Shown: positions 1-64,000 of the stretch, piece by piece
Layout of the letters: the number at the start of each line of letters is the position of its first letter
How positions within the stretch are numbered: the first letter of the stretch is position 1
NCBI RefSeq assembly: GCF_963664735.1
Contig: NZ_OY761553.1
Coordinates: 3,593,001-3,657,000, forward strand
Source: an uncultured Cohaesibacter sp.
Lineage (GTDB): Bacteria; Pseudomonadota; Alphaproteobacteria; Rhizobiales; Cohaesibacteraceae
Direction: 5' to 3'
DNA length: 64,000 nucleotides
Program-made: the position numbers and the translations under genes
The notes under the pieces: generated by a model
What the model was told of the DNA's origin: nothing
Seen by the model: the letters and a program-made list of their open reading frames with translations, nothing else
Databases searched by the model: none

Positions 1-183
1 GCGGCGGCGTTTAGCCGCCTCCGTCTTGATTGCTTCTCGAAGATCTGCGTCATCATCCCGAATGCTTTTGTAGCGCACACTGGACCGATCAACTTGTAGA
101 ATGGCACACGCCCGCCGCTGGCTCACACCATGCTCTTTACAGGCATGGACCACAGCATCTCGCTTGCCGACAGGCGTCACCAT
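1..183 (-). CDS. IS3-family transposase OrfB, N-terminal part only
   Basis: The minus-strand translation from the ATG at 183 reads MVTPVGKRDAVVHACKEHG and continues with SQRRACAILQVDRSSVRYKS. This is the HTH_21-like N-terminal region of IS3 OrfB, which precedes the DDE integrase core. Only 61 codons are present before the window edge, so the catalytic residues cannot be seen. It lies in the -1 frame relative to orfA. Confidence 0.85.
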   Translation of the reverse strand, partial: MVTPVGKRDAVVHACKEHGVSQRRACAILQVDRSSVRYKSIRDDDADLREAIKTEAAKRRR

Positions 184-443
184 TTTTTTGAAGCGATATC
201 CTTCAAGACCGCATTGTCTAGCATCTGCTCGGCCAAAAGCTTTTTGAGCTTGGCATTTTCTTCTTCGAGTGCCTTCAGCTTACGAGCATCAGAGACATCC
301 ATGCCACCATATTTGGCCTTGTATTTGTAAAAGGATGCAGAGCTGATCCCATGCTTGCGACAAACCTCTGCGGTTGGAATCCCGGATTCCTGTTCCTTGA
401 TCATTCCAATGATCTGTTCTTCTGAAAATCGCGTGCGCTTCAT
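177..443 (-). CDS. IS3-family transposase OrfA (helix-turn-helix subunit)
   Basis: An 88-residue protein that starts MKRTRFSEEQIIGMIKEQE, a standard opening of IS407-type OrfA. Residues 5-50 form the HTH_Tnp_1 domain that binds the terminal repeats. Residues 55-85 are a leucine-rich coiled coil (LKALEEENAKLKKLLAEQ) that mediates multimerisation. The stop codon lies just downstream of the A7 run, where part of the ribosomes should shift by -1 into orfB. It looks intact. Confidence 0.9.
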   Translation of the reverse strand: MKRTRFSEEQIIGMIKEQESGIPTAEVCRKHGISSASFYKYKAKYGGMDVSDARKLKALEEENAKLKKLLAEQMLDNAVLKDIASKKW

Positions 444-508
444 TATCCGTCTCCGTTACGTGGGACGGACTCTACCAAATTCTGGACGAGTTTTGGGGGC
501 GCAGGTCA

Positions 509-760
509 CGCTGATAAACCAGACACATCGACACGTGGGTAATGGCATACTTGAACCGACAAACAAGTCTGCCGATCGAACATCCAAAGGGGAATCTCGA
601 GTGCGATATTGGACGTATCACCGACCTGGTGACATCGAGCAATTTGAATACCCGCCTTGTTTACGATCTTTTCGATCAGGACTTCTTGCCCGGACCAGGC
701 ATGAAATTCATAAAGCACGCGCCGTTGTGTGCTCTTATGGGTTTTGTTAAACCCGGTTGT
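509..760 (-). pseudogene. Small ORF remnant interrupted by the IS3 element
   Basis: The minus-strand frame reads LYEFHAWSGQEVLIEKIVNK, then ARCHQVG and LEIPLWMFDR. I recall this pattern from short proteins (about 100 residues) found next to transposases and recombinases in alphaproteobacteria; the function is unknown. The reading frame is conserved up to the IS end at 508, where the C-terminus is lost and the frame stops inside the IS. No good start codon is visible (a GTG just before LYEF is possible), so the 5' end is uncertain. I see nothing convincing in the rest of the stretch 761-1020. Confidence 0.4.
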
Positions 761-1020
761 ATAACGCGGAGCGCCCCCATTCCACCCGCGGCGTCCTGAC
801 CCCGAATGAGGTCTATGACACGACGAATGGAACAATAAAACTGGCAGCCTGAACCCAAAATCAGATCCACCTTGTTCAGGATGAAACATGGTCGAAAAAG
901 CAGGACCACCTCTGCCATCAATCAGTCTGAAGCAGATGCTCTACTTTTTGCAACAGAGTCGAACCAGTTCAGAAGGGGGAGCCTCCCGAACAAATTGAAC
1001 CGAATTGCTGATCATTATCA

Positions 1021-1887
1021 TCATTCTTTCTCGACTGTAACTTGCACTGACATATCGATTAAGTCACTGCATGTTCCATGAAAATTGCCCGTTACCGGAG
1101 TAATTTGCCGGATATCGCGCCCTACCGCAACGGGAATAAGATTACTCGATCCAACGGTTCTGTTTGTCGGGTCAAATGGAATCCAGCCAGCTCCAGGAAC
1201 ATAGATCTCGACCCACGCATGAGTTGCCCCAGCATCAAGCGATCCAATGTAGATCTCGTCAGGATTGTATAGATAGCCTGAAACGATACGTGCTCCAAAG
1301 CCGAGTGTTCTAGCGGCTTCCAAAAATAGAACTGCAAAGTCACGGCATGAACCTGATGCCTTGTTTAAGGTTTCGGTTGGGTCCTGTGTTCCTTCTGCCT
1401 CACGGGACTTGTAAGAAATTTGGGAGAATATCCCGTTTGAAATATCCTTGAGTAATGCAAGGGTGTCTGTAGGCCGTTGCATTATGAAGCCCTCAATCCA
1501 GTTTTCTAACAGGCTTTTCGGGTCTGCATACTGGGGATGAAGAAGAGCTCCAAGATCAGCCCAATCGTCGTCGGAGTATAGAAATGGATATCTGGAGGCC
1601 GTTGGTGCAATATCGAAAACAGGCCACGTTGCGGCTGTGAGTTCCACAATAGAGCAACTCGTAATCGAGAGATAGTCAGTGGGAGAAGAAAATTCGGCGA
1701 TTGCAATGGAGTTTCCAGCAACATCATGCGACCAGTTTATTTTTGCTTGTGGGGCTATTTCAAGATCGAACAAGATCAGCTTAAGATCCGGTGACTCTCG
1801 GGGGCGTAGTGAGAATCTATGCGGTCCGAGCACTATTTTCCTTGCATAGCTATAAGTCGTGCCGTGTTGAATTTTAAGTCGTACCAT
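1021..1887 (-). CDS. Transglutaminase-like cysteine-protease-fold protein
   Basis: A 288-residue protein from the ATG at 1887 (MVRLKIQHGTTYSYA), which has AGGG a few bases upstream; an in-frame ATG at 1902 is the alternative. Residues 1-80 match the bacterial transglutaminase-like N-terminal domain. The core contains the catalytic Cys in GSCRDFAVLFLEAARTLG, the His in THAWVEIYVPG and the Asp in GWIPFDPTNR, so the Cys-His-Asp triad is complete. There is no signal peptide. Such proteins occur widely in Rhizobiales; substrates are unknown and may be peptidase-type. It lies downstream of the glucan synthase on the same strand, with a gap of about 280 bp, and a second family member is at 13797. 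Confidence 0.85.
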   Translation of the reverse strand: MVRLKIQHGTTYSYARKIVLGPHRFSLRPRESPDLKLILFDLEIAPQAKINWSHDVAGNSIAIAEFSSPTDYLSITSCSIVELTAATWPVFDIAPTASRYPFLYSDDDWADLGALLHPQYADPKSLLENWIEGFIMQRPTDTLALLKDISNGIFSQISYKSREAEGTQDPTETLNKASGSCRDFAVLFLEAARTLGFGARIVSGYLYNPDEIYIGSLDAGATHAWVEIYVPGAGWIPFDPTNRTVGSSNLIPVAVGRDIRQITPVTGNFHGTCSDLIDMSVQVTVEKE

Positions 1888-2167
1888 TGATACCCTGTCC
1901 ATCAGCTATTCGGTGCGTAGGCGCTGCCCTATGGTTAGTGTTTTTAGAAAGAGCCGTGAGTTGCGCATGATGTGCCAGGAGGCGGCATTTTTTAGTCGCC
2001 ATGCGAGGCAGCTGCTGCTGAGCAAATCAAAACACTAAAAGCTTGCTTGATAAGCGTCATAGCGATGACTACGTGTTCTGTTGGAACAGCTATCAGGTTT
2101 TGAGAGTACCTTTTTAGCAAGGGGCTTTGCGAATATGCCGGGCAAAATCAAGCAAGTGGTCAGCAAG

Positions 2168-5100
2168 TCACTCGTTAAGAAAGTCTGCTTCCGTTTCATG
2201 CCTCAACAAATCAAATTGCAGGCTATGATATGCTCCATCCAAATGAACGCGTACGCTGTTATTCTTCACTGAATGCGGTTTGCCATCCAGAGTAGCGACT
2301 GCTCTGTCCTCTTTGTCTACAAAAGTCTGCGAAACAGCAATGTCATAGTCGGTCTCATCGACCCGCACATGCAGGTGAAAGCTTGGCCAGCTTTTCGGAA
2401 TACAAGGAGAAATATTCAGCGTTTTTCCTTCGCGCCTCAACCCGAGAATTCCAGAGATGCCAGCCTGATACATCCATCCGGCAGAACCTGTATACCAGGT
2501 CCACCCACCGCGTCCGACATGAGGCGCGACAGAATAGACATCTGCGGCAATCACATAGGGTTCCACCTTGTATCGCTCTGTTGCCTCTGGGGTTAGTGCA
2601 TGATTGACCGGATTGACCAATGACAAAAGCGCATGTGCCTTCTCGCCTTCCCCCAGTTGAGCAAAGGCTAGGATCGCCCACATCGCTGCGTGAGTATATT
2701 GTCCGCCATTCTCGCGTAACCCCGGCGGATAGCCCTGGATATAACCTGGATCACTGGCAGACTGATCGAAGGGGGGAGTGAACAACAAGGCCAAGCCCTC
2801 ATCCCTGAGTACCAGATGTTGATCTAGAGACTGCATGGCCATTCGTGCGCGATCCCTGTCTGCCGCACCAGACAAGACAGCCCATGATTGGGCGATGGAA
2901 TCGATTTTGCATTCTTCACTGATCGACGCTCCCAGCCAGAGGCCATCATCAAAGGTTGCCCGACGATACCATTGCCCATCCCATGCAGTATTTTCAAGGG
3001 ACGAGAGCAAGGAGATTGCATGTGTGGTCCAGAGTTTAGCCCGTTTGGGATCACGTTTTTCTGCCAACGGTGCAAAAAGATGAATGCTCCGCAAAAGCAG
3101 CCAACCGAGCCAAACGCTTGTTCCCTTGCCTGCTTCACCAACACGGTTCATGCCGTCATTCCAGTCGCCAGTGCCGATTAGCGGCAAACCGTTTTCTCCC
3201 GTTAAAGTTAGACACAAATCCAGAGCACGGGCGCAATGCTCAAACAGGCTTCCTGTTTGGTCGGAAATGTCTGGCACGAAGAAGGCATCATGGGTTCCTT
3301 CTGCCAACAGAGGACCATCCAGAAACGGCAGTTCTTCATCGAGAATGGCATCATCCCCGGTTTGGACAATGTAAGTTGCCGTGGCAAAGGCCAACCATAC
3401 CCGGTCATCGGAAATGTGCGTGCGGACCCCCTGGCCTGAATGAGGGAGCCACCAATGCTGGACGTCACCTTCCACGAACTGCCTTCCGGCAGCAAGGAGA
3501 AGATGCTTTCGCGTTTCCTCCGGTTGAGAGAAGGTCAGTGCGATATGGTCCTGCATCTGGTCTCGGAACCCATAGGCTCCACTTGCCTGATAAAATCCTG
3601 AGCGCGCCCAGATGCGGCAAGCTTGCGTCTGATAGAGGAGCCAACCATTGAGCATGATGTCCATGGCACGATCGGGGGTTTTAACCTGAACCGCTCCCAA
3701 ACTATCCCTCCAATAGCGTTGAACCCCGGACAGGCACGCATCGATATCACAGGTGCGGTATTGGGTGATAATTTCACGAGCGCCCTCTCTGGTGCGACTT
3801 TGTCCAAGAAGGGAGACAAAATCGTGGCTCTCACCCGGTTCCAACACAACGGTGGTGCGCAGTGCTGCACACGGATCAAGGCACGCACCCATGGTGCTAG
3901 AGAGTGCTTTTTTACCTCTCATGGCTTCCGGATGGGCAAGGCTGCTGTTTCGTCCGATAAAGCCGGTTCGATCGGCCGTCCATTCCTGCTGAAGACCGTT
4001 AGAATCGGCAAATGCAACCCTATCGGGGAAGGCTGTATTCCACGGTTTGGTTGCAAACAGAGCGCCGGTTTCTTCATCTCGCTCGCTTAGAACAAAAGGC
4101 TCGGACTTGACCCGGGACGAACCTAAAACCCAGTCATTGTAGACCGTGACGGACAAGTGCCGCCTCCGATTGGACCTGTTGGTCAATGTTAACTTGGAAA
4201 TCCTGATCGGATCCGACAGAGGTACGAATTGCACCAAACTGGAGTGGATCCCACTTGCGGCATGCTCGAACGAGCTGTAGCCGAACCCGTGGCGCGTTAT
4301 GTAGGTGCCTTTGTCACGAATGGGTTGAGCCGTCGGACACCAAACCGCACCACTCTCCTCATCGCGAATATAAACTGCCTCACCCGCAGGATCAGCCACC
4401 GGATCATTGGACCACGGCGTTAGCTGGTTCTCGCGGCTATTCTCTGCCCAGCAATATCCGCTCCCCGTCTCCGAGACCTGAAAGCCGAAATGTGGATTGG
4501 CAATCACATTGATCCATGGTGCAGGCGTAGTGTCGTTATCCTTCAGAGTGATGACATATTCTGTGCCATCTTTATCGAAGCCTCCAATCCCGTTGAAAAA
4601 CTCCAGATCCTTTGGCTGTGGCAAGAGGTCCTGGTCTGAGACAATGACGGGAATAGGAGATGCACTGCCAACACCAGTCCTTGACGCCTCGTCCGACTGG
4701 AAAATACGGCCCAATTGCTCAGATAGGGACCCGTGATTGGCTACAAGCGACACGCGTGCAACCGAAACCAGAAGGGATTTTGCTTCCAGACTGATCTGGT
4801 CTGAGCGCAGAAGCAAGACAGATCCATGTTCATTTTCATTGCGGATCTGAGACGATCTCATCGCCGTTTGTATTGCGGACTGCAAATCCTGGATGTAGCT
4901 GGTTGAAAGATCGTTCAATATGATGAGATCGATATGGAGCCCTTTCATACGCCAATAGGCATAGGCACGAAGCAGCCGTCTCACGAGCGGCAAGCCATCC
5001 ATGTCTGATATCCGTAACAGGACGATGGGAAGGTCTCCGGAAATTGACAATGGCCACAGCGCTGATTGGCGTCCAGCCCCACTGGCGACCACTGAAGCAG

Positions 5101-8100
5101 ACGCACGGAATCGGGCATCTGAATAGAGAAGTGCCGAGGTCAAACTCTGGAAATCTGCCGCTTCGCTTGAAGACACGTTCAGGTGGCGCAATTGCACCTG
5201 CGCCTGTGTCCAAGCCAAAGTTTTTGCTCGATCATAGGAATTGTGGTCGTGGTGCTTATCAAGCAAATTCATCAACTCGGAACGAGACGCTGCCACCAAC
5301 GTCCAAAAAGTGATGTGCAATGTTTCGCCGGGAGCGATGCTGACCCGATGCCTTAGGGAAAAGATCGGATCCAGGACTGTACCCGTTGTATTGGAAAGCG
5401 AAGCCTTGTCGTTTAAAGCTTTTGCATTGGCAAGCGAGCGATTGCGCCCAAAAAACTTCAGCCTGTCCGTTTCATATTGTGGCTCTTGCGCTATTTCCCC
5501 TTCCACAATTGCAAAATGACTAACCCAGACTTCCGGCTCGTCTGGTGAACGACGACGACGATTTGCCAGGAGCCCCCCAAATTCGGGCAGATATTCCGTT
5601 TCAACAAACATCTTGGAAAAGACAGGATGAGCGGCATCCGATATCGGGGAAGCAAGAACCAGCTCGCTATAGGACGTGACTTCAATATGACGCGCTCTTA
5701 GCCCCGCATTGGAGAGCGTTATCCGTCTCACTTCACCATCATCTTCACCCGAAACCAGCACGTCCATACGACAGGAGAGCAATCCGTTGCGGCAGGAATA
5801 CTCCCCATAATCCTCGGCAAAGACTACTTGCTGTTGTTTCAGGTCTCGTTTGGCCAGATGACCGGCAGGAGACCAAACAGAGCCGGAATCGACATCTTTG
5901 AGGAAGATGAAAGAACCGAAGTTTTCGTGGGTGGAATCCTCACTCCAGCGCGAAATGGCAATCTCGCCCCACCGGCTGTAACCGGCGCCGCGTGCTGTCA
6001 ACATCACACTATAGCTGCCATTTGAGAGCAAATGGGTAATTGGTGCCCCAACCAGTGGAGACTTGAAGCGCCGGATTGTGGGCTCGTTGAATATGGCCTC
6101 TTCAGTTGAGGCTTTCACTTCTTCGGCTCCGGGATGAACCAGTGGCACATAACGCGGTCTGCGTTCTTGCAACAAAAGCTCGCTGGCCATGATGAGCGGA
6201 TCGCTGTGAAAACGGGATCGTATGAGCCCGTCATGCATAACGTTGGCGATGGCAACAATGGTCATGCCCTGATGATGGGCCATCACATTGCGGACGATTG
6301 CCACTTTCTGCCCATCGGGCAATCGGGATTGCGTGAAATCCAGGGCCTCATAAAATCCGTAAGGTCCGCATCCTCCCAGATCAGCGATCCGATTATAGTT
6401 GATCGAGGCATTGCGGGCGTCGAACATCGCAGCCAACCCCGTCGCATAGGGAGCAATCACACGGTTCTCTGAAAGCCCGCGCTTCAACCCCAGACCGGGA
6501 ACCCCAAAATTGGAATATTGATAGGTGAACTCGATATCCCGGGCGTTAAACGCTGATTCAGAGATGCCCCAAGGTAGGTTCAGCTTTCTGCCATAGCCTT
6601 GCTGAAGCGCCACAACGCGACGGTTGGTGTCATTGAGAAGGCTATCAGTGGGAGCCTGCATCACCAGAGAAGGCATCAGATATTCAAACATCGAACCTGA
6701 CCAGGAAACAAGGGCAGACCCATTTTTGTCTGGCGTCGATTGTCGTCCGAGTCTAAACCAGTGGCGTGTCGGAATATCCCCTTTTGCGATGGCCACAAAG
6801 CTCGCAAGATTGGCTTCGGAGGCGAGAAGATCATAGCAATTCTCATCAAGCTTGTTCTCGGCACGCGCATAACCGATGGAGAGCAGTTTCCGCTTTTGGA
6901 CAAAGAGGAATGTGAAATCCATAGCCAACGCCATGTTTCGCGCTTCATCAGCCATAGCGTCCAAACGAAGGCTCAAATGATCCCGCACCTCTGGGGAAGC
7001 GGACAGGTCTCTTTCAAACTCGCGAATTCTGCGCGATAGCGCTGTGGTCCAGTAGACCAGGTCCGGCATACGGTCTTTTTCCGGAATAATGGAAACCTCA
7101 TTTGCCAGCACAACCGATTTTCTTGCAATACGGCCCATTCTTGGCGCGATTACCTCTAGGTCCTGAGCCCCATTTAGTCCGGACTTGAGTTCTTCATATA
7201 GCAGGCCAAGGCGTTGAGTGCTGGCAGACTTGACCATGACGGTCTCAAACGCCTCAAGCGCCAACATGAGCGTGTCGTTCATTCCCACTCGCACTGTAGC
7301 AATGGGTAAGTCAGCTTTCCATTCAGCACATGCTCTTGACAGAGCGATCAGATGGCCAGCAAGGTTTCCGCTATCCACCGTGGAGACATAAGCTGGCTCG
7401 AGAACCTTTAAGTTGGTTGTGTCATACCAGTTGAAGAAATGTCCGCGGAAACGTTCCATGCGACGCAGGGTTTCAAAGCAAGATTCCAGCCGTTCGACCG
7501 TCTCGCTTTTTCCTGCCCATCCGAAATCATAGGCAGCGCCAGCCGATAAAAGATAAAGCCCAATATTGGTCGGAGATGTCCTGTGTGCGATGACTGGCTT
7601 GGGGTCTTCCTGAAAATTGTCAGGAGGAAGCATATTGTCAGCGGGAGTGACGAATCTTTCGAAATAGCGCCAAGTGCGGCGTGCTATCGCACGCAGACGC
7701 TCTTTCTCAGTCGGTGTTAATTCGGCGTTCTTTGCCTTGTCAGATGTGCGGCTGATCTGAAAAGCAACGAGAGGAGCGATAAGCCAAAGACAGGCAAAGA
7801 CTCCCGTGATCGGCAATGACTGAAGGGACAAAGCAGCCAGTCCCGCGATCATGACAAGGCCCAACGCTGTTCCGCCGATCATTAGTCGGTAAAACCCCGA
7901 AAGCTTCAGTTCACACGCAAGCTCTGCCTGAGCCGCAGTAACCCACTGCAGCATATGGCTGTGCGTCACATAGAGTCTCTTGACTGATTTTATAATGGCG
8001 CGCCCCATGATCGCGGCCTGATGAGGCAGGAAGACAAGCGACAACAAGGTCTTGATTGCCGCTGCATTGAATTCCGCTCCCAGCATTTGGAAATGGCTAT

Positions 8101-10690
8101 TGATGCGTATCCCCATATTCCTGGGAATAACGGCAAAGAAGCAAGATACGAATTCGGGAATAGCCACGGCACAAAGAACGAAACACGTGCCCAACAGAGC
8201 CGACGAAAAGGGCAGCATCCAAACCAGCCCGAGACACGCCAACAAGGTGGGAGCAACCAGAGATCGCCTTAAATTGTCAAGAATTTTCGCGAAGCCGATC
8301 AGATCTACCGACTTAATATGGCTGGGCCATGCCAATACCCACGGGAGCAATTGCCAATCGCCTCGGACCCAGCGGTCTTGGCGTTTGCATGCCACATCGT
8401 AGCGAGAGGGAAAATCGTCGATGACTTCAATGTCTGAAACCAGACCTGAACGAACGAATATCCCTTCGAGCAGATCGTGGCTGAGGACAGCATTCTCGGG
8501 AATGCGATTGGCCAGAGCGGCCTCAAAGGCATCTACGTCATAAATTCCCTTGCCAGTATAAGAGCCCTCACCAAATAGATCTTGGTAAACATCGGAAATG
8601 GCAGAAGAGTAAGGGTCTATGCCTCCGGGTGCAGAAAAGACCCGGTGATAAAGAGTATTTTTCCCCTTGGTTGTGAGTGTGGGGGTTACTCTCGGCTGGA
8701 GAATACCGTAGCCGTTGACAATGCGTTGCGTCTCTTTGTTTAAAACCGGACGATTAAGGGGATGCGACATTTTACCGATTAGCTTGCGGGCGACGTCCCT
8801 TGGCAATCGGGTGTCAGCATCCATCGTGATTACGTAGCGAACTTTGTCCGGAACCCAGGGAATTGTGCCATCGAGAGCAATGAAAGTGGTGTCCTTTGCC
8901 CCTCGCAGTAATCGATTGAGCTCTTGCAGCTTTCCTCGCTTGCGCTCCCAACCCATCCATTTGCCCTCAGACGCATTGAACTGTCGATCTCGAACAAGAA
9001 GAAGAAAACGCTTGCCCGCTACGCCTAATCCATAACGTTTATTCAATTGCTCGATTGCTGTTTCGCCATCTGCGATCATAGCATCTTCTCCAGCGAGGAA
9101 CTTCTGGTCTGCATCCATACGATCAAGCAGCAATGCGAATGTGAGATCGTCTTCCGGGCCGGACAGATAATGGACTTCAAGGAGTTCAATCTGCCTGAGG
9201 AGCTCTTCCGAATTGCTCAGCATGGTCGGAACGACCACCATGGTTCGCGAGTCTATGGAGACGCCGTGCTCAAACTCCATGCTGGGCAGGATAACCGGGC
9301 CAAAGCTCCAGATCACAAACCGGTTTACGAATGCTGTCGCTGCCTCCGTTGCGGGAATGAAACCGGCCAAACAAAGCAGAGTCCCGACAGGGATACTTGA
9401 GATATTCAAAGCCCAAATGCTCGCCCATAGCATCATGAGGGCGATACAGGAGATAAGACCGACATAGCCGCCAACGCCCAACCGTTGACTGAAGCGGAGT
9501 ATCGACAGGCGCATGGGGGGCTTGAAGTCTATTTTGGTTTCTAGCTGCGGTCGTCCATCTAGAAGCAGATAGTAACCGGGATCTGAGAGGCGGCTGTCTT
9601 GCGACGCTGCACTTCCTGCGCTTGATACCAGCACCATGACCTGTCTCGTCACCTCGATTTCCGATAAAGGCGATCTGCGTGCCAGAACCTCAATAGCGTT
9701 GCGATACATGTCCCGCGTTGCAAAGTCCATCAGAGCAAAAGTTCCGCTTTTTCTCAGTTCAGCATCAACCAGATTCACGCTTTCAAACGCGTCCGACCAC
9801 TCAATGCCTGAAATAAGGCGCAAACTGGTTATTATGTTACGGACGGACAGGTTGGAGGCGCCAAGATTTTGTTGCGAGCGCAAAACAACCTCATCAATAG
9901 AGCAACCTTCACTAGATAGCCGCTCTTCAAGCCACGCCAGTATGGGCAAACAATCGGCATCATAGTCACGCAAACGCTTGGCCAGCTGCGCTGCGAACCG
10001 TTCGGGCAAAGGCGCGGTTGAAATACCGGCTAAAGCAACATCAGAAGCGACTTTTTTTACCAAAATCTGGTCGACGAGGGTGTCGGCCGCAATACGGCTG
10101 TTTCGACCGGCGACGATCTGATCTGCCAGACGTCGAAGATTCTCAATCAACACAATACGGAGCGTGATAGGAAGTGCCCAAAGTTCGCCCATGGAAAGCG
10201 GATGGACTGTTTGATAGGCGCGAATAAACCTTAGAAATATTTCGGGATCAAAATGACTGTCTGTATGAGCAACAAAGGCCCAAGCTATGCCGAAAACGCG
10301 AGGATAGCCAGCCAAGGGTCCATCAATCAATTTGGGCAGTTGCTGGTAGTAGCTTAGAGGGAGGCTGCTTTTAACGGCGCGTATCTGCTCATCTACCAGA
10401 TAATAGTTATCGAGTAGCCATTCCGCAGCTGGAACCAAATTCTGATGTTTTTCCAGCTCTTCTGCGTTGGAAAGATAAGCTGCATGAATCGCATTGGCAT
10501 TCTCTTTGAGGCGCTTTTGTAACGAAGATACTCTTGGTGGGGTTGTCGAAACCACCTGTGCAACTGCGAGCGATTTCGCATGAAGCTCCAGGCGCTCGGC
10601 ACTGAATAATTCTTCTCTGATGGGAGAAGTATCCCGCCAAAGTCCGGAGGCTCGTCCATTTAAATTAGCAAGAAATGACAGAGGTATCAT
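2168..10690 (-). CDS. ndvB: Cyclic beta-1,2-glucan synthase
   Basis: A giant inner-membrane enzyme that builds periplasmic cyclic beta-1,2-glucans from UDP-glucose, needed for osmoadaptation and host interaction in rhizobia. I prefer the ATG at 10690 (2,840 residues, close to the roughly 2,830 of NdvB/ChvB) over the ORF start at 10759. TM segments lie near residues 408-460. The GT84 transferase domain follows, with DADTR near residue 624 and RQDRWVRGDWQL near 772, and more TM helices come after it. The C-terminal half holds the glycoamylase-like region and two beta-sandwich/GH94 phosphorylase-like modules, with GDWNDGMNR near residue 2506 and TGSAGWMYQAG near the end; these control ring length. 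The frame is unbroken. The gene is monocistronic or leads into the transglutaminase gene, and an FNR-like site lies in its upstream region. Confidence 0.96.
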   Translation of the reverse strand: MIPLSFLANLNGRASGLWRDTSPIREELFSAERLELHAKSLAVAQVVSTTPPRVSSLQKRLKENANAIHAAYLSNAEELEKHQNLVPAAEWLLDNYYLVDEQIRAVKSSLPLSYYQQLPKLIDGPLAGYPRVFGIAWAFVAHTDSHFDPEIFLRFIRAYQTVHPLSMGELWALPITLRIVLIENLRRLADQIVAGRNSRIAADTLVDQILVKKVASDVALAGISTAPLPERFAAQLAKRLRDYDADCLPILAWLEERLSSEGCSIDEVVLRSQQNLGASNLSVRNIITSLRLISGIEWSDAFESVNLVDAELRKSGTFALMDFATRDMYRNAIEVLARRSPLSEIEVTRQVMVLVSSAGSAASQDSRLSDPGYYLLLDGRPQLETKIDFKPPMRLSILRFSQRLGVGGYVGLISCIALMMLWASIWALNISSIPVGTLLCLAGFIPATEAATAFVNRFVIWSFGPVILPSMEFEHGVSIDSRTMVVVPTMLSNSEELLRQIELLEVHYLSGPEDDLTFALLLDRMDADQKFLAGEDAMIADGETAIEQLNKRYGLGVAGKRFLLLVRDRQFNASEGKWMGWERKRGKLQELNRLLRGAKDTTFIALDGTIPWVPDKVRYVITMDADTRLPRDVARKLIGKMSHPLNRPVLNKETQRIVNGYGILQPRVTPTLTTKGKNTLYHRVFSAPGGIDPYSSAISDVYQDLFGEGSYTGKGIYDVDAFEAALANRIPENAVLSHDLLEGIFVRSGLVSDIEVIDDFPSRYDVACKRQDRWVRGDWQLLPWVLAWPSHIKSVDLIGFAKILDNLRRSLVAPTLLACLGLVWMLPFSSALLGTCFVLCAVAIPEFVSCFFAVIPRNMGIRINSHFQMLGAEFNAAAIKTLLSLVFLPHQAAIMGRAIIKSVKRLYVTHSHMLQWVTAAQAELACELKLSGFYRLMIGGTALGLVMIAGLAALSLQSLPITGVFACLWLIAPLVAFQISRTSDKAKNAELTPTEKERLRAIARRTWRYFERFVTPADNMLPPDNFQEDPKPVIAHRTSPTNIGLYLLSAGAAYDFGWAGKSETVERLESCFETLRRMERFRGHFFNWYDTTNLKVLEPAYVSTVDSGNLAGHLIALSRACAEWKADLPIATVRVGMNDTLMLALEAFETVMVKSASTQRLGLLYEELKSGLNGAQDLEVIAPRMGRIARKSVVLANEVSIIPEKDRMPDLVYWTTALSRRIREFERDLSASPEVRDHLSLRLDAMADEARNMALAMDFTFLFVQKRKLLSIGYARAENKLDENCYDLLASEANLASFVAIAKGDIPTRHWFRLGRQSTPDKNGSALVSWSGSMFEYLMPSLVMQAPTDSLLNDTNRRVVALQQGYGRKLNLPWGISESAFNARDIEFTYQYSNFGVPGLGLKRGLSENRVIAPYATGLAAMFDARNASINYNRIADLGGCGPYGFYEALDFTQSRLPDGQKVAIVRNVMAHHQGMTIVAIANVMHDGLIRSRFHSDPLIMASELLLQERRPRYVPLVHPGAEEVKASTEEAIFNEPTIRRFKSPLVGAPITHLLSNGSYSVMLTARGAGYSRWGEIAISRWSEDSTHENFGSFIFLKDVDSGSVWSPAGHLAKRDLKQQQVVFAEDYGEYSCRNGLLSCRMDVLVSGEDDGEVRRITLSNAGLRARHIEVTSYSELVLASPISDAAHPVFSKMFVETEYLPEFGGLLANRRRRSPDEPEVWVSHFAIVEGEIAQEPQYETDRLKFFGRNRSLANAKALNDKASLSNTTGTVLDPIFSLRHRVSIAPGETLHITFWTLVAASRSELMNLLDKHHDHNSYDRAKTLAWTQAQVQLRHLNVSSSEAADFQSLTSALLYSDARFRASASVVASGAGRQSALWPLSISGDLPIVLLRISDMDGLPLVRRLLRAYAYWRMKGLHIDLIILNDLSTSYIQDLQSAIQTAMRSSQIRNENEHGSVLLLRSDQISLEAKSLLVSVARVSLVANHGSLSEQLGRIFQSDEASRTGVGSASPIPVIVSDQDLLPQPKDLEFFNGIGGFDKDGTEYVITLKDNDTTPAPWINVIANPHFGFQVSETGSGYCWAENSRENQLTPWSNDPVADPAGEAVYIRDEESGAVWCPTAQPIRDKGTYITRHGFGYSSFEHAASGIHSSLVQFVPLSDPIRISKLTLTNRSNRRRHLSVTVYNDWVLGSSRVKSEPFVLSERDEETGALFATKPWNTAFPDRVAFADSNGLQQEWTADRTGFIGRNSSLAHPEAMRGKKALSSTMGACLDPCAALRTTVVLEPGESHDFVSLLGQSRTREGAREIITQYRTCDIDACLSGVQRYWRDSLGAVQVKTPDRAMDIMLNGWLLYQTQACRIWARSGFYQASGAYGFRDQMQDHIALTFSQPEETRKHLLLAAGRQFVEGDVQHWWLPHSGQGVRTHISDDRVWLAFATATYIVQTGDDAILDEELPFLDGPLLAEGTHDAFFVPDISDQTGSLFEHCARALDLCLTLTGENGLPLIGTGDWNDGMNRVGEAGKGTSVWLGWLLLRSIHLFAPLAEKRDPKRAKLWTTHAISLLSSLENTAWDGQWYRRATFDDGLWLGASISEECKIDSIAQSWAVLSGAADRDRARMAMQSLDQHLVLRDEGLALLFTPPFDQSASDPGYIQGYPPGLRENGGQYTHAAMWAILAFAQLGEGEKAHALLSLVNPVNHALTPEATERYKVEPYVIAADVYSVAPHVGRGGWTWYTGSAGWMYQAGISGILGLRREGKTLNISPCIPKSWPSFHLHVRVDETDYDIAVSQTFVDKEDRAVATLDGKPHSVKNNSVRVHLDGAYHSLQFDLLRHETEADFLNE

Positions 10691-10896
10691 TGTAACCCTT
10701 TCGCACCGTGCCACTGGTGTGACAAAGCAATGCAGAAACCTAAGGCCGCTGGCAGTCATTTCGTTTTAGAGAATTAGAGGTATAGAATATTGATCGGGCC
10801 TATTGATCAGTTTCATTCCATGCGAACGCACAGCCTGAAGACCGGACCACTTGCCAGAGGTCATCTATTCAAGCTATCAACCTTTTAAAATTTGGC

Positions 10897-10910
10897 ACTG
10901 ATCAAGGTTA
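10897..10910. promoter_or_regulatory. FNR-like half-palindrome between ndvB and the Crp/Fnr gene
   Basis: The plus strand reads ACTGATCAAGGTTA, which is TAACCTTGATCAGT on the minus strand. The same 14 bases occur at 13175-13188, and a perfect palindrome with the same TTGATCAG right half occurs at 11735. A second TTGATCAG copy is at about 10805. The site lies about 207 bp upstream of the ndvB start and past the end of the regulator gene. Binding by the neighbouring Crp/Fnr protein is inference. Confidence 0.4.
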
Positions 10911-10956
10911 ATGCCGCCAAGTAAACCCAATCATGGAAACGAGTAGTCTGGTTGGT

Positions 10957-11691
10957 CTATGTCAGCAGAGGGCCAGCCTGATCGAGGTAAGATGAGTCAA
11001 AATCAGCAAATGCGACCAAGCGATCATAATTGTCAAAAACCACCTGCCCATTGCGAAAAGTCGCCATTCCGACTTCTCGCAACTGTCTCAAGACTCGATT
11101 GACATGCACAGCACTCAGGCCCAGCGCGTCGGCAAGAAGAGGTTGAGTGAGCGGGCAGGTAAAGCCGGTTTTGCTGCCAGCGCCTATGAGAGAAAGGCGG
11201 GTCCCTAGCTCAAGAAGAAAATGGGCCATGCGTTCTGCAGGATTGCGACGTCCAATATTGACCAGATGCTCAACCACCATGGCCTCGTCCCTGGACAATG
11301 CCCAGAGCAAAGCCATGGCAAGCCGTGGGTGTTGAGCAAAGGTATCGAGAAGGCGAGGTATCAAGATTTCACACACTTCAACTTCTGTTATAGGCTCGAT
11401 GTTGTGATCAGAAGTGTGAAACAAAACACTTCTTACACCCAAAAAATCACCTGGTATCTGGAAATCAACGATTTGTCGGGTTCCGTCAGCCTGAATTTTG
11501 TAGGAGCACACCCAGCCACTCATCAAAATAAAGGCAGCCTGATTTGACTGACCTTGATGCACCAGATCCTGCCCAACTCGAACTTTCCTGCTCTGTTTGA
11601 GAAGTTGTCCCAAAATCTCTAGTTCTTGTTCGGAAAGTCGAATGAAAGCGCTTAGTTTTTCTGCAATTGGCGTGTTCAGGATCGTCTTCAT
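10957..11691 (-). CDS. Crp/Fnr-family transcriptional regulator
   Basis: A 244-residue regulator from the ATG at 11691; the longer frame to 11730 starts at TTG and is less likely. Residues about 25-135 form a cyclic-nucleotide-binding-like beta-barrel (VRVGQDLVHQGQ, AAFILMSGWVCSYK, PGDFLGVRSVLF). Residues about 165-225 form the Crp-type winged helix, with LLADALGLSAVHVNRVLRQL as recognition helix. The N-terminus lacks the cysteine cluster of the oxygen-sensing Fnr, so an iron-sulfur sensor is unlikely and the ligand is unknown. It is divergent from the small gene at 11819, and a palindrome at 11735-11748 between them fits autoregulation. Confidence 0.9.
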   Translation of the reverse strand: MKTILNTPIAEKLSAFIRLSEQELEILGQLLKQSRKVRVGQDLVHQGQSNQAAFILMSGWVCSYKIQADGTRQIVDFQIPGDFLGVRSVLFHTSDHNIEPITEVEVCEILIPRLLDTFAQHPRLAMALLWALSRDEAMVVEHLVNIGRRNPAERMAHFLLELGTRLSLIGAGSKTGFTCPLTQPLLADALGLSAVHVNRVLRQLREVGMATFRNGQVVFDNYDRLVAFADFDSSYLDQAGPLLT

Positions 11692-11734
11692 AGCATCGCC
11701 ACGCTTTTGGTCTTCAGAGAAATACCTCAAGATG

Positions 11735-11748
11735 CTGATCTTGATCAG
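11735..11748. promoter_or_regulatory. FNR-type palindromic operator
   Basis: CTGATCTTGATCAG is a perfect inverted repeat that fits TGAT-N4-ATCA, the core of FNR/FixK boxes. It lies about 44 bp upstream of the Crp/Fnr start codon and 70 bp upstream of the divergent gene at 11819, so one site could serve both promoters. Assignment to the neighbouring regulator is inference. Confidence 0.5.
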
Positions 11749-11818
11749 TCCACCATATCCGAATGTTTGGGAAGATAGAAGAAATAAATAGGCGCCAAAT
11801 TCTTGATGGGACTAAAAC

Positions 11819-12055
11819 ATGAGAGAGACACAACTTGTTGCTGGGGAGGCGGCTCTTTCGATCTGCGAGTCGCTTCTTTTGGCGCTGAATGATCAAAAGA
11901 TCATGACGGAAGCCCAGGTCCTTGGGGTTTTGGAAGATGCGGCGGCTGCACATGAGAATGCGATTAAAGACGCTTCGGATCCCGAAGCACATCGCCAGAT
12001 CTCGGATCTGATCAACAAGATCATCACAGGAGGGAATTCGGTAAGGAATCGATAG
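11819..12055 (+). CDS. Small conserved-looking protein of unknown function
   Basis: A 78-residue, mostly helical protein (MRETQLVAGEAALSICESLL). It has no signal peptide, TM segment or cysteine. It is divergent from the Crp/Fnr gene and shares its 128-bp intergenic region with the FNR-like palindrome. The helical pattern and codon use support a real gene. I do not recognise a named family; by position it may belong to the same stress regulon as the following small genes. Confidence 0.65.
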   Translation: MRETQLVAGEAALSICESLLLALNDQKIMTEAQVLGVLEDAAAAHENAIKDASDPEAHRQISDLINKIITGGNSVRNR

Positions 12056-12220
12056 CCGGCAATGGTGGCGTGTCTGGGTATTGTTTGCGCGTCGTTTCAG
12101 CCCAAGAGCTTCTGGTTTCATATCCTATTCATTGAGATAGCGCCGAAGCAAATAGTCGATCTCTTTGAGGCGATAATCTGGAGAGTACTCAAGTAACCAT
12201 CCCCTTCCAAGGAGGATCAA

Positions 12221-12499
12221 ATGCAGAACCGCGTTACAACCTCAATTATCCATTTCGATCATCCATTCCAGTTTTCCGGATCCGACAAGTCCTATCCTCC
12301 CGGCGACTACAAGCTCACTCGAGAAGACGAGGCAATAGAAGGCAACTCATGGATGGCATATCGCTGCAAATCCATTTGCATCGACGTCCCTTCCATCGGC
12401 CGCGCCAAAGGCAAAACGGAACGATATACTGTCGCTCAGGACGAACTGACTGCGATGGTTCACCGGGATTCCAGCTTTTCAGAACGCTCGCTGAGCTAA
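12221..12499 (+). CDS. Small protein of unknown function
   Basis: A 92-residue protein beginning MQNRVTTSIIHFDHPFQFSG, preceded by a strong ribosome binding site (AAGGAGG, 7 bases before the ATG). The central part reads PGDYKLTREDEAIEGNSWMAYRC, which looks like a compact beta-rich domain, with a charged C-terminal part. I recall similar short proteins in rhizobial genomes, but no function is known. It stands alone between two short gaps in the small-gene run. Confidence 0.7.
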   Translation: MQNRVTTSIIHFDHPFQFSGSDKSYPPGDYKLTREDEAIEGNSWMAYRCKSICIDVPSIGRAKGKTERYTVAQDELTAMVHRDSSFSERSLS

Positions 12500-12589
12500 A
12501 CAGGCAGGCAACGAGATCAATTCATCAATGAGGGAAAATTCGGATCTGTCTGAATCTCAAACAACGAGTCAAAAGCAAAGGTGACATCA

Positions 12590-12817
12590 ATGAAGAAAAT
12601 AATCGAGGCGTTGCGTTCGAAACAAACCCCGGTGACATTGTGCCTATGGGAGGAAGAAGGAGGCGCCATCGAGAAACCGCACCAGAGAGAGACTGGTACC
12701 GTTGCCCGGCCATTGGACGGATCGGAAGAAAGTACACCTATGCGACCAAAAGCCAACATCCTTCAAAAATCCAATAAAGAGAGGGCGTTTTTCAGCGTCG
12801 AATCATCATGGGCTTAG
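12590..12817 (+). CDS. Small protein of unknown function
   Basis: A 75-residue frame from the ATG at 12590 (MKKIIEALRSKQTPVTLCLW), preceded by AAAGGTG. It is rich in charged residues and contains no recognised motif. Its last codons overlap the start of the DUF1488 gene by 10 bases, which suggests translational coupling. The low-complexity central part makes the call less certain than for its neighbours. Confidence 0.5.
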   Translation: MKKIIEALRSKQTPVTLCLWEEEGGAIEKPHQRETGTVARPLDGSEESTPMRPKANILQKSNKERAFFSVESSWA

Positions 12818-13074
12818 TCTTTCCAAACCAGACCTGCAACGTGGATGAAGACGCAGGGATTGTTCGATTTTCCGGATATGACGGCCTGATGGAAATCCGC
12901 TTTTCCATGACGCTAGAAACGCTTGATCATCTTACGAAAACCTATGGCGAAGAGCGCCAACCACATAGGCAAGCCTTTGAAAATCTGAGATCTCGCATTC
13001 AGAATGCCGCAATACGCACCTATAACAGGACAAGGAAATCTTTCTACAGATTAGGAGCGGATTCCAATTTCTAG
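12808..13074 (+). CDS. DUF1488 family protein
   Basis: An 88-residue protein. The pattern MGLVFPNQTCNVDEDAGIVRF followed by SGYDGLMEIRFSMTLETLDHL matches DUF1488, a small proteobacterial family of unknown function (usual length 80-95). The C-terminal helix (FENLRSRIQNAAIRTYNR) is also typical. Its start lies within the end of the preceding gene, so the two are probably translated together. Confidence 0.75.
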   Translation: MGLVFPNQTCNVDEDAGIVRFSGYDGLMEIRFSMTLETLDHLTKTYGEERQPHRQAFENLRSRIQNAAIRTYNRTRKSFYRLGADSNF

Positions 13075-13174
13075 GCGCGTGTCCTGCTCTTTCGAACTGA
13101 AGCTCAACAGGGTTGGTTGCGAGGTCCCGACCAGCAAGAGACCGCGTCCAAGCTGCAAAAAAGTCTTTCTAGGC

Positions 13175-13188
13175 TAACCTTGATCAGT
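13175..13188. promoter_or_regulatory. FNR-like motif upstream of the one-TM protein gene
   Basis: TAACCTTGATCAGT here is identical to the minus-strand copy at 10897-10910 and shares its right half with the palindrome at 11735. It lies about 68 bp before the ATG at 13256. Recurrence near three promoters in 2.5 kb suggests a common operator. Confidence 0.4.
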
Positions 13189-13255
13189 ACCTGTTCTGCT
13201 GAGGAGAAGTAACCTGCTCTTAGAAAAGCGGTGCTTCTGCCGCAGGAGAATGAAC

Positions 13256-13606
13256 ATGAAATCCCCTGAATGGCTAAAACCTGGACTATATGGAGCGGCG
13301 ATTGGAGCGGTATGCGTTAGTGTTGTCGGATTTTCGTGGGGCGGCTGGATGACAGCCTCTGCTTCCAACAAAATGGCAATGTCCATGGCTCATGACGATG
13401 TGATTGCAGCCCTTGTTCCTGTCTGTCTCGATCAGTCTGAAAAGGACTTGAATCGTCAGGCAACCCTGACCAAAGTCAATAGTGCTTCCTCCTACAATCG
13501 CCGCGACGTTGTCATGGATAGTGGCTGGGCCACTGTGCCCGGCGCTGAAAAGCCGAACCGTGATTTGGCTCAAGCTTGCCTGATTGCGCTCAAGCTCGAC
13601 AAATAG
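13256..13606 (+). CDS. Single-pass membrane or exported small protein
   Basis: A 116-residue protein. I choose the ATG at 13256 because GGAG lies 7 bases upstream; the ATG at 13250 is too close to it. Residues 8-32 form one hydrophobic segment (GLYGAAIGAVCVSVVGFSWG), a membrane anchor or uncleaved signal. The remaining 80 residues would lie in the periplasm and include two cysteines (PVCLDQS, AQACLIAL) that could pair. I have seen similar unnamed proteins in Rhizobiales. An FNR-like motif lies upstream. Confidence 0.7.
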   Translation: MKSPEWLKPGLYGAAIGAVCVSVVGFSWGGWMTASASNKMAMSMAHDDVIAALVPVCLDQSEKDLNRQATLTKVNSASSYNRRDVVMDSGWATVPGAEKPNRDLAQACLIALKLDK

Positions 13607-13796
13607 CAATTCAGACACAGGTTGTCTTTCATCTCGATCCGTGGGGAGCAAGAATACTTGGCTCTGCCAGTCCAGCATGAAGACAACCGGGTCCCAATTG
13701 CCGCGACGCAAAGAGTTCCCATCCAAAGTCTCGTGCTTTTACGCCGCTTTCCCAGACAATCGGCCTTAATAGACAAATGCCTTGGAGGCGATATAT

Positions 13797-14618
13797 ATGC
13801 GCATCAATCTTGGCTGCCAGCTCCAGTTCAGCTTTCCACAAGAGACGCCAATGGTCGCGGTTCTGAACGTCCATTACTCCCACTTTGGCGACTTGGAACG
13901 TCCTGATTTTATGGTTTCTTCGCCAAGTGTACCGTTGGAAAGTTACCGGGATGGCTTCGGAAACTGGTGTACCAGACTGATCGCTCCCAGCGGTGACTTC
14001 GAACTGAAGACGGACGGGATCTTCCTCGATAAAGGGGAGCCCGATCCAATCGCGCTTGGCGCCATGCAATTTGATGTTCAGCATTTGCCTGCCGATACGC
14101 TGGTCTATCTATTGGGAAGCCTATATTGCGAAACAGATCTTCTGTCTGAAGAAGCCTGGCACCTGTTTGAGAATACCGCGCCCGGCTGGGCACGTGTTCA
14201 GGCCATATGTGACTTTGTCAACGACCATGTCACTTTTGGATACGAGCATGCACGTGCAACGCGTACCGCGTTTGAAACCATGACAGAATGCAAGGGTGTC
14301 TGTCGTGACTACACTCATCTTGCCATCACCCTTTGCCGCTGTCTCAACATACCTGTACGATATTGTACCGGCTATCTCAGTGATATCGGAGAACAAGCTC
14401 CCTATCCCCCCGGTGACTTCGCCGCTTGGATGGAAGTCTATCTCTCTGGCCGCTGGTGGGTTTTTGATCCGCGCAATAACACGCGGCGCATCGGCCGCAT
14501 TTTGGTGGCGCGCGGACGGGATGCCGCGGACGTTCCCTTGACGCAGACTTTCGGCAAGAACACCCTGATGAATTTCACTGTCTGGGCTAATGAAGTTCAG
14601 GAAAATGAGGGGGAATGA
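13797..14618 (+). CDS. Transglutaminase-like protein, second family member
   Basis: A 273-residue protein from the ATG at 13797 with GGAGG 8 bases upstream; a longer TTG start at 13782 is not needed. The N-terminal half is the beta-sandwich that often precedes bacterial transglutaminase cores. Catalytic Cys is in ECKGVCRDYTHLAITLCRCL, His is replaced in the usual position by a Trp-rich FAAWMEVYLSGRWW, and Asp is in WVFDPRNN. The His-to-Ala/Ala change at the position normally reading HAW is notable and may mark loss of protease activity or a shifted residue. It lies between stress-like small genes and hflKC on the same strand. Confidence 0.8.
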   Translation: MRINLGCQLQFSFPQETPMVAVLNVHYSHFGDLERPDFMVSSPSVPLESYRDGFGNWCTRLIAPSGDFELKTDGIFLDKGEPDPIALGAMQFDVQHLPADTLVYLLGSLYCETDLLSEEAWHLFENTAPGWARVQAICDFVNDHVTFGYEHARATRTAFETMTECKGVCRDYTHLAITLCRCLNIPVRYCTGYLSDIGEQAPYPPGDFAAWMEVYLSGRWWVFDPRNNTRRIGRILVARGRDAADVPLTQTFGKNTLMNFTVWANEVQENEGE

Positions 14619-14694
14619 CGCTTCGTGTTCATGGCCCGAATTGAAGATCAGTCAAAATGAACTCCAAAACACTTTTTTCAAACAAAGGATAAAC

Positions 14695-14841
14695 ATGATG
14701 TCTTTCAAAGATCTGACAACCCGGGCTGCTGAAGCCGAAAAGACCAAAGAAACGGATGCAAAATTAAAAGACACAAAGGTCATACCTATCAGTGTTGGCC
14801 CCAAGAAAGCCGCCCAAGAGCAGCAGAAGCCAAAAGGCTGA
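14695..14841 (+). CDS. Small lysine-rich protein of unknown function
   Basis: A 48-residue frame beginning MMSFKDLTTRAAEAEKTKE, preceded by AAAGG about 6 bases upstream. It is rich in Lys, Glu and Ala, likely helical then disordered, with no hydrophobic core. It lies 76 bp after the transglutaminase gene and 120 bp before hflK. The upstream in-frame extension to 14590 overlaps the transglutaminase end and is not favoured. Confidence 0.5.
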   Translation: MMSFKDLTTRAAEAEKTKETDAKLKDTKVIPISVGPKKAAQEQQKPKG

Positions 14842-14961
14842 ACTTTCGCCTCTAGTCGGTGCGCGCAGACGATGAGTGCGCATCATTTCAACCGCATAAG
14901 CTTCTCTGGCCAATGCCATTGTTCAAAGATGCTCCGTGTAACGACGATCGAAGGAAAGAGC

Positions 14962-16029
14962 ATGCCTGATCATAGCAACGGGTCCAACAATGAAGGGCCA
15001 TGGAATCCCAGGGGGCGTTCAAACTCTGGCAATTTCAATGCTCTCTTCGGGCAGGCAGGCTCGCAGTTCGGAGACTTGTTTCCCAATGGCCCACCCTCCT
15101 TGCGCAATGTAATTATCGCTGGCGCCTTGATTCTGTCGGCATTGTTTGCGTGGTCATCATACTTCACGGTTCCTAGCGACTCGATTGCCGTCGTACAGCG
15201 ATTTGGAAAATACTCTTCAGAAGTCCCTTCGGGTCTCCATTTCAAGCTTCCCTTCGGGATAGACATAGCAACGATTGTCCCGATCAAGCGCCAGTTGAAA
15301 CAGGAATTTGGCTTCACCACACCGGGTGCCCACGATGCCTATCAAACCCCGACAGACGGTCGTCTGGAAACAGAAATGGTCACCGGAGATCTGAACGCAG
15401 CTCTGGTGGAATGGGTTCTGCAATACCGGATTTCGGACCCGGTCAAGTTCTTGTTTGAGGTGCGCGAACCCCGGGCGACCCTGCGCTATGTGTCTGAATC
15501 TGTCATGCGTGAGGTGGTAGGCGATCGCACGGTCGATGAAGTCATCACCATTGGGCGACAAGAAATTGAAAGTGAAGCCTTATTGAAGATGCAGGCGCTT
15601 TCGTCAAAATATGCAATGGGCATCAGCATCGATCAGGTCCAGCTCAAGAATATCAATCCTCCCGGTCCGGTTCAGTCTTCCTTTAACGAGGTGAACCAGG
15701 CTCAACAGGAAAAAGAGCGGCTGATCAATGAGGCGCGACGCGAATATAACAAGGTTATTCCCCTTGCTGAAGGCGAGAAGGATCAGCGGATCCGAGAAGC
15801 TGATGGATATCGGCTGAAACGCGTCAATGAAGCCGAGGGAGATGCTGCCCGGTTCTCCGCGCTCTATTCCGAATACAAGAAGGCTCCCGAGGTCACCCGC
15901 CGTCGGATTTATATAGAAACCATGCAGTCTGTTCTTCCTGGCATCAAGTCCAAGATCGTAGTCGATCAGACGACAGGTAGCATTTTGCCGCTTCTCAATC
16001 TTGGTAGTCAACAAGGAAGCCAGCCATGA
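14962..16029 (+). CDS. hflK: HflK, SPFH/band-7 membrane protease modulator
   Basis: A 355-residue protein from the ATG at 14962 (MPDHSNGSNN), with GGAAAG upstream; the frame extends further but lacks a better start. A Gly/Asn/Pro-rich N-terminus (PWNPRGRSN) is usual for HflK. One TM helix follows (NVIIAGALILSALFAWSSYF), then the SPFH domain (VPSDSIAVVQRFGKY) and a long coiled coil rich in Glu and Arg. HflK and HflC form the large periplasm-facing cage around the FtsH protease. The stop overlaps the hflC start (ATGA), so the two are translationally coupled. Confidence 0.93.
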   Translation: MPDHSNGSNNEGPWNPRGRSNSGNFNALFGQAGSQFGDLFPNGPPSLRNVIIAGALILSALFAWSSYFTVPSDSIAVVQRFGKYSSEVPSGLHFKLPFGIDIATIVPIKRQLKQEFGFTTPGAHDAYQTPTDGRLETEMVTGDLNAALVEWVLQYRISDPVKFLFEVREPRATLRYVSESVMREVVGDRTVDEVITIGRQEIESEALLKMQALSSKYAMGISIDQVQLKNINPPGPVQSSFNEVNQAQQEKERLINEARREYNKVIPLAEGEKDQRIREADGYRLKRVNEAEGDAARFSALYSEYKKAPEVTRRRIYIETMQSVLPGIKSKIVVDQTTGSILPLLNLGSQQGSQP

Positions 16030-17057
16030 AAATCACATCTGCAATTTTAGGACTGGTCGCCATTGCTTTGGTCTTTGCTGTCAGTGGGTCGTTATACACC
16101 GTCAGCGAAGTGGAACAGGCCATTGTTACCCAGTTTGGCAAGCCCGTGGGCGACCCGATCGTCACGGCCGGCTTGAAGATGAAAGTCCCCTTCATCCAGG
16201 AAGTCCATCCAATCGACCGTCGCGTTCTGGAATGGGATGGAAGTCCCTCCGATATGCCCACGAAGGACAAGCTCTATATATCGGTAGATCTCTTTGCGCG
16301 CTGGCGGATTGTCGAACCACTTCAGTATTTTCTGCGCTTGCGAGACGAGCGCAGCGCTCAGTCTCGCCTTGACGACATTCTTGGTAGTGAGACCCGCAAT
16401 GCGGTTGCCAAGCATGAGCTTATCGAGATTATTCGAACGACCAAGGATCGAACCCCCTTGCGCGACACGCTCCTGACGGACGAGGAACGAGCGCAGGATA
16501 TCGGCGCACTAGTGCCAATCAGCAAAGGCAGAGCCCTTGTGGAACGACAGATATTTGAGGCTGCGGCAGAGAAAGTTGGTGTCTTTGGTATTGAGCTTCT
16601 CGATATCCGCTTCAAGCGCATCAATTACAACGAAAGCGTTCGGCCAAAGATCTATGACCGCATGATATCCGAGCGACGCCAGATTGCTGAGCGCTTCCTG
16701 TCTGAGGGAAACGGCGAAGCGGCTCGCATTCGAGGTAATCGCGTTAGAGATTTGAACAAGATTCAGTCTGAGGCCTATCGAGCGGTTGAGGAGATCCGCG
16801 GCGTGGCGGATGCGACCGCCGCCAACATCTATGCCAAGGCATACAATACCGATCTCCAAACCATTGAATTCTATGAATTCACCCGCACGCTGCAGGCCTA
16901 CAAAGACATCATTTCCGGAGAAACAACCCTCGTTCTTTCAACGGACAGCGACCTCTTCAAGTTCATCAGAACAATGAAAGCGGCTACTCTTTCGGAGACA
17001 ACTCCGTCTTCGACACCCCCCAATGGGGTTCTGGGAACAAAGGGGCAAGATCAATAG
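16026..17057 (+). CDS. hflC: HflC, SPFH/band-7 partner of HflK
   Basis: A 343-residue protein. It has an N-terminal TM helix (ILGLVAIALVFAVSGSLYTV), then the SPFH domain (VSEVEQAIVTQFGKPVGDPI) with VHPIDRRVLEWDG, and the coiled-coil region rich in Glu/Arg/Ala (SEGNGEAARIRGNRVRDLNK). Length fits HflC (about 300-340). It overlaps hflK by four bases. The C-terminal extension after LSTDSDLFKF is Ser/Thr/Pro-rich and probably disordered. No ftsH or degP is next to it here. Confidence 0.93.
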   Translation: MKITSAILGLVAIALVFAVSGSLYTVSEVEQAIVTQFGKPVGDPIVTAGLKMKVPFIQEVHPIDRRVLEWDGSPSDMPTKDKLYISVDLFARWRIVEPLQYFLRLRDERSAQSRLDDILGSETRNAVAKHELIEIIRTTKDRTPLRDTLLTDEERAQDIGALVPISKGRALVERQIFEAAAEKVGVFGIELLDIRFKRINYNESVRPKIYDRMISERRQIAERFLSEGNGEAARIRGNRVRDLNKIQSEAYRAVEEIRGVADATAANIYAKAYNTDLQTIEFYEFTRTLQAYKDIISGETTLVLSTDSDLFKFIRTMKAATLSETTPSSTPPNGVLGTKGQDQ

Positions 17058-17215
17058 CGACTATCTTCTGTTCACCAGTCATTTGCCTGTCAGATGGACA
17101 TCTCCGTTCTTGAGAATAGTGTTCAGAGTTGCAAGGCGTCCAACTTGGATCAGCAGAAAAAGGTTCGGTTTGTATCTCGTCAAAGGAGCGGACTGCTATC
17201 GGCTCGGAGGGCCTC

Positions 17216-19078
17216 GTGTATCCAGAAATGTCTAGTCTTTCAGCGGGAAGCTTCCACATTTGGATGACATATGCGTTGGTGATTGTCGCGATCCTTGGGT
17301 TTGCGATTGATCGCATTAAAGCTGAAATAACGGCTCTCGTCCTTTTGGTTGCCTTGTTGCTGCTGTTTGAACTCATTCCGTTGAAAAGTCGTGACGGAAA
17401 AGTCCTTCTGGATACCAAAGACTTATTGGCGGGATTTGCTAATCCCGCCCTGATCTCTGTACTGGCACTGCTTGTTCTTGGCAATGGTTTGTGGAGAACA
17501 GGAGCATTGGACTGGGCAATCAAACAGTTGTTTCAACGAACGGGAAGAAGTTACAAGAGTGCGATTTTCATTTGCTTCTTTGTCGTCTTCATAGCCAGTC
17601 CTTTTGTCAATAACACGCCTGTCGTCGTAATCTTTATTCCGATTCTTGAAACCGTGGTTCAGCGGTTTTCTCATTCACCGAGCAGAGTCATGATGCCATT
17701 GTCTTTCATCGCCATTCTGGCTGGCATGACGACATTGGTTGGTTCTTCAACCAACTTACTGGTGTCTGGAACCATGGTGGAATTGGGGCTGAAGCCACTT
17801 GAATTCTTCGGGTTCTTTGTGCCGGGGCTTGTTCTCGCCGGGGTCGGCCTGATGTATCTCTTGATTGCCACCCCTCTTTTGCTACCGAGGCGATCCTCGC
17901 CCGTCCGACGGTTCATATCAGGCAATCATCGAAGATTCATCACACAGTTCACGGTCGGTAACGAAGCGAAGCTGATCGGGGCTCGTATTTGCTTCAACCT
18001 TCTGAGAATCCGGGGGGCACGTCTTATTCTTGTACTGAGGGGAGAACAGCGCCTCATTCCGCCCTATCAAGCGCTCGCAATCTGCGAGGGCGATATCCTT
18101 ATTGTTATGGGAACACACGATGCTTTGGCTGAAGCCCAGACCAAGTTTCCAAAGCTAATGTTTACAACATCAGGCAAGGAGGCTCTTCCTTCCAGCAAAC
18201 TGGAAAGCAGGGCTTTTCTATCAAACAATCAAATTGTCGTCGAGATCATGATTGCGCCAGGCTCACAACTCATTGGCCTCTCTCTTGAAGAGGCCAATTT
18301 TCGCTCTCGTTATGGCTGCCTTGTTCTTGGAGTGGAACAAAATTCTCGAATAGCCCGCGTTCTGACAGGGAGAACTCTTCTGGAAGGTGATGTTCTGGTC
18401 GTGCAGGGAGATCATGAATCCGTAGAACGGTTGCGTCACCACTCCGGAGTTGTCGTGCTTGATGGCACCGCACGACCTCTACCTGGCATTGGAGCGGCAA
18501 AGATGGCGGGAGTAATTTTTGTTGGCGTCGTTCTTCTCAGCGTGTCCGGCATCCTGCCAATTGCTGCGGCTTCAATTCTCGGTGTGGCGCTTATGCTTCT
18601 GACTGGTGTACTGACGCTTAACCAGGCCGTGCATGCACTAGATCGGCAAATATACTTGATGGTGGGCGCTTCATTGGCGCTTGGCATGGCCATGCTAAAA
18701 AGCGGAGCTGCTGTCTATCTTGCTGACGGTGTTATCGGATTGATTGGAGATGCCGGGCCTGCGGTCATTCTATCCATGTTGTTTCTTCTGGTTGCCCTTC
18801 TCACGAATGTGCTATCCAATAATGCGACGGCGATCTTGTTGACACCCGTGTCCATGGGGTTGGCATCAGGGTTACACACGGACCCATTGCCATTCGCGCT
18901 GGCAGTCTTGTTTGGAGCAAATTGCTCATTCGCAACGCCCATCGGCTACCAAACCAATCTGCTTGTCATGGGGCCAGGTTATTATCGCTTCAGTGATTTT
19001 GTGCGCTTAGGATTGCCTTTAATTGCTGTTTTATGGGCAACATTTAGCCTATTCATGCCATGGTATTATGGCTTTTGA
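17216..19078 (+). CDS. SLC13-type anion permease with two RCK_C (TrkA-C) domains
   Basis: A 620-residue inner-membrane transporter. I choose the GTG at 17216 because GGAGG lies 5 bases before it; the ATG at 17228 has no good site. It has about 11-13 TM segments in two halves with the family signatures VNNTPVVVIFIPIL and LVGSSTNLLVSG, and in the second half NVLSNNATAILLTP and ATPIGYQTNLLVMGPG. Between the halves lie two soluble RCK_C domains. This layout is that of SLC13/CitT-related carriers such as the sulfate transporters of algae and cyanobacteria. The substrate (sulfate, dicarboxylate or other anion) cannot be told from sequence. Confidence 0.85.
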   Translation: MYPEMSSLSAGSFHIWMTYALVIVAILGFAIDRIKAEITALVLLVALLLLFELIPLKSRDGKVLLDTKDLLAGFANPALISVLALLVLGNGLWRTGALDWAIKQLFQRTGRSYKSAIFICFFVVFIASPFVNNTPVVVIFIPILETVVQRFSHSPSRVMMPLSFIAILAGMTTLVGSSTNLLVSGTMVELGLKPLEFFGFFVPGLVLAGVGLMYLLIATPLLLPRRSSPVRRFISGNHRRFITQFTVGNEAKLIGARICFNLLRIRGARLILVLRGEQRLIPPYQALAICEGDILIVMGTHDALAEAQTKFPKLMFTTSGKEALPSSKLESRAFLSNNQIVVEIMIAPGSQLIGLSLEEANFRSRYGCLVLGVEQNSRIARVLTGRTLLEGDVLVVQGDHESVERLRHHSGVVVLDGTARPLPGIGAAKMAGVIFVGVVLLSVSGILPIAAASILGVALMLLTGVLTLNQAVHALDRQIYLMVGASLALGMAMLKSGAAVYLADGVIGLIGDAGPAVILSMLFLLVALLTNVLSNNATAILLTPVSMGLASGLHTDPLPFALAVLFGANCSFATPIGYQTNLLVMGPGYYRFSDFVRLGLPLIAVLWATFSLFMPWYYGF

Positions 19079-19243
19079 ATTGATGCAGTCGGGAGAGGCA
19101 TCCTCAGCGTCTTATGAATTGGAATTTTTTGGTTTGCGGCGCTGAACCAGACCGTCTGGAGCCCATTCTGTTCACAGCACAATTCGCTATCCTTGCTGCT
19201 GTGCGAGGCTATCTGTTTTCCGAAAGCACCATGCAAAGAAGGT

Positions 19244-20144
19244 CTAATCGGACATGCTTCGTACTAAAGCCGCAATGGCGGCGGTTGTGGCCAAAGCAAA
19301 GGCAAGCCGCCCAATGAGAACACCGCCGATGTCGGCCCCCAGAGCCAGGATAATCATCGTGCCTTCGATGACGCTATGGGCAAATCCCATGAATACACAG
19401 GATACGAAAAAAACTGACGAGGACACACTGCGCCTGATCGCGCCTCACGGATCAAAAGGCCACCACCGTAGGAAATGCCAAGGAACAGGCCGACGGCGGT
19501 CAAGTGACCGGCTTCGCGCCTTACACCGGCAAGGTGTAACACTGGGGCCAGAACCCACATCATCTGTTCCTGCACCCCTGTACTTTTCAGAAGATCGAGC
19601 GTCCAGGAGAGGCCCACCAGGATGAAGAGCATGGAGATCATGATCTCTGTCAACCCCGCGAAGAACGACGCCCAGTCGTTCGATGCGCTCATCGGAATCC
19701 AGACCGGCTCGGCAGGTGCCTAGCGCCAGCCTGTGGAAGCCAGAAGCCTGTGCAGGAGAAAGGCGAAGAGCAAGCCATCCGCAATGCGCAGAAGCGTCGT
19801 TGCGGCCATGCCGGGGCCGGCCTTCTGGACGATCTTTTGCTCAATCGGCAGTCCGTGCGCGAACAACAGAAGCGCCGAGGAGACCGTGATATCCGCTGTG
19901 CTCAACGAGGACGTCGGAACGAGAACAAAAACTAGGGGAACCGCGCCCCCCACACCCCGACCACCATTCCGGTCAACCATGCCAGTCCAAGCTCTGACGG
20001 AAGCCCCACGAAACTCATGACTGGAGCAAATGCAAGAGCGATCGCCTGGATTACGCCCATGCGCGAGAGCAGCTCGGTTGCAATGGTCACCGGGATCATG
20101 ATCCGGGCGAGGACGTAGTAGATTTCAAACGTTCCCCGCGTCAT
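19244..20144 (-). pseudogene. Nucleoside-recognition (Gate) domain membrane protein, broken
   Basis: The remains of a protein of about 300 residues are spread over three frames. The N-terminal piece is MTRGTFEIYYVLARIMIPVT to MVVGVWGA, ending near 19945. A frameshift in a C-rich tract leads to VPLVFVLVPTSSLSTADI to LLASTGWR. An in-frame TAG at 19720 follows, after which the same frame continues as MSASNDWASFFAGLTEI to LFLGISYGGGLLIREA. A second frameshift near 19430 leads to the C-terminal SSVFFVSCVFMGFAHSVIEG. The order and content match bacterial Gate-domain (spore-maturation-like) membrane proteins. Two frameshifts plus a nonsense codon make expression of a full protein very unlikely. Confidence 0.8.
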
Positions 20145-20811
20145 ACGCAGGGCAGATGAAAGGAACGGCATCCAAGAACTCCGTTGAGGTGGTTCTGATG
20201 CTGTGCCTACATGGCATGGAAGAGTTTGACGCGCGCTGCGACAAGCTTTTCCGCGACCGAACCAATGTTGCGCGCTTCTTAACAATGATGGTCATTCGCA
20301 CGGCGAAGCAGGAAACGGAAATTCAGTTTTAACGGATAGTTGCTCAGGAAGACGTGACTGAAGGCTCCGTCTGCTAACCAGCCCCCGAACGGTTAAAAAT
20401 GCTGCGCATCAATCGAATGTCCAGAATGGGGAAGCAGTACGGCAACGCTTGCACATCGATGAATGTCAGCAGTGGTGAAGGATTTTCGATGCGGGTCGCG
20501 GCGCGATTTTTCGGCTGGATGCAATTTCGACCCGCGTTGGAAATCCTCCCAAGGAAGAAGCCTGCGGGGACTGGGCTCAGTCTATGTGGAAAGCGTTTTG
20601 AAGGTTGGTGCGATGGTGCAGCAAAGCAGATAGTCAGACGGTTGTCTCATCCTCACCCAGGCGTCTGAAGCTGGCCAAAACATCGAGCTTGATGTTGCTT
20701 TCTGTTGTGACAAGTCGCAGGCGACCAGATTTTCGAATTTGGCCGCAGGCGATCCTGTCCGGCATAACTGACGCGGCCGGTTCTCTTTGGACCAGATGTG
20801 CAAGATATCTC
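20145..20811. other. Intergenic stretch between decayed genes
   Basis: I see no convincing gene on either strand. The right part, nearest 20812, probably contains the terminal region of the IS91-like unit. Short open frames here lack ribosome binding sites and recognisable content. Confidence 0.4.
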
Positions 20812-21178
20812 TCATGCAGCCTGTTCCCTTGGTGGTGCCCGGGATAAAGGCTTTTGACCTCGCCGGAAGATCTCGATAATCCGCATGGGGCCACCGCAAC
20901 AGGGACATGGTTCTCGCAGGGTTAGCGGGCTGACGTCTGCAGCCGGTTCCTGTTTGCTATCTTCCTGCAGTTGCTCAACTCCAAGGATTGTGCGGATCCT
21001 CGCAATGTTGGCTTTGCGATTGGCGCTGGCCAAGAACCCGTAATGCCGGATCCGATGGAAGCCGACAGGCAGGACATGGAGCAGGAAACGACGGATGAAC
21101 TCGGGCGTCGCCAACTGCATGATCTTTTGTTGATCTCCCGATTTGATACGGTAATCCTTCCAACGGAAGGTCACGGTA
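20812..21178 (-). pseudogene. IS91-family (Y2) transposase, C-terminal fragment
   Basis: The minus-strand frame from the IS junction reads TVTFRWKDYRIKSGDQQKI, then ATPEFIRRFLLHVLPVGFHR and IRHYGFLASANRKANIARIR, which is the conserved C-terminal part of IS91-type transposases. A cysteine pair (CPCCGG) and a basic tail follow. The N-terminal part with the catalytic tyrosines is missing because an IS3-family element abuts at 21179. Confidence 0.85.
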
Positions 21179-21206
21179 TGGACCTGTCGCGGTTTCGTTC
21201 CGCTCC
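21179..21206 (+). repeat. Terminal inverted repeat of the IS3-family element, left copy
   Basis: It begins TGGACCTGTCGCGG and ends TTCCGCTCC. It is the inverted counterpart of 22382-22409. Confidence 0.9.
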
Positions 21207-21216
21207 GTGTGCTCAT

Positions 21217-22074
21217 TTAGGCTGCTTTTCTCTCGAAAGCCAAGGGGCTTTTCCAGCCGAGAGCTGAGTGTTTTCTACGCGGATTGTAGAAACCGTTGAT
21301 ATACTCAAAAATTGCGACCTCCGCCTGCCGTCTTGTTTGCCAGCTTTTCCTCCAGATCAATTCGGCCTTGATCGTCTTGAAGAATGTCTCCACTGCCGCA
21401 TTGTCATAACAATTTCCCTTGCCACTCATTGATGGCGTGAAGCCATGCTGGCGTAGGATTTTCTGATAGTCATGTGAGCAATACTGACTGCCTCGGTCAG
21501 ATTGGTGAATGCAGCCTTCGGGAGGACGTCGCAAAGCAATTGCCATATTCAGTGCACGGATCGCTAAATCCCGTTTCATGCGGTTGCTGACAGCCCAGCC
21601 GACCACTCGGCGAGAGTGAAGATCCAGGATCACCGCCAGATACAGCCATCCCTCGCGGGTCCAGATATAGCTGATGTCGCCAGCCCACTTCTGGTTGGGT
21701 CTATCGGCAAAGAAGTCCCGGTTCAGAAGGTTGGGCGCAACATTGAAGCCATGATTACTGTCAGTTGTGGCTTTGTATTTGCGGGTGCGCTTCACACAAA
21801 TGCCATTCTCCCGCATCAGGCGACCAACGCGCCGATGGCCAACATTCAGACCAAGTTCCTTCAATTCTTCTGTCATGCGTGGACGGCCATAACTGCCAAG
21901 ACTGAGGCGCGACTGCTCCTTGATATGGGCCAGAACAATCATATCTGTTCGTTGCCTTTGGCTGGCAGGGCGCTTGCAGAAAGCACGAAAGCCCCTGGTG
22001 CTGACTTCCATCACCTGACAAAGCCGTGTGATAGAGAAGATATTCCGGTGTTCTTCGATAAATCTGAACCTCAT
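21217..22074 (-). CDS. IS3-family transposase OrfB (DDE integrase)
   Basis: A 285-residue protein with the HTH_21 region at the N-terminus (SYGRPRMTEELKELGLNVGH) and an rve integrase core. The first Asp is in WAGDISYIWTREGWLYLAV, the second in IHQSDRGSQYCS, and the Glu in NAAVETFFKTIKAE, so the DDE triad is complete. The C-terminal FYNPRRKHSALGWKSPLAFE is the usual family ending. It overlaps orfA by four bases (ATGA), so it is translated by coupling or frameshifting. It looks functional. Confidence 0.95.
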   Translation of the reverse strand: MRFRFIEEHRNIFSITRLCQVMEVSTRGFRAFCKRPASQRQRTDMIVLAHIKEQSRLSLGSYGRPRMTEELKELGLNVGHRRVGRLMRENGICVKRTRKYKATTDSNHGFNVAPNLLNRDFFADRPNQKWAGDISYIWTREGWLYLAVILDLHSRRVVGWAVSNRMKRDLAIRALNMAIALRRPPEGCIHQSDRGSQYCSHDYQKILRQHGFTPSMSGKGNCYDNAAVETFFKTIKAELIWRKSWQTRRQAEVAIFEYINGFYNPRRKHSALGWKSPLAFERKAA

Positions 22075-22346
22075 GACTTTTGGCTCGCGAAGAACACCGT
22101 TGCCTTTTTTAGAATGTCCCGCTCCTCCTTGAGGATACGGATCTCTCGTCGAAGGCGTTCATTCTCCTTGGCTAGTTCCAGATCCTCGCTCGTCACGTCA
22201 CTCGTGGTTTTGTGGGTGGTCACCCATTTATTCAACGTCGACAGGCCTACGCCTAGGTCAGAGGCAACCTGCTTGCGTGTGAGGCCGCTGGTCAGTGCAA
22301 TACGCACCGCTTCTTGTCGAAATTTTTCGCTTTTGGTTCGTCCCAT
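22071..22346 (-). CDS. IS3-family transposase OrfA
   Basis: A 91-residue protein from the ATG at 22346 (MGRTKSEKFRQEAVRIALTS), with AAAGGAG 8 bases upstream; the frame itself opens at 22367. It has the HTH (TRKQVASDLGVGLSTLNKWV) and a coiled coil (ENERLRREIRILKEERDILK). It overlaps orfB by four bases. Confidence 0.93.
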   Translation of the reverse strand: MGRTKSEKFRQEAVRIALTSGLTRKQVASDLGVGLSTLNKWVTTHKTTSDVTSEDLELAKENERLRREIRILKEERDILKKATVFFASQKS

Positions 22347-22381
22347 AACAAATCTCCTTTGCTGCATAATATGCTTTCAAA

Positions 22382-22409
22382 GGAGCGGAACAATTCCGTG
22401 ACAGGTCCA
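22382..22409 (-). repeat. Terminal inverted repeat of the IS3-family element, right copy
   Basis: On the minus strand it begins TGGACCTGTCACGG and ends TTCCGCTCC, and it directly precedes the orfA ribosome binding site region. Confidence 0.9.
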
Positions 22410-22583
22410 AAGTTGGTAGGCGCGTAATTCTTCCGGTGTGGCATCGTCCTGGGAATGGCCAAGAAAGGCTGCAAAATCCTTGATCGCCCTGATATGGGCC
22501 TTTTGCGCTTTGTCGCCCATTCCGCGTATGCGCATATCTTCGATCATTCGTTGGCGTAAGGGTGTGGTTCTCTCCTCCGTCAT
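22410..22583 (-). pseudogene. IS91-associated tyrosine integrase, N-terminal fragment
   Basis: It starts MTEERTTPLRQRMIEDMRIR and continues GMGDKAQKAHIRAIKDFAAF, the conserved opening of the tyrosine recombinase that accompanies IS91-type transposases. An AGGAGG site lies 5 bases before the ATG. After about 58 codons the frame runs into the IS3 element (the sequence YQL is followed by the IS end), so the catalytic domain is gone. Normally this gene is followed by the IS91 transposase, whose C-terminal end is found on the other side of the IS. Confidence 0.85.
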
Positions 22584-22724
22584 GGAAACCTCCTGTCTGA
22601 TGATTGAGAACTCCTCAATCGTCAGACAGACGGCGATGATCGCAAAACAGACTTATCTCAGAGGGTTAACGGAGCCTCCCCAGAGCACCATTGCCGCGCG
22701 AGCGGCTTCGTCCAAGGGCCGTCT

Positions 22725-23109
22725 CTAGCTCTCGTCTTTGTGGCAATAGGCTTGAAAGTGCTCTGCGGCCTCATCTCGAGAAATCAGGCCTTGTGCCAGT
22801 TTTTCCATGATATCAGCGTGTTCAACACCCCGAGCAGCATCGAGATCATATCCGTTCATGGCCAGAAAAAGGTCGGCCGTTTGAAACGCTGTTCGTTTGT
22901 TGCCGTCAATGAAAGGATGATTGCGAGCGATACCTTCGCGCGAGTTGAAAACAATCTTTTTCTCCGTAGACGTAGAGGTTCTGAGGACGGGCAAGAGCAG
23001 AATTCAATAGTCCTGTATCCCTTACCCCCTGAGCGCCTCCTCCAATATCAATCACTCGTTCATGCAACCGCTTTACGAGCTCTTCGGAAATCCACTTCGG
23101 ATCAGTCAT
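22725..23109 (-). pseudogene. doc: Doc-type Fic-domain toxin, frameshifted
   Basis: The first part (23109 down to about 22945) reads MTDPKWISEELVKRLHERVI to YGEKDCFQLAR. The rest is in another frame and reads EGIARNHPFIDGNKRTAFQT to AAEHFQAYCHKDES. The Fic motif HPFIDGNKRTA is intact, but the join is out of frame, and a few residues usually found before EGIARN are missing, so a small deletion is likely. Doc toxins phosphorylate EF-Tu and block translation. The start overlaps the phd stop (ATGA). With the break the toxin is probably inactive. Confidence 0.85.
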
Positions 23110-23342
23110 CGACTGGCAAGCTCAATGATCGTGTTGCGGTGTTTTTCAAGGCGCCGCTCCATGAGCTGTTCGACCTCGGGGGAGATACCATTGTGTGTTC
23201 CGGTCAAACGGCGGTACTCGTCCGCAGACATCAAAACGAGGCGGTCACGCTGATGGCTGGTAATGATGACGGGCTCGTTCATGGCAGCATCACTGAAAGC
23301 ACCAATATTGTTCTTGAACTCAGTTGCGCTCACTCGGGTCAT
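23106..23342 (-). CDS. phd: Phd/YefM-family antitoxin
   Basis: A 78-residue protein from the ATG at 23342 (MTRVSATEFKNNIGAFSDAA), with AAGGAG 7 bases upstream. The N-terminal half is the Phd/YefM DNA-binding fold (PVIITSHQRDRLVLMSADEY) and the C-terminal part is the toxin-wrapping tail. It lies directly upstream of doc with a four-base overlap and should repress its own promoter. It is intact while its toxin is frameshifted. Confidence 0.88.
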   Translation of the reverse strand: MTRVSATEFKNNIGAFSDAAMNEPVIITSHQRDRLVLMSADEYRRLTGTHNGISPEVEQLMERRLEKHRNTIIELASR

Positions 23343-23451
23343 TTTGGTCTCCTTGGAAGATCTGTGTTTGAAAATAGTATATGGCCAAATTGTCCATTTT
23401 GTCCACCCGCAGGAGAACCGTCGGGTCGACGCTCCCGCCGACCCGGAGTTT

Positions 23452-24084
23452 TCAAATCTCGACACCTTCGGAGATTGCAAGGGCATCATCAAGTTCGACA
23501 CCGAGATAGCGGACCGTGCTATCCATCTTGGTGTGACCGAGCAATAGCTGAACGGCTCTCAGGTTCCCCGTTTTCTTGTAGATCTGGGCAACCTTGGTTC
23601 TCCTCATTGAGTGGGTGCCATAGGCGCTGGGTTCAAGACCGATGGATTGCACCCAATCCTTTAGGAGGCGAGCATATTGGCGTGTGGAAATGTGAGGTCG
23701 ATCATGGAACCGCCCAGGCCAAAGATAGGCGTGTCCGATCATCATTGGATGATTGATCCACTCCAGCAGGGATTTCCGTGTCCCCTCGGTGATCTCAAAA
23801 CGAACGGGCTTGCCTGTCTTGCTTTGCAGAATGGAAACACGCTCTTTGATCGCCCCGGATACGAAGACATCGGCTACCTTGAGCCGCACAAGATCGCAGC
23901 CCCGGAGCTTGCTGTCGATCGCCAAATTGAATAGGGCCAGATCACGTATGGCTCCAGCCAGTTCAAGCCTGACGCGGATTGCCCAGACATGTTTTGGCAG
24001 CAGCGGACGTTTTTGGCCGATAATCCTGCCGTGATTCCAGGCATGTTTGGCGGGGATCACCATAGGCAAATTGAAGGTAGACAT
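23452..24084 (-). CDS. Short tyrosine recombinase/integrase (catalytic domain only)
   Basis: A 210-residue protein from the ATG at 24084 with AAGGAGG 10 bases upstream. It lacks the N-terminal core-binding domain of ordinary integrases, as in a widespread short family in proteobacteria. The catalytic residues are present: Arg in SKLRGCDLVRLKV, Lys in LQSKTGKPVRFE, HxxR in GTHSMRRTKVAQI, His in LLGHTKMDSTVRYLG and the Tyr in the same stretch. Its target is unknown. It may have moved the adjacent toxin-antitoxin pair or belong to the IS-rich region. Confidence 0.85.
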   Translation of the reverse strand: MSTFNLPMVIPAKHAWNHGRIIGQKRPLLPKHVWAIRVRLELAGAIRDLALFNLAIDSKLRGCDLVRLKVADVFVSGAIKERVSILQSKTGKPVRFEITEGTRKSLLEWINHPMMIGHAYLWPGRFHDRPHISTRQYARLLKDWVQSIGLEPSAYGTHSMRRTKVAQIYKKTGNLRAVQLLLGHTKMDSTVRYLGVELDDALAISEGVEI

Positions 24085-24545
24085 GTAATTTCCCTCCTTA
24101 CATTGCCCTCCCACCCAGCAACCAGTTAATGGGAACCCAACTATGATCAGATATCAAGGTGTCTGCAATTGTTCCAAAGATGGTTTGAGAACCGTTTAGC
24201 AGTGAAGGAAAGCCAATGCTGCACTTCGATCGAACGGCAGCAATGGGGAAACCGATTTAAAGCTTATACTCGATAGCGAATGTCGGGTAAGGGCCGCCAT
24301 GAGAAATTTCGAGTTGATTGGGTTCGAACATTTTCCATTGGCACTCGGCTTTGAAATGGAAATAGCAAGGCAAGAGACATGAGATTTGATCTCATGGGGA
24401 ATAAAACGCGCCAACCGCACGAACCTAAGCCTCCATTTGCGATATTAATTTGCCATCTAGCATATATGCATATCAGGCGTTTCTGTTTTCGACTTCAAGA
24501 AGCATGAATTTCAACTAGCTCGACGCTTGTCGGCGCGCGAAGTGA
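24085..24545. other. Intergenic stretch with one near-perfect hairpin
   Basis: No supported gene. A minus-strand frame at 24196-24420 lacks recognisable content. A palindrome at 24378-24396 (CATGAGAT-TTG-ATCTCATG) has 8-bp arms and a 3-base loop without a following T-run, so an operator is as likely as a structured RNA. Confidence 0.4.
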
Positions 24546-25268
24546 TCAGTGACGTGACGCTCGGATCTTTTGTTTCCCGCCTACCAAAGCACCCTGAATT
24601 TGAGTTGCAAGCAAAAGAGCGAGTTGGGATATGACTGCCAGTCCAACCAAAGCAACGGCCCAATGAAGGAAGAAGGGCAGGACCGATTGGTTGAAATCCC
24701 ACATCGATAGGGAATACTGAAATGCGAGCCTGTCCCAGAGGCCCACGATCATGCCACTCTTCGCGGCCTGAGCGGAAATAGCCATGGCCGTTGCCCAGCC
24801 TGCCATCTTCAGCCATCGGGGAAAATCAGGCTTTGCAGCGAGCCGCAAAGTCAGCGCAACAATCCTGTTCCAGTTCACCCCGACATGCATCGCGGAAAGG
24901 GCAATGGCCCAATAGGCCGAGAACCAGTGAATTTCCTGCATCACGAATACGCGCGGCAAGGGGAATATCATTGGCAGAATGCGCGATAGAAAAATGCTGC
25001 TGACAAGCAGCGCCAACAGAGCAATCGCCAGCAAAACGCCAAGAACCAGATTGAAAAACCGCTGAGGGGCCCACTTTCCTTTTGAAAGGCTCTTCCACCA
25101 AAATAGATTGTTTGCGACATGTCGAAGGACGAGGAGCAGCAAGGCACTCCCTACAATTTCATGCACCCCATTGCCCAGCCACCAATAGGCAAATACCATG
25201 ACCAGAAGAGCAAGCAACAGCCCGTCCAGCAGCAATCGCGGCAATGGCCTTGTCCATTTCATACTCAT
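24546..25268 (-). CDS. DUF4405-type membrane cytochrome b-like protein
   Basis: A 240-residue protein from the ATG at 25268 ([20 protein letters not shown]), whose ATGA overlaps the stop of the P460 gene. It has about six TM helices with conserved-looking histidines in [40 protein letters not shown] and [13 protein letters not shown]. This fits DUF4405 (flavinylation-associated cytochrome) membrane proteins that bind two haems. It is translationally coupled with the exported cytochrome P460, so the two probably form an electron path across the inner membrane. The physiological donor is unknown. Confidence 0.75.
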
Positions 25269-25735
25269 CGGCCGAACTGCCGGGCATCGGAATAGGTATA
25301 CATATAGTGGCGGTCCTGCCGGGACATATGACAGGAACGGCAGCGCTCGGTATTCTCTTTCATATTGATCGAGCCATCGGGCCAGTACCATTGGAATTGC
25401 CAGTCGTCAGTCCGGCTGCGTTCGTCATAGTCGGCACCGAAGCCTTCGCCCTTCTCCATTACGAACAGGCGATAGACGCTTCCCTCACGCCAATCCTGCA
25501 GGATCACCTGAGTGCCATCCGGCATCTCCTTGCCTGCCTGCAACGCATCAAGTGCTTCGCGCGAGGTATACATATATTCGGTCACATCGCCTCGCGTGAC
25601 AGTGGAATAATGAGTGAGACCATCAATCGTTTCGCTGTCCGGAAAACGAACCCTGTTCGGCTCGGCGATGGCGGAAAAGGCCAGCAGGCCCGAAAGAGCG
25701 AGGCTGGCAGAAAGGGTGGCAAATGGCTGTCCCAT
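25265..25735 (-). CDS. Cytochrome P460 family protein, exported
   Basis: A 156-residue protein with a signal peptide (residues 1-24, ending SAIAEP). The mature part matches cytochrome P460: [20 protein letters not shown], then [20 protein letters not shown], and the c-type haem motif CRSCH near residue 136. P460 enzymes oxidise hydroxylamine or handle NO/N2O species in the periplasm; the Lys cross-linked to haem in the true enzymes cannot be assigned here. Its partner is the membrane DUF4405 protein encoded immediately downstream. Confidence 0.88.
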
Positions 25736-25863
25736 ACGGGTCTCCCTTGGTGTCGGTGCGCTCGGCCTTTCAGGCTCGAGACTGTTATTCTCTAGATGTA
25801 GGGCTGTCTAACCGCATGATTAGGCAGCCTGTACGTATAAGTCCTATAGGCAGAGCAGATTAA

Positions 25864-28277
<2,414 letters not shown>

Positions 28278-28380
28278 TTAGTCATTGACCCTTTTGGCCT
28301 TGATGCAAATATATATTCTGAGTTATTGATCTATTAGATCGATAATTGCGGATGTTGTTATTAGAAAACAGGCATAATCA

Positions 28381-29268
28381 ATGCGCCGTACTTTCAATGA
28401 ACTCTATGCATTCACCGTGGTTGCCCGACATCGCAGCTTCACGCGCGCGGCTGCCCAGTTGGGCATGTCTCAATCGGCCCTGTCCCAGACCGTCAAGAAT
28501 CTGGAAGAAGATCTGGGGGTGCGGCTGTTGACCCGCTCCACACGCAGTGTCTTTCCAACCGAAGCAGGGGAACGCCTGCTATCGCGTCTTGGGCCCCAGT
28601 TTGACGACATGGAAGAGGCTCTGGACGAATTGAACAATGTACGGACAAGCCCACGGGGAACCATCCGCATCAGCTCGGGAGAACATGCCGCGATCACGCT
28701 TCTGCAACCAAAGCTCACTTCGTTCCTCTCGGACTATCCCGACGTGTCTGTCGAAATTGCCGTCGATGCCGGGATGATCGATATTGTGGCTGAAGGGTTT
28801 GACGCTGGCGTTCGGCTTGGCGAACAGGTCGCCAAGGACATGATCGCCGTTCGCATCAGCCCCGATATTCGCATGTGCATGGTAGCCACTCCAGACTATC
28901 TGTCCCAATATCCAGCCCCGATCACGCCCGAGGAGTTGACGAACCACCGCTGCATCAATACCCGCATGCCGACACATGGCGGCGTCTTTGTCTGGGAAAT
29001 GATGCAGAATGGCGAAGAGATAAGGGTTCGCGTCGAAGGACCCGCGACCTTCAACAGTCTGCCACTGAGGCTGGCTGCGACCCTTGATAGTGTCGGCATC
29101 GGATATATGCCCTTCGATGTTGCGGCGCTCCACATCACCGAAGAGCGATTGTTGCCGGTTCTGGAAAGCTACTGGCCAACGTGGGACGGATACCATCTCT
29201 ATTACCCGAACCGTCGCCAGATGAGCCCCGCTTTCCGGCTACTGATCGACCACCTTCGCCATCGCTGA
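28381..29268 (+). CDS. LysR-family transcriptional regulator
   Basis: A 295-residue protein. Residues 1-60 are the winged HTH (SFTRAAAQLGMSQSALSQTV), and the rest is the substrate-binding domain typical of the AaeR/DsdC-like repressor group. It is divergent from the MFS-reductase operon with a 103-bp shared promoter region. A T-n11-A-like LysR box cannot be assigned with confidence. Inducer unknown. Confidence 0.93.
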   Translation: MRRTFNELYAFTVVARHRSFTRAAAQLGMSQSALSQTVKNLEEDLGVRLLTRSTRSVFPTEAGERLLSRLGPQFDDMEEALDELNNVRTSPRGTIRISSGEHAAITLLQPKLTSFLSDYPDVSVEIAVDAGMIDIVAEGFDAGVRLGEQVAKDMIAVRISPDIRMCMVATPDYLSQYPAPITPEELTNHRCINTRMPTHGGVFVWEMMQNGEEIRVRVEGPATFNSLPLRLAATLDSVGIGYMPFDVAALHITEERLLPVLESYWPTWDGYHLYYPNRRQMSPAFRLLIDHLRHR

Positions 29269-29285
29269 TGGCAGGCAGGACCGAG

Positions 29286-30362
29286 CTATTTGGCAGCCAT
29301 GCCACCTAGTCCCTTTTCTTCGATCCATGCGGTTGCAAGATCAGCGATCTGCTGGTTGTTGAGGTCCGAGAACAGGAAGTGGGTATTGCCATGGATCCCC
29401 TGTTCAGGCAAATGCACCAGCGTCGCGTCCCCGCCGTGACGATTGATGGCAGCCACCCAAAGACGCGCCATCGCCAATCGAGTGCGCCAGTTGTCGAGTC
29501 CGAAGTCATCGGTGGGGTCTTCCGGGATATTGTCGCCATAGTAGACCACGATCGGGATCTCAGTGAGTTTGGCGAAATCCTCCGCGGACACAGGTTCGGG
29601 TTTCAAAGTACCTGCAGACCCTGAGATCGGCTCTGGCATCTCGTTTTCCGGGAAGACATAACCGCTGCCCGGCTCGTAAGAAATAACGGCCTTCACGTTG
29701 GCATTCTTAATTGCGGTCAGCCAGCCCGGCCCACCGGCCTGAGAATGGGTGACAAGAATAGAAGGACCGATCTTGTCGACGAGGGCCGAAACTCCATCGC
29801 TGACAACCTCAGGATCAAAGGCACCGGTGTTGGGTGTAACCGAGCGGAGGAATTCGACAAGCGTATCCTCGGAGGTATCAAACTGGACATTGTCAAAATA
29901 GTTCGGCCATTGCCCGATCCGGAACATGTCAAAGAACAACTGGTCATATGCGGTGGGCTTGACCTCGGCGGCAACCGTGCTGTTGCCCGCCTTGCCGCGA
30001 CGTGGCTGGTCAATGGTGTGCACGGCAAAATGACGACGGAGCATCAGCGTCTGGAAACCTTCGCGACCATCCGCAGTAGTCTCCCAGCTTTTGCCCGACT
30101 GAAAGGCGCCATGCCAGAGTACCAGCGGCAGCTCTCTAAGCGCTTCCGGCACCTGATAGAAGCTATAGGCATGATCACCATGGAAGGTTTGACCGGCTGA
30201 ATTGAGAGGCGCCTTGTTGTCGAAGGTGCCTGCTTCTGTGATCACGGTGCCTCCAGCACTGAAACTGCCCTGATCAATGATGGTCAGAGGCTCAAAGGCC
30301 CAGACGGAAGAGGCCAGCGAAAGGCTGACAGTTGCCGCAAGAAAGAGTGTTCCCAGTCTCAT
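29286..30362 (-). CDS. Secreted alpha/beta hydrolase
   Basis: A 358-residue protein from the ATG at 30362 with AAGGA 8 bases upstream; the frame itself opens at 30389. A signal peptide covers residues 1-22 (MRLGTLFLAATVSLSLASSV). The fold is that of an alpha/beta hydrolase: oxyanion region VLWHGAFQSGKSW, nucleophile Ser in VTHSQAGGPGW, and the likely catalytic His in GIHGNTHFLFSD. The acid residue is not certain. Related periplasmic esterases occur next to aldo-keto reductases and LysR genes. It ends convergent to the LysR gene with only 17 bp between. Confidence 0.85.
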   Translation of the reverse strand: MRLGTLFLAATVSLSLASSVWAFEPLTIIDQGSFSAGGTVITEAGTFDNKAPLNSAGQTFHGDHAYSFYQVPEALRELPLVLWHGAFQSGKSWETTADGREGFQTLMLRRHFAVHTIDQPRRGKAGNSTVAAEVKPTAYDQLFFDMFRIGQWPNYFDNVQFDTSEDTLVEFLRSVTPNTGAFDPEVVSDGVSALVDKIGPSILVTHSQAGGPGWLTAIKNANVKAVISYEPGSGYVFPENEMPEPISGSAGTLKPEPVSAEDFAKLTEIPIVVYYGDNIPEDPTDDFGLDNWRTRLAMARLWVAAINRHGGDATLVHLPEQGIHGNTHFLFSDLNNQQIADLATAWIEEKGLGGMAAK

Positions 30363-30604
30363 GGAGCATCCTTGTTTTGAGAGGTTCATGAATGAAGTCT
30401 TCCAGAAACCCTAACTCAAGCTGCCCAACCCGATTAGCTACATCTTCTCGATCAAGCTTATTAGTAAGATCGATGAATAGGAAACGAATGATCGCTATTC
30501 ATTCAATCTGCTTATGGTTGTTAGAAAGACAAGCTGGCTAATCAGGGATGCTCACCTCTCCTAAATTGAACACAAGATCACACAGGAGAGAGCGGAGCCA
30601 CACC

Positions 30605-31705
30605 ATGGGCTATTCAAAATCTGACTTCCGTATTAGCAAGCATTCGCTGAAACGCCTTGCCATCGCGATGACCTGTCTGACCATCGGGTTGGGAGAAGCT
30701 GCAGCACAAGAGGCCCCCGGTGGGGATGTCTCAAGTCAATCAACGGCTTCCGATGCGCCTCCGATCACTGTGCCTCTGACAGGCGAAAGCACGATCGGCG
30801 AGCTGCTTTCCCATCCAGCTCTTCGAACCTTTACCACCCATATATTGCCATGGGCCAACAGGAACTATCAGGAGGATATGCCGCTTACCCAGATCGCCCG
30901 GCTCCTGCCTTATCATAGCGACGTCAACTTGGAGACCGTGCTTTCCGGGCTTAATCGTTTGATCGAACTGCAACAGCATGGTGCTCCCGTCTTCCATGAA
31001 ATCTACTCAGAGGAAGAGCGAGCACGGCGGTCAGATCTTGATGAAGCGGGGCTGTTCTTCTTTCCCGGCAAACCCGGTGCCCCCTTTGCGATTATCGCTC
31101 CTGGTGGCGGCTTCTCCTATGTGGGATCCGTTCATGAAGGGTTCCCCTATGCAATGGTGTTGGCGGAACTGGGCTTCAACGCCTTCGTTGTAACCTATCG
31201 AACCGGTCAGGGTGGGCAAGTTGCAACGCAGGATATGGCCCGCGCCGTTGATTATGTTATAGCCAATTCGACTGTATTGCAGGTCGCAACAGACGGATAT
31301 TCGGTTTGGGGCAGCTCGGCTGGAGCACGGATGGCGGCATATATTGGCAGCCATGGACCGGATGCATTTGGCGCCAACACCACAAAACGCCCCAGTACCG
31401 TTGTCATGGCCTACACCTCCCATCGCGACATCGGTGAGATCGAACCACCAACCTACGTGATCGTCGGAGAGCGTGACGGCATTGCCCCGCCCTCAAGCAC
31501 GCGCCCCCGCGTCAACGCCCTTAAGAAACTCGGCACGGACGTGGTCTTTCGCGTTATCCCCGACATTGGTCATGGCTTTGGCGCCGGAACGGGCACCGCG
31601 GCAGAAGGATGGATCCGGGATGCCGCCTCTTTCTGGCAGGCGCATCTGTCGAAGAAAAGCCTCGACCTTCTTCCCGCTCACCAAAATCAGGAAGCAAGCA
31701 ATTGA
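30605..31705 (+). CDS. Secreted alpha/beta hydrolase, acetyl-esterase type
   Basis: A 366-residue protein from the ATG at 30605 with GGAG 7 bases upstream. A signal peptide covers about residues 1-35 (ending GEAAAQEAP). The oxyanion hole is in IIAPGGGFSYVGSVHEG, the nucleophile in VWGSSAGARMA, the acid in VGERDGIAPP and the His in IPDIGHGFGAG, so the triad is complete. An extra helical segment (residues 60-125) precedes the hydrolase fold. The TGA overlaps the TTG start of the flavodoxin gene, so the two form an operon with the exported reductase downstream. Confidence 0.85.
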   Translation: MGYSKSDFRISKHSLKRLAIAMTCLTIGLGEAAAQEAPGGDVSSQSTASDAPPITVPLTGESTIGELLSHPALRTFTTHILPWANRNYQEDMPLTQIARLLPYHSDVNLETVLSGLNRLIELQQHGAPVFHEIYSEEERARRSDLDEAGLFFFPGKPGAPFAIIAPGGGFSYVGSVHEGFPYAMVLAELGFNAFVVTYRTGQGGQVATQDMARAVDYVIANSTVLQVATDGYSVWGSSAGARMAAYIGSHGPDAFGANTTKRPSTVVMAYTSHRDIGEIEPPTYVIVGERDGIAPPSSTRPRVNALKKLGTDVVFRVIPDIGHGFGAGTGTAAEGWIRDAASFWQAHLSKKSLDLLPAHQNQEASN

Positions 31706-32304
31706 AAAATTCCAAAAAGATCAATCGCCGGAATGCCTTATTCCAACTCTACGGAGCGGCTCTTGGATTTGGAGTGGGGACCCGCCTTGTGGCTCAAGCT
31801 GATCCGCAGCCGGTGAACAAGCGTTCCTCATCAACGCTCATCGCCTATCTGAGCAGAAGTGGCAACACCCGCGTGATCGCAGAAACGCTTGCAAGACAAA
31901 TGTCTGCTGACCTGTTCGAAATCAGGACCGCTATACCCTATCCGGATGACTATCAGGCTCATGTGCTCCGTGCGCGTCAGCAGCAGGAAACGGGTGACCT
32001 GCCTGCTCTTTCTGGTGGCGTGCCGGGTCTTGAAGGATATCAATCGGTTATTCTGGCCTTCCCAATATGGGGGCGGGACATGCCAGCACCGGTTCGAAGC
32101 TTTCTTGCAGATTGGGACATGGGCAACAAAACCCTGTTTCCTTGCATCACGCACGGCGGTTACGGACCAGGCCACAGTCTCGAAACTCTGGGGCAATTGG
32201 TTCCTGACGCCCAGATCAAAGCTGCCTTCATCAAGCAATGTGATTCCGAGCGAGAAACACTCGGTCTGCTGGCTGATTGGACAGCCACAGTGATGCCCTC
32301 CTGA
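31702..32304 (+). CDS. Flavodoxin with twin-arginine type signal
   Basis: A 200-residue protein starting at a TTG codon (31702) that overlaps the preceding stop, with AGGA upstream; this removes the poorly supported 31-residue extension. The N-terminus has a twin-arginine signal (INRRNALFQLYGAALGFGVG). The mature part is a flavodoxin (Flavodoxin_4): TLIAYLSRSGNTRVIAETLA is the FMN phosphate loop and ILAFPIWGRDMPAPVRSFL the second FMN contact. A periplasmic FMN protein folded in the cytoplasm would need the Tat path. It probably passes electrons to or from an exported partner. Confidence 0.85.
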   Translation: MKNSKKINRRNALFQLYGAALGFGVGTRLVAQADPQPVNKRSSSTLIAYLSRSGNTRVIAETLARQMSADLFEIRTAIPYPDDYQAHVLRARQQQETGDLPALSGGVPGLEGYQSVILAFPIWGRDMPAPVRSFLADWDMGNKTLFPCITHGGYGPGHSLETLGQLVPDAQIKAAFIKQCDSERETLGLLADWTATVMPS

Positions 32305-32505
32305 GCCATTCAAACATCAAACAGATAAGGCCAATCTTCGAAAGCTCGGTAATCACGAGCCAAATCTGCTGCTACCCTGCGAATGGAGTTGGATGGGAGG
32401 CTCAATCAGAAGCTTTCGAAATAGACGACAAAATTCACCGAAGACAACATGCCTTGTAAGCATCGTTGTCTCTGTATTTCCTCAGCATAGAAATGGAGAT
32501 TTTCC

Positions 32506-33666
<1,161 letters not shown>

Positions 33667-33959
33667 ACCGACACCAGCGGTTTCAACATACGTTGACTTT
33701 CAATTCTTGTCTCTAGCCAATGCCCCATCTCGGTTTAAAAGAAGAATTCCGGACTGAGGTGGGGATTGGGCCGATACGTTGACTGCCAAATGATGAGTAA
33801 GCGTTTGAAACTCTGCTGCGAAAATAGAATCCGGCGTGAAACGCCATCAACAGCCTCTTTGCCGCGCTAAATTCCTCTCAAAGTCTACGCCTTTTTCAAC
33901 GGAATCGGCCTCAATGAGAACTGGTCAGGATTATGCCAATCTGAGCATTGCAGATACAC
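33667..33959. other. Junction between chromosomal genes and the island, with short direct repeat
   Basis: No gene is visible. The 11-mer ATACGTTGACT occurs at 33688-33698 and again at 33774-33784. Between the copies CCAATGCCCCATCTC (33718-33732) roughly pairs with a GAGGTGGGGATTGG (33756-33769). It is the point where the plus-strand cluster gives way to the minus-strand island. Confidence 0.4.
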
Positions 33960-34304
33960 TTATGAATAGACGCCTGATTGGACCGACAGCAAATAGGCAA
34001 GAACTCTGTCAGATTTGCGCTCGGCAACCAAATCAAAGGCAGTTTTTCCGGCCCAACCAGGAATTGGTTGATGTTTAAACCAAAGAGCCGCGTGTTGATC
34101 AGACCCCGTCATTTCAGCTGCTATCGTGAGAATGCGCATTAATGGTCGAACTGCTTCATTCAGTTTTCGTAAGCCGGATTGCCTATAAAATGAATGTCGA
34201 TCTACACCGGTCAACAGAGCCAATTCTGTCTGAGTGATTCCAAGTCTCTTGGCGAATGCTCGTGCAGATATGATCTGATTGTTGCTATCGAAGTGCGTGG
34301 ACAT
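33960..34304 (-). CDS. Orphan Xre/MbcA/ParS-type antitoxin-like protein
   Basis: A 114-residue protein from the ATG at 34304 (MSTHFDSNNQIISARAFAKR) with AAAGG upstream. An Xre-like HTH (ITQTELALLTGVDRHSFYRQ) is followed by the C-terminal ParS/MbcA toxin-binding region (ALWFKHQPIPGWAGKTAFDL, then SDRVLAYLLSVQSGVYS). Such antitoxins normally precede a RES-domain toxin, but none is found beside it. It may regulate its own or the island's promoter or be left over from a lost pair. Confidence 0.75.
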   Translation of the reverse strand: MSTHFDSNNQIISARAFAKRLGITQTELALLTGVDRHSFYRQSGLRKLNEAVRPLMRILTIAAEMTGSDQHAALWFKHQPIPGWAGKTAFDLVAERKSDRVLAYLLSVQSGVYS

Positions 34305-34527
34305 GGTTGGGTAGCCTTTCTGCAAAGCAGGCCTTTGAAGTTCATTCGAGATAAGCCAATTCTGTGACCAGCTTTCGAGCAACTCAAGTCTCGTGACGCC
34401 CAAGGTTTGGCGGAAGCAATCATCTTGTGACAGATGGTTATTTAAATTTCTTCAGTCGGGGCAATGCTGCTCTTTCGCGGGTACGGGTTGAGCAAACTGC
34501 GGTTTTTCACTACAGACATCGCCTCCT

Positions 34528-35094
34528 TCACCGGTCAAGCAACCTGGACATCTCGCTGTCGAAGGCTTCACTGATGTCATCCGTGATTTCGTCAGAGAAG
34601 AAGGCCTTCTTCGTTGAGGCTCGCTTTTGTGGTCTCTCGAAGAGGTAGAAGGACATGCCATCTGCTGCATATGGGTTGCTTGGTTTCAATATCTGTCCGT
34701 CTTCTAGAATCGTGCACTGAATGAAATATTCCACCACCAGCATGCTGCAGGTTTCGGTCACGGTAGGAACGTAGTTGATGATCGGTAGCTGGTCGTAGTC
34801 TTCGTCGTCCTCGTCGTCTTCGTCTTCATCGCATTCATAATAAAAGGAATCATTGCTGAGCCGGGTTCCTGTTGCCGTTTCAAAAGCGACAAGGAGCTGC
34901 TGGAGACGCCGGTCTTCTTCTTCCGACAGTTCTGAGCTGAAATCGTAGTAGCCTTTGATCTTGCCTCCTTCTTCTCTTGTGGTTGCGATGATGCCCGCGA
35001 CTTCGTCAGGCTGAAGCTCTTTGCAATGGAGTGGGCCTTCAACGAAATTCTGAACGCAGATGGATGATCCAAAGCTGATGAAAAGGTCTTTCAT
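34528..35094 (-). CDS. Acidic protein of unknown function
   Basis: A 188-residue protein from the ATG at 35094 with GGAGA upstream. It starts MKDLFISFGSSICVQNFVEG, has a strongly acidic stretch near residue 97-108 (ECDEDEDDEDDEDYDQ) and a beta-rich C-terminal half (ETCSMLVVEYFIQCTILEDG). No signal or TM. I do not recognise the family. It lies between the PemK-like pair and the antitoxin-like gene on the same strand. Confidence 0.6.
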   Translation of the reverse strand: MKDLFISFGSSICVQNFVEGPLHCKELQPDEVAGIIATTREEGGKIKGYYDFSSELSEEEDRRLQQLLVAFETATGTRLSNDSFYYECDEDEDDEDDEDYDQLPIINYVPTVTETCSMLVVEYFIQCTILEDGQILKPSNPYAADGMSFYLFERPQKRASTKKAFFSDEITDDISEAFDSEMSRLLDR

Positions 35095-35355
35095 ATCAAA
35101 GTGTCTCCTGAATAAGGAAAACTGAATGGAGGGCGGCTGGCTAACGGATTGATTGGTAGAACACGGCAGGCCATTCAATGGGTGAACAATGTTAGTGCAA
35201 GCTGTTGTTGTCTCGGTCACGGCGACAGTTTGACGCCGTGACCGATGCATGATCCTCAGGCTCGATTTCGATGGGTGTTTTGAGATGCGGAAACAATATC
35301 GGTAGAAGCGAAACTGAAGCGTCGGTGTTTCCTGTCTATGCAGGAAGGCGAATTC

Positions 35356-35934
35356 TCAACCGAGCCAGGAGCGAAGATGAGGGGGCTCATCAAGTTCCGT
35401 TGTTGCTGTTTTGGTAAGGCTGATGGATGGCAGGGTAGGCTTTTTGGGGGAGCGGTCCTTTCGGCCCTTCTCGAAATAGCGGACTGCCGCCATGTCGATA
35501 TTGGCCTGAACACGAGCGCGGATGGCTTTGAAACGCAATCTGTCAGGACCGATCAGACGCCCGATGACAGGTGAGGCTGATCTGCATTTCTTGAATCCGT
35601 TATGGTCGAGGGAAACGGTAATTCGGATGTTGCTGTCAAAGACCGTTGGCGAGTTGAGACCGGCTGCGGCCATGGCAATCGGGTTGGTGATGTCAGTTTG
35701 AAGGGATGAGCTGGATTTGTTCTCGAGCCTTGATCCGTAGACAAGGGTGACAAAGCGCATCCCGCCGATGTTGCGGATATCATGGATGAGACAAGGGCGT
35801 GGTTCAGGAGCGTTTTGCTTTCGTTTGTCAGCGATCGGGAAGGGGAAGAGAATGACATCGCCCCATTTGAGTTTGTCTTTCCAGTCATGGCGGTGTTGGG
35901 CGATGTGATGATCTTGTTTGGCCTTGATGAGCAT
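35356..35934 (-). CDS. PemK/MazF-like barrel protein, paralogue 1
   Basis: A 192-residue protein from the ATG at 35934 (AAGGA upstream); a frame start at 36027 is possible. The core WKDKLKWGDVILFPFPIADK and RFVTLVYGSRLENKSSSSLQ resembles the SH3-like barrel of PemK/MazF proteins (GDIVLFPFP pattern). The stretch SPVIGRLIGPDRLRFKAIRA is shared with the gene at 36135. The basic C-terminal tail (about 40 residues) has no counterpart there. Whether it is a ribonuclease is unknown; catalytic Arg/Thr positions cannot be assigned. Confidence 0.6.
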   Translation of the reverse strand: MLIKAKQDHHIAQHRHDWKDKLKWGDVILFPFPIADKRKQNAPEPRPCLIHDIRNIGGMRFVTLVYGSRLENKSSSSLQTDITNPIAMAAAGLNSPTVFDSNIRITVSLDHNGFKKCRSASPVIGRLIGPDRLRFKAIRARVQANIDMAAVRYFEKGRKDRSPKKPTLPSISLTKTATTELDEPPHLRSWLG

Positions 35935-36134
35935 GGGCTTTTGCGTCCTTACGTTTGAGGTTTGCTTGACGCCTGTCTTTTCCTCTTCCTTTGTTTTGGG
36001 GGATCGGATCGTGCGCGGCGTCATCAAGGCTGCCGTGATCGATCTCGAATCCCTCTATTGCGCATTGTTTCCAACTCTTCCTTCTCCGGATGTCTGGCTC
36101 GCCATTGGCAGCGAGCCAGAAGATGGTCTTCGGA

Positions 36135-36671
36135 TCACCGGGCAGAGATGGCATCCCATGCAGCCTGTTGCCGCTCGAGATCATTCTCCGACAGCAGAGC
36201 TTTTGGGCCTCTTTCTCCTGGATGCGTCAACTGATGACGAGCCTCGTGAATCAGAAGGCGATCGGCCTCAATGCGTTGGGGGCTTCGAATATGTTGCATG
36301 CGATGAAGTCCCTTGTTTGGTAGCCTGCCGATCACGGGCGAGGTAATTGAAGGCAGCCTGGCATCATCATGAGGGATGAGAACCGTTCGGGTGAAATTGA
36401 CCGAGAAGGTGATTGGTTGTGAAAGGCCTGCCATTTGCAGATCCGTTTTCTCGGTGATCTGTATTTCTGAGGCGTTCGAAGATGTCGGATCGACATCACG
36501 ACCGATGCCCATCAACAGCAGGGTTTCAGAATCAAATTGAGCGATCTCGATCACGACGAAGGCGTTGCGGAGGAGTGGAGTTTCCGGTGGGTAGGCAGGA
36601 AACTGGACGATATCTCCGGGTTTGAGATCCTTGAGCCAATTGTCGGGGGATGGATTGATGGCATGGGTCAT
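36135..36671 (-). CDS. PemK/MazF-like barrel protein, paralogue 2
   Basis: A 178-residue protein starting MTHAINPSPDNWLKDLKPGD with AAGGA upstream. Like its neighbour it has GDIVQFPAYPPETPLLRNAF and, after TDLQMAGLSQP, the shared SPVIGRLPNKGLHRMQHIRS segment. Its C-terminal part is charged and helical (RLLIHEARHQLTHPGERGPK). The two genes are diverged copies, side by side downstream of the large recombinase genes and past a terminator. Confidence 0.6.
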   Translation of the reverse strand: MTHAINPSPDNWLKDLKPGDIVQFPAYPPETPLLRNAFVVIEIAQFDSETLLLMGIGRDVDPTSSNASEIQITEKTDLQMAGLSQPITFSVNFTRTVLIPHDDARLPSITSPVIGRLPNKGLHRMQHIRSPQRIEADRLLIHEARHQLTHPGERGPKALLSENDLERQQAAWDAISAR

Positions 36672-36793
36672 GTTTATGACTTCCTTCTAAAAGTGAAAAC
36701 AGACGCCTGTTGCTCTTCTGAAAGGTTTGAAAGGTTCAGATCGGCGCGGCGACATCCCGGCTGTCGCGCCAATCAGAACTGTTTTCTTTCAAA

Positions 36794-36832
36794 TAAAAAA
36801 ACACCCCTTTCACGTCAGGAAAGGGGTGTTTT
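36794..36832 (-). terminator. Rho-independent terminator after the recombinase operon
   Basis: On the minus strand AAACACCCCTTT, a 9-base loop and AAAGGGGTGTTT form a perfect 12-bp stem followed by a T-run (TTTTTTAT). It lies about 42 bp after the end of the 491-residue recombinase gene and before the PemK-like pair, so it separates two transcription units. Confidence 0.9.
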
Positions 36833-36873
36833 GTCTCACGATAGATGATCGAGCTTGGAGATAGACAAACGAT

Positions 36874-38349
36874 CTATTTGTCGGTTTCGGTGTCTTCATC
36901 CTCGTCCGGTGATGACAAGGTATCTGCCACCAATTGGTCCATCAGGGATTGGGATTCCTTGAAGAGAGTATCGTGCAAGGCATCAGCCTGATAGGCCAGT
37001 CTGGTTTTGACGTCACGTTGGGCACAAAGCGCCATTGCCATGGCAACGCCTTTTGCGCCACGTTTGCCAAGTTCGGTATGTGCCATGGTCCGTGCGATGT
37101 GAGCGCCGGTTCCGAAATGCTCCCGCCAAATCTTGGATGGACGCTTTTTGACATACATTTTTCCCAAATGATCGTGAAACACCGGGGCTTTTGCTTCGAT
37201 CAGCCTCTGTCTTTCTTGATTGAGCCATCCCGTTCCGACTTCAGGGTTGACCTCGTCAAATACCAGGGCATCAAAGAATCTGTCGAGTTTTGGATGCAGT
37301 GGCACCCTGATCGATTGGCCCGTTTTGTTGGTGGCGACATTGATTTTATATCGGCCTGTTTCGGCGTCATAGGTGATGTCGTCACCCCACCGCAATAACC
37401 CATCGGTCAGACGCAGTGGAATAAAAAGCCAAAATGCGATGACGGCTGCCTGATTGCGCAACTTGTTCTTTGTCTTTCGATGTGTGGCAGTTGAGCTGTC
37501 CTTGAGGAGTTGGCAAGCAAGTCGGTAGATATCCTTGTAAGATGGCACTCGTTCATAGCGGCCGAATTTCAGGGGGCTTTCTGCGGCTGCATCGCTTTCG
37601 AGTTTGTTGATATGCTTACTTAAGTCGGCCAGAATCTGAGGGTTGATACCAAGCTCTTTTCCGAACTGGCGCAATCGGGTTGTTGCGGTTTGCAAGGTAC
37701 GGGCACGGCACCCCTGATTCATGTGAGCGGCTTCTTCTGCAGACGGAGCCCGATCTTTTTTTGTCTGTTCAAGAATGCGTACACCTGCGGCATCGATGAC
37801 GACCGGAACGCCTGCGGTTTTGAGGTTCCAGACATACTCACTGATGACATCTTGCATACTTGCCAGCAAACTCTCTGAAAATGCTTTGCGGCCAGAAGGG
37901 CGATGGCCATTTCGCAACTGCGCCCAGACTTTTTGCCATTGGACGGGCCACTCCGTCACAGGGCTTCGAAACTTTGCTGGCTTTCTCTCTGCCTTTTTTC
38001 GCGGTTTCCTGTGGGCCTTGTCATATGCAATCGTCTTTTCGGTGATCGCTGCCTGCAGGGCTGGACCGACAACCGGATGACCCGGAAATAGGATGTTGAA
38101 CGTCGATCGTAAGGCAATCAGTGTATTCGGCGGCTCGTGCTTTGCCGAATAATCTAAAAAGTCCTGTTTGGTTGGAGCGTTTATGCCATGGAGATGGGTG
38201 TAACGCAAAAACTTGGCCAATCGCATTTTGTGTCCATCGTCCAACTGACCGAATGTTGGCATGGCCTCATAAGGAGCGAGCAACTCGTCATTGGATGGGG
38301 TGTTCGCTGCTTCTATGTTCAATTTGTCTTTCTTGTTACCATTATTCAT
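36874..38349 (-). CDS. Large divergent tyrosine recombinase, 491 residues
   Basis: The C-terminal half reads like a tyrosine recombinase catalytic domain: Arg in WLFIPLRLTDGLLRWGDD, Lys in NVATNKTGQSIRVPL, HxxR in GAHIARTMAHTELGKRG and a Tyr in KTRLAYQADAL. The His that normally precedes the Tyr box is not in place (ALCAQRD). The N-terminal 230 residues hold a SAM-like/core-binding part with basic linker (KPRKKAERKPAKFRSP). The start overlaps the stop of the 606-residue recombinase gene by 8 bases, so they are co-translated. Large paired recombinases of this sort occur in transposon-like islands. Confidence 0.75.
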   Translation of the reverse strand: MNNGNKKDKLNIEAANTPSNDELLAPYEAMPTFGQLDDGHKMRLAKFLRYTHLHGINAPTKQDFLDYSAKHEPPNTLIALRSTFNILFPGHPVVGPALQAAITEKTIAYDKAHRKPRKKAERKPAKFRSPVTEWPVQWQKVWAQLRNGHRPSGRKAFSESLLASMQDVISEYVWNLKTAGVPVVIDAAGVRILEQTKKDRAPSAEEAAHMNQGCRARTLQTATTRLRQFGKELGINPQILADLSKHINKLESDAAAESPLKFGRYERVPSYKDIYRLACQLLKDSSTATHRKTKNKLRNQAAVIAFWLFIPLRLTDGLLRWGDDITYDAETGRYKINVATNKTGQSIRVPLHPKLDRFFDALVFDEVNPEVGTGWLNQERQRLIEAKAPVFHDHLGKMYVKKRPSKIWREHFGTGAHIARTMAHTELGKRGAKGVAMAMALCAQRDVKTRLAYQADALHDTLFKESQSLMDQLVADTLSSPDEDEDTETDK

Positions 38350-40162
38350 CGATCATCTCCGCAATCAGTTCTTGGCCGGCTTGCATCTGTTCCACTTCCT
38401 TGATCCATGCGTAATAGGTCAAAACCGTATTGACCGTATCGCCGAGGCGCGTTGCAATGACCACGATCTTGTCGGGATGTGCCCGAAGTAAGAGTGAGGC
38501 CTGCCCATGGCGCATTTGTTGAGGTGTCATGGGCAAGTTGAGGACCGTGCGCGTGTAGAGAGAAAACCGCGAGCTAAAATAGCTCTCATTCATTGGCTTT
38601 GTGGCACTTTCCGGGGCTGGAAAGAAATACGGATTGTTGGCCGCGTGCTGATACAAGGGCCTGATGGTCTCAAGATACCAGTTCAAGACTCCCAGATAGT
38701 CTTGTTTGCGTGGGGGTATCTCAACCTTGATGCCCTTTTTGTTTTTGACGGTGCCCGGCGGGATCCTAAGCTTGATGGGATCCTTCTTGCTCTTGGGCAT
38801 CATGATATGCGCATCAGTGCCATGGAGCGTCAGGCCCATGGCATTTTCGCAGCGGATTGGTGCTCCGCCGATTTCGATGGCGCAAAAGGCCGCACAGGTG
38901 CCGATCCAGCGGTATTTCACCAGTTCCATCTTCGTCAGTGCACGCCCTTTTGCTTCCATTTCCATGGCAGCCTCCTGAAAGGCAAAAGGCGAGTTCAAAA
39001 AGCGCTTTGTGAGGGGGGTGGATTCAAACAAATTTTCACAAAACTGCTTATTGGCTTCGGCCATTTCATTTTCGGCTTTTTTGCCCTCATCCAGAAACGA
39101 ATTGTTTTTGAGTGCTTGTGTCAGCGCCGCAAGGGCTGTCGGGTCAGCGTCAAGCGCATGGAGGACCCGTTTGTATTTGGAAAGATATTTCCGAACGGTC
39201 CGAGGTTTTAGTTTGCGGACATCACGGTCTGGCAACTGACAGCGGGCGACCATCAGATTCCGGACCTCAGTAATCACATCGCCGCGGACGAAAATAAGAT
39301 CCCAAGGTTGACTGATGTCAGTTTTGGGATGCGCATCGAGGTACGTGCGCGTGATGGAGTTCATCGTCGAGTTGAAGAGGGTTTGCGTTTCGGGGCTGCG
39401 ATTGGCATAGGTCTTTGATACAGGATCGAAATCCTTGTCAGCCAAGACCGCATAGATCGCATCAAAGTCTTCCTGCCAATCTAGCGGGATCGGCTCCTGA
39501 TTCTGACGCAAGCGGATGGCCGAAAAGCCGATGCTTTCCGGTGGCAGATGGGGGCGAGCAAAATCATATTCGCGGAGCTTGTCAAGAAACGCCACGGCGC
39601 GGCGATAGGAATCCCGTATGCGCGTCGGGCAGTCAAGATAATTGCTGTTGGCGATGTCGTTGGTGATGTCCTGTGGTTGGATATCTACAGATCGCATGAA
39701 ATCGGCAAGGTTTCTTACCGCAACAAAATTGGTTTTGCGATAAGGGTCCAGATCCGGGATATCGGGTGCGTTGCAATCAAGCGCATCAAGTAAATGATAC
39801 CACCCATCTTTCAGGGCCCGTGCTTCTTCAAGGGCTTTATCGAGGCCCAGGAATTCTTTAAGAGGTGCCAGGATACGGCGGCGAAGCAGCTGGTGGGCGT
39901 TGTCGGTCTTGCACTGTTTTGGATCAAACCCGTCAATCGGTAAATCGATCTTCGTACGCTCTAAGGACGCCAGGATGTTCGACAAGGGCTCGTTCCGAAT
40001 TACGCCAAACCGCTTGATCGAAGATACATAACGCTTCCTGCTCTCTTCGCTGAGGTCTGTTCGCTTCTCGACATGAGCGAGCAGATCCTCAAATGTTTTG
40101 GGTTTGGGTTGATGCTCCTCAGATGCCGGTATTGGTGGCGGGGGGTCGAATAAGTTATTCAA
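38342..40162 (-). CDS. Large divergent tyrosine recombinase, 606 residues
   Basis: It starts at a TTG (40162) with AAAGG upstream. The C-terminal domain has Arg in EIGGAPIRCENAMGLTL, Lys in MMPKSKKDPIKLRIPP, the box-II Arg in MTPQQMRHGQASLLL (His replaced by Gln) and the Tyr in VNTVLTYYAWIKEV, where the usual LGH is LGD. The N-terminal 350 residues are mostly helical and likely bind DNA. It lies between the 65-residue linker ORF and the 491-residue recombinase, overlapping both. Such sets catalyse site-specific integration in trio or pair elements; the precise reaction is unknown. Confidence 0.78.
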   Translation of the reverse strand: MNNLFDPPPPIPASEEHQPKPKTFEDLLAHVEKRTDLSEESRKRYVSSIKRFGVIRNEPLSNILASLERTKIDLPIDGFDPKQCKTDNAHQLLRRRILAPLKEFLGLDKALEEARALKDGWYHLLDALDCNAPDIPDLDPYRKTNFVAVRNLADFMRSVDIQPQDITNDIANSNYLDCPTRIRDSYRRAVAFLDKLREYDFARPHLPPESIGFSAIRLRQNQEPIPLDWQEDFDAIYAVLADKDFDPVSKTYANRSPETQTLFNSTMNSITRTYLDAHPKTDISQPWDLIFVRGDVITEVRNLMVARCQLPDRDVRKLKPRTVRKYLSKYKRVLHALDADPTALAALTQALKNNSFLDEGKKAENEMAEANKQFCENLFESTPLTKRFLNSPFAFQEAAMEMEAKGRALTKMELVKYRWIGTCAAFCAIEIGGAPIRCENAMGLTLHGTDAHIMMPKSKKDPIKLRIPPGTVKNKKGIKVEIPPRKQDYLGVLNWYLETIRPLYQHAANNPYFFPAPESATKPMNESYFSSRFSLYTRTVLNLPMTPQQMRHGQASLLLRAHPDKIVVIATRLGDTVNTVLTYYAWIKEVEQMQAGQELIAEMIDE

Positions 40163-40356
40163 TTTGCTAACCTTTCTTTGGTTTGAGTGTGGTCGTTCAA
40201 ATGCACTTCCGGTCGCTTAAGTGCATGCAGGACACACACACCACTGAATTTTCCGCTGCCGATAATCGGTGGGTGTATGTATCCCGGGCGAGTCCCGGTC
40301 GTCCGGTCGAAAATGCGAATTTTGCTGTGTCTGAAGTATTCATTGCGAGGCTCCAT
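40159..40356 (-). CDS. 65-residue linker ORF in the recombinase operon
   Basis: The frame starts with ATGGAGCC inside the last codons of the HTH gene (17-base overlap) and its TGA overlaps the TTG start of the 606-residue recombinase (TTGA). This exact bridging makes chance unlikely, although no ribosome binding site is seen, so translation may be coupled to the HTH gene. The product (MEPRNEYFRHSKIRIFDRTT) is basic and unknown. Confidence 0.45.
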   Translation of the reverse strand: MEPRNEYFRHSKIRIFDRTTGTRPGYIHPPIIGSGKFSGVCVLHALKRPEVHLNDHTQTKERLAN

Positions 40357-40876
40357 CGATTACTTGCGGCAACGAGAAGATGCCGACAGCGGTCGTCGGT
40401 GCAGGGTCAGCAGATGGAACCTGTGATGGGGATGGAACGTCACCTGATTTGGACAGGTGTCGATATTTCGGCTGGGGCTTGTTGCTCTGCCAGGCAATCA
40501 CATCAGCTCTACGCCAACGTTTCCGATTCCGCGCGTTGGGGCGTTTTCCAAACGAAAGATCGATTGGCGCGGGAAAGTCTGGACTATAATTGGGTGAGGA
40601 AGGATTGGCCCAGCGATAGATGATCGATGGATCTGTCCTACCCAGATCCTCGGCTACCTGACTTGCTGTCAAGAGAGGCTTCGTCAACTCTTCCCAATGT
40701 TTTGCAGACTGGTCGGCGGCAAGCCCGAGGGCCTCAAAGACGACGGACCAGCGGGTGCCGTTGGCGCGCAACACAATGCCTGCGTCCTGTAGGACTTCTT
40801 TGAGGCTCCGTGCCGGCACACCGAAATAGGCGATCAGGTCTTTGCGGTTGATGTAACTGTCTTTGCATTTTTCCAT
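40340..40876 (-). CDS. HTH (MerR/excisionase-like) DNA-binding protein
   Basis: A 178-residue protein from the ATG at 40876 (MEKCKDSYINRKDLIAYFGV); a TTG at 40924 is the other option. The N-terminal half has an HTH-like RKDLIAYFGVPARSLKEVLQ and the middle a second possible one (TASQVAEDLGRTDPSIIYRW) with KRWRRADVIAW, typical of excisionase-type proteins. The Pro/Ser-rich C-terminal 40 residues look disordered. It leads the operon of recombinases and probably sets their expression or directs excision. Confidence 0.6.
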   Translation of the reverse strand: MEKCKDSYINRKDLIAYFGVPARSLKEVLQDAGIVLRANGTRWSVVFEALGLAADQSAKHWEELTKPLLTASQVAEDLGRTDPSIIYRWANPSSPNYSPDFPAPIDLSFGKRPNARNRKRWRRADVIAWQSNKPQPKYRHLSKSGDVPSPSQVPSADPAPTTAVGIFSLPQVIDGASQ

Positions 40877-41053
40877 ATAAAGGGAACTGGAAAAATTTTC
40901 CGAGAAACCAAAATAAAAATGCAACTTTTTAGAAATTATTTTACAAGTTATTGTATTTGTTTATGAAATTTATTGTCTGAAGTATGGGGAATGATAGCTG
41001 CAGGGGCAAACAGTTTGGCCCGGCGACAGTGAAGCAATCGCCGGGCTGGTTGT

Positions 41054-41656
41054 TTATGCAAGATGCGGAGGCACGGGATACATGATAAGGGTTGCCAGGC
41101 GTTGCCTCTCTGCCAGTGACGTTGGTTTGTTTAATACATATACACGTCGCCAACCCATCATCTCTTCTACGATTGGAATGCCGGCGTGACACCCGCGCAT
41201 GAACCTGTAGTAATATTGCGCACGCAAAAAGGCCAAGAGCGGGGCGCTGCCCGGATTAAGATTTTTGCGATCAAAAAAACGACGCAGCTTTGCAAGCGTG
41301 AGATAGCCCCGACAATCTGGAAAGCCATCAGGATGTCTATTTGCTGCGGCCAACGACAGGCCGACCAAGGGCACTTTGCGTTGGCTATCTGGATTTTTCG
41401 ACCTGATGCTATCCCCAATGCATATATGAGGGATTGGATCGTCAAGGACGATGTCGCAGGGGGCAAGGCCTGTGAGATCACCTGCTCTGCAGCCAGTTTC
41501 GAGCATCATCAGCAAAAAATCGCGTGAGGTGTCGTCGAGGCCATCAAAGGCATCAGGAGCAAGCCAGTCAGACTTGATCCGTGCGATATCGGACACCAAC
41601 TCAGCAAAGTTGGGTTCATTTCGGAATTGTTCGGTTCTGATGATCGATTTTATCAT
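41054..41656 (-). CDS. Degenerate tyrosine recombinase, catalytic domain only
   Basis: I take the ATG at 41656 (MIKSIIRTEQFRNEPNFAEL), where GGAG lies 7 bases upstream; the frame opens at 41734. From APDAFDGLDDTSRDF onwards it runs parallel to the recombinase at the right window edge: ETGCRAGDL holds the first Arg, SQRKVPLVGLSLAAANRHPD is shared, and both end in YPVPPHL or LPVPKHL. Box II is changed to APLLAFLRAQYYYRF (His lost) and no Tyr lies where the nucleophile should be (MMGWRRVYVLNKP). It has no core-binding domain. It may be a dead relic or a regulator. Confidence 0.65.
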   Translation of the reverse strand: MIKSIIRTEQFRNEPNFAELVSDIARIKSDWLAPDAFDGLDDTSRDFLLMMLETGCRAGDLTGLAPCDIVLDDPIPHICIGDSIRSKNPDSQRKVPLVGLSLAAANRHPDGFPDCRGYLTLAKLRRFFDRKNLNPGSAPLLAFLRAQYYYRFMRGCHAGIPIVEEMMGWRRVYVLNKPTSLAERQRLATLIMYPVPPHLA

Positions 41657-42393
41657 CACAATCTCCATCTTTGGTTTATCAAGAGAGAAGGATGCTTCTG
41701 CAAAAAGCAGCAGGCGATCGCTCCCTGAAAGCAAATAGGAAGATCAAGGACGGACGAAAAACGTTTATTTGGCCATGTTTTAAGGTAAATATACGTATAT
41801 TGGCGACGGAGTCGGCCAAGACAATTGGGAGTGTTATGTATTGTTTCCAACGGCCATCTATAATGGTGGCAAAAAATTCAATAAATTTGGCACATTCGTT
41901 TGGGCATCGTCGTAATCCGCCCTACATTCGCCAGTGTAACGACATCCAACAGAACCTGTTCGCTTTATTCCTGTCTTTTCGACATCCGGTAGCCAATCAG
42001 GTCATGTCTGGGCGGATTGATCTGTGATTTACATTGTTACAGTTTCAGTTGTTGGATGAGCGAGACGGGATCACCCATAATATCTATTCCGCACTTCTTT
42101 ACCGGAAATCGCTGAATTCTGCGGTTCTTTTCCCCATCTTCTCTTTGCGCCCGAAAAAAGCACGGGTCCGTTTGGGTTTGTATCGCAATCGCCGTAGTTC
42201 CTTGATGTAGGCTGGTGTGTGATCGCTGGCCGTGATCGCAATCCCGCGATCAGAGATCGGATCCCGGCGTTATGGTACCGCAATGCTCAACAATTGAGTT
42301 CGAGAGAGTGCCAATCCATGGCAGGCATGCTCATTGCCACCCATGGATGCTGTCCAATGCGGTCCTGCGGATGCTTCGCATGGATGATCTGAC
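41657..42393. other. Intergenic stretch between the recombinase cassette and the 42.4-43.8 kb pair
   Basis: No coding frame here looks convincing. It should contain the promoters of the leftward recombinase genes and of the rightward gene at 42394. I see no clear attachment site, repeat array or terminator. Confidence 0.4.
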
Positions 42394-42666
42394 ATGACGG
42401 TATCCTGCGACATGGATCCCAAATGCGGATCTGCCGATCTCCATAAAGCAGCAAAAAGCCAGCCCAAAAGCGAAACGGCGATTTATCTGGCACGCCTGTA
42501 TGCCGCTCGTGACAAGGCTGCCGTGTTGATTTCAGATGGCGAGGAATGGGTACTGCCCCATTTTGAAAGGATCCTCGCCGAGATCGAAAAGCTCGAAGAT
42601 AAGCAAAAGCGACTGGATATTGCCCTTGAAATCGCCCGCAAGGCCAAGCAACCGCGGGCAGATTGA
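42394..42666 (+). CDS. Small helical protein of unknown function
   Basis: A 90-residue protein (MTVSCDMDPKCGSADLHKAA). Residues 28-85 are strongly helical (ETAIYLARLYAARDKAAVLI and EIEKLEDKQKRLDIALEIAR), probably a coiled coil. The ribosome binding site is weak (GGATGATCTGAC). It is on the opposite strand to the rest of the island and 183 bp before the membrane protein gene, so the pair may be a unit of its own. Confidence 0.55.
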   Translation: MTVSCDMDPKCGSADLHKAAKSQPKSETAIYLARLYAARDKAAVLISDGEEWVLPHFERILAEIEKLEDKQKRLDIALEIARKAKQPRAD

Positions 42667-42849
42667 TGAGCTCGACGTAATCGACACATCCTCTCTAGCA
42701 AGAAAATGCGATCACTTTTTCTGGTTCGCTGAAATCCGCCCTAAGTCCGATTCGAGGCTCTTGGACAAGGATTGTGATCTGAACCAATCGTTCCTTCGGT
42801 CTCATTGCGAAAAACCAATGATCGGTGTGTGCCGAGGAACAGGATCAAT

Positions 42850-43803
42850 ATGAGCGATCAGAATGAGATTTTCGGGAAATACAATGATGTGTCGGTACTG
42901 ACGCGGTATGTCGATGACGCACTTTTGCAGCTGACAGACACATTCGACACGGCGGAATTTGTGTCAGCTCTTACGGCTGCAGGACAAAGAGGTGCCGATG
43001 ATGAAAAGGTGCATCAACGCGTTTTGCAGCAATGCAAGCGGGACGGTAAGATCAGGGCTGGCGCCAAAAAGGGAAAGTGGCAGAAAGCCACTGGCATCAA
43101 GACGGAAAGATCTGATTTCCTGAAGACACTCGTGATGGGCTTTTCCGTCGCTGTGTGTCTTTTGATCTGGGGAGCTCAGATCGCAATCAATGTTCGGTTT
43201 GCCTGGGAGGTTGCAGGCACTGATCCGTTCTTCCAATGGACCATGGTGACAATCATGGCGGCTCTGGATCTAGGTCGCCCCTTGTTTATGGCCAAAGGCA
43301 TGCATGTCCTCTCAAGGCGCCAGCGTCGTGAGGCTACGCTTTACTTCACGATTGGTTTTACGCTGGCGTCGGTATCATTTTTGTGCTCGAGCTCAATGTT
43401 GTCCGCGTCCTTTGCGCAGGGGCAACTGATCAATATCCGGATCGATAAAAAACAGGAGGCAATCGAGAGGCTGGTGGTTGATGCAAGAGAGTTTCGCCAA
43501 AGAGCGCTTGCTTTGCAGGCGGAGGCAGACGAAGAGTGTGCGCATGGAGGGTGCGGCCCCAAAGCCAGAAAGCTGCAAAAGGACGCCGAGGCGAATGAAT
43601 TACGGGCAAAAGACGCCCAAGATCAGCACGACCAAATGTCAAAGCAGGTGGAAAGGCCACCGGAAATGATCGCAGGTCTGGTGAATGCCTTCGAAAATAT
43701 GCATCTTTATGGTGACGATCATAAAATGCGACTGCCATATCTGCTGGCTTTTGTCATCGAATTGGCCGCGCTCTTTGGCCCCGGCCTGCTTTTGAGGCGA
43801 TAA
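42850..43803 (+). CDS. Membrane protein with central coiled coil, unknown function
   Basis: A 317-residue protein from the ATG at 42850 with AGGA 6 bases upstream. The first 80 residues are soluble and could form a winged helix (EFVSALTAAGQRGADDEKVH). TM segments are LVMGFSVAVCLLIWGAQIAI, WTMVTIMAALDLGRPLFMAK and IGFTLASVSFLCSSSMLSAS. A coiled coil of about 100 residues (RIDKKQEAIERLVVDAREFR and onwards) follows, then a last TM (YLLAFVIELAALFGPGLLLR). I do not recognise a family. It shows no sign of being a transporter; a sensor or phage-related membrane role is only a guess. Confidence 0.6.
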   Translation: MSDQNEIFGKYNDVSVLTRYVDDALLQLTDTFDTAEFVSALTAAGQRGADDEKVHQRVLQQCKRDGKIRAGAKKGKWQKATGIKTERSDFLKTLVMGFSVAVCLLIWGAQIAINVRFAWEVAGTDPFFQWTMVTIMAALDLGRPLFMAKGMHVLSRRQRREATLYFTIGFTLASVSFLCSSSMLSASFAQGQLINIRIDKKQEAIERLVVDAREFRQRALALQAEADEECAHGGCGPKARKLQKDAEANELRAKDAQDQHDQMSKQVERPPEMIAGLVNAFENMHLYGDDHKMRLPYLLAFVIELAALFGPGLLLRR

Positions 43804-44719
43804 TTGCCTTGTTGCCGATTGAATGGATGCTGTGGCACCGGTCTTGCCCTCTCATCCTTTGAAGCGGGCAATATCAGTGTCATGCGCCTCCGCTCGATCA
43901 GATGCCTTGTGATTTTCGCGAAATACTGTGGTGACGGTGCCTTGCGGTTATTCGCGTGTAAGTTCGATCCTGTCGTCATGCCAATCCAAGGCTCAGAGCC
44001 ATCTCTTGGGAAGATACGAATGACCAACAGGTCGTTTTGGTAGCTCACAATCTGAGCTCACATTGACACGTCGACTGCGCGCATCATGGTTCTCGCGCAA
44101 AACTTCGACACATTGATCACACAATGCGGCTTCGGTCCAGTTGATGCCTTGCCTTTCGGCATTTCGATTGCGTTCTTTGTTCCCGTCAACACTGCCAGTG
44201 CGACCATCACAGGCGTGACACAGGCATTTACTCCTCACATCATGATGTTGATCAGGTGATGCTGTTAGGCTCCGTGCAGATTTTCGTAAGTGTCGTCAGG
44301 AGCTTGAATATTATAGTAAAAGACGCGGTGTTCGTTACCAGACATACCGATGCCGGTCGGGTCGAAGGCTCTCTGGTAGTTTGTGATCACTGTGATGACC
44401 CAATATATGATCACATCTGCAAGGATTCAGATGTGTTTCTATATACGCGGTCCGCGACAGACACGGTTCATCTGTGATTTGGGTTTTGGAACCAGGTGAT
44501 GAAAGCAAGAAGGTAACAAAGTCCTCTTTTCTGATTGCCTCTATGCCATCCACCCGTGATTAGCTGTGGTTAGCCAAAATTTTGCTTGTTGGTGCGTCAC
44601 CTCCAAATGCCGGGTCAAAGTGAATGGCTTCTCCACGTGGTTGGTGGATGGCGAGAAGACTACGCAGACACATGTGGATCGGATCAGATCGAAGAAGAAG
44701 ATCAACTTCGAAGGGCCAT
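43804..44719. other. Intergenic stretch of about 0.9 kb left of the BREX operon
   Basis: No supported gene. A minus-strand frame (43993-44238, start GTG) has two CxxC pairs (CHACDG, CDQC) but no ribosome binding site. An inverted repeat at 44412-44435 (CACATCTG, 8-base loop, CAGATGTG) is followed by TTTCT on the plus strand and could be a weak terminator or an operator. The BREX transcript probably ends in this stretch. Confidence 0.4.
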
Positions 44720-46792
44720 TTATTGCCCGACATAGGTCACATAAAAACCCTTCACCATACGGTGCTCCTGTAAGCGATCCCCTAGGTTGAAGCCTTCACG
44801 GTGCATGGGAGCCTGGAATATATCAAGGCCGCGATCAAGGACGATCTTCCATCCGGTATCGGTGATTATATCACGTGCATGTGCGGTACCACTCGTGTCA
44901 AAGGCCCAAGTGAAATCGACACCGGTTCCTGTGCAAGCCTCCGAGATGCTCTCAAGCAACTCTCGCTGTTTCTGGACATCGCCGTCATTTGGTCCGGTTA
45001 CAAGATGGATAGCGACCTGGTCTTCCGGTGCTTTTCGCTGGATCACCATTTCGACGAATTCCATCATGTTGCGCGCTTGATAGTAGAGGCGAATATAAGG
45101 GTCTGTGACGATGATCCGGCATGCGCCGTCGATATAGGGACCAAAGAGCTTATCATAGCTGACACCTTTGCGATTTTCAGCGAAAACAAGGTGCCCTTCA
45201 GTCAGTGAAGGTTTTGCAATGGTGGTTTTCTGTCCAACAGAGGCAATATTCTCTCCCTGCCCAGATACGATATTGTTGGCGGGCATATCGGGCTCGTCCT
45301 GCTCCCGCGGACCATTCGAGGATTTGCGTTGGCAGAATTGCGGGAATTCCTGTTCCTCAACGGTCTGGATTCTCCTCTTCTGCCCATCATGACCCACGTA
45401 ATAGAAGTCAACGTCAGGGTAGGTCGAGTCTATCCGAAACAGCTGATCCTTGACACGTTTGCGACTCTCCAGAGCAAGCTGAAGCAGTTCCTCAACTTCC
45501 TCGGCGGTCTCGCCACCTGCGGGGAAGATGACCTTTAGAAGCCCCGACATCGTTTTGTAGATGGCATCACGGTCTCGTGTAGAAATCTTCTCGCTGATCC
45601 GGAAATGCTGATCGGGACGGTTGGAAAAATCCTCTTGTCGCAGGTGGCGAAGAATTTCAGCCAGATAATCTACGATGAAGCCATAGCCACGCGTGAACAT
45701 CTCACCTCGGATGACATCGACCTCCCAACCAGGCAAATAGGCATGCAGACGGTCAATAAACGCGCTGTCGTGGAATTGCGGAGGCAATGCCTCAAACAGA
45801 TCTGAGTTCTTGAGCATGTAAGGAACGTTGTGGTCGGTATTGCCAACGAAGGCGAAACTCGCCTCGGCCCCCATCGGGTTGACCCCGCGCGAGAACGTCT
45901 TGTTGGCCATGTAATTCTTCATTATGTCGACTAACGCCTTGTTGGCGGTCTTTTCGCGCCCGGCGAACTCATCAAAGGCCACCACATCCCAGTAGCCCAC
46001 AAGGCCAATACGTCCATTCGAGTTATTGACGAAGAGCTTCGGAATGGTGATTTCCCCGCCGGAGATCAGCTGGCCGTGGGGTGAAAATTCGGAATAGATG
46101 TGCGATTTGCCGGTGCCCTTGGGGCCCAGCTCAATAATATTGTAGTTGCGCTCAACGAAGGGGATGAGGCGCATGAGCTGCAAGAGCTTGCTGCGACGCC
46201 CGAAAGCTTCAGGGTTGAACCCAATGGACTGGAGAAGAAGATCGATCCACTCGTCCTTGTTGAATTGCGCCCGGGCCTTCTTGTAGCCCTCATAGTCGAC
46301 CTTCGCGATCTGGATCGGCTTGATGGTCTCGAGCATCCAGGGTGAGGTCCGCGCGTCTTCAGAAAATTCGTATTGAACATCGGCGATGCACCAAATGCCG
46401 GTGACCAACAGCTTCGGATGTGCCTTGACCGTTCCGCTATCGACCGACACTTTCTTGATCCCGAGATTTTCGAAGGTGGCCTCATAGCTGTCGGTCTTTT
46501 CGTTCAATGCAACAGAAATCTGATCGATGACCTTGTGACGCCCCCTTTCCTTGATGGTCGACTGGATCAGCCCTGCCTCACTGCGATGGACATAGTGTTT
46601 GCGCAGAATTTCCTTGACGGTTTCGATACCTGTCTCAATCGAGGCTTCGTTGTCGGTCGCGCAATATTGGCCAAGCAGATATTCGAGGACATAGGTCGGC
46701 ACAATGGCATTGCCTTTGACTGCCTTTACCAAATCCTTGCGAACAACATAGCCCGCAAAATGTTCGTTGATCTTGTCGTCAAGGGTGGTCAT
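44720..46792 (-). CDS. brxL: BREX protein BrxL with a C-terminal MIT_C (PLD-like) region
   Basis: A 690-residue AAA+ ATPase, the last gene of the BREX operon. The N-terminal half is the BrxL core (DDKINEHFAGYVVRKDLVKA, LEYLLGQYC), with Walker A ELGPKGTGKSHIYSEF near residue 221 and the conserved GYWDVVAFDEFAG, VGNTDHN. In known BREX this protein binds and remodels DNA during defence. The C-terminal 150 residues (VTDPYIRLYYQARNMMEFVE and HARDIITDTGWKIVLDRGLD) match the MIT_C/PLD-like fold rather than a Lon protease domain. It starts 9 bases after pglZ. Confidence 0.88.
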   Translation of the reverse strand: MTTLDDKINEHFAGYVVRKDLVKAVKGNAIVPTYVLEYLLGQYCATDNEASIETGIETVKEILRKHYVHRSEAGLIQSTIKERGRHKVIDQISVALNEKTDSYEATFENLGIKKVSVDSGTVKAHPKLLVTGIWCIADVQYEFSEDARTSPWMLETIKPIQIAKVDYEGYKKARAQFNKDEWIDLLLQSIGFNPEAFGRRSKLLQLMRLIPFVERNYNIIELGPKGTGKSHIYSEFSPHGQLISGGEITIPKLFVNNSNGRIGLVGYWDVVAFDEFAGREKTANKALVDIMKNYMANKTFSRGVNPMGAEASFAFVGNTDHNVPYMLKNSDLFEALPPQFHDSAFIDRLHAYLPGWEVDVIRGEMFTRGYGFIVDYLAEILRHLRQEDFSNRPDQHFRISEKISTRDRDAIYKTMSGLLKVIFPAGGETAEEVEELLQLALESRKRVKDQLFRIDSTYPDVDFYYVGHDGQKRRIQTVEEQEFPQFCQRKSSNGPREQDEPDMPANNIVSGQGENIASVGQKTTIAKPSLTEGHLVFAENRKGVSYDKLFGPYIDGACRIIVTDPYIRLYYQARNMMEFVEMVIQRKAPEDQVAIHLVTGPNDGDVQKQRELLESISEACTGTGVDFTWAFDTSGTAHARDIITDTGWKIVLDRGLDIFQAPMHREGFNLGDRLQEHRMVKGFYVTYVGQ

Positions 46793-46801
46793 GGCTCGTC
46801 C

Positions 46802-49303
46802 TTAAAAGTCAAAATCCGTCGAGATCCTGCGGCGAAGCTGGAACCGATGGCTGGTATAATCGTCGTAATGGCTGGTCTTGCCGCGTTGCTCTTGCAGCTT
46901 GAGGAAGACATCCTGGCTGTTGAACCGGTCCGCATCCCGCGACAGCAGGAACTGGATTGGCATCTCGCGTTCGCGGGCATTGCCTGAGGTATAATCGAAA
47001 GTGAGCTGATGTTCGTCGGAAATCAGTGTGCCGTCTTCGGCATAGATGCCCGCCAGAAGAATACGCTGCTGCTGTTTTTCAGAGACCGGCTGCTCCTGAT
47101 AGAAGGTTACCGCTATCTGACCGGAAGTGATGAGGCTACGTCCTGGAACCACGATCTGGACATCAACTTTTCCGACATCCTCTTCGCGCCTCTTGCCGAC
47201 CCGCAGGACCGGGATCACGACCTCCTGCAGGGTCGCGCCACCATGCACAAAGCGGCTGCCGGCACCTTTCACGCGCATGCGATTGATTGAATTCGGGATC
47301 AGGATATCGAGATCGCCGGCAAGCCCGAGAGCCCCGGGTGTAAATTTCTTCATTCCAGCTGTCTCGTTCAGGCCTCGCCCAATCACGAAACGACGGTCGC
47401 GGAACAGGATCTCGTCTCCCGTCGGGTCTGCAACAGAGAAATCAGTCTCGTGCAATTGGCGATGTTGATAGAGGAAGCCATGATCGGCGGTAATCAGGAT
47501 GTTTGAGAAATTGGCGCTGGTCAGCTTGCGCACCAGTTTGGTTAGATCCTCTATCGTGTCCTCGGCAGCCTCTGTGGCACGTTCCTCAGTCTTTAGATTA
47601 TGGCCGAGGCTATCGATGCGATTGTGATACAGGTAGAGCACATCGTGATCGCGGAAGATCTCCTTCCCGTCATCGGAGCGGAGCGCCATGAAGTCATCTG
47701 CCTTCATCGCCTTGACCCGATCCCCGGCCCGGCCCATATCCAGCACTTTCTCGCGGGCTATTGTTCCCTGGGTCGGCAGGCCGAAGGACGTGACGCTGCC
47801 ATCCCCTGCCACTGTCAGATCCTTGTTGGGCAGGAGCGCCGCCATACCCAGCTGGGTATAGCTCGGCAGAGACGAGATCATCGGCTTCAGATCTGCGTCA
47901 AAGCGGTTGAGCTTGCGGATCTCGCGCAGGCATTCCTCGGCCACCTCGAAGCGCAGAGCGTCTGAGATGATCACTACGACTTTTTGCGGGTTGGTCAGGC
48001 GCCGGAATTCGGCAGCCTGATCGCGATAGAAATTCCGCTGTTGCGCGAAATCGGGGAAGGTCCAACTGTCCAGCTTCGCTATCTGATCCTGCCAGACATC
48101 ATTGACGGCGAGAAGGAAGTTTGTCGTGTATCGGTTCTCGATGCTCTCGAACAGCGCGCCCAGAAGCGACGATTGCCCGCTGCGCTGCATGTGATGGATG
48201 AATTTGCGGTAGGCCTGATCGACCTTGAACCAACTAGTCGTATAGCGCCGCACGGCATCGGCGGGCGAAGACATGGTGAGATTGGCCTCGGCCAGTGCCT
48301 GCTGGAATTCGGCGGCATAGGCGATGGCGAGATAGATGTCCTCGTAGGTCTTGTACCAGTAGCTCTGTCGCCGCTCGCGGGTGATTTTCACCACCTCCGA
48401 AGCTGCCACCGTCTGGCTGGCCATCGCCTCGACCAGAAGGCGGATGATCTGGCGATCGACCGCTTCGAAGTGATCGACCGGGCGCAGGGCCTTCATCGCG
48501 CGATCTTTCACATCGGCCTCGATCTTGAGCAGATCCTGATATTCGCGGCTGAGCGTGGCAAACGCCTCGCCACCAAGGCGATTGTTCTTCCAGCGGCTGA
48601 ACATCAGGAACGCCTCGCTGTTGAGGCTGCCATCGTCCCCGAGGGCGCGCAGATAGCTCGACTGGAACAGCGTGATCGCGAAATCCTCGAAGTCGGGCGT
48701 GTCCGAGCTGTAGCCATAGGCGTTCTTGATCTGCGTCCAGAAAAACTCCATCAGGTTGGACCGCTCGATGAGCTTCAGAGCGTCGTCGCGTTTGGCGGCG
48801 AGCTGGCCCAGCAGTTCCTCGACTACGGTGTCAAGCCCGCCCTCGGCTCCGGCACAGACGGCCAGCATCCGGCGTAGAACGTCGGATTTCTGATCGGCGG
48901 GGTGGATCAGGCGTTTCAGCGCCTCGATGCGGCCAGCAGAGCGATAGAATTCCATGTGATCGCGCACCACAGCCTCGAATTGCAAAGGCAAGTCAAGTTC
49001 GGCCAGCCAGATCGCCGCCTGATCGGCCTTGAATACGGCGGTGGCCAACTGCACGTCCAGCAGCCAGTTGTCGGCCATCTCGGGCTCGGGGCCGTCCTTG
49101 AAGACGAGGAACTTCTGCTTCGGTTCCAGCCGCAGCATGCGGTATTTGAGGCCGAACTCGTTGTTGGTGATCTCGACCTTTGAAACATCGGGAAGGTCCA
49201 CGGCGTCGAACGCCTCGCGCATGTCGCTGGCGGTGTCATACCAGAAGACGATCCGTTGCTCCTCGAACAACCGTTCCAGCCCTGCGCGGATGCGTTCAGT
49301 CAT
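46802..49303 (-). CDS. pglZ: BREX phosphatase-like protein PglZ
   Basis: An 833-residue protein from the ATG at 49303 (MTERIRAGLERLFEEQRIVF). It has the alkaline phosphatase-type PglZ domain: VVIISDALRFEVAEECLREI near residue 445, ILITADHGFLYQHRQLHETD near residue 605, and conserved metal-binding Asp/His. PglZ is a core BREX protein thought to be a nuclease or phosphatase acting with PglX and BrxC. It overlaps the end of pglX by 8 bases (ATGACTGA). Confidence 0.93.
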   Translation of the reverse strand: MTERIRAGLERLFEEQRIVFWYDTASDMREAFDAVDLPDVSKVEITNNEFGLKYRMLRLEPKQKFLVFKDGPEPEMADNWLLDVQLATAVFKADQAAIWLAELDLPLQFEAVVRDHMEFYRSAGRIEALKRLIHPADQKSDVLRRMLAVCAGAEGGLDTVVEELLGQLAAKRDDALKLIERSNLMEFFWTQIKNAYGYSSDTPDFEDFAITLFQSSYLRALGDDGSLNSEAFLMFSRWKNNRLGGEAFATLSREYQDLLKIEADVKDRAMKALRPVDHFEAVDRQIIRLLVEAMASQTVAASEVVKITRERRQSYWYKTYEDIYLAIAYAAEFQQALAEANLTMSSPADAVRRYTTSWFKVDQAYRKFIHHMQRSGQSSLLGALFESIENRYTTNFLLAVNDVWQDQIAKLDSWTFPDFAQQRNFYRDQAAEFRRLTNPQKVVVIISDALRFEVAEECLREIRKLNRFDADLKPMISSLPSYTQLGMAALLPNKDLTVAGDGSVTSFGLPTQGTIAREKVLDMGRAGDRVKAMKADDFMALRSDDGKEIFRDHDVLYLYHNRIDSLGHNLKTEERATEAAEDTIEDLTKLVRKLTSANFSNILITADHGFLYQHRQLHETDFSVADPTGDEILFRDRRFVIGRGLNETAGMKKFTPGALGLAGDLDILIPNSINRMRVKGAGSRFVHGGATLQEVVIPVLRVGKRREEDVGKVDVQIVVPGRSLITSGQIAVTFYQEQPVSEKQQQRILLAGIYAEDGTLISDEHQLTFDYTSGNAREREMPIQFLLSRDADRFNSQDVFLKLQEQRGKTSHYDDYTSHRFQLRRRISTDFDF

Positions 49304-52300
49304 CTTTTGCCTCCAGTCCGGCAATCTTCTTCAGCGCCGTGCCGAATTTCGGATAGTTCGCCTTCACGCCATCGTCTAGGTCGATCTCGATCTTCTGCTG
49401 TGCCAGCGGGAAGATCACCTCGCGCTCCCATTCGTTGAGCTCGTCGATCTGTTTGGCGATGACACCGACGTCCTTCAGGGCCTTGGTCTTCTGGGCCTGC
49501 GTTGCCGCTCCATCATCGGCGAGCCTTGAAAGCCGCGCGCGTTCGCCTTCCAGCTTGGTGATGAATTCGCGCAAATAGTCATTCAGCAGCACAGACACAG
49601 TGTCGGAGCGATAGCGGTGCATGTAGATCAGCGCATTGAATGTGCCCTTGGGCGAAGAGAACAGCCAATAGATCGGACGTTTTTTGTAGCGCCTCACATG
49701 GTCGTTGTAGAAATCGCGGGTGAAATATTTCCGGATGTCCTTGCCCAAGGCATCTTCGAGATAGCGCAGGTTCTGTTGGAAATGCGCCTCGCCGAACGTC
49801 ACGCGCAGGAATTTGCGGAAGCGTTCGGTGATGTCGTCATTGAACCAGTCGCTTTCGAGCACGGGGATCACATTGTCCGCGTCGGGCATGAAGGTCGGCT
49901 CGTCAATGCCCTTTTCCTTGAGGGCCTCGAGATAATCCTCCAGCCGCTCGCCCTGATTGGCAAGGATCAGGCCCGGCGCATCGAGGCTGTAGCGGCCAAA
50001 CATGCAGCCCACGGCGTAGGAAAGGAACTCTGCCATGGTATCGCCGCGCAGGCGAGCCTCATTGGTTTCCTCGGAGTTCTTCACGCCATAGCGATAGGCC
50101 GGGTTGCAGGTCAGCGTGATTTCCCCGATCGGCACCTCGGGCGTCAGTTCGTCCTGCAGGCCATAGGCGTCGATGAAGATGCGGTTGTTCTCCTCCTCAA
50201 GGCGCTGCATTTCGGACGTCATGGACTGCCAGTGGGCGCGAAGCGCGCTAAAGCTCTCCGCCAGCGTCTCGCCGCGATGATCCGGCGAGAGCAGCGGGAG
50301 CGCGGTGAAATCCCAGGAGGTTTCGTAGGCGTCCCAGTCGGATTCTGAAAGCTGAACGAGCTCGCCAGTGTTCGACTCTATCTTGGTGCTGGCGCTACCT
50401 TCAACGAGCGGAGTTTTTTTGACCTCCGAGATTCCGTAGTTGAGTGTGGGACTCAACAAATTGAAGTAGTATGCTCCAACTCTGGAATTTATCAGTGCGA
50501 GCCCATGCGTTGTGTTTTCCGCCTCATCGAAAGAAGCCATTGAGGCCGATGAAAACGCAAAGCCGTGCGGATGGTATCGTGCTGAAAAAGATGATGACGA
50601 GATAGCCGTCCAGTTGAGGCCCGGCCGAAAGAAGAAATCAGTGCTAATGATGTAGCGTGACCAATGGTCTCCGGTCTTTTGCGAAATGGCACTCTTAGCT
50701 TCTGACCCGTTATCGAGCCAATTGACTACGCTCTCCTTGTTACTCCCCCATTTCCGGAAAGGCCCGCCGTGGAGACAGGGGTACCACTTGTGTTGCATTG
50801 TTTCATTTGCATTGTGCGCGTCTCTGTTCTGCTTGTTCTCTGAAACCTCGAACCATTGTCGCAAGAAACGGGCATTGTCTCCGATAGCCATCCCTTTCTT
50901 GGCTGTGTATTGGTCTTGAAACTTAGGTTGCTTGAAGTTTTCAAGTGCGCGAAAGCTAATCCAAAACGCAATGGGATGGCCAGGTATCTGCTCAAACACG
51001 CTACTATCACAGACGAACCGTCCGTAATCTTTTTCGAGGAATAGATTTTGGATTGTTTCCGCCTTTCGGACATCGACATGCTTTTCAAACAAACGTCTAT
51101 AGACACCGGATTCTCCTTCAGCGCTTTTCGAGTTTCGCAAAACAAAGGCGACGGTGCCGAAATCCGCGCCAAATAGTCCGCGACCTAACTGGAGCAATGA
51201 GTAGATGTGCTGGGATGACAGCAAATTTTCCCGCAACTTTTCATATGAACTCAAAAACATCCAAGATGGGAGATTGATCATGGCGATCATGCCAGAAGCT
51301 CGTGCGAGGGAGGCAGACCGTTCCATAAACATAGTCAACAGATCGGATTTGCTATCGGGGTAGCTCTCTTTTGCAAACGCACCCAGTTTCGCATTCATCC
51401 CCTTGCTGCCCATATAAGGCGGGTTGGCCACCACCACGTGATACTTCGGCGACAGCGCCTCGGCCATGCGCAGCACGGCGGTGACGCGCGCCTGCACGTC
51501 TTTCAGTAGCAGGTCGCCACTGAGCTCCCGCGCCTCCACCACCCGCAGCGTCTCTGCCGGATCGCTTGAGTGAGGCACGATCAGCGAGCCGAAATTCTTC
51601 GCCTCAGTGAACTGTCCCAGCGTGTCTTTCAAATCCTTGGTAAAGAGGTCATCGCCCACAACTGCGGCCACATCCTGCATCTCGGCGTCGGTGAAGCTCA
51701 CATTTTGCAATACGCAGATGTCGGGTTTCGCCTCCATCCGCAAGAACCGCCGCCGCCCGAGCCTTGCCGCCGCCTTCATGCATAATGCAAAGGCCGCCAG
51801 CGCACCGGCGCGGTCGTCAATCTCAAGCCCGGTCAGGTTATGCGTCAGGATCAGCGCGGGGATCTCGGTCGCCTCATAACCCTCTTCCTCATAGATGGCA
51901 TAGAGCAGGTCAAAGGCATAGGTCAGCATGTGCCCCGAACCGCAGGCGGGATCGCAGAGTTTGATCTCCTCGGGCTTGCCAATCTTGAGGAAGTCCGTCT
52001 CGGGCGCTTCGGGCGCGATGTAATAATCCATCTGCCCGGCGAGCTTGCTGTCGGGTCGGTTCAAGAGCCAGAGCCGCCCCAGCGAGTTCTCCACCAGATA
52101 GCGGACGATCCAGTGCGGGGTGAAGAGCTGCGTCGCGGCGGGGATGTTCTCGGCCGTGATCTTGACATTCTTCTTGAGGCCCGCGAAGACCTGATCCTTC
52201 TTCTCCGAGATATAGAACTGATAGAGCCAGCCGATGATCTCGACATCCTGACACGCGTCCTCGGTCATCACCTCGCGCAGGCGGGCGAGGATGGAGTCTT

Positions 52301-52808
52301 GCGAGAGCAGATCCTCCGGCATCAGCAGCTCGGAATAGTCATCCAGCTTCTCGAACAGGAAGGGCATCGGCCCGTGCCACTGGTTGCAGGCATGCACCAG
52401 CAGCTGGCGATAGGCCTCGGCCTGCGGGTCACGGCTGGGCGTGCGGCCTTCGAGCAGCGCCGCAATGTGGGCTGATGCGCCATCAGGCAGGTTACCCGCC
52501 ATCGCCTCGGACAGAAGTTCGGGCCGGGTCTGTCCATCCGCCGGTGTGACAACGCGGACCTGCGTGTAAGCGTTGGCGTCCATGAAGCGCAGCGCGGTGA
52601 AGCGGTTGAACCATGTATAGGCCACCTGTTCGACGACCTGCTTGCGGCCCTCGCGTTTGATGGCGTTTTCAAGAGCTGTGACCGCCTTGGTATGCTCCCG
52701 CCTTGCTGGCGCACCTTCGGCCAGCACCAGATCAAGCTTGGCCGAGACCTGCTCGATTAGCAGATTGCGGGCGGCCTGAGCAAATTTCTTGAGCGCGTTG
52801 GTATCCAT
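49296..52808 (-). CDS. pglX: BREX adenine-specific DNA methyltransferase PglX
   Basis: A 1,170-residue protein. The methyltransferase core has motif I CDPACGSGHMLTYAF near residue 290 and the N6-adenine motif NPPYMGSKGMNAK near residue 460. A long target-recognition part follows. PglX marks self DNA at an asymmetric site, which lets BREX tell host from phage; the target cannot be read from sequence. The start codon overlaps the brxC stop by one base. Length is usual for BREX-1 PglX. Confidence 0.95.
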   Translation of the reverse strand: MDTNALKKFAQAARNLLIEQVSAKLDLVLAEGAPARREHTKAVTALENAIKREGRKQVVEQVAYTWFNRFTALRFMDANAYTQVRVVTPADGQTRPELLSEAMAGNLPDGASAHIAALLEGRTPSRDPQAEAYRQLLVHACNQWHGPMPFLFEKLDDYSELLMPEDLLSQDSILARLREVMTEDACQDVEIIGWLYQFYISEKKDQVFAGLKKNVKITAENIPAATQLFTPHWIVRYLVENSLGRLWLLNRPDSKLAGQMDYYIAPEAPETDFLKIGKPEEIKLCDPACGSGHMLTYAFDLLYAIYEEEGYEATEIPALILTHNLTGLEIDDRAGALAAFALCMKAAARLGRRRFLRMEAKPDICVLQNVSFTDAEMQDVAAVVGDDLFTKDLKDTLGQFTEAKNFGSLIVPHSSDPAETLRVVEARELSGDLLLKDVQARVTAVLRMAEALSPKYHVVVANPPYMGSKGMNAKLGAFAKESYPDSKSDLLTMFMERSASLARASGMIAMINLPSWMFLSSYEKLRENLLSSQHIYSLLQLGRGLFGADFGTVAFVLRNSKSAEGESGVYRRLFEKHVDVRKAETIQNLFLEKDYGRFVCDSSVFEQIPGHPIAFWISFRALENFKQPKFQDQYTAKKGMAIGDNARFLRQWFEVSENKQNRDAHNANETMQHKWYPCLHGGPFRKWGSNKESVVNWLDNGSEAKSAISQKTGDHWSRYIISTDFFFRPGLNWTAISSSSFSARYHPHGFAFSSASMASFDEAENTTHGLALINSRVGAYYFNLLSPTLNYGISEVKKTPLVEGSASTKIESNTGELVQLSESDWDAYETSWDFTALPLLSPDHRGETLAESFSALRAHWQSMTSEMQRLEEENNRIFIDAYGLQDELTPEVPIGEITLTCNPAYRYGVKNSEETNEARLRGDTMAEFLSYAVGCMFGRYSLDAPGLILANQGERLEDYLEALKEKGIDEPTFMPDADNVIPVLESDWFNDDITERFRKFLRVTFGEAHFQQNLRYLEDALGKDIRKYFTRDFYNDHVRRYKKRPIYWLFSSPKGTFNALIYMHRYRSDTVSVLLNDYLREFITKLEGERARLSRLADDGAATQAQKTKALKDVGVIAKQIDELNEWEREVIFPLAQQKIEIDLDDGVKANYPKFGTALKKIAGLEAKDD

Positions 52809-55800
52809 CAGACAATCACTTTCTTGCCTGCATGGATTTCGGCCAGCAGGGTCTTCTTCACTTCGGTCAGATATTGGTCGACATCCGCCTCATCGCTGAG
52901 GATCGATTTTGGCTTGTTGACCTTGAGTTGGGAGGCCACGACAGTCACAGGCGGTTGAGGCTGCTGCACCGGGGCTTCTCCCAGACCACCCGGATTGGCC
53001 GGCTTCTGCGGTGGGATCGGCTGGGCCAGACGACTGACCTCGGTCACCAGATCCGGCAGCAGCTGATTGCGTGCGGAATGGGCCTTGTCGCGCAACGTCG
53101 GGATCAGCGTGACACTATCAAGCCCGGCCTTCTTACGTTCGATCCGGGCAGTGATCTTGGCCTGACTGTCCGCGTCAAGATCCTGGAACTCCTGCATCTT
53201 GCTGATCGTTTCCGAAACGCTTTCCAGAGCGGACAAGACGGCCTTTCGTTCCTCAATCACCTTCAGATCGACCTTGTTCTTGAGCTCATAAAGGTCGTTC
53301 TTGAGGGTCTGGATCGCAGTGCCCTTGAAGCAATCGGGGTCATTAAGAACGGCACGCAGGGTGCGCAAGGCGTCCGGATCGACATACTCGATATTCGCGG
53401 CATCTCGCTGCATCGTGCGGCGTGCATCGTCATAGATCGCCCGTTGAGTGCCGCCCATAAAGCTGAGGACCTTGTCGAGGATCTCTTCCCTGGCATCGAG
53501 CAGCTCATCCTCGTGCGCAGGGGCGTCTGAGATATACCAATTGGCAGGCTTGCTCTTCATCGAACGCAGCAGGGTTTGGAAAGGGGTAAGCTGAGCAAGG
53601 AATGGGTAGGCGTGAGATTGTCGCGTCAGATCATCCACTCTGGCTTCAAGCGCATCGATGCTGGCGGCCCATTCGGTGCCAAGGCTGCGCGCATCCGTGC
53701 CGGAGGCTGGTTGCGAGAATAGCTCCTGATACAGCTCCTTGGCTTTGCGGATCTCCGCTGCCGTGAATTCAAGCTGCGGGGTCAGCAAGATATTGGCGAT
53801 GGCCTGAGAGTTGTTCAGCTCCTTCGCCAGCGGCGCACCTTCCAGCACGGAACTGTCCTTGCGCGCTTCGATCTTGCCTTTGGTAACAAGGCTGCCGATG
53901 ACACACAACACGGCCGGGGTGGGCCAGCCATAGGGCTTGGAGGTGAAACGCTCGGTCAGATCTTTGACCCTAACCTTCATGCCATTGCGGGCCTGCGCAT
54001 TGATGATGTTCAGGACCTCAAGCTCGGCCTCGCCGAGACCGCCCCCGCTGGCACCGAAGAGCCCGCCGGCATTTTGCACTGACTTGAGAATATCCGCCTC
54101 GGAATAGCTCACTCCACGCAGCATCGGCAGATTTTTGTAGACCCTATCGACCAGGGTCTGGAACGCCTTGATGATGCGCTCCTGAGGATCTTCGCCACCA
54201 ATCTCCAGCTCATCGCCCTGCACGAACAGACGGGCCTCGCCCATCAGTTTGCGGAGCCGCAATTCGAGATCCTTGTGTCGGCGGGAATTCTGCTCACCCT
54301 TTTCCGCAACGATCCGATCACGACCGGGCTGTGGTGAGCCTGTGCGCGATTGACGGATGAACTTGTCGGTCTGTTTATAGAGGATCAGATCACGGTAGAA
54401 GCCCGCATTGGCACCGGTGGCGATTGCCAGTTCCTCGCGCGCCATTGTCGCCATTCGCACTGCGTTGAATTCATCAGCATCCGGGTTCAATGGCGAGACC
54501 AGATTGATCGTGAGCTCATACTCTTTGCCATAGGCATGATCGTCGAGCTTGCGCGTAAAGGGATATTCATTGCCCGTATCGATATGCTTGATCCGACGCT
54601 GGCGCAGGATCGTGTCAAAGGCGAGCGTGTTCAGCTCGTCTGACAGCTCAGAGGGGTCGATATCCAGACTTTTGATCTCGGCCTCGACATCCTTCTCCTC
54701 GTTGGTCAGGAATTCATAAACCTCACCATTGCGCTGGATCAGGGTATTGCGTTCGAGCGTTGACAGCGCTTCCTCGATCTGGCGGCGCTGTCTGGTCTGA
54801 TCGGCATTAAACTGCGATAGCAGCAGGATGCTGATATTGCGTACCGAAGGCTTGAATTCCTTAACATATTTGACGAGGAACAGTGCCTTCAAAACCCGAA
54901 CTGCGAACGGATCTTCAAGGTTTTTCTCGGCGATATGGATACTCTGCTGAACCGATGACTTCAGGGCCGTGCGGATGCCTTCGAACATCAGATCGAAAGT
55001 GGCCAGATCGCCGACCTGCTGATCCTTGAGCTTCTTGGAAACCTCCTGGAACACGCCCAGCATCGAGCGCTCGCCCACCGAGCTGTGCTTGCCTTCAAAC
55101 GCATTGTGCTGCGAGAGAGACGTGATCGCCATCTGAAACAGGTCATATTGGTAGGGCGGGAAAGGATAGCTCGCGATGAACTGGTCGCGGTCGCGATAGT
55201 TTTTCAGCTTGATCGAGCCATCCGCAAAGTCGAACAGGGTCTTGAGGTTGTTTTCCTCGCGATCATGAAGGTTGCCAAGGGTGGCGCGGCCTTCCTCGGT
55301 TTTTGCCAACAGGCGACGCTGGATCACTTCAGCAACATCAGCGGAATTCAGCGGCATCCTGTTTGAAAAACGCGCCTGAATCTTCGAAAAGTCGTTTTCC
55401 TGCTGCTGGGTCATGTCGCCGATCACCGATGCCATATCCTGCTGCGCGGTGACGATGATCCATGCCTGGCCCTTGCATTTTGTATTCAGGCTCTCGGCGA
55501 TGGTTTGCAGGTTCGTCATCAGCTTGACGTTATCGGCGATGTATTGGCCGACCTCATCGACAAAGAAATTCAGGCGAAACCCCTTGGACTGTCCATCAAT
55601 CCACTTTTTCACGGTGGTCGCAAAGTCCTCAATCGATACCCGCGTATCCTTGCGATACTGACTAAGGATGTCAGAGGCATCTGCTGCGTCGCCCCCCGTT
55701 ACCGCGGCAAAAGCCGTTGCGATGTTCTTTCGCTCGAGCAACGCCTGTTCACGCCCGCGTTCCCAATCCTTGCCCGATGCGTTCTTGAAAGCCTGCTTGA

Positions 55801-56332
55801 AGGCCTCAAACAGACCGCGCCCATGCAAATCGCGTTCGAATTGAGCGATATGGGCCTGCTTGCCATAGAAACCACATGTCTCGTCGAAAACTTTCTGAAA
55901 GACTGAAAGCAGCGCATCGACATCCGTTTTCGAGATCACGTCGGCCTTCTGGTCGATGTTGAACAGGATCGATTTTGACGGAATTGAGATGGCCTTGTTG
56001 AGCGCGCCGGCCAGCATTGGCTCGCCTTTGAGCTTTTCAGCAAAGATCTCATGCGCCGTCTTGCTATCCACTTCTCGATTCTCAAGCAGCAGTGCGAGCA
56101 TTTTCAAGAGGTGCGATTTACCCGACCCGAAAAATCCCGAAATCCAAACCCCGTTCGAGGTGTCATAATTGTTGTACGCTTCGAGAAACTGTTCGAGCCG
56201 CTGGCCTATCTCGCCAGTGATGACATATTCATCCAACTCCACGCGAAGGCTTGCTTCATCATCGGCCTTGATGACCCCGTCAATCGCACGATCAACCGGC
56301 TTTTCGAAAATGTCCTTGAGCAAAAGAGCCAT
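52808..56332 (-). CDS. brxC: BREX P-loop ATPase BrxC
   Basis: A 1,174-residue protein. Walker A is GFFGSGKSHLLKML near residue 67, and Walker B-like NFFVDEVGQYIADN near residue 255. It starts MALLLKDIFEKPVDRAIDGV, as in BREX-1 BrxC, and ends in a Pro-rich linker and a small C-terminal domain. BrxC is a core ATPase needed for defence and methylation. It starts 3 bases after brxB in the same operon. Confidence 0.95.
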   Translation of the reverse strand: MALLLKDIFEKPVDRAIDGVIKADDEASLRVELDEYVITGEIGQRLEQFLEAYNNYDTSNGVWISGFFGSGKSHLLKMLALLLENREVDSKTAHEIFAEKLKGEPMLAGALNKAISIPSKSILFNIDQKADVISKTDVDALLSVFQKVFDETCGFYGKQAHIAQFERDLHGRGLFEAFKQAFKNASGKDWERGREQALLERKNIATAFAAVTGGDAADASDILSQYRKDTRVSIEDFATTVKKWIDGQSKGFRLNFFVDEVGQYIADNVKLMTNLQTIAESLNTKCKGQAWIIVTAQQDMASVIGDMTQQQENDFSKIQARFSNRMPLNSADVAEVIQRRLLAKTEEGRATLGNLHDREENNLKTLFDFADGSIKLKNYRDRDQFIASYPFPPYQYDLFQMAITSLSQHNAFEGKHSSVGERSMLGVFQEVSKKLKDQQVGDLATFDLMFEGIRTALKSSVQQSIHIAEKNLEDPFAVRVLKALFLVKYVKEFKPSVRNISILLLSQFNADQTRQRRQIEEALSTLERNTLIQRNGEVYEFLTNEEKDVEAEIKSLDIDPSELSDELNTLAFDTILRQRRIKHIDTGNEYPFTRKLDDHAYGKEYELTINLVSPLNPDADEFNAVRMATMAREELAIATGANAGFYRDLILYKQTDKFIRQSRTGSPQPGRDRIVAEKGEQNSRRHKDLELRLRKLMGEARLFVQGDELEIGGEDPQERIIKAFQTLVDRVYKNLPMLRGVSYSEADILKSVQNAGGLFGASGGGLGEAELEVLNIINAQARNGMKVRVKDLTERFTSKPYGWPTPAVLCVIGSLVTKGKIEARKDSSVLEGAPLAKELNNSQAIANILLTPQLEFTAAEIRKAKELYQELFSQPASGTDARSLGTEWAASIDALEARVDDLTRQSHAYPFLAQLTPFQTLLRSMKSKPANWYISDAPAHEDELLDAREEILDKVLSFMGGTQRAIYDDARRTMQRDAANIEYVDPDALRTLRAVLNDPDCFKGTAIQTLKNDLYELKNKVDLKVIEERKAVLSALESVSETISKMQEFQDLDADSQAKITARIERKKAGLDSVTLIPTLRDKAHSARNQLLPDLVTEVSRLAQPIPPQKPANPGGLGEAPVQQPQPPVTVVASQLKVNKPKSILSDEADVDQYLTEVKKTLLAEIHAGKKVIV

Positions 56333-56335
56333 GGG

Positions 56336-56950
56336 TCAAACCTCATAATTTAAAATGTTGAAAGCGCGGTAATATTTATCGTCGTGCAGTTCGCCGAAAA
56401 GGTCGAGCGAAGCCCCAGTGGCGAGAGCATGGGTATAGCTGCCGGGAAAGAACAGAACAGTGGGTGCAACCTTGGCGGTGCTTTGAAGATTGTTCAGCAC
56501 GTTATGTGATCGGATATAAGGATAGACCTCACCGACACCGGATAAGAAAATCACGCGATGTTCCGTCGCCGCAATTGCCTCGGCAATCTTCGGGATCAGA
56601 TGGGCCTGCGGATCAAGAACACCTTGCAACAATTCCTTGATCTCGGACTTGTCGCTGTCTGCTTCAACTTCGAGGATCTCATCAAGGATCTCACGCTCCT
56701 GGAGAACCTCGATGGCCAGATCGTAAAGACTAAGATCCAGAACCTTGACGCCCGCATGGGAAATTCGCGCAACCAGATCCTTGCGATCCTCATTCATGCT
56801 CAGCCCATCACGCGCCGGAAACGGACAGATGAAGAAGGGCACTTCATTGCCAAGGCCCTGCTTGGTCAAGAAGCGTTCGCTGGTGATCACGCGAAAAAGA
56901 TGCTCTGCTCGCTCCTTACGGTTCATATCAAGTTTCACTTTAAACTCCAT
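56336..56950 (-). CDS. brxB: BREX protein BrxB (DUF1788)
   Basis: A 204-residue protein. The ATG at 56950 overlaps the brxA end by 11 bases; the ATG at 56926 (MNRKERAEHLFRVIT) is also possible, being nearer the usual start of the family. The core RFLTKQGLGNEVPFFICPF and RVIFLSGVGEVYPYIRSHNV, and PTVLFFPGSYTH, are the DUF1788 hallmarks. It is a conserved BREX protein of unclear role. Confidence 0.92.
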   Translation of the reverse strand: MEFKVKLDMNRKERAEHLFRVITSERFLTKQGLGNEVPFFICPFPARDGLSMNEDRKDLVARISHAGVKVLDLSLYDLAIEVLQEREILDEILEVEADSDKSEIKELLQGVLDPQAHLIPKIAEAIAATEHRVIFLSGVGEVYPYIRSHNVLNNLQSTAKVAPTVLFFPGSYTHALATGASLDLFGELHDDKYYRAFNILNYEV

Positions 56951-57548
56951 CGACAGGAACCCCTGGGAAAAGCGCCAGCTCCACGGGGTTCTTGTCTGCA
57001 ATCATGGTTTTCAAGCGGGGCGATAGAATTGCGGTCTGGATCCGGTTGGCTTCGGAAAGAATGCCTGCCTCGCGCATTATCCTGAACGCGACCTGCTGCA
57101 ATTTTGCTCTCGTGCTCGCCTTAATCGCGGACAGCTCCTCATTCAATTCAGCTTTGGCCTCAAACAGCAGATCAAAGCTCTCGCGCGGTAAATCCAACTG
57201 GTAAGACAAATATCGTTCGCGCACGACCTCAAGAGCGAATTCTCTAACAAACCGATAGGCACGGCAGGCCGCAAGCCACAAGAGCGCCTGCCGATCTGCT
57301 CGATCAGCGAACTCTATAAGCAATTCGAGTTCCTCGGTGGAAAGCGTCATCAGACGGTTCGAGATTTCTCTCACAGTCCGTCGGTTTGAAATCGCTTTCG
57401 GCAGACTGGTCGCACCTTCCTGCCTGGCTCTCCGAAGGGTTTCATCCCAAGTCTCTCCTTCCAAATGAAGTCGAGCGATCTCTATGCTTTCGTTGAGAAA
57501 AAGCCCACCGGTCGAGAAGGACATTTTGTATTTTTGAGCTTTTCTCAT
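56940..57548 (-). CDS. brxA: BREX protein BrxA (DUF1819)
   Basis: A 202-residue protein from the ATG at 57548 (MRKAQKYKMSFSTGGLFLNE), one base after the brxR stop. The pattern GGLFLNESIEIARLHLEGET and KLQQVAFRIMREAGILSEAN fits DUF1819, the BrxA family, a DNA-binding protein of type 1 BREX. It lies between brxR and brxB with an 11-base overlap to brxB. Confidence 0.92.
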   Translation of the reverse strand: MRKAQKYKMSFSTGGLFLNESIEIARLHLEGETWDETLRRARQEGATSLPKAISNRRTVREISNRLMTLSTEELELLIEFADRADRQALLWLAACRAYRFVREFALEVVRERYLSYQLDLPRESFDLLFEAKAELNEELSAIKASTRAKLQQVAFRIMREAGILSEANRIQTAILSPRLKTMIADKNPVELALFPGVPVDGV

Positions 57549-57549
57549 T

Positions 57550-58425
57550 TCATGGCGCCTTCCTGCCCAACGCGGCAAAGACCTCATCAGCATTGCGCAA
57601 AATGATGTGCTGATCTTGGGCTGCGCGTATGTCTGGTCGCGTATCAAGACCAAGGCGCTTGAGGTTATAGAAGAGCAGGCATTTCCGAACCGCCAATTCT
57701 GCCGTACCGTCGGTCATGCCATAATCAAGTTCAACGATCCGTCGTTGACTCGAAGACAAATCGGGGTGCGGAGCAATCCGCAGGATGATAGTCTCAAGCC
57801 AATCCGTATCTTCGGCGGGATCGGTCTTTGCTTCATCATTCGGCTTTGCTTCCAGTATACGGCTCAGAACAAAGTCCTTGAACATCTGATCCCGCACGCA
57901 AAAGGAGCGTGCGTGCCAGCGAAATCCATCATGAGCAAGGGCGTGGGGTTCAATCTCACGTCGCGAGGGAGCCTCGGAACTCATCGACTGATAACAAATC
58001 TCCAAACGCCGTCTCTGCGTACAAGCCTGGACCACCGTTCTGACAATTGCGGGGACAAGGCCTCTTGTTGGCAAACTGAGGTGTAAGATCGCAGGCGTTT
58101 CGACTATCCAGTCAGAGTTGGCAATAGGCACCCCATTCGCGGTCGCTTCCAAACTGTCGAGATATTCTCCGGCATCGAGCACTAGATAATGCGGATCGAA
58201 AGCTGAACCCATTACATAGGTTCTGGCGCTTTTGTCATAGAACAGATGATTAGGATGATCGGCAATGTATGAATTAATATCTTTCGACGCCTGCGCTCGG
58301 CTGATTTCCATGACAGACATGAGGTCCGTAAGGCCGATTGAACCATGCCAAAATATTCGGTGTTCAATGAATGAACGTCGTTCTCGCTGCCATCGTGTCA
58401 ATCGTGTTGGAACCAACTCTGTCAT
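57550..58425 (-). CDS. brxR: BREX WYL-domain regulator BrxR
   Basis: A 291-residue protein with an N-terminal winged HTH (SIGLTDLMSVMEISRAQASK) and a WYL domain (YQSMSSEAPSRREIEPHALA and DGFRWHARSFCVRDQMFKDF). BrxR proteins bind the BREX promoter and repress the operon until DNA damage or phage infection. It is the first gene of the operon and ends one base before brxA. The 193 bp upstream to hipA should hold the promoter and operator, though I cannot assign an inverted repeat with certainty. Confidence 0.9.
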   Translation of the reverse strand: MTELVPTRLTRWQRERRSFIEHRIFWHGSIGLTDLMSVMEISRAQASKDINSYIADHPNHLFYDKSARTYVMGSAFDPHYLVLDAGEYLDSLEATANGVPIANSDWIVETPAILHLSLPTRGLVPAIVRTVVQACTQRRRLEICYQSMSSEAPSRREIEPHALAHDGFRWHARSFCVRDQMFKDFVLSRILEAKPNDEAKTDPAEDTDWLETIILRIAPHPDLSSSQRRIVELDYGMTDGTAELAVRKCLLFYNLKRLGLDTRPDIRAAQDQHIILRNADEVFAALGRKAP

Positions 58426-58618
58426 ATGAAGCTTTGCTATTATAAAATTAATATGGGTCTAGAAAAAAGACTGACACCGACGGTTGCATATTGAGTTCCA
58501 ACCAACGCCTTGTCAATTGATTTGTTGGGTGGATTGAAATGGTCACCAGAGCAAGTTTTGACATAGCCAAGATTGGGATGCCTAATACTGGCAACCGTCT
58601 TGTCCGTGGCAGGTTTTG

Positions 58619-59866
58619 TTAAAGAGCCAGAGCCCGTGTCAAATCTTCATGCTCAAAGGCGCTTGCCATGCGATTGATCTCGGCCGGACGCGCTCCGACA
58701 GCTCTGGCTGTCTCGCGCCAGGTTGCGGTCACGGTTGCCACTTCCTTGATAATGGCGCGAGCTTGTGCCAGCGTCAGAGCAAAATATTCTGAAGCCTCTT
58801 CCAAAAGATCAATCGAACAAGTGCTCTCGTCGAGATCGATGTTGGTTGACAGAACCCGCGCCCTGACATCGGCGGGTACCGGATTGAGGTCATATGCAGG
58901 AGAGAGTGACCAGCCAGATTTTCCAGACCAAAGAAAGCCGTGGTTGCGTAGATGATCGTCCACGTTGGAGATCATCACATTGAAGACAACGCGACGATAG
59001 AGCGCCTGCGCATCGGTCTTTCCCTGAGCGCCATGTTCGGCAAGAACGTCAACGATCTCGGGATAGCTGCCGCGCTCACCATCCTTGGCACCCATCATGG
59101 CCATTGCCGATAAAAAGGGAATACGGACTGTACCATTGCGATCAAAGCGACACGACAACATCACCTTCTTGCCCGCGACATCGACGAGTTTATGCGTTGG
59201 TGTGACGATGCCAGCATCTTCTGCCAACCGCAGGGCGATCTCTTCCCACGTCTCTATGCTGTAATCATCAGTCTCCTTGGGAAACTTGGCGATGGAGAGG
59301 TGGCCATGTTGGTCGACCACCGACGCCTTGGGCCGGGCACCGCCCAAGGAAGAGCCTGGGGCAAAGATGATTTGAAGGTCATCGTCTGTTTCTTCATCCA
59401 AGAGAATTCGTTCGGTAATCTGAAGCAACCGGCCAAGTTCGATGATCGCAGGCACTCCCGTTCGGATTGGTGCCTGAAACGTGGCATCGCCAACCCAACG
59501 AAATCGTAATGCGCCAAGCCGGGTCTCGTCGGCGACACCAAGGAGATAGTCGCTCTCGGTGAGCGTTCGGACGGTTCGACCTTCTCGTTCGGCAAGGCGA
59601 CGCTCAGAACGTTGCATCAATCGGCGGCCCCATGTGTCGGGTGCAGAGTCCCCGATAGAACCGAAGGTTGCGAGCCCAGCAGGTGGTGCGAAAGCGCCGC
59701 GACTCAAAGCAAGGGCGGGCTCCAGAGAAAACCTGGCGGGATCATTTAACCACGCATCGTCGTATTCAAAAAGAATGGTCTCTGTACCGCGAACACGATT
59801 GCTCCGTGCCAATCCAATCTGTTTTGTGCTGCCAGCTAGATCAATGTGGACTTCGAAGTCAGCCAT
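58619..59866 (-). CDS. hipA: HipA-family kinase toxin
   Basis: A 415-residue protein from the ATG at 59866 (MADFEVHIDLAGSTKQIGLA); the longer frame start overlaps hipB. The Gly-rich loop is GSSLGGARPKASVVDQHG, the catalytic loop MISNVDDHLRNHGFLWSG and the metal site SLSPAYDLNPVPADV, so the kinase residues of HipA are present. HipA phosphorylates a tRNA synthetase and can stop growth. Its gene overlaps hipB by 8 bases, and the pair lies upstream of the BREX operon on the same strand. Confidence 0.9.
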   Translation of the reverse strand: MADFEVHIDLAGSTKQIGLARSNRVRGTETILFEYDDAWLNDPARFSLEPALALSRGAFAPPAGLATFGSIGDSAPDTWGRRLMQRSERRLAEREGRTVRTLTESDYLLGVADETRLGALRFRWVGDATFQAPIRTGVPAIIELGRLLQITERILLDEETDDDLQIIFAPGSSLGGARPKASVVDQHGHLSIAKFPKETDDYSIETWEEIALRLAEDAGIVTPTHKLVDVAGKKVMLSCRFDRNGTVRIPFLSAMAMMGAKDGERGSYPEIVDVLAEHGAQGKTDAQALYRRVVFNVMISNVDDHLRNHGFLWSGKSGWSLSPAYDLNPVPADVRARVLSTNIDLDESTCSIDLLEEASEYFALTLAQARAIIKEVATVTATWRETARAVGARPAEINRMASAFEHEDLTRALAL

Positions 59867-60194
59867 TGCGGGACGATCCTGATAATCGCCTGAGATGGGC
59901 GTGTTTCGGCAGGTCGGCACTGGCCAGAGCTTGTCCAACGCTATCATTGCTGATGTCGGCGATTTGGTTAAATCCATCCAGCAGTCCGAGAGCTTGCAAA
60001 ACGCTGGCATAGATACCAATGCTGACGTTGGTGTCGCCAGCTTCTACCCTTTGCAAGGTAGAACGAGAGGTGAAGGCGCGTTCTGCAACAACTGCCATGG
60101 GCAGACGTCTGCGTCGGCGGGCGTCATGGATGTCAGCCCCAAGCTTGCGCAACGCACGGCGTACGGCGGCAGGAGGATTGTGTGGTGTTGGCAT
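59859..60194 (-). CDS. hipB: HipB-like Xre antitoxin
   Basis: A 111-residue protein with AAGG 7 bases before its ATG. The Xre HTH is ALRKLGADIHDARRRRRLPM, then AVVAERAFTSRSTLQRVEAG with DTNVSIGIYASVLQALGL. It neutralises HipA and should repress the hipBA promoter. It overlaps hipA. Confidence 0.88.
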   Translation of the reverse strand: MPTPHNPPAAVRRALRKLGADIHDARRRRRLPMAVVAERAFTSRSTLQRVEAGDTNVSIGIYASVLQALGLLDGFNQIADISNDSVGQALASADLPKHAHLRRLSGSSRNG

Positions 60195-60302
60195 TTTGGT
60201 ACCTTCGTTTTACAGATTGGCCAAATATGTAGCACGAAGCTTACAATTATTCAAGAAATGCTGTGTGGCTACTTCATTAGGATTCGGACCGACGAGAAAG
60301 AG

Positions 60303-60320
60303 AAGGGGCCGAAGCCCCTT
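60303..60320 (-). terminator. Short GC hairpin after the 60.3-61.1 kb gene
   Basis: On the minus strand AAGGGGC-TTCG-GCCCCTT is a perfect 7-bp stem with a stable TTCG loop, followed by CTCTTTCTC. It begins 4 bases after the end of the gene at 60324, as expected for a terminator, although the T-run is short. Confidence 0.7.
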
Positions 60321-60323
60321 ACC

Positions 60324-61091
60324 CTATGCAACTGCAACTGTGTCATCAATCCCTGCTTCTTCGTAGAGATCCTTGGCGAGCCAATCATAGCCGAAGAAAT
60401 CTTTCACCTGATCAAGACTGTCGCAAACCTTGGCCGAATAGCAATCGCGTTCGCCGTCCCTGGCTATGTAGTCAATGCGGCGGCAGATATATTTGCCGCC
60501 TTGGGTCATGTAAAGGCCATAGCTCCTACAACGATCGCGTTGGCCATTATAGTCGAGACCTGCAGCCTGATTGTCAGAGCTTGCAACACTCGCAAGACAC
60601 TGGCCAGTAAAAAGCAAGCTCGGAGCATCATCAACCTTGAGTTTGTAGGTCGCCACTTCTGAGTTTTCATCGACATCAATGTCGGTTACCTGCTCAATGA
60701 TCAACTTGCTATAATCGACGTCTGAAAATGCGCAAGGCAGTTTGGGCGAGAGCTCATCGATGTCCATTTCAGACCCGTTGTCGTCGATGATCAACACTCC
60801 TTTCAAAACCCAGACGTCGCCTATACCATCTGTTGTTGTTGTAAGGGAGGCCGGATCGTGATCGTCGTAACCAAAGTACTCTGAATAGGTTACTTCTATA
60901 CCTTCAAGTTCTGAGACTTTGGATGCCCAACCCAAGACACGAGGGATCACGACATCCCTGTAGACCTGCTTCTGAGCGTCCCATATTGTGCTGTGATGTT
61001 TAAATTCGTCCATAACCTCGTGGAATTGGCTCTGGTTCCAGTCACCGCGGGCAAGCATTTGTTTGAATTCTTCGAAAGAGATTTGTTTCAT
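60324..61091 (-). CDS. Protein of unknown function
   Basis: A 255-residue protein, starting MKQISFEEFKQMLARGDWNQ with AGGA 8 bases upstream. The N-terminal 50 residues are helical, the remainder beta-rich and acidic (IGDVWVLKGVLIIDDNGSEM and IDVDENSEVATYKLKVDD). Five cysteines occur in the last 100 residues. No signal or TM segment. I do not recognise the family. It lies between the rep-like gene and hipBA and ends at a terminator. The 200 bp to the rep-like gene are AT-rich. Confidence 0.6.
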   Translation of the reverse strand: MKQISFEEFKQMLARGDWNQSQFHEVMDEFKHHSTIWDAQKQVYRDVVIPRVLGWASKVSELEGIEVTYSEYFGYDDHDPASLTTTTDGIGDVWVLKGVLIIDDNGSEMDIDELSPKLPCAFSDVDYSKLIIEQVTDIDVDENSEVATYKLKVDDAPSLLFTGQCLASVASSDNQAAGLDYNGQRDRCRSYGLYMTQGGKYICRRIDYIARDGERDCYSAKVCDSLDQVKDFFGYDWLAKDLYEEAGIDDTVAVA

Positions 61092-61295
61092 CGTTTTGTC
61101 CTATCCCCTGAATTTCCGCCGGAGCAGTTGCAGAATTATTCCTGCAATCAGGAAGTAGGTCCGTTTCGATTCAAACAAAAAATAATTATTAATATTTTTT
61201 TAAATTTTGAATGGCGCTTTGATTTATAATGATTTTTTCGGATTAATTGTCTTGTCTCTACGATTTTTCAGGCGAGGCAGGCTCTAGTATGGGTT

Positions 61296-62057
61296 TTATT
61301 TTGCTGCCAATGCGGAGCTTTTGGCGTCAGGCTGGTAATTTCTGATCGAAATGACGATTTTTTCGTTCTTGTTTAAATATTTTTTCTTCTTCACGGAGTA
61401 TATAAGATCGTATCCCATGATCTTGTTAAGTCTTGAAACGGACCTTTTCACCTTTTGAGTGACCGCTGGGTTTCTGGAAATTCCATATTCTTCCTTTAAT
61501 TTATCTACATTTAAGACAAATTGCTTGTTGCTCATGTTTTTTACGATTGTTGCCTTGAGATATATTTTGATATCGAAAATATCTGTCATCTCGACAATAT
61601 CCTGCATCTCGACATATGCATAATTTGATGGGGCAATCATCTCCGCCTTGATGGTTTCCTGCACATCCCATTCAAGGTAATCGACACCCTCTTCTTCCAC
61701 AAAGCGAATGGTATGAATCAGAGGGTCGCTTTCCAATTCGGCCCGTCTGTTGCAAATGTCGATGAGGACGTGAATTTTATTGATCAGCTCGCTATTTGAA
61801 CGATAGGCTGCAAACCCCGATGCTTTTCGCAGGAAGCCCAGATAGATCCGATAGGGTGGGATCATATCTCGCCGGAGATTATGACTGCTGAACCAAAGCA
61901 ATGCGATTAATATGCGGGTAGCTGGCCCATTTAGGCCCGTCATGGAATGGATGATGTTGCAAACCATGCCGGGCAATGGATAACTGGGTTTGATATTCAG
62001 CTCTTGAGCGACGTGTTCCAGCGAGGTTGAGTATAGTGATTTATTGCGTGATGCCAT
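61296..62057 (-). CDS. Plasmid-type replication initiator, Rep_3/RepB-like
   Basis: A 253-residue protein from the ATG at 62057 (MASRNKSLYSTSLEHVAQEL); a GTG at 62081 is possible. The second half resembles the C-terminal winged helix of Rep_3 initiators: EMTDIFDIKIYLKATIVKNM, then FVLNVDKLKEEYGI, and VKRSVSRLNKIMGYDLIYSV with KKKKYLNKNEKIVISIRNY. The N-terminal part (GPATRILIALLWFSSHNLRR) could be the first winged helix but is less clear. Five 21-bp iterons lie 350 bp upstream, in keeping with a Rep that binds repeats. Homology is by eye and not proven. Confidence 0.5.
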   Translation of the reverse strand: MASRNKSLYSTSLEHVAQELNIKPSYPLPGMVCNIIHSMTGLNGPATRILIALLWFSSHNLRRDMIPPYRIYLGFLRKASGFAAYRSNSELINKIHVLIDICNRRAELESDPLIHTIRFVEEEGVDYLEWDVQETIKAEMIAPSNYAYVEMQDIVEMTDIFDIKIYLKATIVKNMSNKQFVLNVDKLKEEYGISRNPAVTQKVKRSVSRLNKIMGYDLIYSVKKKKYLNKNEKIVISIRNYQPDAKSSALAAK

Positions 62058-62338
62058 GTCTTTGTTCCGAATTCTTGTCACTCATGCTACATGGGGTCGT
62101 TTCAGTGGCAAACAAAACAGTATTTACATCCTGAACCGGAAAAAGCTGCCTTGCTGCGAATCCGAGAAGATGTGTCCTCAAAAGCCTCTTTCTCCAAGAC
62201 ACATTACCTAGTTAGGAAATGAAGGTGCCATGTAACAATTACCAAGGACAAGAACACATCCTTTCTCATCGCTTCTGTGTATTCTTATATATTCGGTTTG
62301 ATTCTGAACATTTATTAAATCATTTGATGAGTTGAGAT

Positions 62339-63001
62339 TTAACAATAGATCCAAATGTATACGGAAGAATTGGTCACAATTTTCTTACTTTCTGTCACAG
62401 TTTTGGAGTATTCGATCAAGCTTTTTAGCCATTGGATCAATCTTTTTTCAGAACGGATCAATCTTTTTTCAGAATGGATCAAACTTTTTTCAGAATGGAT
62501 CAAACTTTTCCGCGTAGGCCTTATTTTTAGACCAGGCTTTCGGTATTGCTGAATAATCGGCATGTAGTATGTTCTTCGGATCAGAGGAGCTCGTGAAGGT
62601 CGCAAACTATTTTCGTTAATTCTAACATGGTCAAAATTCTCTGAACGAATGACTCTGATGCAGTCTGACGGTGTTTTCACCGATATAAAGTGAATGCTGA
62701 TGAATGTGCCGTATATTCGAAACTCATACCACCATGTCGCCGGACCATTCCCTTTCTCGATTAGATGAAGAACGGGATGGCAATCAGTATGAACTGAACG
62801 CACTATTTCGAGATGTTGTTCCACTGTTCGGATCAGAAGAGGTTTGCCAGCTGCATCGAATATGTACCCGAGGAGGTGGTCTTCAGAAGTTCGAAAGCGG
62901 ATGACACATGCGTGACCATGTTGGAACCGAATTGGTAAGATTTCCGGTTCACAAATAGATCGCCAAAGCCGCCAAATGAGAACCGTCTTTTCACGGATCA
63001 A
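62339..63001 (-). CDS. Putative protein whose C-terminus spans the iterons
   Basis: A 220-residue frame opening at a TTG (63001) with AAAAGG about 11 bases upstream. The first 150 residues read like a folded protein (ACVIRFRTSEDHLLGYIFDA, then HPVLHLIEKGNGPATWWYEF). From residue about 165 it turns into heptads such as SLIHSEK and RLIRSEK, simply the translated 21-bp iterons. The N-terminal part may be a real gene that ends in iteron DNA, or the whole frame could be fortuitous. Family unknown. Confidence 0.35.
   Translation of the reverse strand: MIREKTVLIWRLWRSICEPEILPIRFQHGHACVIRFRTSEDHLLGYIFDAAGKPLLIRTVEQHLEIVRSVHTDCHPVLHLIEKGNGPATWWYEFRIYGTFISIHFISVKTPSDCIRVIRSENFDHVRINENSLRPSRAPLIRRTYYMPIIQQYRKPGLKIRPTRKSLIHSEKSLIHSEKRLIRSEKRLIQWLKSLIEYSKTVTESKKIVTNSSVYIWIYC
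62413..62509. repeat. Five tandem 21-bp direct repeats (iteron-like)
   Basis: Units start at 62413, 62434, 62455, 62476 and 62497, an exact 21-bp period. The best units read GGATCAAWC-T6-CAGAAY; the first is degenerate and the last is cut after GGATCAAACTTTT. A period of two helix turns, an AT-rich stretch beside it (62260-62350) and the nearby rep-like gene make an iteron-type origin likely. No clear DnaA box is seen. The repeats overlap the 3' part of a minus-strand ORF. Confidence 0.85.
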
Positions 63002-63073
63002 CGACGGGAGTGCCTTTTTGCAAGGAAATGCTACCGATTATGGTGTTCTGGCCTTGGAGTTAAGGGGGCGGGG

Positions 63074-64000
63074 TTATTCCAAATGTTTGGGCACGGGAAG
63101 TACGATAAGATTGTGCAAGGCCAGTTTGTCCTCAAGGGTCATGTCATCACCATAGAGTTCGCGATCGCGGATGGCCTTGACGCTGTGGCCCATCAATTCG
63201 CCACGGTCGTCATTGGGCAGTTGAACCTTTTTGAGGCGAGATTCAAACGAGTGTCTTGTGCCGCCAACTGTGTGCTTCTCGGAAGGCAGCAGGTCTCTTT
63301 CCCTGAGAACCTTGTTTATCGTGTTGGAATAGTTGCTGTTGCCACGATATTTTGGAAATCCTTCAGGGTGCCGTTTGGCTGCTGCCAGAGCGACACCGAC
63401 GAGGGGTACCATCCTTTGAGAAGCTGTATTCTTAACCTCACGACACATGTCTCCTTCTTCCACCTTGATATGAAGGTGCGGGATCGGATGATCCAGCACA
63501 ATGGCATGCGGGGGTAAATTTGAAATCTCACTCTGACGGCACCCTGTTTCGATGGAAATCAGCAGAATGTCGATCGCTTCGTCATTGATGCCATCCAAAG
63601 CACCAGGGGCAAACCATTTCTCCGTCATCCAGTCTACCGGGATCTCGAGTTTCCGGTTGGGTTTTTCATAACGATCCTTCTTGATGCCAATGCCCTGATA
63701 AGGCTTGGGCGGTTCAGTCATTCCGATGCTTTCGTAATAGGCGCTTAGCATCGAACGCATGAGAATAAAATCCTTGTTGGCAGTAACAGGTTTTGTTTTT
63801 CCCGAAGAGACTTTGTTCTGCCAGAACATCTTGTGTTTTTGGACGGCGGCGGCGTCGATTTCTGATACGAGGATGTCCTTGCTTCCGATTGATTTCATCA
63901 GGTTTCGGACCGCCTTTTTCCTTGGGTTACGCCATTTGCGCAATTGGTCGTCATTCTTGTGCTTGTTGTCATGAGCGCAGAATTCTTCAACGGTGCCCAC
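63074..64000 (-). CDS. Tyrosine recombinase/integrase, partial (runs past the right edge)
   Basis: At least 308 residues; the frame is open at the window edge, so the start is probably outside. The core-binding part is present (VRNLMKSIGSKDILVSEIDA, KPVTANKDFILMRSMLSAYY). Catalytic residues: Arg in SIETGCRQSEISNL, Lys in CREVKNTASQRMVPL, Arg-His in GGTRHSFESRLKK (the His three before Arg is Gly), and GHSVKAIRDRELYGDD with the Tyr. Its C-terminal half runs parallel to the degenerate recombinase at 41054. It may form the right-hand recombinase of the island or of a neighbouring one. Confidence 0.85.
   Translation of the reverse strand: MGTVEEFCAHDNKHKNDDQLRKWRNPRKKAVRNLMKSIGSKDILVSEIDAAAVQKHKMFWQNKVSSGKTKPVTANKDFILMRSMLSAYYESIGMTEPPKPYQGIGIKKDRYEKPNRKLEIPVDWMTEKWFAPGALDGINDEAIDILLISIETGCRQSEISNLPPHAIVLDHPIPHLHIKVEEGDMCREVKNTASQRMVPLVGVALAAAKRHPEGFPKYRGNSNYSNTINKVLRERDLLPSEKHTVGGTRHSFESRLKKVQLPNDDRGELMGHSVKAIRDRELYGDDMTLEDKLALHNLIVLPVPKHLE

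Follow-up and report, generated by a model that had tools for sequence, protein, structure and literature searches.

A putative replication initiator gene and an adjoining array of 21-bp direct repeats, located near the right end of the analyzed window (the whole stretch of 64,000 nucleotides), probably constitute the plasmid-type replication origin of an integrative element; the probability of this reading is estimated at about 65%. In the best reading, the element is an integrative one with exchangeable cargo, here a BREX defense system and HipBA, and its replication module is putative. The arrangement itself is of a known kind, while the candidate replication protein, as far as sequence comparison reaches, is without recognizable close relatives.

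Repeat array and its sequence context

The array consists of five direct repeats of 21 bp with the core GATCAANNTTTT, located at 62412-62516 on the plus strand. Tandem Repeats Finder places it at 62433-62509, with 3.7 copies, 94% match, and a score of 133, and direct reading finds an exact 21-bp period across all five strong units (62412-62516). Both bear out the five tandem repeats of the original prediction, to which two degenerate units of the form GTCACANTTTT are added in the same register (62370-62411, plus strand). The degenerate units are recognized by their matrix score, which places each among the highest 0.2-0.4% of window positions, and by the retention of all seven units in the three genomes compared, i.e., the genome analyzed here and its relatives G015 and G017. 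With the core matrix, which was trained on the same five strong units that it scores, these units reach 18.9-21.1, and the runner-up site on both strands of the window reaches 14.7. The GATCAA and TTTT positions of the core are invariant in all 15 strong units of the three genomes.

The array lies upstream of the candidate gene, around 0.3 kb from its start and 2 kb from the start of the integrase gene. An open reading frame of the minus strand (62339-63001) runs across the repeats, and its single frame is not kept in G015 and G017; therefore, the repeats are treated as non-coding. The possibility that they encode heptads was rejected: one shorter frame is open in the three genomes, but the changes at second positions are about as frequent as those at third positions. 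Several equally spaced direct repeats beside a putative initiator gene, the arrangement by which iteron origins are recognized, are thus present in the sequence.

The AT-rich stretch named in the original prediction can be found at 62270-62509, where the AT content in 60-bp windows is 65-72%, and the part beside the repeats (62270-62411, likewise 65-72%) is the candidate opening region. The stretch is not exceptional, however: 72% is likewise attained by two 60-bp windows within the candidate gene, and the maximum of 80% falls in a window downstream of this gene (61190-61249). The DnaA box TTATCCACA, with up to two mismatches allowed, is absent from 62000-63100, and a box with a single mismatch at 61501 falls within the candidate gene. 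Such a box is not required by all iteron origins.

Candidate initiator and its distribution

The candidate initiator gene (P0001, 61296-62081, minus strand) begins with a GTG start and encodes a protein of 261 amino acids. Its assignment as a putative initiator relies on conservation, dN/dS, and the structural match to RepE54, the initiator of mini-F. The protein shares 94% identity with its counterpart in G015 and 93% with that in G017. The dN/dS values in the three pairwise comparisons are 0.37, 0.33, and 0.23 (few substitutions, no significance test), and the gene is, judged by these ratios, under purifying selection. Among its neighbors, the integrase gene int475 is more constrained (0.12-0.14), and the gene of the conserved protein p255 gives 0.22-0.48.

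The sequence of the protein does not lead to any known family. None of the Pfam and NCBIfam profiles was matched above the cut-off, the Pfam family TrmO_N being reached at E 0.15 only, and the best PHROG match is phrog_2514, 'DnaD-like helicase loader', at E 0.017. The Rep3_N profile (PF01051) is not among the Pfam matches of the protein at E <=1 and has no match anywhere in the genome. An hhalign comparison with ten Rep3_N proteins of the order, in which the query profile is effectively one sequence, scored 15.1, which falls among the values of 100 column shuffles (up to 23.9) and is close to the 14.3 of the reversed control. Membership in Rep_3 by sequence was therefore rejected, since Pfam, NCBIfam, PHROGs, the sequence search of the PDB, and hhalign all failed to support it. 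No homologues were found in 72,556 plasmid and 50,697 phage records even at E 10, and no match in viral contigs and genome contigs scanned by short exact peptide patterns, which reach mainly close relatives. No partition gene was recognized among the arm proteins scanned with the HMM libraries.

The structural comparison gives a weak indication. AlphaFold single-sequence models of the whole protein and of residues 150-261 have pLDDT values of 36 and 40, respectively, and for both of these low-confidence models RepE54 is the top match of Foldseek among 350,542 PDB chains, with E 0.79 for the whole protein and 0.078 for residues 150-261. For the model of residues 150-261, 43 of the best 50 rows are RepE54, a co-crystal series presumed to be RepE54, or a Rep-DNA complex, many of these rows being repeated entries of a few proteins; for the whole-protein model, RepE54 accounts for 7 of the best 50. 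The order of helices and strands fits two winged-helix domains, in models whose confidence is low (pLDDT 36-40, best Foldseek E 0.078-0.79). Mini-F RepE, solved as RepE54 and co-crystallized with iteron DNA, belongs to the Rep_3 family, whereas no sequence similarity between it and the 261-aa protein was found in the Pfam and PDB sequence searches. The Rep_3-like character claimed in the original prediction is consequently backed by no sequence comparison and is weakly favored by the models, in which the match to RepE54 is a lead toward a Rep identity and not a proof of it.

The protein is narrowly distributed. It was found in three of the 20 genomes of the family (18 of them in the genus, the one analyzed here included), and the same three, i.e., this genome, G015, and G017, are the carriers among 297 genomes sampled from the order. 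In a sample of 385 genomes of the class, searched at E 0.01 and with G015 and G017 not among the matches, four passed: the genome itself and three others. The latter cover short stretches at E 0.001-0.007, with a stop in one of them, and were judged to be chance matches. The exact two-unit pattern of the repeats follows the gene: it is present in the same three of the 297 genomes of the order, with three occurrences in each, and the backward control pattern is absent from the matches listed for these genomes. Iteron matches in other replicons, whose absence the original prediction had named as a refuting condition, did not appear: the plasmid records contain none, no match lies outside the genus in the order genomes searched, and the sole exact match in viral contigs (L049) is located inside a terminase-like gene and was set aside as chance.

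A second protein of the module, p255 (60324-61091, minus strand), is conserved and co-occurs with the rep-like gene; it has no Pfam or PHROG family, and its one NCBIfam match is far below the cut-off. Three elements (this one and those of G015 and G017) have the rep-like gene, p255, and the repeats together beside the integrase gene, so the original statement that gene and repeats lie together holds for one conserved module. In the elements of G009 and G004, these three components were not found, and int475, p606, and p491 are kept. The similarity of G009 to the window resumes only at 62739, within the region beside the repeats, which suggests that the module was lost there. The count of five elements leaves out a sixth, more distant set (G004:C7, with p606 at 47% and an integrase-like protein at 31%), in which no match to the rep-like gene was found within the 20 kb examined. 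A piece of the left edge of the internal arm was also observed in G012 (L056 668-1321), without p606 and without the rep-like gene.

Ends, arms, and cargo of the element

At the right end of the element, the 3′ terminus of a tRNA-Ser(CGA) gene located 75,004 bp leftward is found again, and these two att copies enclose the window. The core of attR, identified by its match to the tRNA-Ser 3′ end, is at 64563-64577 beside int475, a tyrosine integrase gene (63074-64501, minus strand) which extends beyond the window end at 64000. The integrase matches DUF6538 above the cut-off and Phage_integrase below it, and its in-window part matches a PHROG integrase at E 1.7e-18. The 12-mer CTCTCTCCGCCA has two occurrences only in the 4.94-Mb genome, and these are the two element ends. 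The first boundary, 33904-64577, drawn from the conserved arms, was replaced by the interval from tRNA-Ser to attR. Recombinases on both sides of the island had been proposed in the original prediction; the genes at 36.9-41.7 kb, if these were meant, turned out to be internal, the left att copy being at the tRNA-Ser gene 10.4 kb before the window start.

The same organization is shared by related elements. The right end is common to five of them, with similarity stopping sharply, and the DNA just within the left end is also shared. The element of G004 is represented by its right end alone, and counts of both ends refer to the four others (this genome, G015, G017, and G009). In all four, the 15-bp att repeat CTnnCTCTCCGCCAT is present at both ends, with nn equal at the two and identical to the dinucleotide of the element's own tRNA-Ser: CT in this genome, TC in G015, and GT in G017 and G009. 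The right att copy of G009 differs from the left one at one base outside nn. The anticodon of the tRNA-Ser at the left end is CGA in this genome, GCT in G015, and GGA in G017 and G009. Paired TTGCTACAC sites are located inside attL at +76/77 and +88/89 and before attR at -122 and -110 in the four two-ended elements, and the latter pair also at the right end in G004. Because the att copies and the TTGCTACAC pairs recur at both ends, we infer that int475 serves as the border integrase, with the TTGCTACAC pairs as its arm sites. All four two-ended elements thus have an integrase and carry the 3′ end of a tRNA gene as a direct repeat at their two borders, as expected of tRNA-integrated elements. 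The att-to-att lengths are 75,004 bp here, 32,160 bp in G015, 114,156 bp in G017, and 99,810 bp in G009. The interval of G017, in which an additional att copy with homology to the left end lies internally, probably consists of two elements in tandem. Neither a relaxase nor an oriT was recognized among the proteins of the arms and the BREX region scanned with Pfam.

The att-to-att interval may be composite, as judged from comparison of the genomes. The search for an empty site was negative: in 13 relatives, the 1.2-1.5 kb downstream of the tRNA-Ser(CGA) gene matches neither the element interior nor the right flank, with the exception of G003, in which around 150 bp of the left end follows the gene. 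The matches to the right flank are displaced, occurring in five genomes at ~70% over one gene and ~157-171 kb from tRNA-Ser(CGA). Finally, 2.3 kb near the left end (L074 11358-13690, window -8642 to -6310), inside the element's own left end and beyond a transposase-like gene, match at 87.6% the DNA just outside the right end of the G017 element. It is for these three reasons that a composite interval is considered, and since the att-to-att unit is not clean, the origin reading is held slightly less firmly. By eye, the DNA downstream of tRNA-Ser(CGA) begins differently in the 13 relatives (L083-L089, L100-L103, L105-L107), and this locus is perhaps an integration hotspot. Another empty-site search, with the flanks joined at a wrong left border, was discarded, since its matches were mostly to an IS-like end repeat and to gene relatives. 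This repeat of ~81 bp (33831-33911) abuts the left edge of the internal arm and is seen in several genomes of the genus.

Comparison of this element with those of G015 and G017 reveals two conserved arms with differing DNA between them. The internal arm (33904-44271) contains the recombinase-like p491 and p606, the excisionase-like p194, the integrase fragment p226, and p178, p223, p240, and p332. The proteins p606 and p491 are present in five of the five compared elements, and the smaller arm genes are not all present in each. The cargo between the arms in this genome (44272-60281) is a BREX-1 set (BrxL, PglZ, PglX, BrxC, BrxB, BrxA), a WYL-domain protein, HipA, and a HipB-like HTH protein, the last two at 58619-60194. 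Both BREX and hipBA are therefore carried inside the tRNA-Ser att-to-att interval, as the original prediction had held. The arms of G015 meet directly, without cargo between them, and those of G017 flank ~60 kb whose right edge carries a HipBA copy. In G015, genes for an RT-Cas1 fusion, a Cas10-type protein, a RAMP protein, and Cas6 (L005 12901-16194, L006 1130-4677) are found in the segment that separates tRNA-Ser from the arms, and CRISPR-like repetitive stretches are seen by eye in the same element.

The recombinase-like operon of the internal arm (36874-40924) is formed by p194, p606, and p491, in a layout that recalls the trios of GInt and SE islands. Matches to p606 occur on 11 plasmid records, apparently of Rhodobacterales by name, six of them covering >=80% at 25-37% identity, and relatives of p194, p606, and p491 stand side by side on two of the four plasmids inspected. 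An example is the small Rhodobacteraceae plasmid pSC52_7 (L068, 14,858 bp), which carries p606/p491 homologues, a replication initiator, and ParA. On a Limimaricola plasmid, a p194 homologue is preceded, ~1.4 kb upstream, by a five-copy 21-bp array (L069 15749-15855), and no gene next to the array is obviously that of an initiator. The protein p226 (41054-41734, 226 aa) shows 38% identity to the C-terminal portion of int475, has counterparts in G015, G017, and G009, and is possibly an old second integrase.

Interpretation and comparison with known systems

The reading of the module as an origin is favored by RepE54 leading both structure searches, by the invariant core and the constant 21-bp spacing, and by the published precedents of SGI1 and pPDL2. 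It is weakened by the lack of any HMM match above the cut-off and of plasmid or phage homologues, by the low pLDDT, by the absence of a partition gene among the arm proteins scanned and of a nearby DnaA box, and by the two related elements that are devoid of the module. The array is upstream of the gene, a possible operator position, and the protein, with its weak and non-Rep sequence matches and low-confidence models, could be a winged-helix transcription regulator acting on its own gene or on the neighbors, without any replication. This explanation is unlikely: the seven in-register units over 147 bp exceed what a typical operator needs, the best match of both models is RepE54 and not a regulator, and the array stands ~0.3 kb from the gene start and 2 kb from that of the integrase. 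The repeats might instead serve as arm-type sites of the integrase whose gene is near them, with no origin involved, but separate paired TTGCTACAC sites occur at nearly fixed distances from both att copies, and two elements have the integrase without the array, which makes such a role very improbable.

A further explanation considers the module as the decayed, non-working origin of a plasmid integrated long ago. The compared elements are seen in the integrated form only, two of the five are devoid of the module, and the open reading frame beside the array is in a different frame in the genome analyzed here. The gene, however, is open and apparently under purifying selection in three genomes, the repeat cores are invariant, and the elements occupy tRNA-Ser genes with three different anticodons, each with att repeats that match, so decay is a rather improbable account.

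In the favored reading of an origin that serves an integrative element, int475 would excise the element as a circle. The 261-aa protein, with its two winged-helix-like units, would bind the 21-bp repeats and open the nearby AT-rich DNA, and the circle would replicate until it is reintegrated or passed on. A replication role for the excised circle is suggested because the module is located beside the integrase, is under selection, and shows a paired distribution of gene and repeats. The module would be an accessory for the free stage, dispensable for chromosomal residence, since two related elements persist without it.

With its initiator unrecognized by profile libraries and its integrated form alone observed, the element is of the same kind as pPDL2 and SGI1. 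The account of pPDL2 of Sphingobium fuliginis describes an alphaproteobacterial plasmid with iterons and an initiator that integrates at a seryl-tRNA 3′ end (PMC3516476, in part). Its integrase with an attP matching the seryl-tRNA 3′ end and its iterons upstream of the initiator gene resemble the present arrangement, whereas pPDL2 lives as a plasmid and the present element is seen integrated only; the sections concerned also report a RepA resembling RPA and Rep-3 domains, a DnaA box, a replicating mini-replicon, and an oriT, by which pPDL2 goes beyond what is seen here (PMC3516476). Salmonella genomic island 1 (SGI1) is described in excerpts of two reports as an island in the chromosome that encodes an integrase and a Rep protein and has iteron-like direct repeats, from which it replicates after excision (PMC7826253, PMC7433901). 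It differs in its insertion at trmE, according to part of a third report (PMC8409611), where the present element uses tRNA-Ser. According to the same excerpts of the first two reports, its RepA is IncN2/N3-related with four 16-bp repeats downstream of repA, in contrast to the seven 21-bp units upstream of the gene here, and it depends on a helper plasmid, whereas no helper is known here (PMC7826253, PMC7433901).

The GInt and SE islands, as portrayed in portions of two reports (PMC5385486, PMC10214605), likewise combine several recombinase-like genes and a small DNA-binding partner with variable cargo. In the present element, by contrast, the trio lies away from the border, where a separate integrase gene is found, and tRNA-Ser 3′ ends form the att copies. 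GInt elements carry a ginABCD operon at their border; here the recombinase-like operon lies in the interior, and int475 occupies the border. A full-text literature search, judged by titles and abstract openings and conducted without the genus name as a term, returned no published description of the element.

A broader proposal, which is tentative and has somewhat less than even odds, is that the protein is the first member of a new initiator family, so far seen in this genus only. It would drive a family of tRNA-Ser integrative plasmids, 32 to 114 kb from att to att. Whole defense systems (BREX and HipBA in this genome, a type III CRISPR system with RT-Cas1 in G015) would be exchanged on these plasmids, around a recombinase trio in the interior and an end module for replication and integration. 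Confirmation would make the initiator an additional family, one that the present profile libraries miss. The analysis ties a large defense island to delimited att ends and to a candidate replication start of its own. As a result, the spread of the BREX, HipBA, and CRISPR cargo in this group becomes testable, with regard to whether the circle copies itself before transfer and what the absence of the module means in some relatives.
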